DNA of 64,000 nucleotides, taken from Mesaphorura yosii (Eukaryota > Arthropoda > Collembola > Poduromorpha > Tullbergiidae). The position numbers were made by a program, and so were the translations under genes. Under the pieces are notes generated by a model. That model worked only from the letters and a program-made list of their open reading frames with translations. It had not been told where the DNA came from and did not search any database. This document shows positions 1 through 64,000 of this stretch, piece after piece. The stretch lies in assembly GCA_009869945.1 (NCBI GenBank), contig WIXG01000321.1, positions 1-64,000 on the forward strand, in the 5' to 3' direction. Numbering within the stretch: the first letter of the stretch is position 1; each line of letters starts with the position of its first letter.

Positions 1-36
1 TATTAGTAAATAAACAGATGGCAGGAGTATGTCCGT

Positions 37-89
37 CCATACCACTCATACCATCCATACCACATACCACCCATACCACCCATACCACT
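37..89. repeat. Imperfect tandem repeat, CATACCAC(C) unit
   Basis: About six imperfect head-to-tail copies of an 8-10 nt CATACCAC/CATACCACC unit lie close to the left edge of the window. This is a simple minisatellite-like array with no coding meaning. Whether it extends beyond the window cannot be seen. Confidence 0.8.
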
Positions 90-3000
90 TCGCACTTTGC
101 CGGATAACTGCAGTACAGCCCAAAAAGCAAGCCAAAATTAGACTGACGCAGCTACCGGGCCGGGAAGGCACGGGTTTACAGGTCTCTGTAAACTTTCTTT
201 CGACTGCGTGCGCGAGAGAGTTGGTTAATCCGTGGAAGTGTGTTCATTTCTTGGTCCACAGAGCGGTACTTATCAATTAAAGTCCACTTAAATCCACTCT
301 CGCCGTGCAAAGTGAATTGCTGCTCACACAAATGCCCACTGTCACATAAAATCACAGAAATGAACGCACTCAAAGCACTCAGCCTCGCTTTCTCCGTAAC
401 TTCGCTGTGATGCACGTTTAATCGAATAAAGCAGTCGGAGCGCTGGCATTCAGAAGTTGAGCAGCAATTTACGTGCTGCCTGCTCATTGCGATTCAAAGC
501 ACCCAAACTTGGCTAATTTGTAGTACTGGAACGGGAATTAGTCGCTCTGATCCCATAAATACGGGGCAATTACGCATGCTTCGTCGACCAGAGTAATTGG
601 CCCAATCAACCGTCATCTTCATCACCGAGTTTCCAGTTTCCAGCTAATGATTCCACAAACTAAATCTTAGACTCAACCTCTACAAAATTAAATTTGCTGC
701 TTGCGGAAAGGCAGCCAAAACTTTCCACTGTGACCAATTCGAATGAATTCGCATGAATGAAAAACAGTGGACCAAGCGAGAGACGAAAGGGCCAATCCCA
801 TTTGCCCGTGCATTTGAGACTGTTTAGTTGAGTACGAGCTGTAAAGCGAGAAAAGCGCATCAAGCAACTCAAATGGGCTTATGATTTCTAGTTTGGTCTC
901 TCTGTTTTGATTGCTGAGCCAGTTTGGAGGTCGCTTGATAGGGATCAGTGCATTAAAGCACACTTCAAAAGACAGGCACGAAACAATTCCAGTCACTCAT
1001 TCGTTCCACTTTGCCGGAGAAAGCCGTCGAGTTGGTGGGAAAGTGCAGAGCTACTCTTATTTTTATTTTGCTCCGCATTTTATTTGGCATCGTGCGCAAA
1101 ACTTGAGAACTCAGTCAAAATGGCTTTTATGATCATTTTTATTGAGTTTTGAGATTTTTATACGCTCGCACAGTCCTGCCCGCATATGTCGGCTTCTTCG
1201 GCCGGAGAGCCGCCTGGGCGCACTCGCAGACACTCCACGACTCTCGTCTCGAGCATCGTGCACGCCGTAAACTTCAGCGTTTTTGACGCCGAGCCCAAGT
1301 TATTACCACTTTCACTTTGTCCGATGGCAAATTCAGCAGCGGAGCAAAGCATTGGCTTTGGCGTGGGTCTGCACTTTTACGACTCCAATTGAATGGTTTT
1401 TACTGCTCGCGTGCTCTGCCTGCCTTGCCTCAAGCGTCGATGAATTGCAGTGAATGAAACTGATAATTACGCTTCCGTGCAACACAACACAAAACTCGTG
1501 GAGGACGATTTCGCAAATCACTATTTGGGGCTTAAGTGTCGGGTTAAAGTAAAGTGTAAATATTTCGAATTGCTGTTTGCAGACCTTCTCTTTTATTATT
1601 CTGTTTAACTACTCTGGAGTCTGGTTTCCGTTTTTGTTCCTCTTCGATGTCCAATTACCACTCCAGAATAAGTCATTCTGTGCACTCGCCAAACCCTTTG
1701 AGAAGGCATGAAAATGATTCGGTCAGCTCTCAGCGGCTTTCTGCACAATTTCGCGCAGTTTCAAGGCGTAGAATTTCGAGTAGTCAAATGAAGGACAACC
1801 ACGTGCAGAGCAATTGGCATTTGCGTGTGGGGTTAACTCGAATTACCACTCGGCTTTGAGCTGGATGCAAATCTCCAGTTTGGGACACTCGCAAGTGGAA
1901 TCTTCAAAGCAGGCAGTAGCGAAACAATCTAGATCAAACAGACGAACAACGGATTCTTCTCATGCTACGCCACGCACTCCAAATGTACATTTCTTGCTTA
2001 ATTGTTGCCATTCCATTCTCCCGGGTGTTGTAAAAACAAACTTGTGAATATTTTCGTACGCGTACACGAATTACGGCTCAAATTACATGCAAGATTTTAC
2101 AACACGACTGTTATGATGCCGGCAACAGGGTGTCATAATTGAGGATTACAAAGAACAGGGCATTCCAGAGCATTCGTTTGTTGTGGCGTGAAATTACCAA
2201 GACGAATGCTGGCTGGGTGGCTAATTATTCCCATAGCTCCAGGCCGCTGACGCGTGAGAACTGCGCCAAACTCTGCTTCACGAGGCAGACGGCTGAGTGG
2301 CCGTCACTTTGGACGGCATTAGCGAGAGATTAATTTGAATTGACACAGCGGATGCAACGAGATGAAATGCTGCTAAAAAGTGACAAATGTTGACAGGAAG
2401 TCAGGCAAATAAAGGATAAATCATTCTTCCTCGCCTGTGCAGTATTGTTGTGGGCGCACCGAGTCAGAATTAAGCCAGCTTTGGTGACACTGACAGCCGC
2501 GGGCCGCTGAGAAGTGTTAAAAATGGAGTCTGGCGTTTGCACGCTGCCCGAAAGCAGCCCTGGCCCGTGTCTGGGTTGAGTTCTTACGCGAGATGCGTCA
2601 CGACGCCATCGCGTCTAAGCCATCGTGAAATCGGAATTTCGCTTGTTGGCATCTCCCATGTGTTCAGCCGAGCTCAGGCTTAGCTTTTGCACGAGGCAGG
2701 AGTCGCAGAAGGAATTGGCCACGCCAACGCTGCGTCGCTACGTAGGCACACTGCCTCTCCAGCTGTAGTTATCAGAAGTTATGATCTCTCGCAGCAGCAA
2801 ATAGCAAATATCGCATCTGACACGAGAAGAGCATACTGTGAGTCCCAGAACAGTCCTTCATCATTCATAATTCCCATCATAAACACAGGCATCTCTCAAC
2901 ACCGCCGCGGCCAGGCCACTAGCATGCGCCAGAGTGCCTGCTTCATGTCGGCAGTTCTGTTCAACCCCATCGTTTAATTAGTTCCTGGCCAAGCACCAAC

Positions 3001-6000
3001 CGACTCAATATTTCTCCCTTCAACACGAGCTCCACTGATAACTCACACAGAAGCATTTCAGAGATCGCAATGGCAATGAGTTCCGGTGCGCTGTGATCGA
3101 GATGCGATGGGCAGATTAGGGACGGCCGTCCTTCCACCACGCACAACCTGGCGACCTTCCAAGGGGGAGTTTCATTGCTGGAATAAATATTTCCGAAATG
3201 GAGTTCCGAAGCTCTGCACAAACAGCAATTGTTTTGATTTACGGAAAGACGAGTTTGTAATGCGCGTCGATTCGAGTTAATCCCACAAATATTACGGCTC
3301 GTTCAAAGCAATTCTGACACGGCCCCAAAGCCCCTAATTTCCATATCAATTCGGATGAGGATGTAAATAGAAATTGTAATCCGCTCGGTAGCAATTTGGG
3401 CTGTGGTTGCATATTTGACAGTTTGAACTTTGCCTCAGTAAATACGCATACGTCCGCTCCAAACTCGCGAGTCCGGAAGATCGAGACAGCGAACAATCAG
3501 CACATGCAAATATTTAAATGCGCCCTGAAATTGAAAACGATGTGAACCCGAAAGACTGGATAAATACTTCTTTTAGCCCGCAGTGGCACGTAATCAACAC
3601 GCCCAGTCTCACTCTGCGAAGAGTATAATTTTAGTGAAAGTAAATTTGAGCCCACGACTGAAAAGAACGCGGATTCGTGCCTCGGAGCTTCTAAATGAAT
3701 GATTCCGGTGAGCCACAGCTAAAAATGTTGCAAAAATGTAGCACGAGTTTACAATTCGTGTTTAGCGAGAAGTGCTGTGCTGGAGCAATGTTTGCTGTTC
3801 AAAGCATGATAGAACGCGAACGGGAGAGGCGACGACAGAAGCCTTGCGTCTTGCTCGTCGTGCCATCGACATAATAAAAGTTTCCAGTTCAGCATTTTTG
3901 TTTATTGGAACAATGCTACTTTGCATAAATCAGGGCGCAACATGTGCAGAATGAAGTGTAGGCACAGCCATCGAAATTCGTGTTCGTCGTAGCGCGAGTA
4001 ATAAAATGAAATTAGAATTTTATGTATTGAACAAAACAAGTCGTGTTGTGTTTCCTTCAGCCAGTCTCCTGTGCTGATGTTTTGGATGAACGGAATAATA
4101 AATTCAAATTTGCAACAGGAAGCATAAAGAAAAGTCCATAACTTTATATTAAGAATTTCTCCTGCTCGTCTACTGAGCAAATATTTTGTACAATGTTTAA
4201 ATAATGTGACACTTGTAAATATAACCTAAAAATCAAATTTCGGCGAATGTCTTCAATCACCGCACCGTCTTCAATTTTTGCCTCAGCGAGAAGCGCTCGT
4301 CAGCAGAGTTTCTGTATTGCATAATCTGCCCACCTCAAATGCGGACCGCTGAATGAATGAAACACAAAGAATGAAAAGCCTAAAAGCCTGAGCAGCAATA
4401 GCATTAAGAGCCTGCAGTCATTAACTTTTCCAAGTCGGAATTGAAGTTTTTTACATTTGACGGAGGCACACTTGTTGACTCTGAAATGATTGATTTGGTC
4501 CCACTTTTTTAAACCACGAAGAAAATTACATTTCAATTGCTTTCTTTCCAACTCCATGATTCTACTCCAAAGGCTATAAGCAGTAAGCAGTGACTGCATT
4601 GACAAAGTTGTAAGTTTCTGAATCACGTGCTGATTCCCAACTCTGTCGTGAATCTGTCTGGCAGTCAATTTCATTAAAGCTGCCGCGGCCACGCAGATTT
4701 TGAGATTAGCGCTGGCGCAGTCAGCATAAACCCTGATTTATTGAGAGCGTAAATCAGAGATTTATGGATTTGTGGTTCGACTGGCAGACCGAAGATTGTA
4801 ACTTTTGGACTTTCTGGTTCGGTTCTTAGATGCAATTATTGTGTGTTGTTATTGCTTGTTGGAGTACGACAAAGGAAAACGCACAAAAGACTCGACTGTA
4901 CGGGTTCTCATGCATTTGTTGTGTTGTGTTTGGCACTTTTATTACGAAACTCGCGTCTTGAGCTAGCCGAACAATTCTTTTCATGCTTCTGCTGCTTTCT
5001 CTTTCTTCTCCTTGCACCGAACAACATCAAAAGGATTTTTCTTGTGTTTTTGTGTGTTGCCAAATCCGTTTTATTGCTTTTTCGCTTTGTTTATACAAAA
5101 ATGGGAATATTTTCATCGAACACATGCGAGTCAGCACACAACTATGCAAACTCAAAGTATTTCAGTATTTCTGGCAACCGACTCGGAAGGCCTTCCCGCA
5201 GTTTGGCTTTAAGGGAGCGGCAACTCACTCATTTCCAATCTCGATCTCGTTTGCAGTCGTTTAGAGGATGATAAATTATTTATTCCAACTTGTTTAAAGT
5301 TTATCCCGAGTCAAGCTCATGCGAACTCGTGTAAATCTAAAAAATGACGACGCTGGGAGAACTTTCAGAATAAGGTTCTAAAAATGAGAAATTTCCTCGC
5401 GTGGAGCTGCACAATGTCGACAACAACGCGAAGCGCGCCGACTCATTTGCATGACGCACTCTTACTACGAATTTGTCACAGAAATTTATGTCCTCGGCAC
5501 GACTCCCTCCAGGCAGCCGCGCGTCTTGATTTCCTGTCTGCTTTCCTCCGCGGTGCGCATTGTCTCAACGAGGCTACGCTGACGCTGATGCTGAGCAAGT
5601 GGGAAAAGACAAAGAGAGTCTATTCTGTGGCCGTGACACATGTTCACAGCCCCATGCAGCCACGCACCGTCGTGTCTTGGGAGCAAGATGAATGCTTCAT
5701 GTGTCAGATAATAGAGCAAGATGTACGGTGCAAATTCAGTCATCAGAGACACGCCACAACGCCGGCTGGAAGGATACAAATGCGATTTTTCTCCGTCGGC
5801 CTTCTGGCTCGGCCCGGCCCGCACTCAAAAGGACTCTTCACTTTATGAACACGACACGCATTGGCATTTCTTGCTTTTCGGTGACCGAGCAGCGTCAGCG
5901 TCCGTGTTGAGGTCGGCCGAAATGTAGTACGTTCACTTGCGCCCTTGTAATGACCGAAGAAGAAGGTTAAGCGAGAGCCCAACAACTTCTGCTTGTTATT

Positions 6001-6029
6001 TACATGCAATTTAGGAAAGTACGTGCGAT

Positions 6030-6050
6030 CGGGGCTTTGTGTAAGCCCCG
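6030..6050. repeat. GC-rich perfect inverted repeat (8-bp stem, 5-nt loop)
   Basis: CGGGGCTT and AAGCCCCG flank a TGTGT loop, and a further GTCGGGGCC follows that could pair in competition. It stands out from the AT-rich surroundings. No function is assigned. Confidence 0.6.
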
Positions 6051-7150
6051 AGTCGGGGCCATAAACATCCATCTCCACTCGGGCGGGCTTTCCGCGAAGG
6101 CATCGACAAGAGAAATCCGATACAATTCGAAATAAAGAGAAATAAAGACGAGATTTCTTTGTACCGAAATAAATCACATTTTATTCAACTGGCGGAGATT
6201 CCGCGGTGGGCCATTCATTCCTCCACGGAGCCTTGAAGAGGAATTTTCTTGTCTTGGGATAAAAGTATCAATGTCGATCTGCCCTCCTCATCAGAAGATG
6301 AGATGAGGATCCGAGCCCCACAAAAGAATTCGCAAAGAAATCCAAACTTTTACATCCCCGCATTCCTTTCAGGCTTGGCAAAATAATCCCAATGCTCGGA
6401 GTCCCAAATCGCGTTGCGGGATAATGAAAAAGAAACCACACAAGTGCTCAGCCATTCAGAGACTGATTGAAAGGCTTCGTTCGCTGCTCGACTCATCCGA
6501 ACAGAGTCAAGAATGCAGTCTCTTCACATCCGTCAGAAGGTAACGAATGCATGATTCACCAACGGATGTCAGCGTCAGCGGGGCATGCAAAATGCATGGG
6601 AATAGATTGCTTGAGTACGACCGTGACATTTGTGCTGACGAGACACGACCGGTGACATGAATAAGAAATGCAGCCTTAAATTAGGCGTTTACTATTAATG
6701 AACTCCTCCGGTGAAAGCAACCGTAGCTTGAAAGCACGCGGGAAATGCGAAAGTTGCGTGTGTCCCCGGCATCAGTCACGCGGTGGCCGCGACCGCCTGG
6801 AGTCGTAGCCGTGGCCGTAGCCGCTATCTTCAACGCATTTTATTTATGATTATGAACCCATAATGCGTGCACTCATAAATCGTATCTAATCTAATGGGGG
6901 TAATTCAACAATGCCTCCTTCGTGTACACAAGAAGCCTTCTTCTGAATTGCATTCACTGCAAACTGTGCACTCGGGTTTATAAACGAGTCTCGAGTGATG
7001 GCACGGTGCAGTGTAATGTGAAATTAAATCTCTGCCCCAACTTTGGCAGCGGGGTCTCAGTATCAACCGACTTTCATTCTCAGTTCGCTGTCTTGTCCGC
7101 TTCTTTTCTTGTGCAGGGCATAAAGACATAAAAATTTATCTTTGCCGGCG

Positions 7151-7166
7151 GACGACGACGACGACG
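7151..7166. repeat. (GAC)5 microsatellite
   Basis: Five GAC units plus one extra base in non-coding DNA. Confidence 0.8.
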
Positions 7167-8682
7167 TGCTTTGAAACGCAATCATCGAAAGCTCAATCAT
7201 GAGAATGAGAACGACCGCTGCATGCTTAAGCAATACGTCTTATTTTCTGTGGAGAGTTGGAAATTGAACATCTACGCGTCGTGTGTGTATATTCGTTTCA
7301 AGACACACAGAATCAAGAACGCACACACGCGAGACGAGACGCGAGTGTGTGCTCGCTGGTTGCTGGCTCTGAAGCAATTTAGGAGAAAGGAAATGGGTTC
7401 AGGAGATGGAGAGCAGAAATGAGAAAATTGAATAGTGCCCAACAAAATGCAGTTTGTGTTGCACGCTCGACAAAGTTCTTCTTCTTCACATTGACGGCAT
7501 TGAGTCACCTTTCCCGAGACGAATATTTGCGACAGTTTTCTAATCGAATTGAAAATGTAGCTTGCATATCATTTCGCAGATATTCAATTCATATCCGATC
7601 TCGAGTGAAACTGATTCAGTTTACTCTGTATGCATAACGGTGATGGGCTGGCTGATGGGCTGCAATATCCGTGCATCACGTCTTTATTGCTCACCCGCCT
7701 GCAAATGGCAAACACAAATCTAGCCCCGATCCCGAAGGATGAAGCGTCGAGATGACGAGATGAGGCTGACATGTAAACTGCTTATGTCTCCGGCCGGATC
7801 GACTCACCTTATTGAGCCATTAAATCTTACTTTACTGCCAGCGTAATAAGTGAACTTTTCCTTTTATGCGCTTCCTCATTAAATTAAATTACGCGTTTCG
7901 TACGCCGCCTCGCTATTTGTGGCGTATGTCTTTGTATTCATAACCAGATTCTTAGGAGCCTCTTAAAGTTAACCTCAAAATTCTTTCGCTTCTCGCGTGG
8001 GTTCCGCTCGCATGAGCGACATGTGCCCGGAATGAAGATGAAATTACGATGAATTCGGTTATGACGTTATGAGACCAAACTTTTGCTATTTTTAATGGAA
8101 CCGAAATTGAAAAGTTAGCAAACTTCTCATTGTGAACGGCCGCTGTCAGCCTGACGCGACCGCTACCGCGCCGTGTGTGGAAGGAAGAAGTTAATCTTTG
8201 AAAGTAAAGGAATCAATTTAATTGGGCCTTCTGGCTCGAGTCTAATTTTAACTTTTCTTCTCTGCTCGAGTGATATCGGTGTCGAATCTGTAACGAGTCG
8301 CTTCTTCCCTGAAAACATTTTCAGGAGAAGAAAGTGAAGGAGTTTGCGGATGTGGTTCGTAAGAAGCTTACAAGAATTGACGAGATTATTTCAAGACATG
8401 GGAATTACAAGCAGGAATCAAATGCTAATGAGGTTAAAATACAATTTCAATTTCCACGAATTTTACGCTCCGCCGTTCCGACCTCGGCGGTCGGAGGGCG
8501 GGATTTCAGCTTCGCTTCCGCGTTTAATTAGCATCATTAGCCAAGAGCTTTGATGATTGCACAATCTGTGCGTTTCCAGCTGCGTCTCTTCGCTACTTTG
8601 TAATGTGGAACAACTCAATGCCATTTGCTCTTTATAATTTGCGGCGATTAACGAGAGAGAAAACGTGAGATTTTGGGCTTAC

Positions 8683-9581
8683 CAGAACGTAGACGCCGAA
8701 GGGCATCACGGCGATGGCCACGAGGAGGTCCGCCACGGCGAGACTCACTAAACAAGATTAAACAGGTCAGAGTGAGCGAAAATTATGAGAAATTGCAGTC
8801 GGGCATCGGTTAAAGTAGGCATTGGTCCTTTACCTATGAAGTAATTTGTGATGTTCTGGAGGGAGCGTTCCCGTTTGACACTGAGGATGACGAGGACGTT
8901 TCCAAAGACAGTAAAGAGGGGGAAGAGGACGAGGAGGAGGGCCCAGTAGTTCTGCTGGTGGGGGCCCACGTCCGGGCAGGTGTCGTTCCAGGTGCAGTTG
9001 TAGCCGAAACCCGTCTCGTTCCCGTAATTGTCGTACTGGACGAAGGTCGCCGAGTCGTCGTCGATGAAGCCAAACACCTGTTCGTAGTTGTTGCTCTCGT
9101 ACCGATAGTGCGTTTCGTTGAAGAAGAAGGAGGACGCCAGGGAGATGGGCTCAGGGCTTCGCTCGGCCGACGCCGTTAATGAGGACGAGGCGTAGCGGGA
9201 GGGTAAAGGCTCGTCCTGCGTGAACCACGACGAGAACGAGTCCCACATGTTCACAATCGGCTCGGAACTGCGTGTGGCAGAGCTGTTTGTGTTGGCAGAC
9301 GGCCACGACGATTTGTTCTCAGAGAAGAATAAGTTGTCATTATCACCATTTGTTACTCCGTCGACAAAAACACGGCTCCCTCCTTCGTTCTCAGCTGCTG
9401 TCGGGTCCAAAGTGCTCGTGCTGCTGATGCTGCTGCTCCACTCGCCGTAATCACCGTACATCACCTCGCCATCAACACCAACACCGTCGACTCGGTGATT
9501 CGACGAGGACGACTGAAAGCCGTCCAGCTCAAGACTGAAACTGTCCGAGTGACTGAATGGATCAGAGTGACGCATCTTCAT
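8683..9581 (-). CDS. Dop2R: D2-like dopamine receptor, first two coding exons (partial)
   Basis: Amine-activated class A GPCR of the plasma membrane; D2-like receptors couple to Gi/o in neurons. Exon A is 9581-8834 (249 codons plus one base) and exon B is 8747-8683, joined by an 86-nt GT-AG intron, phase 1. The first ~200 residues are Ser/Asp/Asn-rich with N-glycosylation sequons at about 155, 188, 195 and 199. TM1 is about 211-234, with FGNVLV carrying the conserved Asn. Intracellular loop 1 (KRERSLQNITN) leads into TM2, where the splice restores NYFIVSLAVADLL with the conserved Asp. This TM1-TM2 stretch is what points to D2-like rather than D1-like or octopamine receptors. A pyrimidine-rich acceptor (CTTTCTCACCAG, AG at 9589-9588) lies 6 nt before the ATG, implying an upstream 5' UTR exon. 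TM3 onward lies left of the window. Confidence 0.88.
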
Positions 9582-11343
9582 CTTGATCTGGTGAGAAAGT
9601 CGCAGTGTTCAGTGGTAATTTGACGAGAGTAACAGCGTAACAAAAGAGCCAGAGTTCACAGATCATGTTTTCTTTACAGAGCAGAAGCGTCTGACACCTT
9701 TTGTGTTTTTCATGTTTGGGTCCAACTGTCACTTAACGCGTACAAACACAAACTCGAGCAAATGAACACACGCAATAGCCAACGCATGATTGTCTTGTTC
9801 AGAATCACTTTTCAGGAGTTGAATTATTGTCTAATCACATTCAGATCTTTTGACGCGTACGTTGCTCAAAGAAGCTTCAAGGTTCGAGGACGGTGTATCC
9901 TGACAAATGTTCGCATCTGTGGAAGAAGCAAATTGAAATATTAAGCTCTTGAAACGACTGGGGTCTCTCCCTTCTGGAACTTTGAGACTTGACTTATTAA
10001 TAGCGATCATACGACTCATTTGCACATGAAATGAAAAAGCAATCGGGCTTGACTTGGAAGGATTGAGAGGCGCCATATTGTTAATAGCCTACGTGATCAA
10101 TGAACGATCAGGCTTTGTCGATGGTGGATGCGATGCATACTAATGGAAGCAGCATGAGCGCCGATGCACTGATCGTCTTGCGACGGCGGACTAAGATTAA
10201 GGAATCAAAATTCAGAAAAGAGGCGAACGATTCTTCACTTTCAGTAGATAACGGCCGGAGAAAGAAGAAGAGAAATGGGAACACGAACGTCAGAAGATCA
10301 AAACTCCCAATTTGAATTTCTTAGTTTGTGCTTGGCTCCTTCATTCCTATTCCTTCCATGTGAACTTGGCAAGAATTCCCAAGTGGAGTGCTCGGCTAAT
10401 ACGCGAGTAAGCCTCAGTCAGTCTGGGCAAATCGAGAATAAATGTGCGGTTGTCATGTTCCAAGATTCGAGAAACAAATTTTAAAGAGAATCGCGTTATT
10501 CAGAGTCTCGATTCCTTTCCAACCAGTAGTAGCACAGTTTTGGCGAATTATGACGCAAGGCCACTGACTCTACGCCAAGGCCGGTCGAATCAGAATTTGC
10601 ATTCTGAGTCGGACAGAAGCAAGACGGATGATGTCCAGCACTCGCGTCATTGCATTATTGAGAAGGACACTCGAGACATGAGCGCCTGTCACTCTCCGTT
10701 CGGAAGTGCGAGCCGAAATGGATCGATGGACTGGGAAAGTGATTTCATAAAAACTTCTGCCCGGCTCAACTGCTTGACTCTTTATCACATGCAGACTGCG
10801 ATGCTGATGATAAGCGAGGACCGAAAACAGGAAGGAACCGCGCAATGTCGAATGTCGTCTCTCCTTTGTGCGCATGCAGTCAATGTCACAGTTGCAGTCT
10901 GTCCGCCGGGACTTTTGTCCACCGGCAACGGCAACTTTTTCATTTTCGTGATTAACTGTGGCTCAAGACAGCCGAAGCTCTGCAAGTAGCGACGGCTGCT
11001 CGGGGCGACAAGGCAGGTGGGCACGAAGGACGAGATCGCAGCCCAGAAATCTCCGCCATGCAGAATTCAAACAAAATACCAGCGACGGAATGAATGCCGA
11101 CTACTGTCGAAGCGCTTTCCAAAATCCGCGCCGTTCGGAACATCGAACATCAATCACGCGCAGCCGGGTCGTCCCATACCGTCAGGCTACCTGTCACGAG
11201 TGCTTACCTGTCCGTCAACCGTCATCTACCCTCTCTCGTGCCCGTGCCCTGCCTTCCGTGCTGGTCAACGACGGACACGACGACGGTTTCGTGACGACGA
11301 CTGAGAAAGAGTCGCAGATCAAACTCCGAAATCAATTAACTTG

Positions 11344-11362
11344 AAGTGCTTTTGAAGCACTT
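11344..11362. repeat. Perfect 8-bp inverted repeat, 3-nt loop
   Basis: AAGTGCTT and AAGCACTT are separated by TTG. It is too short for a miRNA precursor on its own, and no function is assigned. Confidence 0.55.
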
Positions 11363-14300
11363 GCAAATGTAAATTGTAATCCGCTTCCAAACACAGGCAG
11401 CCCAGTCAGCACTGTGAGGTTGTGTCGAACTCTGCGTCTTTCTTCTTTCTTCGATGCCGGAATATCAACAGTACAGCGCAGCAGCGGGAGAGTGAAAAGT
11501 TGGTTTGGTAGCTGGCGACTACGAAACTTGTATCTTTGTATCTTTCTCCTGCTTAAGAAAAGGGCAGGCAACTTGTACTCTGAAAAGTAATTCAATTACC
11601 GAATAATAGTTGGCCTATTTGGAGAGAAAGAGCGACACGTGTAATTCCTCCCTATCCACGACACGAGGCAGGATGACTCCCGTGCCGTGCACTTTGCCCG
11701 ACAGTTGACAACAGATTAATTGCCATAAAACGAACAAGAGCAAGATGCTCAGTCACCCCAGTCAACCTCTCCGTTGTCAAGAGCTGTCGAAGCTGAGCAC
11801 CGATTGAGCTCCAGTAATGAGAGGTTGACATGGCCAAAACGGCTGGGAGATGACCTCTGATCTTTAATTAAAGAAATTGCTCAACTTTTCCTCCAAGCCA
11901 ATCAAAAAGCTAGCAACGGCATTCCTCAGCTGCCGTGCATGTAGTGAGCATGGCAGACGAATAACTCGTCAGAAGAAGAAATTCAGCCGCGCGCGTGTGC
12001 GTGTTTGGCCGAGAAAGAAGCCGCACCGCGTACGTGAAAGTGTATCAGCAGTCGGGAATTTAGATTCTGTCCACTCGTGCTCAAGCAAGTGTGAATGTGC
12101 AACTGACCGCGAGCGAAAGCGGAAAGGATTACTCGTTCTTATGCACGGACGACGGCTGGTGCTCCGAATGGTGGCTGTGCACTTTACTTTTCGCTCGTAT
12201 TACCAAAAGCTTTGGTCTGCTGCGGTGTGCACGGCATGGTCGCATGATGCATGTCGCGTATTGAAATCGCCAACTCGAGTGGTCATTCATCAAGTGCTCG
12301 GTTCGGTTCAGGCGAGATATGTCAACTTTGTTTCAAAATGGATTTTGTGTATGTACGTAAATATTGACCTTTCGCTCTCTCCAAATCTGAGCAGAAAGAC
12401 CGGGCGTGGTTTCAACGAAAGGTTTCAATTCGAAGGAAGAAGGCCATGCACACAGTGCGAATGTTTTGCTGTTTTGCACTTATCGCCATCGCCATGCATT
12501 GAATGCTTTCTAGCAATCAAAGCGTAATTACTGAAACTTATTTTCAGGCTGGAGGCGATTTATAATTGAAGCCCACATGCTTGTTTAGAGTAACTAGGAG
12601 GAGGTGAAATTTTCTGTGCGGGCAGAAATTGGAATTATTCAAATGAGTGCTGGAGAATTTGAAGTGTGATGTGATGGTGATTTAATTAGGCAGGGCCTTC
12701 ATCCTCTCCACCCGGGACGAGGGCACTGAGATCCATCCATCCATCAATTTGCAAATAATCATCATTCATTCGCAGGCAAAATAATAAAGTGTGGTGTTTG
12801 CCGAGTATTAATCCGCTGATAACCGCATGCACAGCCTTCTTTCCTGCTTCCCCGCATGTATAATCCGACTCACGAGCTGCTTCTCTTGTTTGTGATTTTA
12901 ATCCGAGCTCGCGTCGATCCGCTTTAAATTCGCAGGCACGGACGCAGCATTAATCTTTGATTTTATCTGCATATGGCTCAACAGAATTTAATTTGACGGG
13001 CGCTCTCGCACAATGAGCTTTGCCTTGCCTTGTCGGTGTAGACCGATTCCTACTGCGAGCATGTGAAAGCAAGTTAATACACGCCTTCTTCTCTCTCCTG
13101 CGTGCTGGAAACGTTTTAGCCTGGAAATTAAGAGTGCCATGCAATTCAGACATTATCATTTATTCTCCGCTCTCAGAAACCAACCACAAAACAATGCCAC
13201 CACGAATCTGCCATTGGCAAGCACTCTCTTCAGTCTTCGCTACTTGCAGGCAATGACAACAATAAATGCCTCATTGTGCCCACTACAACGGAATTAATGA
13301 TGACTCGGCTCGTATCCGTCTCAAGTACTCTCTGACATGCGAAATAGCGAAATCGGCCGTCGAAGTCCCATCATCGCCATCCGAATGCCTCATAAACTTG
13401 GTTTTGCTTTACTTGCTTATCTCCTGTCGAGCCCGCATTTGATACGCAATGCGAGGAAAGTGTGGACGCTTCAATCCCTGAGCCTAGTTTATTAATTCGG
13501 TGGCATGAAGGAGAAGAACTCATGCGGATTTAACGACGACAGAACAAAGCCCGGTCAGCGTGATCCTTCGCGTTCCAAATTCAAATTTGTTTTCTTGCCG
13601 AGTGCAGTGGGCCGTGAATTATGCGAAATGTGAATGAGCTCGTGAAACACGACGCTCGTGATTATGACAAAACGTCCGCTTTTATGGAGCTGCTTTGCTT
13701 GTCGCGAAACTGTAAAGAGAGCCATAAATTACATTCACCGCCGTCGTGGCTCACATCGCCCCAGAGTGCCCTGAAAAGGGCGCCTGCCTGGCAGAAACAG
13801 ATGTAAGGCTATCGGGCACGGATCTTGCATGCAAATTTGCAAATTCGAGTCTGGCATGGCATGGCACAAATACACAAGTGCACAAATTCTTGTAGCTTGT
13901 TCGAGATAGCCAGCAGCCGGTGTGGTATGGCGTGTATTAATTGTGGTGTGAGACTCAGTAAATTAAGAAACGCACGGCATGACACTGACTTTGGAGAGCA
14001 CACGCGGAAGATGCGGAGATTAATGAATGTTGAGGTGAGACACTTTAATCGATACACAAATACGCCCGCCCGCCCGCTTCTTGAAGGCCGGGCTGTGGCG
14101 TGGCATGTCATGACTCGACCAGAAAGAAAAGCGACCGCAAGTGCAGCAAAGCAACAATGTCAAGACTCATGACTGCTACAACAAAGAACAAATGGCGGTG
14201 GCGAGAAAGACCGACAGGGAAACCAAAGTGTGGTTGTAGTCGTACACGTTGGAGCAACAGCAACATGCCGAGCGCTTATGACAGAACAAACTATTTTCCT

Positions 14301-14364
14301 TATCTTAAGTGATGCCACATCGTTTCGATCCAAATTTAGCATTTGTGCTCGCTTTTGATGCGAT

Positions 14365-14380
14365 CACACACACACACACA
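14365..14380. repeat. (CA)8 microsatellite
   Basis: Eight CA units followed by an interrupted CGCACA tail. Confidence 0.85.
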
Positions 14381-17300
14381 CGCACATGTTTCGTGTGTAC
14401 GAATGCGAGCGGCTGAGAGGTCGTTGAATAATTTCATGTTCACTAAAACTAAAAGTTTTGGTTGATGATAATTAAAATCATAACTACTTTCTCACTTTCT
14501 CTCGTGTGCTGTACTTGCTTACCGAAAGCTTGAAGCTTGTTTGTGTGGAGGTCCACACACACATTGCTTGCTGATTGCAGGAGAGGTACTGTGCTCAGAA
14601 GAAGCAAAGTTGGATAATTTAGTCTCATTTATGTCGTTCCAAAGTGGAGATGAGTTTCGCACTGCTTTCTGTTTCTACTTTCTCTGTGCCGACGCTGATT
14701 GTGACAGCACGGGCTCTCGATGCCACTTGTGCTCACAAACAAGTGGAGGGGCAAAACACAAACGTAAAACTGATGTTGACAGAAATGCAGGCGAGGCGAG
14801 GTTCGCTTGGTTCAGTAATCAAGCCACCAAATCCGTGCGCCACTTGTGCTCATCACGTCGCGCATTATCTCGCCACGCGGCTAAGAATAGCGGCAGCGCC
14901 GGAGTACGGAGAGACCGAAGCAACTGTTTCCTTTTGTCTTTCCATAAAAATGAAATGAGTTTTCCGCTCTGTATCGCTCACATCACATCGGCCTTTGTGT
15001 TGTAAATCTCGAATCACTGCACACAAGCTCTTTAAAGTGTAACTTCCGAGTCTGAGCCGCCTGAGCACGTTCTGATTACATTTCACACTCGCCGACGTGC
15101 GCGTGTTTTACTGCTCACTCAGCAAATTGTGTCTGCTTACTGTTCACTGTGCCTATTTCGGTTTAAATGAGACTCACAAGTCAAAAACCAAAGCGGAAAA
15201 TAGCACAGCTGTTGTTTCGAGTCTGACATTAACCAAAATTGGAGATCGGACGCTGGGCCAGCAGTTCACAAACCCAAATTAGCAGCAGGGCGAAGTGAAG
15301 TGCGGCGCTGACCATTGATGCGCGTTCAATTACGAAGTGAGAGAGTCCGAGAGAGGTTGTGAGGTGGTGACGACGACTGCGACTCTTCTGCAGCGACTGA
15401 CGCGGATGGCACAAGACCGAAACAAAATCTGTCTCACTCTCCGCTCCGCTCTGCTCCTCTCCTCGGCTGAGGGTTGAGACTTTCCAAATGGACGCGACCG
15501 TGAAACTCAAGCGAGAGCGGCCCGGTTGTACTCCGAGAAAGCGAGCAAGCGTGTGGCTGAGCAGAGTGCAAAACCACCTCACAAGAGCCGTGGGCAGGCC
15601 AGCACTTTCTGTTTTCTCGTTCGCTGCCGAATTCAACCTTGCAACAGGAAATGTGCACACGCTGGCGATGGCATGCAGAAGACAGTCAGACGCCGCTTCT
15701 CTGCTGCCTGCACTTCTCACTGTTGGCTGGCGAAATTTAAATTAGAAACTTTATACTCACATGAGCCCTGATAATAACTCCATTCTCACTTAATTTTCTG
15801 CTAATGCCTGATTCCCACGTGCATGCACGAATGAAAGGTGAGCCATTCGAACTTAACCAAATACAAAATTTAATTTTCTGCAAAACCCACACACAAGGCT
15901 CCATTAAATTCGAAGTAAATTACTGCGGGAATCAGAAAGGAAATGTGAGGCGCGTGAATGCCGACTCGGGCAAAGTGGCAAGCAGCCGGAGAGGGTCTTC
16001 GTCTGTGCCGGGCGCCAGCATTCAGTAATCATGGCCCGCGTAATTGAAAAACCGAAATCTTTGCTTCTGTGATTTGATTTTCAATTGAAGAGAGGAGAGA
16101 CAGAGTTGAGCCGGGAGGCGAGAGATTAGAGTCCAAGTAACGTAATATAATTCGTAATGAAATATTGGTAGAAAAGATCTTCAGAGAAATCGTAATCAAA
16201 AATGTAAGTTCGCGAAGAGGAACGAGCAGGCTGCACTTTAAGACGGGAATAATAAAATTCAAGTCTTTCTTTGAGTCTCGCAATTCCCCCGTGGCCGGGT
16301 TTCTCGGGCATTTGCGAAATAGGAGCGCGGATCAGAAACCGCAAGGAGCGGGAAGCGCCAGAGAGGCATACGGGATTAAGAAACATGAAGATGAGACACG
16401 CGAAACATGAGAAATAAATTATCCTTTCGCGAGAATTAATTGCTGGAAGGAAAGGAAAGGCGCAGTCACACAAACAAATGAGAAGTTTGCAAACTGCGGA
16501 CGCGTGCATTTAATAACGCGAAAAAAATCTGATGCGAATTCCGAAATAAATCTCGATCTTCCGTCAAGGCCGGCCGTCTGAATGGACCGTCTCGAAGGGG
16601 TGGTCTTTATTATCGCGGCTCTTGTTTCTTAATTAAACCATACAAAGTTGGCGCGTGACGGCGTTCTTGAGAAGGCGGCTGAAAAGTGTGTGCGAAAGAA
16701 ATTTCGAAATGAGAACAGAGAAATGAGAATGGCGGAAGGAATTGCGCTTGTTTAGTGCGCTACTTTTCGGATAAATCTCTTTCATTTCTCTCTCGCCGTC
16801 TAATTTGATGCAAGATTTCATGCATGGATTTCATGAGACTAATTAGATCCTTTCATTTGGTTAATTGAGGAAAGAGAAGAGAAATGGCGCGTTCTCTTCG
16901 GCTCCACGCTCACTCAGTCACTTACTACTAACTTCTAACTCTCCTGCCATTTCCACTCACTCACGGGGTTGTGCTCAACAACAATAAATAAAAGAAGCAG
17001 GCGTCCTCGTCTCGCGTCCGCCTGCATCTTTTACATTTAGACAGTCTTTAATTAACACTCATTTCGTTCTATTCGTCGAGAAACCTGCATTGGAGCGTCA
17101 CCTGCCTTCGACCCGTCGAGGTGCACAGTTTCGTCTCCGATCGCGCTGCAAGTTATCAAGTCAAGACGCCAAGCCTGTTAAGAGTGACTGAAAACTTTGT
17201 GGTAACTTTATTATTGGTCCTGCTGCGCTCATTTTAAATGCAAAAATGAAATACAAAGAAAAGTTCTGCCACTCCGGCAAAGTCAAACATTTATCCGACT

Positions 17301-20300
17301 TCGACTTCAACCGAATACTTTTTTAATATACGAGCGACTTGCTTCATCCACGAGAGCGGCAATAAGAAATTTAATGCGCCGCTGTGCGCTGTACTGTAAT
17401 TCCAGCATCCGACAGAAATCTTCGAACATTTCGCCGTGCGGGTGAAAGATTTGAGAATAAAAAACGAAGATAATGACTTCTTGTAGACGAGATTTCTCCG
17501 TTTTGCCAAATAAACACGAGCGATTTAACTTCATCTTTCATGCGAGGAGCAGAGCGCTGAATCTGAATTCTGTTAATCGACGGGATTCTTTTGAATAGAC
17601 TGATTGCAATTTTGCATATTTCCCTTTCATCTTCTATCTGTGTTGAATCCACTCGCACCGAGAGACCTGGAGCAATGTGGGCTGGAGGCGAGAGCGTGCA
17701 GCGAGACGGGCCCGTAATTCACTTCTTTCGCCTTATTAAAATCAGCAGGTTCATTTGTTCTTCATCTCTTAGAACCGATAAATGCTGGCAGCTGAAACCA
17801 AAAATGCGAAACTGAAACTATTTTTCTGAGAAACTGCGCGAAAGAGAATTTTTTAGGTTCGGTTGCAGCCTTTTTGCAACTTTGGCTCGGAAACTTTTTC
17901 TTTTGACTTCAAAAGCCACGAAGCCGAAGCACGGGCCTGAACTGATTGTCATCATTTAAAGTTTCCACATTACAAAAGTTTTAAATTGGGATGGGAAAAT
18001 TAAAGTTAAATTTAATTTTCAGTGGAAGTACGTGCAGGAATTAATGTGATCAGAATCTCGCAACGATTCAACTGATAAAGCAGACAAACGTTTTGAGCGA
18101 TGCGATAAGCGGGCTCGAACGTGAATAAATTTCCAATCTGTCGACGGAAGGATAGCAAAATATGGAATTTGAGGTCCAACATTCAATGTTGATAAACCGT
18201 TCAGTGCTGACGCAGGCTGCGTTCGGAGTGGCCACAGAAAGTTCTGAATTTATGGCCGGGTCCAGGCAGAGATTGGCCGTCCAGGTGTTCGATCATTTCA
18301 AAACTCGATCAGGCTGGTGCGTCGCGTCAACTTCTTGCGAGTTCCCGACTTATAAATTCACAAAGCGTTTTTCAAATCGTCCAAGTGTTTTGAAATACCG
18401 GCAAAGTTTTCCTGCCCAGCTTATCCGCTCCGCTGTCGCTGATTGCACAATGGAAGGCGCTGTGAGCCTGGAACAATGAGACTCCAACTGGGAAATAATG
18501 AGCTGGGTACGCATTGTGCATGCGAGTCACGCACAGCGCAGGCAACACACACACGCCACGCCAGCCATAAGCACTCAGCACGTTCTCATTCGATTCATAT
18601 TTCCATTGTTTTTCTTTCATTTTGGGGCTCGCGTTCATACTGCTATAAATAAGCAGGGGATTTCGGGCTAGGAAACATTTCCACACAACTGCAATTATTA
18701 AATTAAATTACGACTCCAATTATTCCACATGATTGTTTTTGCAAAGTTTGTCGACCATCGCCGTGTTGTTGTCTCGCCTAATTAATTTTCATCGTGAGAC
18801 AATCACGCTTGTACAAATAATTAAACGGCGAGGAATGAAGAAACAGCACAGCACAGGCAATTCTGCTGCTCACCTGCCAAGCCCCTCCGTCATCCGTGGA
18901 ATCTTGCCACCCACGCCGTAATAAGACTCAAGTGGGGAGTCGTCTGCCATTCATTTCGCTCAAATTCAGCGGCTGGCGTCGGTTATCAAGTTCCGCGAAT
19001 GCAGATGTAGCTTTGTAGAATTCGCACCCCGAGAATTGAGATAATTAAAGACCTGCCACTGAAGAAACGAGCAGAATTAAGTTTGACGCCAGGATTGGAG
19101 ACTGTAAAGGAGAAAAGAAAACGAGTTCCGCGAATCAAATTGCCTTCTCCGAGGCCGCTGTGTTGTGAGTTGGCAAATTATTCCGGCAGAGCACGGCGTA
19201 CAAAGTGAATCACAGCACGCCACGCGTGGAGGTCGTCATAAGCTTGCAATTACGTGGACTAATTCCCATGCATAAAATGATACAAGTACAAATGGGAACT
19301 CATTCCGCTGTTTCTAGAAACTCACTAATTTGACGTAATTTTTTATTTCCAGACCCACGTTTTTTTAATGAGTTTTCCCTTCCGCTCAACAAGAAGCCAT
19401 TAAAAAGTTCAGGCATCAGACTTCTTCCAGAAACAAAACAAAATCAGAAGAAAGAAGGCAGGCAGGCTTTCACCACGCAACGTGGAAAACATTGCCCGCT
19501 GCCTTTCAGGGAATTTGACTTCCAATTAGAGCATTAATGCCTTCAAAGGCCTCAATTTTCTGGAATCCCTCACTTCAAGTGGTGAGGATTTTTAACCCAT
19601 TTAAATAAACAGAAAATACAATTTGTGAAACACCAGAAATCCATTCAGAACCTAGGCTCAAGCTGAAGCGTGTGTGATTCGTTGTTGTAGACTGTAGAAC
19701 AATAATGCACTTCTCATTTCGCACTTTCTATTCGTCGTGCTTTATATTCATGGAATTTTGAATCAGGACAGGCACATTCGCCCATTATTCCGGACTGTGT
19801 GTGGTCCAGGTGCCGTACATGCAGGCTGAATTCTGTCGCACTGATCCGCGTCCTTCGCTTGAGTTGCTCACAGTCGAATTACGGCTGGCTGAATTGCTGA
19901 CGACGAAGCAAAATCGTGTGTTTCAAAGGTATTCACCGTCATGCGGTTTTCTGGCCATCTGCATGCTAATCTTCAAGATTGGTTTGGTAAATGCCTCTGT
20001 CAGTGATTGGCTGCCTGCAACCTTGTGCAATTTAGAATCCTAAGCTGGAAATTCAACCTGACGAATTTCAATTTCGAATTTGCGAAGGTCGACGGCAGTC
20101 GTAATGATTGCAATTTGCAAAAAGACACTTTCGCTTTGTGTGGAAATGGAAGTAGAAACGTAATATCCAAGAACACGTGAAAAGTGAAAAGTGAGAATGT
20201 AGAGCGAATTCGATTACGAATGGGTTGCGGTGTCAGACGCAGATCTTCTTCGAAATTGCTGCCGATGACAAAGCTTCGTGATTGCGACAAACTCGCATGA

Positions 20301-21958
20301 TCTCTGATGCTGAACGACGCCATCACGCTAATGTGATCAGAGTCATTACGATCTCGCATTTGCTTTCGTTATTCGCTTGACTTGTTGCATTTGCCTTGCG
20401 CTCTCTCTGGCGAATGCTGCTCCCGCGATCATTAATTTTATTCACCTAACTGCCTAATCGAAATCTTGGCACAAATTCCTCTTGATTATCAATTGATGAA
20501 ATTCTGGATGTCGGTCGTCAATGATCTGTCAACTTCAACTCCAGGCGCCAAAGATGACAAATGCGTACAAATCCTCTCTGCGCTGCGGTCGAAAAGCCTT
20601 TCGATTCGCTCTACAAGCTTTAAAATATCAAACACGGCCCATTGCATACTTTGCATCAGTTGAATAATTCATCCCAGTATATCTTGTCACTTGTTTTCAT
20701 GGTGGCTGATCAACGTTATAGCTGGCTCGTGTGGCTTGAATCCTGTTGGCGATTTTGGAGCGGTGAAAATGCAGTCTGACTCGGAGCAGCCTCCGTCTCC
20801 TCACCAAAACTCTTGTTTCCTCTCGCCACTCTTTTCAATGTGTCCCGTCCTGCATTTATGATTTTGGAAAAGCGATTTGTCTTCTGTCATGTCGCACACG
20901 AGCCGAGTGGAACAGGAAACGAGCAAGCGTGCAAGAAGAAAGAATTCCGCAATTCAAAATTATCAAACTCCGTCCCAAACATTTCGGCACACGTGAAAGG
21001 ACGCAGCACGCGCTTTGTCTGGCGGAAATATGCTACAAATGCGGGCTGGGCCACACAATGGACGTCCGTGACATACATTTCAGTGTGCAAATGCAATTTG
21101 CAACAACGACAATACAAAGCGTAATTTGCAGCATCCAAATGAGATCCCACACTGACTTGGCATTGACGTCGGCGTCGTTTGGATGGTGTCCCTCGGGATC
21201 TACTGAGTCAACAACGCACTCCGAGTCCCTGATCCAACCGGAGACGAATTGACGAACGTGAATATTTGCATGGTTTGTTAGGTTTCAAGGAATCCGGAGA
21301 GACTCGAAAAGACGTGATCTCACTCCAAATACGAATTATGAACCAATCAAGTTGCTGACGTTCCTTCCCGAAATTGAGACGCAAATAACCAAATTATGGG
21401 CGACGAATCTGATAATTCCAAGCCACGACGAATTCTACTAAATAGGGGCTTGAGTAAGTCTGCCAGCACGCGTTGTTCTGTTCGCTTGCTGCTTCATTGT
21501 GATGCGGAGAGGTGTCCATTATTCAAATAAAAACCATAAATTGCTGAGAACCGACAGCAAAATTCCTTCCGCAAGTGCAAGTTTCTGGCTTTTGAACTCT
21601 GTTGCGGTTGGGATGACAGTTTCAAGCAGCAGCAGACGCGGCAAGAAGTCGGAGTCCGAGGACGAAGAGGAATGACCAACAGACTCGTGACTCGTGCAGG
21701 CTGCTCAAAATTACTTTTATATATTTGAACAAGGAGAAGGACGACACCATTCCACTTTTCCAGGGGAAAGTCTGACTCAACTTTCTCGAGTTACAAGACT
21801 TTGGACGCAGTGCATGTGTGACACGATTTTGCTCGTGTCAAGTCTGCCGAACGTCATTTGACTTGTGAAAATTGTGGATGATCTTCAACTATTTTACAAG
21901 TCGTGAAAACTAGCAAAGTCATTGCAGAGTTACAGACAATTTCAAAAAATACTTTCGA

Positions 21959-21964
21959 TTTATT
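21959..21964 (-). terminator. Candidate XRCC1 poly(A) signal
   Basis: AATAAA on the minus strand, about 220 nt after the XRCC1 stop codon. It is the nearest canonical hexamer I found. Confidence 0.4.
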
Positions 21965-22181
21965 GGATTCGGGTATTTACTTGGAAGTTTCACACTGAAA
22001 AGTTGATGGTTGAGTGATGCAAGAATTACGTTGTACAAAATTAATACGTGAAGAATAAAGGCATATATTATATTTCTGCTCTGCGCCCTGACATGCTGGC
22101 ATGAGGCTGGACAAACTTGCCCTCTTGATAGCAGCCGATAGAGCTAATAATGGTCGAGAATTCGAGAACCACTATCGATTC

Positions 22182-24997
22182 TCAATTTGGAAGGACCGTG
22201 AACGACTCGTTTAGTGGAACCTTTTCGCCTTTCCTGTTGCACTCTGTAATCCAGTCACCACGGACGATTGTGATGTTGGGATTATCCGAAAGAGCCTAAG
22301 TAAAAATATAAGCAAAATTTACCGTAAAAGATCACAGAAAGCTAAAAGCTTAGGTTTCAATTATTAAATTAGACGACTCGGCACGCGTTGAAGCGTATAA
22401 ACTTAAACTGGATAAAACAAATACGGGTTTGTCATTGCGCCATCTGCGTCACTCAGCCACACTGCAGCTTCTAATCGCTTACTGGCAACGATGATTTGGA
22501 AGGAAGAAAGTAGGCTATAAAGATTTAATTAAGCAGAGAGCTTTGCTACTGTTTCAAATTAAATAGCCACAATTTTACACTCAAATGCACTCGTTTGCAG
22601 GCAGACAGGGGAAAGCGCACGGATTGATCAGGTAGAGCTCACGAATGAAAAGATTTGAACGGGTGGGGCATCTGCAGCAGAATATTGTACACACAAGGTC
22701 TACCCACATGAAAGTATGATGAAAGTTTGTTTCCAAAACTCGTTATTGACAAAGTTTACAGAATTGTGCAATAATACAAAAGCCTTGTGCGCATTAACAT
22801 GAGACATTCAACAAAAGATGGGAGTTTTATAGCCACAAGCTACGGTGCCACCAGATTGGGCATTCTGAGTAAATAGCCTGCGCATCTGACGACTCAAATG
22901 GACCCTTCAAACTACACTGTCAAAGCGAAGGTACCCTACCTCAGAAAAGTCTTCGTTCCAATCCGTTTGATGAGTCACGAGGTAATCAACATCGTCATGC
23001 AGATTTGACGACACGGTCCTGTGTTCAAACAAAATGTGATCAACAACGCTGGACAGGGTAATTATGCATTGATTAGTATGATTAGTTACCCTTTGCCATC
23101 TGCGATTATTTGGATGATTTCCTTTCGTTTCTCAGCCTGAAGCAGAGACCATTCTGGATCAATGTAAAACACGGTGGACGCAAAAATACTGCCCGGCTGG
23201 TTCGAATCGCTTCTGGGGTCTTCGTCGACGTCCGTGTCTGCCCCGTACAAGTCCTGCTCAACATTTGCACTCGGCGGCTCCTGAGCTTCTTCATCGGATG
23301 AGGATTCGAGCACTTGAATTCTCTTCCGCTTTTGGGCAGTATTCAAATCAGAGGAAGAGTTGGAAGGAGCCTGCTCAGAATCTTCATCGCCGTCACCCGA
23401 TGCTTCACTTTCGTCGTCGCCTTCTGCGTACACTTCCTCCTCGCTGTCAGATCCCCGATCGTTTCGATCGGTAGAGAACCTGTAGAGTTGCACAACACGA
23501 CTCAGTTCAAACGGCTCCGTGAAGTGGGCGAAGTACACAGGCGAATACCTTCTCCAAGGAAGCCGACACCTCTTTCTGTGGCACTCCTCAATCCACTTAC
23601 TGGTGACAATTTTGCCATCTCCTGCAGCTCTCACTTGCCGAAATTTTGGAGTGTTGACGAAGGCACATCTAAATATAAATGAATACTTTATCCCTACATA
23701 GCGGAGAATATAATGAATTTGATTGCTTACATCAGATGAGTGCAAGACGAGTTCCAGTCGGGCTTACACTTTGCCCCCATGTCCAGGCCCTTCTGCCTTA
23801 AGTCTCCTCGGTAGGGATTCTCGTATCCACTCAGGACAAATGTAACATCACTGAGCAACTGGTTAAATGGCTTGGTTCTCTTTTTCCTCTTTTGTACAGG
23901 TTTACTTGGCTTTGATCCTGCTGATCTCTTCGCTGATTGCGATGCCGAGGGAGAGCTGGAAGCCGCCTTCCCACTCGACTGGCTGCTGGTGCTTGGGATG
24001 TCGTCGTTTTTAGAAACTGAAGCCTTTGCATGGTTTGCTTTGGACGAGGATGAAAGTGACTGATCAATGTTCTCGTCATCCTTACTCACTGCTGCTGGCT
24101 TCGTCTTGGGCTTGGACATTAGGTCATGAACTCTGCTTCCACTTCCGAACGAGAAACTTGAAGGAGGAGTCCTTAATAGCACAGCTGATGATGGGGTCAG
24201 CTCCTTCTCCTTATCTATGCAATCAATCGAATTAAAATTATTCTGGTTAAGCGCCTTATTTAATTTATATACCTTTCGAAGGAAGCAACTCCATTTTCTT
24301 CGCAAATAAACTTCCCATTTTCGGACTGTCTGCTTCTTCCTCAGACAATGGTAGAATCGCAAATGAGCCAATCTTGGGAGTGTTGTCGTTCACGTCGACA
24401 TCCTTGAAGAAAGTGACAAACGACAGCCCGTATTGGGTGTGCTTATTGTAGGGCTGCGTGCACACCACTTTAATAATATCCCACTTCTCAGCCATGACCG
24501 ATTTGTCCAGTTTGTCCTTCCTAAACATTCTTACTCGGTTACGATTTTGGAGCTCCCTGGACTCGAGTGGACTCATCAACATCACAGCACTCAGCAAAGT
24601 GTGAAATGCTTTCGAAGAATCGCCAGATCGGGAAACAAGTACCTGCTTAGGACATAGGACAATTAGAGGTTCATGAAAACCGAATACATGGGCAATCTGA
24701 ATTTAGTATTCTACCTCGACCATGGCTGAGCATTCGTTCCCGATGTCAATTCCTGTAACTGACACAGCACTTTCCAGTTGGAATAACACGCATGCCTCCG
24801 CTTCCCCACATTCTTTGCATTTCCATTTTCTGAATGTCGCATTTTCTAGGAGATTGCTGGCAGGGTGGGCCTGTATCAATCACAAATTAGTGCGACCATC
24901 AAATATCAAAGAATCCAGGAACAGAGTTAGGCGACTGGGTGCTTACGGGATCTTCGCTGCTGAAGCTAATGATCTCCTTAATCTTTATCTTGGACAT
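22182..24997 (-). CDS. XRCC1: DNA single-strand-break repair scaffold XRCC1
   Basis: Nuclear scaffold for base-excision and single-strand-break repair; known partners are DNA polymerase beta (N-terminal domain), PARP (BRCT1) and DNA ligase III (BRCT2). Exons: 24997-24947, 24870-24715, 24642-24273, 24214-23731, 23668-23090 (probably 23668-23549 plus 23479-23090), 23048-22940, 22295-22182. Phases agree throughout: 620 aa, or 597 aa if the in-frame 69-nt candidate intron 23548-23480 is removed. Human XRCC1 is 633 aa. In the 620-aa numbering: NTD about 1-160, with NRVRMFRKDKLDK and a later YGLSFVTFF; Ser-rich linker; basic KPVQKRKKR (NLS-like) about 296-304; BRCT1 about 307-395, with VLSGYENPYRGDLR, HLICAFVNTPKF and SKWIEECH; acidic linker; BRCT2 about 514-620, with FYIDPEW, ALSDNPNITIVRGDWITEC and a C-terminal LPN. 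The start matches the XRCC1 beginning, MSKIKIKEIISFSSEDP. The last intron is 644 nt; one is only 41 nt. Confidence 0.95.
22296..22939 (-). other. XRCC1 last intron (644 nt)
   Basis: Bounded by a GTAGGG donor after the codon GAG and by a CTTAG acceptor before GCTCTTTCG. Nothing further is recognised inside. It splits BRCT2 exactly between NEDFSE and ALSDNP. Confidence 0.85.
23455..23471. repeat. Perfect hairpin beside an XRCC1 splice acceptor
   Basis: CCGATCG and CGATCGG are separated by three bases. On the XRCC1 strand the hairpin starts about 8 nt into the exon that follows the candidate 69-nt intron, so it could form in the pre-mRNA next to the 3' splice site. Confidence 0.6.
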
Positions 24998-25322
24998 TGT
25001 AACATGCACTTAGAGGAATCAAAACGCTAACAATTGCAATTATTGCTTTGAACTTTTGCAAACTTTCACATTCACTGTTGATTGACTTTCACGGCTGCAT
25101 TGTCACCGGTTCAGCCGTTTGAACAAACCGAAAAACGAAACCAACAACATGACAGGAGAATTCCCTTGAACTTGGCAACGCCACGCATGCCAGCAAGGAA
25201 ACATTACCACAAATGAGGCTTTGTTCACAACTCGAAGACGTTCAAAAATGGACTAAATGGAACCAGACAACATTTTAGCACAAATAAACTCTCATTTTAA
25301 TTCCTTTGAATTCTTATAAATC

Positions 25323-25328
25323 TTTATT
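25323..25328 (-). terminator. CEP170-like gene poly(A) signal
   Basis: AATAAA on the minus strand, 41 nt after the stop codon and well before the XRCC1 start, so the two genes have separate 3' and 5' ends. Confidence 0.65.
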
Positions 25329-25368
25329 CATAACTCGAATCTATTTTACGCTAGTTGCTAGTTGATAT

Positions 25369-28300
25369 TCAGGCTGGGTCAGATTCATCCTCGCATAGAA
25401 CGCGGTCCAGCACTGCGAATGAAATGAAAGACGGCGAATGAAGGAGGAATCATTATTAGGCAGACTTAATTAGCATAGGGAGGGCAGGAACTAACCTAAA
25501 ATGACTTGCTCTATCTTTTTGAGATTCTTTAAGGTTCCAGACAGTTCTCGTGACGTGGTCTTCGTCGGAGACGTCGCGTTTTCCAGGTCCTTCAGCTGCG
25601 TGACCATTTCCTCTAGCAAGGCACCGTTCTCGTCTGCATTGTAGTGGACCCTACAGACAAAAGATAAGTTTACTTGAGTTTAAGCATACAATTCAAATTC
25701 AGAAGTCATGAAAAGGCGTACTGCAATTTTTCGAGGAGTTGCCTGGAGCAAGTTCGCACTTTGACGGACAAACTGTGAATAGTTGAAATGACTAAACTGT
25801 CCAACGCCTGCAACAAAAATTCCAAGTATGAGTGAAAAAGGTACTGCAGTCACTGGTTGATCAAGAAATTAGTCACACACCTCAAGTTTGTTTTTGGGTC
25901 GAGTAATACTGTGTTGGGAATGATTTTCCCCGTGAAGAGATCGCGTCATCAACATGTTTGTGGGTGAACTAGAATGACTGCTCGTGATTTCGTTCGAATC
26001 TTCGTCGTCCGAGTTTCCACTCACGTAGTACTCCTGCGGACTGCGAGCGTTCGGAGTGAAGGACGAAGAATTCACAAGCGCGCTTTTGTAAAGCGGAGTG
26101 CGAACTCTGTAAAACAAATCAGTTCAATCAGTAATCCATTTCTTGAATATTGGGTTTGCGAGGTTATTTCGTGCTGTGAACTTGCCTCTGTGAGATCTCT
26201 TCGCCTGGACTCTCGGACCCCGATTCGCAAAACTTGTCAGGTGTCTCAACTTTCTTGTGGCTAGCCTGTGCGGCTTTCATGGGATCGTAGTTCTTTCGGC
26301 GTTTCCAATTAGCAAGCTCAACCTCTTTCGCTGTGAGCGTGGAATTGCTCCGTCCTCCTCCGAAGTCTCTTCGAGTAGGATTTGGTGTCAATGAGAGTCT
26401 CTGCTTCGTCGTGGGGCCTGAACCGACTCTTGCTGCATTCACCGGCCTTTGTCCCAAGCAGTAGCTGCTGGCCAGGGGAACTTCTCTCTGCTGGCAGGGC
26501 AAGTTGGGCGGCTTGGCCTTCGGGGCACGCAGGCTGAAACGGCCTCCGTCTGTTCTTGAAAAGGCAGGAGGTGGGAGGGCTTTTGAGCAGTGCGGTCCCG
26601 CACTGCATGCATTGGTCTCGTGCTGCTGCGGCCTTGGCGAGGCGCCTCTGAAGGACAGCGCCATACTTTGACGAGTTACGCAGTTGTCTGAGTCGTAGCC
26701 TACCACTCGGCCTCGGCGAATTCTGTGCGAATTACACAACAAAGGTTACGCATATCAAGGCGGCATTAAACAAATTCGTTCCACATTCTCGTGTCGTGAC
26801 ACTGCATTTATACTTACGCGAAAGCCCTGTTGTATTTCACAGGATTTTTCGATACACGACCGTCGTTTGAGCTGTCCGAAGCGTAGCCGAGCGCATAGCC
26901 CGAGTCAGACAGCACGGAGCCTTCTCGGCACACGGGACTCACTCTCGACGTTACCTTCTCGCTTCGTCCAGCCTGTCGGGCTGCCGTTCTATCTGATTCT
27001 ACTTCACGCGGACTCTTCCTGGACTCTGACTTCCCAGACACTCGTCTTTGCAACGCAGACACCAAATTCTCCGTGTCGTTCAAGAAGCCTCGCGTTTCCA
27101 GTTCGGGACTGGTATCTGGAGTCAAGTCGCGAATTAATTTTCAACTTTGGTAGTTTCTAATGAAGGAATCAACTAAAAAATTAACTGACCAGGAGATGAT
27201 GTTCTCTGTTGTGCCGCGCTTTCTGCCCACTCTCTGACCCACCCCAAACCACTCTGGCCTGGGCTCTCGGGCGTGGTTTTGGCGACTGCCTTGTCGATGG
27301 TCTTTCTCGCCTTTCTGACCTCTGCAGATTCGTTCTCCACGGTGTAGGTTCCCGTCTCACTTGCGTTATCGTCTTGAAGGCCCGTCAGCGTCTTGCCTTC
27401 CTTTGGTGATTCCAGCCTCAAGTGGTTGTTATTGCTGATGTCTTTCAGGTCCATCGAGCTCGGCTTATTTCTTTGGAAATGTGCGAATTTCTCAGTTTGC
27501 TTGGTTCGTTTGTCCTCGCCCGAGTTTCTCATGGCTGTTGAACCAGTCGGTGGCTTTGTCCCATTTGCTGCACACGAGGCAGTGGAATTGCAAGCAGATG
27601 CTCCTTTTTTTGCTGTTGATGACTCACTCTGCAATTGCAAATCACTCGCGAGGCTCCCCTTCTTGTGTCTTGTCTTGTCTGGCTGCTGCTGCGGCGGGGA
27701 CAAGTCTTCCTCTCTCGCCCCCTTCTTGCACCCAGCAAAATCATCGCCTTTTGTTAAGCTCAAATTTTTTCTGTGCCGTGGGGCGAATTTGCTGATGCTG
27801 TCGGTAATCTCGAGCGACTTCTTCGTGTCTTCGCCGAAATCCACCGTAAATGCCATCGGATACACTTTGTTGCTGTCCGACTCCATGCTCGCTGGCTCTT
27901 CGGTCGCTCCGAGTTTCAAGTCGAAGTCTCTCATGTCATCTGAAACATGACAGAATGATTACAAGAATGATTATATGCAAAACACAATTAAGAGCACCTA
28001 AACAGGTAAACGGCGAGATGAGTCACCATCGTTCACGATGCGATAAGAAAGCGAAACAGCGCGATAAGGAAACACGGCAGTCAGCAGTCGGCGAGTGTCC
28101 TACTTCTGCTTCAGCAGTGCCCGAGTCTGACCTACCTTATCAATATTCCAGCAGTGTGTCTGTGGCCTAACTTCCAAGTCTATTTCCGAAATTCGCAAAA
28201 CATGCAAAAATCGATCGCACTCAACGAGAAGGACAATATTGATGTAACTTCACAAACGATACTTTTGTGGCTCGGCCACCTTGAACCGAGTACGAGTTAA

Positions 28301-30995
28301 ACTTGCGCTGTGTCCGATGGAATGTTTGCACGTAATTCGCTAAAGTACGACTGACAACATGCGCTTCTTTTCGCGTGTTGGTCTACATTTTTTGCAGTAC
28401 AAGAATGCGAGTATGAATGCGAATCCAAAGTGTGTGTGGCGAGTGAAACTGAAAGACAGATATTCGCGTAATGGTAATAATTGTGTAATATGAAACTTGA
28501 GTTCTATAATAAATCGCAAAAGGCAAAAGCTGTCTGTGTTTGTGATGGGAAATCAACAAAGCTTGACCACAACAATGCAATTGGCTCAATGAAAATATTT
28601 TTAATTCACGCTACCTTGACTGCAGTAAAAGTACTCGGCTCCTGCAAATTGACGGAACGGCGAGTGTGGTGCTGTGCTGTACCGTGCAGCTGTTCATAAT
28701 TCATAGACCAGGATCAGATGACAAGGTTTTTAATTATTCATGAGGCAGAGTATGATCTCATTCAGCAACAACCCAATCTATGCTGATACACTCTGAGCTG
28801 TTATCAAATAGCTCATAATAGCACGGTATACTGCTGCTGACTGCTGAAACTGAGATTCGATTCATAGCCCTTTGACATTTTGTCGTCCCATCTCTCTAAT
28901 AGGATGGCAATGGCAAGTGGAGCTGCAGTGCAGAACTGCAGCAGCAGTCGAGTGCTAATGGGCATGACGGATCTCGTCAAAGCCAAAATTAACTTTCCCA
29001 TTATCACCCAATTCATCTTCAGCAGAGCAGATCTGTGAGCTGCACTGTGGTCGAGTCGAGGGAGATGCATCCTCTCATCCCAATGCAGACCAAAGTCTCC
29101 AAAGCCTTGCGTCGACAATTTCGCTTTAAAAACCATAAACCACACTTGAACACTGCTGTGTTTACATTTAATCATCTGATACGACATCCCAGCCACGCGT
29201 TTGCAAGTGATAACGCGATTATGGCAGCTTATGACCAATCAAACCCCCCAGCAGTTCAGTGACTCTTTTCAAAATTTCGTATGTGGCATCAGCATCAGAA
29301 TTGATAACTGTCAGTTAATCCTGGCCTCAATGATTTCATAATTACAAATTGTGCCATGCAACAATTTGTTCGAATTTGATAATTCTAAAGATTACAAATG
29401 AGTTGAGGAGTATTTAGTGCAGAAATTCGTCAGAATCTTGCATACATCAAGAATTCAGGTTTGCGAGCACTTCCCATTGTTGCGTTGCAATTTCCCAAGC
29501 CACACCGAGTTTCGATTCAATTCAAATTCAGAACCACTTAACCATCAGGCCGTGTAAGTGAATTCATTGTTCTCTGTGCATTCTGGCAATTGGGAGCATG
29601 GATCTAGCAAGAACATTTGTATTTTCTTAAACAATTCACGCATCTCGGCGGTGGCGTGACAGAGCTTTAATTTTGCACAATTTGGGGTTTCTGTTTACGC
29701 TCGCATGCGTCTCAACTCAAGTGCAATCACCTCACAGGCAGGCGCCTACCTGAATCCCACCCACCTTCTGTTTCAGACGAGAAAAAACGGAGACGGAATT
29801 CACGTTATCTCATATAACAATCCTTTAGACTTTAGCACACGTGAACTGTAGAATCACTTCAGTCTGGAAGTAATTACCAGTTGGCAAAGTTCATTTTGTA
29901 TTTCTCTTCCGACACTTTCCGATTTCCCACTTGCATAATTACAAAAAATGAACCTGACAAGCAGAAATGTATCCGTGTAAGATTCTTTCCTGATTCCTGA
30001 TCGTGATTTATTTATGGAGAAGAGAATACGTTCCGAGGCCGAGGAAAATATTTCGACTAGCATGGAGCATTCTTCTCATCTCAACTCACATGCCAAAACT
30101 ATGCTTTAGCTGACACTTTGTACATTGTGGGCTATTTTTGAATCGTAAACATGCTAAACTTCTTGAGTATTTGAATTACGAACCTGATTGCTTGAGAGCC
30201 TCTTCACCAGAAGAAGATGAAGCTGCTGCTGGATGAGCTGCGTCTGCGTGCTCAAAAAAGGCAACACCGGAAGACGGATTCTTGTTATTAATGGACGGTC
30301 TCGTTTCAGATTCCTTTTGATTGCCCGATCGTGTCCGTGTCCACGGCTCGTACTCCAAGTCGGTCTTGAACTGCTGGATGTTGTGCCTGGCAACGAGCTG
30401 TATGCTTGGCGAGTGCCGCGGGGGCGACTCGCGCAGGGAAATCGGGACCGGGACGGGACTCATTTCTTTGGTTGGGCTGGACGGAGCGGACGTTGAGCAC
30501 AGACCACTGTCGACGGTCAGCGAGGACGGAGAGCACGACGACACGCTTCTGCCTCGGCCGAAACTCTGCAAGGAATTAAATTCCAACAATGAACACTTGG
30601 CATGAACTGAAATAATCATGACGCAAGGCTGCTATCCTGCACTCTTCACCTGCATGATCAGACAATTGTCATTAATAACAATACCTCGTCTGCCCACATA
30701 ATCGCAATAAAATAAAACTGCCTTTCAAATTGCCTTCCTCTTCACTGTGTGAGTGGTCGACACGATGCAAAGGTTACGACGACAGATTAAGCGTTAAACC
30801 AGAAACACCTCCACTCGAATTGCAAATCGCTTTTTGCCTTTTCATGCAGGTGCAGATTGCAGATGCAAGAGATTCTGAACTCACCTGCGTTGTTCGATCA
30901 GGTGCAAAGGCGCTGGTCGGCGAGTGACTGCTATCCACCGCCTCCACGCCGACCGTGGTTGAGTCACCTTCGGACGACCAACTTGACTGATCCAT
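25369..30995 (-). CDS. CEP170: CEP170-family centrosome/microtubule protein lacking the FHA domain
   Basis: CEP170 proteins bind microtubules and the subdistal appendages of the mother centriole. Nine exons: 30995-30885, 30565-30184, 27939-27190, 27115-26818, 26722-26186, 26106-25881, 25807-25722, 25650-25496, 25412-25369. Phases agree and give 862 aa. Most of the chain is low-complexity, Ser/Lys-rich and presumably disordered. Residues about 192-202 (YPMAFTVDFGED) resemble the AFTIEF-type motif of CEP170. Residues 652-665 are a basic NWKRRKNYDPMKAA block. The family call rests on residues 769-862: a predicted helical end with ALDSLVISTIHSLSVKVR and SRELSGTLKNLKKIEQV, as in the CEP170 C-terminal domain. 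Vertebrate CEP170 is about 1,500 aa with an N-terminal FHA domain, and none is found here. The ATG at 30995 is used because an in-frame TGA lies shortly upstream. Intron 26185-26107 has a GC donor. Confidence 0.72.
27940..30183 (-). other. CEP170-like gene intron 2 (2,244 nt)
   Basis: Donor GTTCGT after ...TCA G and acceptor TGTTTCAG before AT GAC ATG, phase 1. The interior shows no recognisable exon or repeat. It is the only large intron in this gene and could hide alternative exons. Confidence 0.8.
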
Positions 30996-31004
30996 CTCAG
31001 TCAC

Positions 31005-32632
31005 TGAATCACTTCACTTCCCACTTTCACTTCGGCGACGATTGTGTAACCGCGCCATTGACCATCGCCTCAGCTGCACTGCAATGCGAGCTCACAGCTG
31101 AGCCAGGTCCCAACTCACATGAGTGAACGCAGGTTTTTTAGCACGACGAATGATGAACCAACGACAGACCGCCCAGCAGGAGATCAGAATCTGCATAAAG
31201 TAAATATGCGAACGATATATTGACAGCTGGGGCCAGGGGCAAGTTCGTTAGTGACAACGCAACAGCAGAACACGTTTGGAGATTGGGATTGCGAGTGCAT
31301 TGACAATGGGTTTGAGCTGCAGGAGCACAGATAAAAGATTCAATTAAAATTAAACTGTTATAACTGTGAGCATTGCCAAATTCAGTTGATTCTGCAACCT
31401 GAACTATAAAATCGAGGAGTTCGGGTTCACGAGCGCTGAAGACGAGCGCAGCGCTGAAAATGCGAGTGCGAATGCAAATGCAAAGCAGAAGAGAGCATAA
31501 GCAGAAGTCTGACGTTGTTGTGTGCTGGGAGATTGAGTGCAGTTAACTTTAACTGAGGTAAAGCAGGAAGCTCGCATTGGACACGCTCTCCTGCCGCATT
31601 GTTGCTGCCCTGTGCTTGCTGTGTGAGTTGAGTTTATTGGGAAAGGACTCGGCTTGGCTTGCGTATTGCGCTTGGCGTGAACGTGAATGTTTAGCCTTGA
31701 GGGAAAGAGTTGCAAACACAGCAAACAGCAAATGCTTCCTTTTATAGCGTTGAGTTGAGAAAACTCGAGATGATAAATCAAACACTTGGGCAACTTGGGC
31801 ATGGGCAGTTAATTTACGCACACTTGTTCACTTGACTTTGTTAGGCAGGCAGGCTTCGTCCGGCTCAACTCTTTTGTCCTTCGTCCATTTAAGAGCACGA
31901 CTAATTCAGGAATTCGTTGACAACTGCGACCAATTCCTTTCTTGGACTTAAAACTTTTGTCGCATGCGTCATCCGACTCAGTCGTCAGCCGCTTCAATTT
32001 ACTTTGCTCTCAAACGTTCACCGAAAGACGCAACGGCAACAAACAAGACTTTAATCAGCGATTATGAGAAGCTCTTTGAGGTGGTCGTGGTGGCAAATTA
32101 TGCCACCCAAAAGCCAAAGACAACTCCAACTTTCACTTGCGCGTATTCAAATTGTGTTTACTTTTTTTTTTATCACAGTGGGCTTGTTCTTTTCATGTCA
32201 TGCAGGTTGAGCGAACAAGGAGCAAGGCGTCTCTTGACTTGAATCTTGAGTCAACAATGCACAGCACAAAGGGCAACAAAGCAAAGAAGATTCGAGTGTC
32301 AAGCATGACAAAAGAGTGCACATCGCAAAATAATGTAATTGCGAATAAATAATTGCCAACAGAAAGTGAGAATTCAAAAATGAGTAACTGAGCACCAAAA
32401 CTCTTAACACATGTCAAATGTTGCAACTGAACAGCAGAGCGACGCAAGCAGGCGAAGAGAAGAGGGAAAGAATTTGGCCGATGTCCCAAAATAGAATCAG
32501 ATTAAGGTCAATTTCTGATTTGCTAGACATGAATGAGTGAATGGAAGAGTTCGCAGGCCTGTCGAACCGAGAATTTCTTTGCATTTCTTGATTCTTGTGC
32601 GCAGTTTTAACGAGCATGCGAGTATGTTTTGC
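31005..32632. other. Intergenic stretch between PPM1K and the CEP170-like gene
   Basis: No coding sequence recognised on either strand. It should contain the promoter and 5' UTR of the CEP170-like gene. I looked here for an FHA-domain exon on the minus strand and did not see one. Confidence 0.6.
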
Positions 32633-32638
32633 TTTATT
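32633..32638 (-). terminator. PPM1K poly(A) signal
   Basis: AATAAA on the minus strand, 87 nt beyond the stop codon. Confidence 0.6.
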
Positions 32639-32724
32639 TTCTAAATCACTAAAAATATTGCACCTCAGATCTCTGTGTTAAAATAAACAATCTCTTAGAG
32701 CATGACTAGATTATCATATCACTT

Positions 32725-33735
32725 TTAGTAGCGAGAGGATGATTCCATGGATCGGCCAAACGTGTGGAAGATGGTCGCTGCCGCAGCCTCGCTTCTCCAA
32801 CTGCCCAGTGGCATCACGATTGCGGTGCTGTTGTCTTCGGACGAGCACTGCATTGCCAGGTCGGTGACGAGATGCGCGGCTTCGGTGGGGTCGCTCGCCT
32901 GCTTCACGGTGTCCACTATCTCCTGGTCGGAGACTACAGAGTTAATCCCGTCAGTCGTGAGCACCAGAAACGCGTCTCGGGAGTGGCTGATTCGCTCCAC
33001 ACGCACGACCGGCTCGGCAATGACTCCGTACTTCTTCAGCTCGAGGTCGCCGATGCTTCGAGTCATGTTCAGACGCTCGTTGACGCGGTCGTTCACAATC
33101 ACCCCGCCAGAGTCAAGAATCCGAGTTCGTTCAGAGAGTAGCGAAGGCACATGGTCGGTGGTGAGCTTTCTGGCCTCTCCATTCCGGCAAATAATCGCCC
33201 GACTGTCACCGACGTGGGCCACTCCGAGGGCGACGCTTTTGTGAAGAAGGCAGACCGTTGCGGTTGTTCCTGACCCCTGCTCCACCTTCGTGTTGAAGTA
33301 CGACCATCGGGCGAAGGCGTTGTTCAGCTCGAGAAACGCGGAGTGCAGGACGCTCACCATGTCATAGTTTGGCTTCTCACGGATCCAGTACTCAATGTGT
33401 CTGGGCATCTGCTGAGCACAAAATCTGGCACAGGCGGAGCCGCCATGACCGTCGAAGATTCCCACGTACAGAAGTTCTTCACTCAACTGCTCGACTCCGT
33501 ACTGATCTTCTTGCTGCTCTCTTCTGCCTTTGATCCGGCTCACACCAACACTCTTGTCCAGAATCTTAGGAATCGGTTTGCCTTCAACTATGCTGGCGTC
33601 CACTTGCAAAGGAAGCTGCATCGTGGAGTCCCATGCCCCAATTTTGTCCAATTCGTTGGCACTTCCTATGGATTTGAGTCGCCTGCTCACAATCGTAGGA
33701 AGTATTTGCAAACGCTGGAGCAACCGTAGGCTCAT
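32725..33735 (-). CDS. PPM1K: Mitochondrial PP2C-type Ser/Thr phosphatase, PPM1K-like
   Basis: A 336-aa, single-exon PPM/PP2C phosphatase. PPM1K is the mitochondrial matrix phosphatase that dephosphorylates the branched-chain alpha-ketoacid dehydrogenase complex and so activates branched-chain amino-acid breakdown. The first ~22 residues (MSLRLLQRLQILPTIVSRRL) are basic, without acidic residues and amphipathic: a typical matrix presequence. The metal-centre motifs are intact: RREQQED (71-77), FDGHGG (94-99), SGTTATV (155-161), GDSRAI (176-181), TRSIGD (225-230), LTTDG (259-263), EDNSTAIV (300-307). GKPIPKI before the catalytic domain, the GVIAEP segment and the C-terminal SSSR tail are PPM1K-like and separate it from other PPM members. 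Human PPM1K is 372 aa. No intron interrupts the frame, so intron loss or a retrogene is possible. Confidence 0.9.
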   Translation of the reverse strand: MSLRLLQRLQILPTIVSRRLKSIGSANELDKIGAWDSTMQLPLQVDASIVEGKPIPKILDKSVGVSRIKGRREQQEDQYGVEQLSEELLYVGIFDGHGGSACARFCAQQMPRHIEYWIREKPNYDMVSVLHSAFLELNNAFARWSYFNTKVEQGSGTTATVCLLHKSVALGVAHVGDSRAIICRNGEARKLTTDHVPSLLSERTRILDSGGVIVNDRVNERLNMTRSIGDLELKKYGVIAEPVVRVERISHSRDAFLVLTTDGINSVVSDQEIVDTVKQASDPTEAAHLVTDLAMQCSSEDNSTAIVMPLGSWRSEAAAATIFHTFGRSMESSSRY

Positions 33736-34686
33736 AATTTAAAAGGACACCACTTCATCGGTTATCGTGTGCACGGCGGAAAATCGCTTCTTCTGCTTCT
33801 AGTTATAAAAGTCATTCAACGTGTAGTTGAATCGCTTATCGAATCGGAAGTTAGTTGCTTTGTCCACGAAGTCAGTCAGTGCATGTCTCAGGATTCTTAT
33901 GCAAATTGACTCAGCGTCGAGTTTACTAAATTAGCGATGACCAAACAGCAGTTGACTCGTCAAGTATACGAATGTCTTAAATCTTAATTGCTAGGTCGTG
34001 AATCTTTCACGATCCATCTTCTATTCAGTCAGATTCATGCGGAGTTCCAAAGAAGCAGAAATTGCGATTGCAAAGAGGACGTGGCAAGTTGCATAAAGGA
34101 CTCTAGGACAGCACAGCAAATAGATCAATAATAGCACGCGATTTATCAAGTGATTAAGAAAACTCACCTTCATTCGTTATTCTCAAATCAGAAGCAGCCG
34201 CCGGATCAATTCAGGTACGTACACAAAAAAGTGTGTCTCCTTCGATGACGTCGTTAACTATTTGAAATAAGCAGCACCTTTGAGGAACACAGATTTATTG
34301 CACTGAATGTCCAATAAAAAGGTCCTCCACCTCCACAACACTTCCTAAAGTACAGAATTTATTATCGGGCCCTTTTTGCTGAAAGTTAAAGATGGAGTAG
34401 TGGAACTTAACTAATGGTATGATTGTAACTTGCAAGAAGGTCGAATACGGAAATCTGTCTGCTTTATTTGTATTTCGTGCTATAGACATGTCGCACCAAG
34501 CATTTCATACGACGGTGAATCTGTATGAACAATGAGAATCAGATGAAGGACTTGCAGTAACCGACATGGGAACTTTCGGAGATGAAGTTGCAGCGTAATT
34601 GCGACCTGGTAAGGTAACTGAATTAACAATTGAGGTTCTGTTAACGAGAGTGAAGTAGCTGCTCTGAAGGAGGACAAATAAAGTAG
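33736..34686. other. PPM1K upstream region
   Basis: No coding sequence. On the minus strand a consensus donor (AAG then GTGAGT, exon end at 34168) may close a 5' UTR exon of PPM1K. I cannot identify a convincing matching acceptor before the ATG at 33735. Confidence 0.35.
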
Positions 34687-34692
34687 TTTATT
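34687..34692 (-). terminator. Poly(A) signal of the CRIM1-like membrane gene
   Basis: AATAAA on the minus strand, 87 nt past the stop codon. Further copies at 34468-34463 and 34299-34294 could serve as alternatives. Confidence 0.5.
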
Positions 34693-34778
34693 AATGAGAT
34701 CATCATTTTCCAGAATCAACAAAAACAGCACGATAGATTCAGTAACAGAATTGTGGTTCGTCCACTAAAGTCAAATTT

Positions 34779-37700
34779 TCATACTTTTTCGACGAGAGTT
34801 GAGGTTGTGCTGCCTTCCGTTCCTTCGTATGGCACCTGATTATGTGGACTGGAGGAGTTGGGCAGGGAAGAACAGAGCGGGGTCTTTTGCTCTGACAAGT
34901 GGTCGTGGTTGGAGTAGTACTTGTAGCAGCAGTCGTAGTTCGGGGTAACTGGAGGCGTTGGAGGAAGCAGCGCGCCTTGCAGAGCAGAGGGAGCCACGAT
35001 GGAGGCCTTCAGTACCTGACGACGCTGGTGTTTCCTCCTCAGGCGGTATCTGATAACGTAGAGCGACGCTGCGATGGCCAACACGAGCAGGGTGACTGTC
35101 AGAATGATACAGTGCGGTTCCCAAAATCCCCGACTCGAGCTCGAACTAGCACCATGAACATTGTCGTCGTTTGTTGAGGAATCATTCCTGTCCATCTGTA
35201 AGAGATCTGCAAAGCACACGTCAATTCATCAGTAATATGTCAATAGCGAGTCCAGTATCTATCGTCCAGCATGTGGCACTCACCGAGACACGTCGGACAG
35301 CATTCGCCCTTCACAAATGCGGGATTCGCACAGTTTGTTGTCTCTGCTGCACATTTTTGTGTGGGGAAGCACTCAATTTGACCACCGACACAAATACACG
35401 TCCGACACTCGCCAACCTGCACACACAAAAGGCAGAATTAGAGAAAGTTTTCTGCGGAGGCGAAGTGAAAGCAATGCTTATTTCCCAGTCATGCAATGGA
35501 ACGAATTTTCAACTTTTGCTTCAATCATCATCATTACTCAGCTTCTGGGCCGCAATGAAAGGGTTCCACTTTGTCAACCTCTCACACTCATTGACAATGG
35601 ACGTGACAAAAATTCTCCCACTCGCTAAGCCATTCTGGCGAATATTGCTCACCTTCCAGAGTTCCCCACTTTTGTAAATGGTTTGCGTTTCTTGTGCGAG
35701 GCAGTTGAAGTCCGACGTCTGAGTGATTTCACGCTGTTTATTTTCTGGACACGTTGCACAACACTCGCCGTCCTTCACGAGGGTCTGTGCGCGACACGGC
35801 GGAGGAGGTGGACAGTCGGGTCCCGCACAGAGCACTCGGCCCTCGACACAAGTGCAATTGAGACAAGGACCCGATCTCCACGCCGCAGCCTCCGAATGAA
35901 CTCTCCCTCCCAGACTCGCACAGCTCAGCACGCTCGGCGTAGCATTGAATTTCGTTTCATCTGCAACGTAAATCAAATAAGGCGACTGTGCACAGGTTGG
36001 CTTGAAACATTATTGCAAACATTTGTCATACGAAAGTTCGACAGTTGCAACACGCTCACCTTCGCATCGCGGACAGCACTCGCCTGGGGAAAGTGCTGGG
36101 CGCTCGCAGCCAGCTGCGGGACACGAAAGCACCGAACACATTTCGACGCCTCGTCTGCAGACGCAGTGACGGCAGCCGTCGAACCATTCATCATCCGCAG
36201 AGTGCGAGCATCGGGCATGTTGATGAGATGGCCGACTGCCGATGCATTCGCAGACGGCGCAGTCATCTCCGTTAAATGCAAACCCCGAAGAGCATGTTTT
36301 CGAGCAGTTGGCCAGACTAGGGCATTTGTTGCACTCACAGGAGGGGCAGCCGTTGGAGTCCAGCTTTACTCCGTGCTCACAGGTGAGATGTCCGCAATTC
36401 AGCGTGGATGGGCAAGACCAGCTTGACACATCGTCTGCAGAGGATTTGATTAAAACTTATTAAAATTAGCATCGACCACCCGCAATTTTAATGACTTGTA
36501 ACGTTTAACTTGCCTGCTTCCGCATCACAAACAGGGCAGCACTGACCAGGAACAAACCTTGGCTTCAGACAAGTCGTCTTGCACGAAATGGTGTGGCATT
36601 TCTTCCGCCCTTGGCTGCAGACGCAGCTTGTGCAGGAGTCGTCGTCCCAAAACTCTCCTTCGGCGTACCAGCGTCCAGTTTTTGACACACAATCTGCAAT
36701 TATTTAGGAAAATTATCTTCACTAGATCAGCTGCATGCTGCACCATTTTCATTGACTTTTGCTGAGTTACCTGCGCAAGTTGGACAGCACGAATAGGACG
36801 AAGTGTTTGTTGCCGGCTGGGGCTTGATAACTCGACGGCACCCTTTCGGATAATCACACGGGACGGGCATGCAAAACGAAAGCCCATTGTGGCAGGAACA
36901 ACGAGTACAGTCTTCGTGGTGGATCCACGTGTCCCCGGATTTGTACCAACGATTCTCAAATGAACAGTCTTCGGATTCTAAATAGAAGCAACAAGAAATC
37001 AAGTCTTGCTTAATTAATTTCTCTTTCTTTCTTATGACTGCGAACGCACAGTGTGCCAATCGGATCAAAGACTTCAAATTCTCAAATGACTTCTTTTGTG
37101 CTTTCAGTGCTTTGTCTAGGCGGAACTCGATCATGCAAGATGAAAGGCTCGCTCACTCTCTCTTATGAATTCTCATTTCATAAGTTGACATTTTCAAAGA
37201 GCATTTTAGGTTTCCAGCTGTTTTCCAGACGAGAAAAGTTTGTCTTAGATTTCGTGAGCAAAAACAGCAATGAGGAAATGTACGAGCAATTTGCTGGAGA
37301 GTAGAAAAGTTTCCCATTGTGCCTAAACGGATTGAAGTGTTAAGAAAGGAGAAAGTTGTGAGGCAACAGCAATATTCCATCTTTTTATGAACCCATTTGT
37401 CATTCGTGCAGTCAGCCAGTTGCATTCTCCGAGTCGCGCCGGTTTCGCTCTATGGCCCGGAAGTGTTCAAGACATGAGATTAAACACTTAAACAGTGCTT
37501 GATTTATAAGAAATTGCAAGCGCAGGCATTCATTTTATGCATTCGTCGCAATTCTTCACAGGTCCTAATAACAATAATCATGTTAATCACGCCACTCGGA
37601 AATAGTAGATTCACGTGGAAATCTCTTCTTAATGCTTCCGTTCGCCTCTTGCGTGTTTTTGCTGCAATGTTAGCCTTTGAATGTGTCTCGATTCGTCATA

Positions 37701-40263
37701 TCACTGAGATTTGAATGGTGAGTGTCAAGAGCAATCGGGCAATGTGGCAATATGGCCTGGCTGCTCCGTCGCTTTGCATTTCACCGCAAATTGGTTGCAT
37801 TCATTCATTGCATTTTGGCAAGACGCCCTGGAATTTAAATTATTCGGCTCGGCTGTCCAGAGGAAGAAGAGACGGACTGAAGAGTGGGTGAGACGTGAGA
37901 TTGATGCGTGTGATGCTGGCCGTATCCTGTTTCTCTTCCTCCCGCAGCGGGGCAGTGAGGAGAATGCAAGTGTGGGTGCAAAGAATAATAAACAAGTGCA
38001 GTAGGCAAAATATTTGGACGAGCAGTTCATGAATGACATCACAAACTGCAGCATTTGGAACAGACGAGACTCGTCCGTGCCTGCCCACAATTTTCTTATC
38101 AAACCCAAATTCGTGCTAAATGCAAAGTCAACACGAGTTGGCTTTTATGATTTTACGCGCTTACGCTAATTGAATGCGTATTTTTGTGCGCACATGAAAT
38201 CACGCGTCGTTTATAAATTAATCGCGTCCTTGAAAACGTTTCAGTGTGCCAGAGTGCCAGACTGCGTTTTCGTTGGCCCGAATTCACTCCTCCGATTTAA
38301 ATCACGGGTTTCTGGGTCCCACATACGAAATGCTACAGGGAAGCTTGCGCGAAATGTGAAGGAAGTTGTTGGCTTCCGATTTTGGGTGTGGACACATTTC
38401 ACATTCATAATTTGTATGCAAAAGGGCGCAGTTCAAGAACGAAGCTTAATTGATTCCTGAACCGTGCGTCTGGCTTCTTCAAACACAATGCCACAGGCTA
38501 CAGAGCGTGCATTTCTAAAGTAACAATTAACTGGACAACACCCTCCGTCCCTCAACCGCAACCGCCGTGCGTTCGAAACTGTGTGTCCAGCTGAAATTCA
38601 TTTGAATGGAGGGTGTAAATGGAAATTGATGGATGTCAACGTCAGTCTCAATGAAGATGAAGTCCGTGCTGGTTCACCTTAACCAGTTAAGTGCCCGCAA
38701 TTACAGTAATTGCTTCTCACTACTTGCACAGGCCAGTTCAATCTTCATAACAAGTCACACGTGATTGGTGGACTCAAGAATTCACAATTCACAAATCACA
38801 AATTTGACGCTTCAAACGAACTTAACGAACCATTAAAAATAGCATAGCCGCCGACATCCTTCACGTTCACAGGCATCGCGTGTTTATGCTTAGAGTCTTC
38901 CGAGATGCAGCATTCTTCTTGAGCGCGAGCACTCGGACTCGCACTTGGGCTCCTGGCGCCGCCAATAATCTCTTGTGATTAGTGTCGGACTTTTTGAGTG
39001 CATTCCAGAGCAGTGAGACAATCACGGCTCACGAGGTCGGTCACTCATTGTGGAGGATTCCAGCGTTTGTGCCTGCCTTAATTAGACTGCTTGCTTAACC
39101 TTTGTCCTTTCTGAGACGAAGATTAGTGACTCGCTTTACCCCATGACTAGTTTTTTTGCTACGCTGCTGCGGCTGCATCCGTGAATCGAACGAATTCTGC
39201 TCCTGCCCCGTCCGTCCCGTATTTGGACATAATGAGTTGCTCCATCGTCAACATCCGCTAAAAACAACATCAACTCATCGTAAAATCGCAGCAATTCATT
39301 CCTCCCTCTGTCGCGTACGCACTCTTTAATGACTTTACTCTTGAACAACACAAAAAGTGAGTGTAAATAAATCAAACCCATAAAATTACATACAATTTAT
39401 CTGTAATTTGGTTCGAGATCATCATCGCTGCATCGCATCTGAAATGTGCAATGTGCAATCTGCGTTGCGCGTTGTAATTCAAGTCGTCTTTTGTTCCTCC
39501 CAACAAGAATGCATGCTCGAACGCCACTTCAGCATGAACTCTCGAGTGCAGCGATGCTCTCTTCTGCCTGCCTGACTGCCTGTCTGTTACTTGTTGGCAT
39601 TCGGTATTAAGTTATTGAATACGAAATTAGACAAGCTTTTCGAACAGTCAAAACACACTTGGTAAATGTGAGCTCAAGTTTCGTCCATGCAATTCACAAT
39701 TACGACTACGATTTTCAATGCATTGCAATGCAATTCGTCTCACTTTGCCTTTGCAGCCGCAAACTTCGTTCAACTCCGCTTTACGGTTTCACAGACAAAA
39801 GAGTCGATTTCAGAGATTCAAATGCAAATGCGAACGCTTTCCTGCAAGCATAGCAGACAAATCAATCATGACGCATAAGGAGAACGCACACAAGCACTTT
39901 GTGCGTGTTATTCAGCGTGTATTCGTTTGTGCGTAGAGATCTGAATAAATCAGAGTGCGGAAGACGCTTCATAAACTCAAGAAGTTGATCGAACTGCGAG
40001 ATGCTTCACGCTGTGGTTGTGATGCCGAATCGTGATCAAATGCAAATCGTGCGTGCGCGATTGCCTTGCCAAGCTCGCATCTGATTTAAATTGAATCAAT
40101 TATTCACGAGGACACCTTCCAATCAGGAAAGAATCGCGTGGCGTGGCGTACCTTTCGCATGCGCCTGCGTCGTCGATTCTTGCGTCTGCGTCGCTGTCCT
40201 TATTTGACCAGCGCAGACGAGCAGCGTGAAAAAGGGCACAAATAAATTGGAAATTAATTCCAT
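34779..40263 (-). CDS. CRIM1: CRIM1-like type I membrane protein (VWC/antistasin part)
   Basis: Vertebrate CRIM1 is a transmembrane protein that binds BMPs through VWC domains and restrains their processing and delivery. Exons: 40263-40152, 36977-36771, 36693-36514, 36434-36060, 35960-35653, 35416-35284, 35206-34779; phases agree and give 580 aa. Exon 1 encodes a signal peptide (MELISNLFVPFFTLLVCAG) and a Thr/Gln-rich spacer. Then VWC1 (about 38-105), VWC2 (107-166), two antistasin-like repeats (about 172-230), VWC3 (to about 290), VWC4 and VWC5 (292-438), each VWC ending in a CCPxC or CCxTC motif. One membrane helix follows (about 471-491, CIILTVTLLVLAIAASLYV), then a stop-transfer RYRLRRKHQRR and a cytoplasmic tail of nearly 90 residues with PPTPPVTP and Tyr-rich stretches. 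Human CRIM1 has six VWC and four antistasin repeats, and begins with an IGFBP domain that is absent here. The VWC2 exon ends in a GC donor. Confidence 0.88.
36978..40151 (-). other. CRIM1-like membrane gene intron 1 (3,174 nt)
   Basis: Separates the signal-peptide exon (donor AAAG then GTACGC) from VWC1 (acceptor CTATTTAG before AA TCC GAA), phase 1. I searched it on the minus strand for an IGFBP or extra cysteine-repeat exon and saw none. Confidence 0.75.
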
Positions 40264-41052
40264 TTTGGTGATTTCTCTTCTGTGGCTTGTGGCCCGCTTG
40301 GCTTCGGCTCGACTGATTCAATTAGACAATGCTGCACGGACATGAGGACGACAGTCACTTGTGGCTCGGGCTGTTGTTATTTTTGATAAATGATGTTGAT
40401 TGGACGGGACAAACAGGCCAAATCACTTTCCATAAATCATCTCACACAAGGACACATGAAAAGAACAAAACACAGCGCAGTTCCCAGTTCGCAGTGAGTC
40501 AATTCTTCGTTTTGGGAGCTGTGCTCGAGAATGTCATGAAAGGGCAGGCAGGCAGGGAATTTCACCAGTGACAAAAAGTGTTGGCGGAGACTTTCTTTTG
40601 CGTTTTACCGTCTCCGTCCGACTCCGACTTCTTTTTGTGCAAATGTCAAAACCAGACGCACCAGCGAGGCGACGCGACACACAACGCACTTGTTCACCGT
40701 TTCTTAAGCCCGTCGTCTTTCTCCTGCGTCTGTCGCGAATCGGACAGTGTAGAAGTCTCAAGTGGGACAGCCACGCACGCTGCACCCGAAAAGAGTCCAC
40801 CCGTCTTCACATTCTCAAAGATGAGCGCACGCTCATAAACTGCTTCGCATTGAAAAAATCCAAGTGACAAACGAATGATGCTGTCGGGTAGCGTCGTGTG
40901 TTATTGATTTCTCGCTTATCTTATCACTTCACCAAAACACTAAAACACTGACGATATCGATTCGTAATTGGAGCTGCACGCTGCTGCTGCTGGGCGTACG
41001 TCTCGTTGTCTCGTTGGCTTTGCACTCCGACCACAATCGAACAGACGCCAAG

Positions 41053-41060
41053 TATTTATA
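41053..41060 (-). promoter_or_regulatory. Candidate TATA box for the CRIM1-like membrane gene
   Basis: On the minus strand GCGTATAAATACTTGG contains a full TATAAATA, about 790 nt upstream of the signal-peptide ATG at 40263. Transcription starting about 30 nt downstream would give a leader of roughly 760 nt. Position and match are the only evidence. Confidence 0.3.
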
Positions 41061-44000
41061 CGCGTAATGATTTTATGACGATTTGTTCGCTGCGCTGGTT
41101 GCGTTGCTCGATCGCTCACAATGTCTCCTTTCGATTGCACTTGCCTTCTGTTCTCGCGATTAGTTTTATGATCGCTAACATTCTTCGCTCAACTCTTTCT
41201 TTCTACACACACGACTCTTCATCTTTTGATCCATTGTGTGCACTCGTATTGTGAATTTATTGGGATCTCTCCTCTCCTATTAGCACTTGGCCTGGCCACA
41301 GGCAGCCTTCTTCACTGTCGCTGCTTCCACATTCGTTGCACTGCACTTGCTGTTTGCTCACGAGCTAAGCAACTCGTCCGCACTCACGACGACACACGAA
41401 TGCACATTCTCAATTGCTTTTGCTATTCTTGGCGCATTAATGAACTCAATCGAAGCACAACACGACGACCCGCAAACGGCAAATTACTGTGCGAGATGCG
41501 TGGAGGGGATTTACGATCTTTTAATTACGCATTAATGTTCAATTACTTACTAACACACGCACGCACGATTTACAAAACAAACATGCGCCAGGAGCGCAGA
41601 ACCGTGGCCTCACTGAGTTATGAGAACGCATGCTGCGATCGCGACCGTAATGCAAATGTTAATGAGGGCTAATGTGCTCTGCTACGCCACGAGCAGATCG
41701 ATACAATGATGCATAATGGGCCCATAAATCCTCGCTGACTTCATCCCGCTACGCCTCATTGCTCATTGAGCCGCGCGACTCAGATTAGATTACGCAACAG
41801 AGCACAATTGACAATTGAGCGCATTAACGCATTACGCGTCTCGTCGTCGTCGTGCGTTTGTGTCACGTCGTCAGGTGAGAAATGCTGCGACGCAAAGATC
41901 GAAACCAGTTCAGCAAGCAGCCAGCTGCACATGAAAAAGAACTGGGCAGAGAACGACCGCATTCGTTCATCGTTTGTGTCCTCCAAACTCAAATGATCAC
42001 ATTTTTTGTCACTTTATGACTGCCACATTCACGCCATTTCGGCAGTCCATAACTTTTCGCATTTAAAGGATCGTAAAACTGAGTTGGAATGTGGCAGGTT
42101 GAGAGAAGTGCGAATAAACATTTGGACACGTTCCCGGTCATTACGAGCTCAGGCTCAAGCTCATGCTCTTTGCATTCCACAATTATTTATTGTGACCACC
42201 GTGGCTCTTGAATCCCACACTCAATAAAAACCAAATAAATTACGCCAAGATCAGCTGCCATAAAGCAGAGACAAAGTCCGTGTGTCCGTGTGTTGTGCAT
42301 AATTCATTACGACCTCATTATGCACTCAAATAAATTGCTCATAAAATTATTGTTGAAGCTTTCAAATTCATCATCTCCAGCAGAACTCTCTCGCGTCTCG
42401 CGTCTTGCCTCCTTGCTGACTGAGAGTCATCTGTCATGTTTCGTCAGACGACGCGTAAATCGCGAATGTTTATTACGCTCGCGTTTGGTTCTGGCAAGCG
42501 CGACTAGTAAACGAGGAAAATGTGCTGCCTGCTCGTAACCTTGTTTCTTTCTGGTTTGATGCCATCATGCCATCGAGCAGAAGCAGAAACAGTCGTCATT
42601 GCTTCTGCTCCAAGACGTGAATGACACCACATTGCCATTTGCCATCTCCTTCGGCGTTGTTTACTCTTAAACTTTTTACGACCACTCGCCAAAATCAGCG
42701 TCTTCGCATTCGCATTCCGTGTCAGTAAAGACATGAAACCCCAAAATTATGCGAAGATCAACTCAAATTTGCACAGGGCGAAGGCAAGTCGAGATGACTC
42801 GTCGCCGGATGACAAACAGCAGAATCACAGCAGCAGCGTTTACACAATGCGAACAGCTCCAGCAAAGTTAATCACTGCGTAAAGTTATTTTTACAAAGTC
42901 ATTCAGGACGTCTTGAAGTCTTTCAAGTTTACAATGTAAATTCTACGCACCAAAGAAATAGCAATTCAAGCATTCACGACGAGGGAGATTGAAAGCCTGA
43001 ATTTTTGATGGACGAGCACCCTGTCATTTGCCATTGCTCCATTTTGCTCAAGCACCTCATCTGCCATGAGCAAATTTTATTGCATTTGCATAAACCAACA
43101 CTACAAATGGCACATCGTAAAATACGCAATACCCAGAGTCGAATACACAAACATTTACAACGTGCTGCTGTCAAACAATGGCCTTTTATGAGTTCCGATT
43201 GTGCTTGCCTTTCGATGCCTCAGCGGAATTGAAATTTATGTCTGGCCCGAATCCTTTCGGGTGTTCCATTAGCAAAGTAGACCTTCGCATTCGCCGCGCA
43301 TGCACGCGGTACAAAAATGCTATTTTAATTTAAGCGCATAATTTCATTTAAGCACATTTATCCAATTTCGATTCAAATTGACTTGGCTTACAAGCACGAC
43401 ATGAAAAATTACATTTGCTATGAGCTCCGACATTAAAAGCTTACGAGCACAGCGACATTTTTCTACAGAGTCGGTCGGTTTATTTGGGCTCGTTAAGAAT
43501 TTGAGCATTTTTCCGAAATGCGTGCTTACAGAAACGAGGTTTCGCGTGGAGACACAAACGACAAACATGAAACGACTTTCTTCTGAGTACGATGAGCCTG
43601 GAAATTGGTGGCCTGCCTGCTCGGATGCTGAGCTCATGAAAGATGAAATGCAGCGCGTCCGTTTCCATTTCTTTGAAATTAGTCCCCGTGGACTCTTTCG
43701 CACGGCAGCGCAGACCGGAGGAGACGAAGTTGTTCCATCTTTTAGAACAACATAATGACATGGCATTAAACTCGGACGGCAGACTGAGGGAAGCCCATTC
43801 AAGATGAAGGAGCAAGCTGTCAAATTCCTGCGATTCGAGATTCGCCTTTGCGTGGTGACCCACTAAACGACTAAATTCGCATTTCTACATCTCGCCATCA
43901 CTGCACTTGCTCCATTGGCTTCATTTGTAAGGGACTCGGACGTCTGCTCTTTTTGCCCTGCTGTTGCTTTGCTGGTGCTCTGGCTTGGCCTGTTACGCGC

Positions 44001-47000
44001 AACAAATTGCTAAGTAATCCTGCAACACATGTCCACCCTCAACTTTAAACGAAGCAGCACTCACTGATGAATGCCATTAACCAAAGCGGCAAGAATAACA
44101 ACGAAACTTTACAAAAAGCTCGTTGCTGTGCTGTGCTTGCGTATGCAAATTGCTGGGCCGTAATCTTTGGATTTAAAGTTTGCACCCGATAAATGCTTTT
44201 TGAAGTCTAACTTGCGCTGAACTCCTTCGAACGATTCGAGTAGGGGCAGCAGACAGCGCGCTGACAGCGGGCTCCGCTCGCGAGTGCAGCAGACTAAAAC
44301 TTTGGAGTTTGGCTGCGAACAAGAATTTAATTGAATCAGACTTCATGCTACCAGGCCAGGCCAAGCCGTAGGAAGCCATTTCGACATCATTTATCATCTC
44401 GCTCCTCAACCATTACTCAACTTCCAATGCGAAACTTATCATTCATTACTTCGAGCGAAAAGCGGATTGGACAGGCTGTGGAAAGATCGAAACGAGTTTG
44501 CATGAAGCCCATAATCATTGGAACTAAATAATCAGACCGACTTCTCAAGCGTGAACAACGTAGATTTGGTGATTGGACGAAATTGGAAGAGATTTTAAGC
44601 GTGAGTTCACTCCAATTTGACACTTGGACTCGTTCTCCAGCGAAAATCGAGCAAACTTTTGAAGATACGATGGCATAAACACAAATTCGCAGTCGCTTGC
44701 ATTGCTTTCTCCCAGCATGCGCACGTTTCTGAAAGGTGACTCCTTGCAAATGACAGAAATAATTCTCGCGTTATTATTTCCGTTTCGCAGAGCAGAGCAG
44801 ACACACAGAAACGTGGCGCACAATAACGAGATGAGAAATGAAAGCACTCAGACTCCTTATTGCACAAAATATCGCTGCGCTGCTTAAAATTTAACAACGG
44901 AAGAAACAAGTTTAAGAAAGTAGGACGCACACTTGACGTTCAGCTAACAGCCAATTCTAAATCCAACAAAAATGCTGCTTGCTGTCTTGCCGCGCGGGTG
45001 CAGGTTTTCTTGCTCCTCTTCGGTGCTGCATGGCTGATGGCATTACGGAAGGGTTACGGACGAAGATTAAGGAGCTCCCAGCAGAGACATCGCTCTAAGC
45101 CCTTCCCGTCGTTTTCATTTCAAATGGTCCAGAAAACAAATGCAGCAACATCCAACGACATCCGTGTAATACACATTACACTTGTGACTTGCACAACGTC
45201 CGTGGGACATCGACCGGAAGACATGCACGCATTAAGCATCGAGTTTATTGCACATTCCCTGCAATATTCATAACAATGATGACTCTTATTTCATTACGCA
45301 AGCAATTTGACTTTAGCTTTATCACTTGTATGCGTACGCGACTTGAACGAAGAATCCGACTACCTTGCTGCTTGTGCACTCTGAATTCGAAACTTCACAT
45401 GGAATCTAATATCTTGTAATTCGTGATCCCATTGAATTCCACGCCAAAATTTAATTTCTCTACTTTGGCACTTAAATCGGGATGTGGTCTCCGAACTTCT
45501 CCACTTCCCACTGCCGAAAGCGCTTTCTTAACTCGTTCAGTCACGGATTGATCCCAGAAATCGCGACGAACAATCCTGCGGCGGCGAGGCAGAAGTACGG
45601 TCTGGTCAAATCAGCAGTTTAAATTTAAGCGTCATTCCCACAATCAAGTCTGACGTATAATTGGAAGCCGAGAGGCCGACTCCCACGCAGAGCAAAGGCG
45701 CTTGAAACTTATTTTGTGAATTGAGTGTCGTCTGGGGACTCACTCACTCTAATCTTCAATACTTAACTTGTTGGAATTCCAAAGAAAAAGTGGAGAGACT
45801 TTTGTGGTGCGTGCAATCTCCGGCTGCTGCATAGAAATGCCTGCATTTTCTGAAATTAAGCGAAGGTGCACGAAGAGCGAAATAATGGAATCAAAGCTGT
45901 GCTGTGTGCATTTCATTGAGATAAAGGAATTTTTCATGGAGCCGTGCAAAGTGATCCCGAACCGAACATCGCTGTTCGCTGCTCCACGCCCAGAACACGG
46001 ACTAATGTCTTATTCATTTTTCTTCCGACCGAAACTTTTAAGAACTTGGAAACGAAGTAAGTAAGCCACGATAGTCTTCAATCTCGTTCGCTTCTCTGCT
46101 GTCTGTAAGTAGTGCACAGCGAGGAGTATTTATCCCACAGGAATTTCCAAACTAAAGCTCTATTTCACATTTTTACATCTCCACTGCAGCGTGCATGTTT
46201 CCCCATTTCACTTGATACGCTCCGTTCCCTCCACAGCGCCGTATTCATGAACCCAAATTCAGCGCGCAGCAAATTCTTTTGTCTCCACAAAAGTTTAAAC
46301 AACAAAGACCTCATTTCTGAAAAACAACGACGAAATCCAAGCCGAGCCAAGTTTTGTACCCGAAACTCCCGCTGATCCGATGAAGCTATCTCGCGCCTAA
46401 ATCATCTCAACAACTCAAAACGGCCGACTTTCGAGCTTCGATTTTGTGGGGAGATGCTTGATTTCTTAATCGATAATCACGCAAGCACCGACGCTTAAAA
46501 TGCATGAGAATATCTGCACGCAATTCGGGCTGTTCGTACGTGCGTGAAATTGAATTTGTGGAGTCGAGAACACGGCGGAGTTCTTCGCGCGCCCTGAATT
46601 GCAAAAAGTGGAGCATCCTCGCAACCAAAACGCAGATCGCAGAATTTTTATGTTGCAGTTCAAAATTCGATTTTGTTAAATTGTTTCCAGCGACAGTGGC
46701 AAGAATCTCAAAATCTCAATCCTGCCCTTCCGGCCTTGCCATGTTGTTGATTTTATTAAACCGAGGCTAATAAAAGTGGCAATAATTTAAGATGACTCTC
46801 ACTTGATTGAACTAATGAGCAACAAGGAAAGGCTGCGACAAACGCACTCACCTCGGCCCAAACGACAACCATGCAAGCCTTTCGTGTTCCGTTTCCTGCG
46901 CAATTTCTGAAATTGGCTAATTTTGAATAATATTGAACGAGACTTGCCGCAGAAGAGTACGACAAAATCAGACCAGCCAACGTTTTACGTGTGCACTTTC

Positions 47001-47518
47001 AACATGAAAACGACAAGTCGCCTTCCAACGACACGACGCAGATGCGAGTTTCCTTTCATAAGCGGCGCAAGTACGAGTACACAAACATAATTTTGTGGTT
47101 GTCTGTCGAGGCGTAAAAGGCAGGCAGCGCTGTTCACATGTGCAGAATATTTTCGCACTTGCCTCGCAGGGGAATAAATATTCCAGACCCATTCCGAGAG
47201 TCGACATATGTTCGACACTCACATGGCATTTGCACAATCACAAGAAATTGCAATAATATAAAGTAATGATATCATTTCGCACACCGCCCGCCCTCATTTT
47301 GAGTGTTCCACACGGAGCAGGTGAACAGCTGCCGCACTCACAACTCCGCAAACATGGCGAATGGCGGAGGCAGGCGAAAGCAAATGGAAGCCATTGACAG
47401 CACGGAAATGAAATACCGTCATTTTTCATGCTCCTTCGTGGCAGGGCAGGCAAGGTCGGTGGAAGGAGCGTCTCGGTGATAAATGAACTGGACTAATGCG
47501 GTGACGATATGAAGGGCA

Positions 47519-47534
47519 AGCAGGCAGGCAGGCA
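47519..47534. repeat. (GCAG)n-type short tandem repeat
   Basis: A run of GCAGGCAGGCAGGCAA. The same tetranucleotide, or its complement, recurs at 19459, 31842, 39569, 40543, 48348, 51122 and 53594. Confidence 0.75.
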
Positions 47535-48347
47535 AACATTCGTGTAATAATTACATTGTAATTATTTCCGCTTCACGTGAGAAAGCAACGAGAGCAACTA
47601 GCCTGGCTTTGCTCGGGAGAAAGTGCAAACTACAAAGTTTGTAATCTTCTGACTAAAGAGTAAATTGTTTTCCTGCTTGTCTACACATGGAAAGATAATT
47701 ATCGTGTCCCATGAGAGTCCTCCAGAACACTGAGTGTGTGCGCAGTGTGAGCGAGCTGAGTGAAATTCATTCTGCCAAGACTTAAGCCAGCCTAGCCAGC
47801 CTGCTTTGCGTGCTGTTCTTCCAACCTGCTGCAGTCGAGACTCAGCCCGATCAGAGTGCCCATTGCCGTTGCTGTTGCCTCGCTCTGGTTGCATTATGTT
47901 TAATGGCTGTGTAAATAGATAATAGAAATTCACATCTTAACTCACTTTCCAACCATTTCCGGCTTCTTGTCTTGCTTCGCAGCTCACCGCACAACCAAGC
48001 CGGACCAAGTCAGTTGGTCCGAACAAAGGTGAGTAGAGGCGAGGAGGAGAAAGGCAGCAACGGGTTAAAGTTCAGGTTGCCTTCGTGCAATATTAAACAA
48101 TTCGGTCTGGTTCACTTGCTCGGCTGCTTTCTCCACGGCTTTGTACACATGACACACTTCCACGACCCGTTTTCCCGTGCCGTACTTCGTCCTGTTTCAC
48201 GCAGTCGCTGAGCATGCCATTGAATTTTAATGAAAAAATGAAGAATAGAATTTTGTTGATCTTCCGACATGATTGTTATTGTGCTTTGAGGTCTCTCTCA
48301 GCAAACACAAAGCCCGACTCCCTTAAATTAATTCCTGCACAAGAGTC

Positions 48348-48363
48348 CCTGCCTGCCTGCCTG
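48348..48363. repeat. (CCTG)4 short tandem repeat
   Basis: Four CCTG units, the complementary form of the GCAG runs seen elsewhere in the window. Confidence 0.75.
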
Positions 48364-51300
48364 CTCTACTCGAACTGTTTCAAAATTCAAAGGTTTTAGA
48401 ACAATATTTTTCGATCATAACGAAAACAAAACAAGCCCAATGACGATAATACGCCTTTCAATCAAAATGATACGAAAATATTTTTCCTTCTTCCGAGAAA
48501 ACAGGAATTTGATATTAAAAATTCACCCAGACAAAAACGGTAGCAACCTGAAAGTGACAGGCTACAACTTTGACGTTCTTAAGTCGATAGTTCCATGGAA
48601 AATTTTTTCACGAAGGCTGGGAGACTGCTTTTGCCTCTTCTGCAGGACTCAATTCGACCTTTTATCTCATTTGGTATTTGTCCGCAGTCTGTTGCACAGG
48701 TGGACCTTCAATTGCAAAGACCCTGGAGCGATCCTGCAACAGTGCAGCAGCAGTTTTGCTAAGTTCTTGAGAGAATGTTGAATTTGTGTAGAACAAGTTT
48801 TGAGACTTGCTAACCGATTCATTCAATTCAGAGGCCCGAATCTTGCTCGGTTGCTCTCCTCTTCGGCCGCCCTTGCGAATGGAAACGTTTTTCTCTCTTC
48901 AAAGAAAACTTGCAACAAAAGAAGTCGTGCTCTGCCTGCTCTGAATTCAAACGGCTCCTCGCATCCTGCTTGCACTGCTGGCTGCCCTTTGGCTCTTGAT
49001 CTCTCAGCCCAGCTCAAGACTTCATATTTCATTCTTTCGGCGAAGTGATTCGGGTCAAAGATTAATAAAAAGAAGTTTCAGCTCAGAAATCATTTTCTCC
49101 ATTATAATTTCTGTTTGATGATTCCCGGAGAAGTTCGACCAAGCGAACGACTGCGGGAAGCAACCTCATTTCGCCAAATCTGTAAATTGTGATCACTTCA
49201 GCCATTTTGGCCCATAAACTCTGCGCGCACGTGAATTTATTCTTGGGACATGCAAAGCAGGCAATAAATTCGATTTTTGGCTGTGAACATGAGCAGGTAA
49301 AGTAAATAAATTGAGAGGAAGGAGAAATACAATTTGATATCTCGAGGGACGTGACTCCGCCGAGACTTCAGACGCAGGCAACATTCGCCTGGACCATTCA
49401 CGTGTTTGTGTGCCAAAGCTTATTTTTTGAATTAAAGTTTCAAGTGGGAGAAAACTGCAGGAAGAAGAGAAAATTCGTTTTTGATAAGAAAAGTGAACAC
49501 ACAACCAACAACTTTCTCAGAATTTCAAGATAAAGTCGTTTGCGCGTTGCTATTCGGGGAAGATGCTCCTCTTGCGCAATGCGAGGCTCGTGTTTGCAGA
49601 TTCAAACACCATTTCTGCAATTTTATTTCGCACACGGCCCGGAGAGTCTCCCGTCACTTTGTTGCGCCTTTCGCGAAACTCACCTGTCTTCTTGCCTACT
49701 TTGGCTGCAAACGCGCACATGAATGTGAACGACCCAATTTAACATTCGTCATCGTCCATCCTGCACAGTTTCATCGTTCGAGGTGTTTGTGAGAAGGTAA
49801 TGGAGCAAAACGAGTGTCCACCTGAGGCTTGGCTTCACCTCTTTCCCACTCACGCTCACGTCGTCAATCGGGCCATTTGCCATTCCATCACTTTCGGGGG
49901 TTAAGTGATTTCCTGTGTGTGGTGCACGGCGTCTAAAATTAATTTACCACACGGACACGGTTCAGCGGACTCAAATATTGAATTTGAGGGAATGTGCCGC
50001 ATAGTTTGCCCAACCCAGTCAAAAAGCCACAAACGGCCAACACTCGCACGCACACAACTTCTTGCATTAAACCGAAATGCATGAGCTTCCTGTTCCGTTG
50101 TGCTGCGCACTTTGTCATGTGAGTGTGTGGAGTCATGAAATTAATTATTTAATTAAATTTCCCGTGTATTATCATAAACACGGTCTCGCAGCGCCTGGAA
50201 TGCTGCAGGCTGTAGGATGCTTCGAGTCCCAAAGTAGCGTGATTCCTAAGAACCGGTGGTTCCCATGTGGTTTGGAAGCATGTTCTCGCAGTAATTTGAT
50301 TCGAGAAGGCAATAGGCTCAATTTCTCATCCACTCTTGGAATTCTAATTAAACATGTGGAACCTTTGCTGCGTGTTTTCGGTCACCAAACCTCAGTGCCT
50401 AATCAGTTTAACTGCGCAAGTCACAAATTGCAGTAAAACACTGGCAGAATCCTTTTAAGTCCGTGTAGCTCTTCTTAGAAAGCAATTAATGCAAAGGTTT
50501 GCACGATTTATGCTGCAAATAATTGAGGACGAAATGGCAAATGAAACTTTAAACGACGGCATTTCGCTGTCTAATCCCTAACGAGACTTTAAACTGTTAC
50601 GTTTTAATTGTCGTCATAACCGTTTCAGAAATTCTGATGTGCAGCATCGGCCAATGGCGAGTCAGCATCTGCTGTTCTGAAACTCGGCGAGTGTGGCAAA
50701 CGAGTAGAGTAAATGAAAACCAGAACGCAAGTGTCATACCTTCGACTTGTGCAAATACTCTGAAAGTTTTGTTTTACGGATTAATTTCTATGCAGATTAT
50801 TAACTGAAATATTTCTCTCTGAAATGCGACCACGCGTGATGACGATCCTCTCACCAAACTTGCCAAGCAAAAATATTCGCTCGAGAGAGAGGTTCATTCC
50901 ACAAGAAATGTTGCGAGCCATGCATCCAAGCAGAGTTGTAGAAAACTTGCCTTAATTGTAATTCCACAAAGTCTCTCAAATTGGACAACTTTTGTGCGTG
51001 TTCTCTGCACTGCTTCTTCTTCTGTCCTTTTTTAATTTAGCGCGGTGCGGTGCGGAGCAGAGAAACTGAAACATCAAACACGTAGGCTGGCTGGGCTTGT
51101 CATGTCGGAGGGCAAGAAGAAGGCAGGCAGGCACGTGCTCGAGAAAATTAAGACGGGAGAGTTTGAAATATTATTTGAGTAAGAGATATCGCATTTGATT
51201 TAGAAATCCAAACTGACTGGGAAACTGGCTGAAATATTGCAGAGATGTAAATTATGCGTGCGTAAATTGCATATTTTACAAGACGAAACAGAAATTCAAA

Positions 51301-51757
51301 TGGGGCCTAATTAAGTTCATCTGTATTCCCAAGAACATTCCCAAAGCCAGAATTTTGAGCATTTCACTTAGAAATGCTCAGCCAACCAAATTCAGCCTTC
51401 AGCTCGACTTGCAAGGAAGAATATTAAGCACAAGCTAGTTTCTTTGATTCATCATCATCTCTAGTCGGCTTGTCTGCGAGGAAGATTTATGATTAACGTG
51501 ATAGTGTCAACATTTCAGTCGGAGATTTGAAGTTAAAGTCTGGAGAGTTGGACGAATGAAATTAATTGCAAGGCAATGCCGTTACTGACTGACTGAGTGG
51601 AGTAATTTAAAATAAGCGATACTGACAACAATCGTGTGACAACGACACGACAATAAATGCTTCAGTCTGCAGTCTGCATTTTTTCAAGGCATATTTTGCG
51701 TGTACGTCCATTACACTCGTATAACTGCGCTCCGTTAACCAGAGCGAGTGGAATTGG

Positions 51758-51777
51758 GCGCGCGCGCGAGAGAGAGA
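51758..51777. repeat. (GC)5(GA)4 compound dinucleotide repeat
   Basis: GCGCGCGCGC runs directly into GAGAGAGA in non-coding DNA about 1.1 kb upstream of the plus-strand CRIM1-like gene. GA tracts can bind GAGA-type factors in arthropods, but nothing else supports that here. Confidence 0.7.
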
Positions 51778-52900
51778 AAGCCAACATCCAACTTTCTCTG
51801 AGCAGTAAACATATGCGAGGACGCGAGTGGCGGAGTGAGCCAGTGAGCGGAGGAAACTTTTGTGCGAGGAGACAAAGAGACAAGTAAATAAGTTTGGGAT
51901 TAAAAAGAATTTATAATAAAGTATGCTTAATCCCGCTGTGCCTGCTCTTCTCTGTAGATGCAAATGAGTCTTTATTCGCGAGACAAGAAGACGAATGAGT
52001 TCTGCCTTTTTGTGTGTAAATCTCTCGCAATGACTTAACACTTCTCCTCACAACTCCTCCACGCCAGGACTAAACGCACTTAATTAACTCGAGCACGGGT
52101 TCGTACTCGGAACATTTTACTTATTTACAATCTATTTCGTTCTCGTCCTGCAGAGTTCTTAATCCTCGCACATTTGCACATTTGTAAACTTCGCAAAAGT
52201 ATTTATTCGAAAGTATGCGCATTGTCTTGCGAGAAGGGCGGGCTCGCCTTCATCAATTCGCAGCTTCTGGAGATCAACTCGCCCTTCTTCGACCTAAGTC
52301 TCATTATATGCTTCGAAGGAGGAATGCAGTCGTGTTTCTGGATTAAGTCTGTTATTAAATTCTGCACAAGTCCAAAGTATTTGCCATTTCCGTGAGAAAC
52401 TGGAACATGGTCATAAAGCAGAGTTTAGAAGAATTTTATTTCTCAGAAAGCGTGATGTATGAAATGAAGACTCTCATAATTTGGCTGTTGGCTCGATTCG
52501 GACTCACGCAGCGCAGCCAGCCGAGACGTGAGTCTGGAGAACAAAACAGAAGTGCTGCGCCAGCAAGTCCAAAGAATGCGTGAAATGAGGAAGAGAAGCA
52601 TTCCCTCGAACCAAAGCACGGAGAACGTGTTCAGAGAAAGTGAGCCCACTGACGGGCTCTCCGGTGCAGAGCTGAGCTGGTGATCATTGCTGCACTCTGC
52701 GATGCCAGGCGCCTGGTAGAATCTCCGGATATTTCACTTTGTACTTTCCCCAACTTTCTCTCAGTTCGCTTCACACTTCCTCACAATCAACATTTCAGAT
52801 TTGCTCTCCAGTAGCGTTCAAGAATTTAGCAACTCGATCCTCCAAATAGAAAGTCCGAACTGTGTTTTCACGTGCGTTTGATGTCCAGACAGCATTCGCA

Positions 52901-55900
52901 ATGAGTCGTACGAGCGCGAGTCGAAGTGAGTTGCGAGTGTGGTTGACTCTGACTTTCATTTTGTGGCAGTTTGTGCTCGGAGTTTCGAACCAGGAAATTG
53001 CGAGAGACAACTCGCCGAGTGGCGGCATGAGTTGTGTTTGCGACGGCAATTGCGAGCGCGTTGCTGAGTCGGAGTGTCCGTGGGGGCTGACGCTGGACGT
53101 TTGTGGCTGCTGCCTCGCGTGTGCCCGCGGAGAAAACGAGCCGTGCGGGGGCGCACTCGGCAACTGCGCTGCGGGACTCAATTGTCAACTTGAAGGAAGT
53201 GCGAGTGAGAAAACGGGCACCTGCACAAGTAAGCACTCTCGGCCAACGCTTAATTTAATTTTCCGCGTTTAGGCTTACAGCGCGAGCGGTTGGAATGACA
53301 CGGCAGTCAACCACTGAACACATTTGAGCATTGAGCAGGATGCTGGCAATAAAAGTAAAGTTTTATTCGTTCGCAAATTGAAAACCCACAAATGAACAAT
53401 AACCTCTGTTTGTGTTATTAATACCGAAACTTCACAAGTGCGTGCAAGCCAGGAGCAACTTTTGTGCGATGTCATTACAGTCAAGCGAGTCTCGAACTGG
53501 AGCGAGTCTAAACTAATGAAAAGTTTCGACGAGTTCAAACAGAAATCGTGGTTATTGTGTTTAAAGCGAATCGCTGTGAAGACACTCCAAAACCTGCCTG
53601 CCTGACTAACTTTTCTAATTTTTGTTGTTGGTTTGCAGAAAGCGCGGAGAAATGTTCAGCGGGGGCTGAGAAGTTTGGTTGCGGAGTGGAATCCGGTAAA
53701 TGCACTTGCCGAGTCTGGTCAGGATGCTCAAACGGCCAGCCATTCGCTCTCTTCGAGTCGGAAGATGATTGTAAATCTCGTATTGCCTTTTTATTAACTC
53801 AGAATCAAGACACACACACAAATCCAAGTTCATCAGTCAGAATCCCATCGACCAGACATAAAGGTCAGTCTCTTCTCTTCTCTTCTCGTGTGCGCGGCCT
53901 GAGAGTTAATCAAGTTAGTTTACCTCAAAAGAAAAGAAGTACAAGACAAGAAGACAGATTTCTGTGCTCTGCCAGCGTGAAGACAGCATCCGGGCATTTG
54001 ATACTCATAAGCGCGAGATGTGGTGAGGCGCGTCCCGAGAGATTCGATTATTACTCGCGAGTCAGTCAAAATAGAAATGGGAAAGTCGGCAGTCGGCAGC
54101 CAGACACCTTTTCACTTTATAAAATGTTCATTTTCCAAATTTCGATTTTCTCCTCGATTCTTCATCTCAGAAATCCCCAGCAAGACAAAAGCTCGGCCAC
54201 GGAGATCCGCAAATCGCGTTTCTCATTTTTCCTGATCCACACGAAGCGAGTCGCAAAGTTGCGAGACGAAGAACAGCGAGGCTTTTACTTTGAGGAAGGT
54301 TTTGTTCTCCTGAGATTCGGAAACATGTTATCTCCAGCATTTATTTACCTCCACTCACACTCTCTTCTGCGAACTGCAAGTGAACATCTTCCACGTGTGC
54401 TGTGCTCGACGCGAGTTGTGGCTAGGGCACGACTGCTCGAGCACGTTCGCGTGGTTTGGGAGCATAAAAGACATCTGCTTGCTTCGGCGCCTGAGTCCGG
54501 ATAATCCGGGAAATATCCTACGTGATTATGAGCAAGCCTTCATTCCGCCACGGCTCTGATAATTGAAATTGGATTCTAACGTGTGCTGCTATGCGAGAGC
54601 AGAATTCTGTTTCGGATCGCAGAAATTCAATGGCAACGGCAAATTACGGGTCAAGGCACACGTGAATGAGTCGAGTGTCGTGATGCAAGCATTTAATATT
54701 AGCACACCATTAATTATTGCAAGCCAGCGGCTTGATTAAAATTGACTTGACTCAAAATGACACGCTTATGACAAAATACAATGAATTTTATCATTCGTCA
54801 GAATGCAGAATTCGAGAACCGCAGTTCGCAAGGCTCAGGGTTGAAATCGCTAAGCCAGGTTGTGAGTTGGAGAGGTATTTGATGGCACATGAAAGAGAAT
54901 GTGAATGACCACGTAATGTTTATCCATTTCTTGGATTTTTGTATTCAGACTGAAGATTGTCCGACCGAAACTCCATTTTCAATAACAATAAAAGACTGGT
55001 ATTGCATTCATTGCGCGATGGCATGATTCGAAACATTAGCCTCAGCCGAGCTCTTTTGGAATTCTTCCTTGCATTTCGCATTCTGGAATGACGATTCCTC
55101 GACATCTTCGCCATGATGACTGCAATAAGCATTTATTAATTCAGAATTGCTTGCGCAGAAAGCAGTTTGGCCGAGCGTGGAATCGACGAGCTTCTCAATG
55201 CGTGCTTTTCTGCTTTTCGCCGAATTGACAATTTGGCGAGATGATTTCCTTCCTTGGAATGCGTCTGTTTGAGAGTCCACTCGGTTTAAGTGCGTAAATC
55301 AAGTGAAAAGGACACGAGGCATTCTGAACTTAAAAGCCCAGTGATTTTGTTCCATTTTTACAAGTGAACTCTTCTTTTTGGTTGTGAAATGAAAGCACTG
55401 CTGACTTGTGGATTTACTGCTGACTTTCCTTTACTTGATTCTTAGTGAGTTGGTAAGCCCAAAATGCGTCCGAGTCTTGTTTCAGTGATCTCGTTGCAGT
55501 CGTGTGGGATTAATCGGACCAGTTCCACTCGCCTCCTCCAACAAAGTAAAGTTTAAAGCATGTTGAGTGATCGCGCACTGCCTCTGCTCGTAAAAATGAA
55601 TAAGACATTATCTCTGCCCAGACACACTCAACGCCAAGAACCACTTTCGTCGCTCTCGGGCCCTCTTCTCTTGACTTGGAGAGCAGCTTCGAGTGGGCTG
55701 GAGAAATTCTTGCACGCCCGCGCGGTGAAAACAACAGAAATATAATGGTTTCTCGCCACACACGGCCGAGGCGACATGAGAGTCGTCGTTTAGGTTTCTT
55801 CATCTTATTAGTGAGTCCCCAGATGCCACTAAAAGAGAGATGGCCACACAAAAATGCAAATGTCACAACACTCGACCGAATTTATTGTGAAGGTGTTTCA

Positions 55901-58784
55901 TCGGCCCAACTCAAAACTCTGCGTCACATAAAACTGCAACTCGCCACGCCACAGCGCTATACTGCGAATCATCAATCCGCGTGCTAGATTGTCGTGTAAT
56001 GAATTGCTCCAGTCAAAAGACCCTCAGCGATGTGAGCCTGAGTGCAAAATCCTGTTCTGTGTGCAAATTAATAACGAATCCGTATCACAACAAAAACGGA
56101 ATCGTGGCTCGTGTCAGAAGAAACGCGAAATGAGTGAGTGAGTGTGATTTGATTGATGACGAGTGGGTTTCCATCTTGGCGTGACGATGAATCAGACACC
56201 CATGCACGGCAGGGCTCGAGAACTCTGCGGCTGCGGTGGGGGAAGAGAATGACTTCTTGTTCTCGCACATATTCAGGCCCAAATCATTGATTCGTGTAAT
56301 TTGATTGGTTGTTTGATTCAGCGTCGGTGGTCGGATTGTGTGTTTGCTTTGGGTGGCTCAGTTTCAAATTGTTTCAGTGCTCATTTGCGCTTTGGCTTTT
56401 GCACCGTGACGGGGAGACTCTGCACGAGTTCAAGTGCGGACCTGATCACCCTGTGAAACCTTAGCTCCAAAGACCAAAAGCCAAAAGCCAAGAGTCAAAA
56501 TCGAACTTACTTTCACCTGGCATGGCATGGCAGTTTGCAGACTTCCATTTGGCGTTTGCTTTGTTGTGTTCTCTTCTGCTGTTCTGTTCTTCATCATTGT
56601 CTCACTCCAGGCCATTATTAGCTTCAATTCAACTAGCTCGAAATCCGAAACCTTCCATTTGCTCTGCATTTGCACGGGTGGCAGTAATAAAGAACGCTTC
56701 AAGCCGAGCTGCTCGCTTTCATTCTAATTTCGAACAATGCAGGCCGGGACTGGATCAATGGAGACAGGGCTCGGGCTAATGCAAACCGCCTCGACTTTGT
56801 AATTTGATCTGCTCTGTTCAAACTGCCGAATACTCCTGTGCTCTCTGCTTTGTGTGAATTCAGATTCGGATGTCAGTTGTTTCGTGTCTCATAAAATTAT
56901 AGTCACAACACAGAACGAGGTCATCATTCTCTTGCCAGACTCGGTTTGCATATTTTTCAGTGTTTGTCGCACATTTGAACGCAAACTGGTGCTCTGCCAC
57001 TGCTGTGACTCAGCCATTTCGAGGCCGCAGATCCGCTGCATATCTGCCTGAGAGGCAGTCATAAATATCTCGCGAGGTAGAACCGGGCTGGGCCAGGCCG
57101 CTCTGGCGAGTGAGATGATCCCGGCGCCTTTGTTGCCCAAATAAAATATTTAGACGATCCAAATAACTTTCCCAACCAGTCAGGCAGAGTCTTCTTATGA
57201 AGGTGACAAATTGCATGCAGCCCGAAACGTGCGCCATTTGTCTCTCCCAGGAGCTCGTTCATGCGAGGACTCGGCGGCCAAGCGTCTATTCTCCGGTTTC
57301 CAGTCTGCCGTGCGAGTGATTTGTGGCTTTTCATACGATATGAGTGTCTCGTGGCAGGCACCAGCCACATGCGATTGTTTATTCATAACCACAAACAAAA
57401 ATATAACCGACAAAAGTACAAAACATGGAAATTGGAGCTTTCTCACACTGCTTCCACAAATCAGAGAAACTTAGCGGTGGATTTTTCCAACGTGGAATCA
57501 GAATAGTTTGCGAGTCGTCTAATGAGTGATTAAACACAGGCCAAGTTAACGGTAGAAACTTTTTGGAGCCACCAAACTTTGACTCCGCGCAAATTGTGGA
57601 ATGATAACACGTAAGAAAGGCGAGACGGAGAAAGTTTTGCCATAAATTCATTAGAGTTCATTATTATTGAATGAAATTACTCACTCTGACTCGGAAGAAC
57701 GAGATTGTGAGTCCAAACTTGCAAACAAATGTGGTCGTAATGATGATTGAGCATTGTTGTGCAGGCGCAATGCAAAACACACTCCTGCCTGCCTTGCGGA
57801 CGTCTGCAAAGTCACGTAATTAATACAAATGCGTCGTGGAATGAGATTTCCACTTCAACTCGCAACTCCAATTTGGAAGTCGAAACTTTTTCGACTTCTT
57901 TGGAGTGTTACGTGCACGAGGAACAGGTAATTGATTTGGAGAAATGTGTCAATGGAAATGTGAGCCCGTTTGACGAATGTGGGTGACGAGTTTATTTACG
58001 ACTCGGGCCGAGCGCCGGAGAAAGTAAACCACAAGCACGGAGAATGCCAAGTTGAGAGACTTCTCACAGGATGAATGAGGAAATATAGAAATATTGAGAA
58101 GGCCGCTGGGAACAATGCCAAACTGTTAAGAATGCATCTCGTCCCATTTGCCTATGCGGCCTGCGTCTTGTGAGATACGCGATGCGAGTCGAGCAGTCGA
58201 GCATCTGCAACTCTCCAGACAGATCATTTTGCATTCGCTCAAGAATTCATGGAGACTCTGGCGTACTTTCGGCGCTGGCATGAATTCAAATTAGATTTAT
58301 GCTCTGACGGAGAAAGAGAAAGATGATGGTGGAGAAAGTCAGTCAGTGGGATTCGAAATGCGACACCGTCTCGCGCTTTCGTTTGAGTGACACTAATTGC
58401 GATGCGCGCGTTGTCTTCTTCTTCGTACTCGCGATACTCGCAGATCTTCATCTACAGTCTCATCTGATCGTGTCTTCTCTTGCAGGCCACGCGCAGGCGG
58501 AAGCGGAGGAGGACGACGACGAGGACGAGTGCGAGGGGGTCAAGTGCGACGAGGCGCTGGAGTGTCCCGCAGACAGCCACCCGAGCCCTCGACTCGTCCA
58601 GGGCCCAGGACCGCGACTCCGCAGCGGCTGCTGCCCTTCGTTGGGCGAGCTGTGCCAGTGCAACCCGCCAAGTGCCTGCCCCCAGCCCACCTGCCCCTTC
58701 GGATCGACCCTCAGACTCCTCCACAAGGCGACCAACAGCCCGGGAAACTGCTGCCCAGTTTTCAGCTGCGAAACTGACGACTAA
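52901..58784 (+). CDS. CRIM1: Secreted CRIM1 N-terminus-like protein (IGFBP domain plus cysteine repeat)
   Basis: Three exons: 52901-53228, 53639-53770, 58486-58784; all joints phase 1, giving 252 aa. A hydrophobic signal peptide (core LTLTFILWQFVLGV, about 15-28) precedes an IGFBP domain (about 45-109) with the diagnostic DVCGCCLAC and PCGGALGNC. Exon 2 (about 110-153) encodes the short segment that follows the IGFBP domain in CRIM1 (KCTCRVWSGC). The exon 2/3 splice rebuilds a Cys (T|GC). Exon 3 begins with an acidic run (EAEEDDDEDE), then one atypical CRIM1 repeat with GCCP, CQCNPPSACPQPTCPFGS and NCCPVFSCE. It ends in TAA, with no donor before it and no membrane helix, so the product should be secreted. 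Vertebrate CRIM1 has two such repeats here, then VWC domains. The ATG at 52901 is the only one in frame before the signal core. A TTTCAG at about 52793-52798 could be a 5' UTR acceptor. Confidence 0.86.
53771..58485 (+). other. Intron 2 of the secreted CRIM1-like gene (4,715 nt)
   Basis: Donor GTAAAT after GAT GAT T and acceptor TTCTCTTGCAG before GC CAC GCG. The open frame that runs through the start of this intron to 54504 loses all cysteine pattern after the donor. No further exon is seen inside. Confidence 0.8.
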
Positions 58785-58960
58785 CGTCGCCACTAACTGC
58801 AAGACGTCTCCCGAAGTGACATATTTATTTTAAAGGAATAATAATTATTCACAGATTTTCGTAATTTAATGAAACTGTGCTTAGAATCGTAGTTTGCGTT
58901 CGTCTCCCGACTTCGTTCGTATAATTGTTCGTTTGATTTGTGTTGATAATCTCGTCTGGA

Positions 58961-58966
58961 AATAAA
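58961..58966 (+). terminator. Poly(A) signal of the secreted CRIM1-like gene
   Basis: AATAAA, 177 nt after the TAA and followed by a GT-rich GTTTGTG stretch, as expected of an animal 3' end. It supports 58784 as a genuine gene end. Confidence 0.6.
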
Positions 58967-61900
58967 TGTAACAAAGTTTGTGCAAAAAGACCCCGACTTC
59001 TGATTGAATCTATTCTCATATGTTTTGTTCGCCTGAAGTCCTCCATAAATGCGATGCCAAATGCGGATTTCAACTCAGTTCATAACTTTTGTTCCATAAA
59101 TAATGTTTCCATTTGCGATTTGCGCAGGTGAGCTGGGTCAAAGTAGGCCAAATATTATTGAGCCCCGCACTCTTTTCTCAGAGAATCTCTTCATAAATCT
59201 TGCAATCTCTGCCAATCAAAACAACACCAGACGTCTCACTAGTCCCACACGTGGAAGTGGTTGTCAGGATTACGTCGCTAGTCACAGGTCTTAAACCCGT
59301 GCTTTATGCTCCAACTTCGTTTTGGGGACCACGCTGACTTTTCACTTTCCTGCTATTGCTTTTAAGGAGCTTAGAACGAGCTTAAGCCCCGTTTATTTGG
59401 ATGCGAGTCCTTTCACCGTTCACCCGTTGACATCTCTGCCAGCTTTAAAGTAATGCTTCGTTCCGTTCTGGGTCATTCTTCGCTCTGAAAAGAGTCGTTA
59501 ATGAATTTAGAGTCAGTTGAAATCATTAGGCAGGCAACGAACAAAGAACTGCAGAAAATTACGCCATTTGCATGCATGTGCGAGCACGCTCGGAGCACGG
59601 TCGAGTCTCCTGGGCACTTTAATTTCATCGCAAGAACGCAATTCCAAAGGCAACGCACAATCACGCAGTCATCCAGCCTGGTTTAATTGGAACAGTCGAC
59701 CAAAAATACGATGAGAGCGACAATGATGAATAAAAATCAATGATAAAGCCAACAAGTGTGTGCATTTGACAGAAGAATTCATAAATTCATTGGTAAAAAA
59801 TATTCGATGGTAAAAAAAGAATCTTCGACAATAATCAATCTGTTTTCTGTTTGTGCCGCGCGCACGTAAGTCTCGTGGGATTTGTGCACATGTTGCCTCT
59901 TCCCTTATTTACTCTGAAATTATTGAGTTCTTCATCTTCGGACTGCGATGCTGGAAATATGAGACAGACAAACTACGCATTCATGATGATAAGTAATCAT
60001 CGCGAATGTCTTCAGCCTTCATCCTCGAGGCAAACGACTTGGAGGGCTGAAGGAAAGGATTGCAGAGAAGCCTGAGCGATTAATTCTGCAGTGGAAGAGA
60101 GGCCGCACAATAAAAACAACAAAAGAAAGGTCTCGACTCTGCTTTTGTGTACAGTCGAGTAAAGGAGAAAGTCCGCAGATCAGCCGAGTGAATTTATCAA
60201 GTGTGCACGTTCAGGAGCCCAGACGAAGAATAAAAATTGCGGGTTTCTGTTTCATGTGAAGCTGCTCTTTCGCTCCTGCACCGAACTACCGACGAGCTCT
60301 GTGCCGTCATTGTTATCCATTGTGAAAATCGTGATCCTCAAACTTTGAACTTCAAACAGCGAGCAGAGAGAGCGACTTTCTCTCCCGCGTGGTTGGCGTG
60401 TGGGCACTCTGCTGACCAGGAAGCAGAACCAACAGCACGAAGTGGTCGTCACTTATTCAGTCGCTCGAGCTACGTGATCGGAAATGAACGAGCACATGAG
60501 GAATTTTTCATAACCAGAAGCCAGAGCCAGTGGCCAGGCAGAGAGAAATTCTTTCATCCTGAAATTCAATTCGTCTCCTTTCATCTTCTCTCGTTTGAAC
60601 TGCCCCAATCGGACATAATTGCTCAAATTTCCCAACGGATCGCCTTCCTTCAGCACGTGCTGCGTGCAGCGTACGGCGGCTCTCCAAGCTCGCTCATGTA
60701 ATCCTGGAATTTGTGGACGCAGATCCGGAGCTTATGTTCGTGCTTGACTTAATTTTGTATTTAAGCACACGCCTTTTTAATCCCCATCGACTGGGCGAAG
60801 CGAAAGAGTAAGAAAGGCGGAAATTGATTAAATACATTGAGGAATTAAGTCTCCATCATCGCGAGAGCTCCCTGCCTTTCGTCGACTGGAAAGAATTGGT
60901 CGGAGATCATTGTCGGATTATTCACTCCAGAAGCTTGTAAAATACAGGGCAAAGTTTCGTTTTGAGAGACAACGAACCTCGGGTCTATTGTGCAACAATT
61001 CAATATCTTGTGTACATATTTGCTCTGCCATAAAATATGCTAAACACAAGACGAAGCTCACTCAGCTCTTTGAAACGCTCAATACACTTGTCCCATGAAG
61101 AAGAAGAAGAAGAAAGTCGATCTCGCTTGAAACAATGCAAAAATGCAAACATTTCTGTTAAAAGCCACAGAATTCAAAGTATTTCTTGTATTTCAAGCGG
61201 ATTTCTGGCTGAATGCAAACAGCATTCTGAGAAGTAGCCAAGAAGTTGGTGGAATGCGGGAGATCGGCTTGCCTACCCGAGCAAGTGCATTCATTCTTAA
61301 GTTTCGTCGTCTAATTAGTGCACGGTCGAGTGAACTTGACTCGGGCAGGTAGCTGCACGCATTCCAAGCGAACAAAAGAAACAGTTTCAGATCGATGGAG
61401 TATTTAATGCCAAATTCCAATGAAATCTGCCTCGTCGACTTCCGGACTCGACTTCATTCGCTTCATCAGGCTGACTGCTACTTTCTGCATCGATTCTTGA
61501 CTATCCTGACGCTTGAACAAACTTTCTATCTGCTTGTTTGAGTTCTTCGTGCGAGCGTAAGCAAACAGCGCTGATTTCTGCCTCCAGAGGCTCTGACAAC
61601 TCGCATTTGCATTTACATGAGATTAGATGCATTTATTGCGCATTTTGTGGAGGAGGACGAGAAGCGAGAGTCAGGAGTCATCATCTTCACCCCGTTGACT
61701 CGCCCCCCTTGATGATATTAAAAAATAACACGGCCCCATGCAGAAAGGAACGGCGGAAAGCGGAAATGTCACATTGCATTTGGAGGCACTGCACTCGTGT
61801 CCTCTCCAATTAAGTCAACATTGCATGCCTGACTTGTCTCTCGTGCAAGAGTATGCCGGAATAAAGAACGCAGAGTCCGTCGAATAAATTCGTAGGAGCA

Positions 61901-64000
61901 GCATCGCAATGAAGAATTCTGTGACGTGTTATGAAGTGCCGCTATGTTGCATTTGTTGCGTTGCGGTGCGGCGCACAAAGAATTGAGATTTTATCTGCGC
62001 GCATTTTCCATGTGAATTATTATAATGAGAAAGCGGTTCCGTATTGTGCGACCGACGCGGAATGCGCTGATGATATAATGTAATGGAATTGGGCGCTATT
62101 ATGCTCCATGATTATGGCGCAGCTTCATCTTGCCGACACGCACGCAATCTGATGCTAGCTGGATGCTGACTCGGAACTCCGTGAATGTCGAGTGCAGTGT
62201 GAAGCATTTCCTTTCTCACGCGAGTGTAGGCAAGGCGGCTGAGTTTCCGCCGACTAAACTTTCCTTTATTCTCTCATTTCCCTTTATCAACCTCATCCAG
62301 GCCCCTAAACTCAATTCCACTTTATTGTTGTGTTGTCGTTTCAGCGACTGAGCCAGCCTCAGCCCTCTTCGTCTGACTTTCGCTCTCTGCTGGCCCTGCC
62401 CGGCCATCGAATGTCCCAGCGCAAGCTGACGAATCGACCCCATTTGCCATTTAAACCAGGCTTCACTGCAGTCGCAGTCGCAGGCGCAGTTTATGACCGG
62501 ACACCGCCTGGCCTGACTGAAAAGATAAGCGCCGCCAATTTGAATTACTTTGCTAGGAAGAGCGAAATGGAGATTACTCAAATGGCGCAATAAAGCATTA
62601 AGGTGAATTTGAATCCATGACTGATGAACTCCGGCTCGTGCTTCGAGCTCTCTCCGGATCAGCAACCCGATTATTTTGCTGATGGAGTGCCTGCATGAAA
62701 AGCCATCATCATTATTAAGGCTTGGAATGGCCTCCAAACTCCAATCGTCGTTGTACTGCTGTTGCTGCTGCTCCGTTGCTCGAAGAGCCAAATCCAAACT
62801 GCGAATGCGAATCTTGAATTTTGTGATCATGATCAAAGAAACGTTCAATTCCGAGTTGGCCTTTCATTTTCCTCTTTCGCTCTTTCGCTCTCTTTTGTTC
62901 TTTGTTTCCTTCCTGCAGTTAAACAAGCATGTGGATATTCAAAGAGAAGAGTTAAAATCCCGTTTGTGCTGCGAGAAGACTCAAATCTCTATTTTGTATT
63001 TGATTCTGTCTGCCGGCTATTATTAGCCTCGATATTGAGCTTGGCTTGGCTCAACTCGTTTTGTTTCAATATTGGATTGAGTCGTCGTCAGCCATCACAC
63101 ACAAAACAGAGAAATGGACTATTCCCGTAACGCGTAAAGCATAAAGCATAAAGACGTTGTGAGAGATTTCGAAAATGTGATGGCAGATCCAAATTGCACT
63201 TTTGAATTTGGAATCAGTCGGTTTTATTCGAGTCCATTCCCACTTCCAGTTGGCAGCTCACATTTTTGGATTACGCAACACACTCGCAGCATTTTGCTGT
63301 TTTGCGTACGTTTCCAAGCGTCAAATCAAATCGTCTTCCTCCATTTTCCTGTGCGTCTGCGATCTAAAGGGTACGATTTTGCTCACGTAATTATGAGAAT
63401 CTCGACATCTCGGCATCTCGGCTTGATTACAGCTGTTTGTAATATTTTGCACAAATATTTTGTGAAGTTTAATCGCGTCAGTGCATTGGAGCAAATTTGA
63501 GAACGGGAACACGGAGTAAATTATGCTGGCTTTGAAAATCGGAAATTCCCATCGGTTTTATATGAAAAAGCTTTGAGATCTGTGACGTCAGGCAGAATGC
63601 AAAAGAGATAAATTCATATTCGTGAAGGTGAAAGCTGTAAAAATTCTGTTTTTGGATCGCATGTCACTTCCACTTTTTGTACAGACGTCAGCTGGTGCGA
63701 GAATATTTCGTACCACATGCAAATGCAATGAGAGTGGATTTTTCGTCGTTTGTTTACTGAAAATGTTTTCCATACTGATTTAATTGGATTGTCTAATAAC
63801 AAAATCTGAGCCCACTTCAGAGTTCTGCGAGGGGGGTAGGAGGCAGAGCGCATAACTTCGAGTCTGCATTCGAAGCACGGCTGTTTTTAAGGGAATTTGT
63901 TGCTTATGTTGGGAAATTGACAGGTGAACAGACAGCAGCCGCAATTGCGAGTGACGCGAATAAGTGGTTTCCAGCATTCCAGCCTGCACGTTGTGTCTGA
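58967..64000. other. Non-coding right flank
   Basis: No recognisable coding sequence on either strand. The longest frames (60237-60701 plus, 62216-62848 minus) show no family features. Only simple sequence stands out, such as the GAA run at 61097-61115 and short GCATAAA repeats near 63138. Confidence 0.5.
61097..61115. repeat. (GAA)6 microsatellite
   Basis: About six GAA units in non-coding DNA. Confidence 0.75.

Follow-up and report, generated by a model that had tools for sequence, protein, structure and literature searches.

The window analysed here comprises the first 64,000 bases (C321:1-64000) of an 89,159-base contig, C321, from an assembly of 93 Mb in 1,127 contigs. On this contig, the modules of CRIM1 appear to be spread over three adjoining genes: gene A on the minus strand and gene B on the plus strand, both within the window, and gene C, on the plus strand, beyond its end. 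CRIM1, which regulates growth factors at the vertebrate cell surface, is a single membrane protein that couples a domain of the insulin/IGF-binding type with VWC domains like those that bind BMPs. All splice junctions in the three genes are predicted; each model keeps to one frame, and one GC donor apart, the splice sites are standard. Sites were scored with a matrix of generic animal frequencies that we chose.

Gene models on the two strands

Gene A (34779-40263, minus strand) has a spliced model of seven exons that stays in one frame and encodes 580 residues. As in the preliminary description, the model and its Pfam matches comprise a signal peptide, VWC1 and VWC2, two antistasin repeats, VWC3 to VWC5, a transmembrane (TM) helix and a cytoplasmic tail, here of 90 residues; the outer coordinates given there for genes A and B are also those of our models. 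Exon 1 (40152-40263), the predicted signal-peptide exon, ends in a phase-1 donor and is followed by VWC1 (exon 2, 36771-36977, phase 1-1), VWC2 (exon 3, 36514-36693, phase 1-1, with a GC donor), both antistasin repeats with VWC3 (exon 4, 36060-36434), VWC4 with the beginning of VWC5 (exon 5, 35653-35960), the remainder of VWC5 (exon 6, 35284-35416, by itself below Pfam's cut-off), and the TM helix and tail, which were read directly (exon 7, 34779-35206). Pfam marks five VWC stretches (E 1.4e-31) and two antistasin stretches (E 9.8e-9). The introns are in phase 1 throughout, except for the phase-0 intron between exons 5 and 6, and the splice sites are canonical save for the donor of the GC-AG intron after VWC2 (GCAG/GCAAGT, window position 36514, minus strand), which scores 8.7 in our matrix. 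VWC domains both before and after antistasin repeats, followed by a TM helix and a tail, were found in gene A only.

A scan of both strands of 80 kb for signal-peptide exons, which had to open with ATG, encode a hydrophobic core and end in a phase-1 donor, returned 11 candidates, some of them nested ATGs of one exon. Two candidates lie upstream of gene A VWC1; the better one, at 40263, has the second strongest core of the 11. Because a core score of at least 2.5, the class of this exon, occurs in 15% of 300 Markov sequences of its region, the signal-peptide exon of gene A counts as moderate evidence only.

Gene B (52901-58784, plus strand) encodes a signal peptide, an IGFBP domain, a short GKCxC module and one CRIM1 repeat, and ends in TAA. 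The signal peptide, IGFBP domain, single repeat and stop had been recognized before, whereas the GKCxC module between the IGFBP domain and the repeat had been missed. Exon 1 (52901-53228) carries the signal peptide and the IGFBP domain with its CGCCLAC motif (E 1.6e-6 in Pfam and, at 29.1 bits, just over the cut-off of 28), exon 2 (53639-53863) the GKCxC module, and exon 3 (58486-58784) the CRIM1 N-terminal repeat and the stop. A candidate end of exon 2 at 53770 (donor score -0.2) was displaced by the preferred donor at 53863 (AAAG/GTCAGT, 4.4); exon 2 probably ends there, giving a protein of 283 residues.

We compared the modules of gene B with human CRIM1 in shuffles that keep the cysteine positions. 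The score of the IGFBP domain was matched in 0 of 2,000 shuffles and that of the exon 2 module (GCGVESGKCTCRVWSGCSN..., aligned with human GCNIINGKCECNTIRTCSN...) in 1 of 2,000. For the gene B repeat, 0 of 2,000 shuffles reached the score against either of two human repeats, and the fit was closer, by a small margin, to human repeat 2 (z 6.3, compared with z 5.4 for repeat 1). The human sequence used is a provisional one, and these figures are to be read as a lead. On this evidence, gene B would be the N-terminal half of CRIM1, beyond a mere IGFBP protein, and an N-terminal IGFBP domain followed by a CRIM1-specific repeat, as judged by the provisional human sequence, was found in gene B only.

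Gene B also resembles the arthropod single IGFBP-domain (SIBD) proteins, in that it is predicted to be secreted (its translation begins with a signal peptide) and has one IGFBP domain, in which CGCCLAC corresponds to the CGCCxxC motif described for IGFBPs (in a passage of PMC7866140). It differs from a single-domain SIBD protein in carrying two further cysteine-rich modules of CRIM1 type. Its matches to PDB sequences were weak: the best was boophilin, a non-IGFBP protein (E 0.016), and SIBD-1 (3zxb) was matched at E 0.018. The predicted structure of the CRIM1 repeat alone had a mean pLDDT of 57.7, and a Foldseek search of this model against the PDB returned one meaningless match (E 9.5).

The end of gene B bears on whether its chain could continue into VWC1. 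Between 58486 and 58850 there are 14 GT dinucleotides, four of them in phase for the VWC1 acceptor, with scores of -9.7, -2.1, -8.5 and -1.5; two of these four fall past the gene B stop, and no in-phase GT donor ahead of the stop scores above 0. The same matrix gives 4.0 and 4.4 for the donors of exons 1 and 2. Because gene A uses a GC donor, we also scored the GC sites of exon 3: 21 of 34 GC dinucleotides are in phase and two score above 0, at 58645 (2.7, as high as the gene C exon 1 donor at 2.5) and 58531 (1.1). Both were rejected as donors, as they would halve or remove the CRIM1 repeat. An AATAAA lies 176 bases past the stop. Given the lack of a good in-phase GT, the damage that either GC site would do to the repeat and the AATAAA that follows, this form probably does end at the TAA. 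If the block between A and B were inverted in the assembly, a possibility raised in the preliminary description, the complete gene B repeat would still not read into gene A, and turning the block round would not be enough to recover an entire CRIM1 chain.

All CRIM1 modules in one chain were thus not found: by prediction, gene B lies on the plus strand and gene A on the minus strand, and neither counts as a full CRIM1, each being a CRIM1 half. Read in series, B then A yield IGFBP, GKCxC, CRIM1 repeat, VWC, antistasin, VWC, TM and tail, which is the order of vertebrate CRIM1. That the two genes jointly carry this order, as was first proposed, therefore holds, with the gene B modules CRIM1-like in the shuffle tests against the provisional human sequence. 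Relative to the human domain counts given in a passage of PMC11922885, there are two antistasin repeats rather than four and five VWC domains rather than six. Further differences from human CRIM1 are the single CRIM1 repeat instead of two and the distribution over two or three genes, with VWC1-2 and the TM helix occurring again in gene C.

Gene C came from a genome-wide VWC search, which gave a match at C321:66836-66970 (plus strand), 2.8 kb past the end of the window. Genes A and B do meet without overlapping, as had been noted, but the account of two genes is incomplete, because this third gene repeats VWC1-VWC2-TM. Gene C (C321:65540-67171, plus strand) is predicted to encode 210 residues with a signal peptide, VWC1-2, a TM helix and a short tail, in exons 65540-65615, 66543-66743 (VWC1) and 66816-67171 (VWC2, TM and tail). 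Its VWC1/VWC2 intron is 72 bases long; a 217-codon open frame at 66518-67168 was rejected as a single exon, as it contains this intron, which is homologous in position to the VWC1/VWC2 intron of gene A. The sole signal-peptide candidate between the gene B stop and gene C VWC1 is 65540-65615 (MSALLLCLALLLVSRPASTEQASRD). Because its core is the strongest of the 11 candidates in 80 kb and belongs to a class occurring in only 0.67% of 300 Markov sequences, gene C probably starts at 65540. Exon 2 of gene B, ending at the 53863 donor, is in frame with the VWC1 exon of gene C, and it may splice to that exon, skipping exon 3, so that B and C would be one gene. The same skip from the 53770 donor was discarded, the junction with gene C VWC1 then reading TGA.

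Relationship between genes A and C

Genes A and C share 26 of 64 residues in VWC1 and 28 of 55 in VWC2. We compared these domains within a set of 22 VWC modules, made up of 14 of the 27 genome matches, gene C VWC1, one further BMPER-like module and six provisional human modules; the 13 matches left out were all below the cut-off (four on C131, five on C41, and C101:2098, C196, C21 and C200:19310). In this set, the VWC1 domains of A and C are mutual best matches, scoring 148 where the runner-up of each reaches 108. The same is true of the VWC2 domains, which score 164.5; the runner-up has 131.5 for the domain of C and 141.5 for that of A. FastTree support was 0.917 for the A-C pair of VWC1 and only 0.081 for that of VWC2. 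Because VWC3 alone among the VWC domains of gene A paired with its provisional human counterpart (0.968), and gene A VWC1 and human VWC1 did not group, the VWC numbering of gene A follows order and not a one-to-one tree.

Several further features are common to the two genes. The VWC1/VWC2 intron has the same position and phase in both, and both VWC1 domains have an extra stretch ahead of CCPxC (ATNTSSYSCCPTC and ATNASCCPVC). A tblastn search with the gene A protein on the 80-kb stretch of the contig placed VWC1-2 on gene C at E 2e-26, a value obtained without low-complexity or composition correction. For the cytoplasmic tails (LRR...LKAS...PP), the score was reached in 10 of 2,000 shuffles, and for TM and tail together in 4 of 2,000. 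In both genes, the predicted signal-peptide exon joins VWC1 through a phase-1 intron. Between these two exons there is little likeness (the score was reached in 76 of 5,000 shuffles, and for the linker alone in 198 of 5,000), which makes an independent gain possible. At the DNA level, the best match between the region of gene A and that of genes B and C, beyond 200 bases common to both stretches, was 19 bases long (E 0.006), and none among the matches listed exceeded 33 bases.

CRIM1 modules elsewhere in the genome

We searched the 93 Mb with IGFBP, VWC and antistasin profiles, exon by exon and with only the best candidates scored, a procedure that a very divergent or unassembled gene could escape. 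IGFBP gave two matches at E <= 0.001, one in gene B and one at C169:158749-158898, of which only gene B was over the cut-off. The C169 match, below Pfam's cut-off, has CTCC in place of CGCC and looks like a secreted protein of a single domain; against the provisional human CRIM1 it fits more poorly than gene B (14 of 2,000 shuffles, z 2.8), and no VWC or antistasin match was detected on its contig. C169 is more likely than gene B to hold the SIBD-like gene. For VWC, 27 matches were obtained at E <= 1, with 12 over the cut-off, and for antistasin five at E <= 1, with four over the cut-off, two on C321 and two on C253.

A second set of CRIM1 parts was not seen in this exon-wise search. With two IGFBP exons in all, and with neither VWC nor antistasin on the C169 contig, no second full-length CRIM1 is visible, which answers a check set out in the preliminary description; a complete CRIM1 elsewhere was accordingly set aside after the IGFBP, antistasin and VWC searches. 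The antistasin matches on C253 belong to a gene whose motifs look like those of WAP/thyroglobulin/Kunitz modules. A 518-codon frame at C431:3247-4800 (minus strand), in which several VWC domains run into GDPHYRSFDG, resembles BMPER/Crossveinless-2 in that motif.

History of the locus and possible working

We favour, with a probability of about 0.6, a reading in which the CRIM1 modules lie in three separate genes with the history and working proposed below. Gene B would encode the N-terminal half as a secreted protein (an IGFBP domain, the GKCxC module and a single CRIM1 repeat), gene A a type I membrane protein holding the remaining modules (five VWC domains, two antistasin repeats, TM and tail), and gene C a smaller membrane-bound paralogue of A (VWC1, VWC2, TM and a short tail). 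A single inversion that simply divided one gene into two, as first suggested, fits A and B but fails to account for C, a plus-strand VWC1-2/TM paralogue downstream of B. With gene C present, the locus reads as a partitioned and partly duplicated CRIM1, not simply as one gene cut in two; and because A and C each start with their own signal-peptide exon, joined in phase 1 to VWC1, both a separation of the VWC half and a duplication would be needed.

The order of these events is suggested by what A and C share. Both have the series signal peptide, phase 1, VWC1, phase 1, VWC2, together with the TM helix, and the VWC half therefore probably stood alone before it was copied. In the history that we propose, the N-terminal half would first have parted from the VWC half, which gained a signal-peptide exon of its own; an inverted copy of the VWC half would then have been placed beyond B; and this copy, gene C, would have lost everything between VWC2 and the TM helix. 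That VWC2 and TM share a single exon in gene C is as expected once the intervening part had been deleted. An inversion with staggered breaks that duplicated VWC1-2 only is less likely, since the TM helix and tail of C also resemble those of A. Alternatively, the whole of CRIM1 may have been duplicated head to head, after which A lost its front and the other copy lost its middle and broke in two. The arrangement of B then C, on the same strand and in the order of CRIM1, would fit such a head-to-head duplication, but it would also arise by chance with odds of about one in four.

A related explanation, which we hold to be doubtful, is that B and C are a single gene, a shortened second CRIM1 lying head to head with A after an inverted CRIM1 duplication and complementary loss of modules. 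Exon 3 of gene B would then be an alternative last exon, yielding a soluble IGFBP-GKCxC-repeat form, and its skipping would yield a membrane form of 369 residues (IGFBP-GKCxC-VWC1-VWC2-TM). The exons follow one another on a single strand as in CRIM1, the 53863 donor of exon 2 would be in frame with either exon 3 or gene C VWC1, and four isoforms of human CRIM1 are reported (in a passage of PMC11922885). Against a single gene, a strong signal-peptide exon specific to C begins at 65540, the 53770 donor makes TGA at the junction, and an intron of 12.7 kb would be needed.

No fission would be needed if this lineage had kept the N-terminal and VWC parts as two neighbouring genes from the start and their fusion took place on the way to vertebrates. 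This is improbable in our view: A and C both begin with a signal peptide, phase 1 and VWC1, and the separate state may thus predate the A-C duplication, yet the module order of gene B and the fit of its end to the start of A and C look like the halves of one chain. An error of assembly, in which an inverted block at 40-59 kb hides a single CRIM1 gene with B truly upstream of A on the minus strand, is more improbable still, for although exon 2 of B (53863 donor, phase 1) is in frame with the VWC1 acceptor of A, the last exon of B contains a stop, ahead of which no in-phase GT donor scores above 0 and the usable GC sites are weak and would sacrifice all or part of the repeat, a signal-peptide exon is predicted for A, the first 80 kb of the contig contain no Ns and the stretch from 33.5 to 64 kb no inverted repeat of at least 30 bases (exact seeds of 14), and gene C is left unexplained.

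Under the three-gene reading, two activities linked in cis in CRIM1 would be uncoupled here, or coupled in trans. By analogy with what is reported for CRIM1 and Drosophila Crimpy, A and C would bind BMP-type ligands through their VWC domains, on the cell surface or along the secretory pathway, and B would be a diffusible IGFBP-like binder, which may bind insulin-like ligands, or A or C in trans. The prediction of binding in trans draws on vertebrate CRIM1, in which the N-terminal region, including the IGFBP-like domain, is described as sufficient for CRIM1-CRIM1 complex formation (in a passage of PMC3299674). The same passage ties the proposed BMP antagonism of CRIM1 to its VWC repeats and names the Caenorhabditis elegans homologue crm-1 as a suggested enhancer of BMP signalling (PMC3299674). 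Reports on BMP roles in the family are mixed, however: in the chick neural tube, CRIM1 did not suffice to alter BMP-dependent ventral patterning (PMC3299674), and crm-1 was the sole pathway member to fail the sma-9 suppression test (in a passage of PMC4433240). It is possible, but we think it unlikely, that the locus is a three-gene set, perhaps under shared control, in which B, a secreted subunit, can join either of two membrane BMP binders, the long A or the short C, in trans in place of N-terminal self-association, and insulin/IGF-like and BMP control can be mixed by expression. If the modules do lie in separate adjoining genes, each part of CRIM1 could be removed singly, and the N-terminal half would prove able to work as a free secreted protein.

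Among invertebrate proteins related to CRIM1, the Drosophila protein Crimpy is a single-pass protein, and gene C, a predicted single-pass membrane protein with a signal peptide and CRIM1-type cysteine-rich domains, may be comparable to it on this general description. Crimpy (Cmpy) is described as a Crim1 homologue (PMC4177838), as binding the BMP Gbb (PMC4177838, PMC7397595, PMC10847725) and as having a released ectodomain (PMC7397595), in passages of these sources. Among the papers listed for the terms used in one open-access collection, none dealt with a split CRIM1 or with the architecture of invertebrate CRIM1 genes.

Other coding features were seen around the three genes. A minus-strand frame at 8751-9608 of the window, without a Pfam match, ends in a motif that looks like TM helix 1 of a class A GPCR. 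A weak BRCT match lies in a frame at 23730-24389 (minus strand), and the frame at 23089-23763, which has no Pfam match, looks like its continuation, suggesting an intron. Directly downstream of gene A is a PP2C phosphatase in a single frame (32728-33738, minus strand; Pfam E 1.2e-54), and to the right of gene C is a PX-domain exon, sorting nexin-like, at C321:68495-68776 (minus strand).
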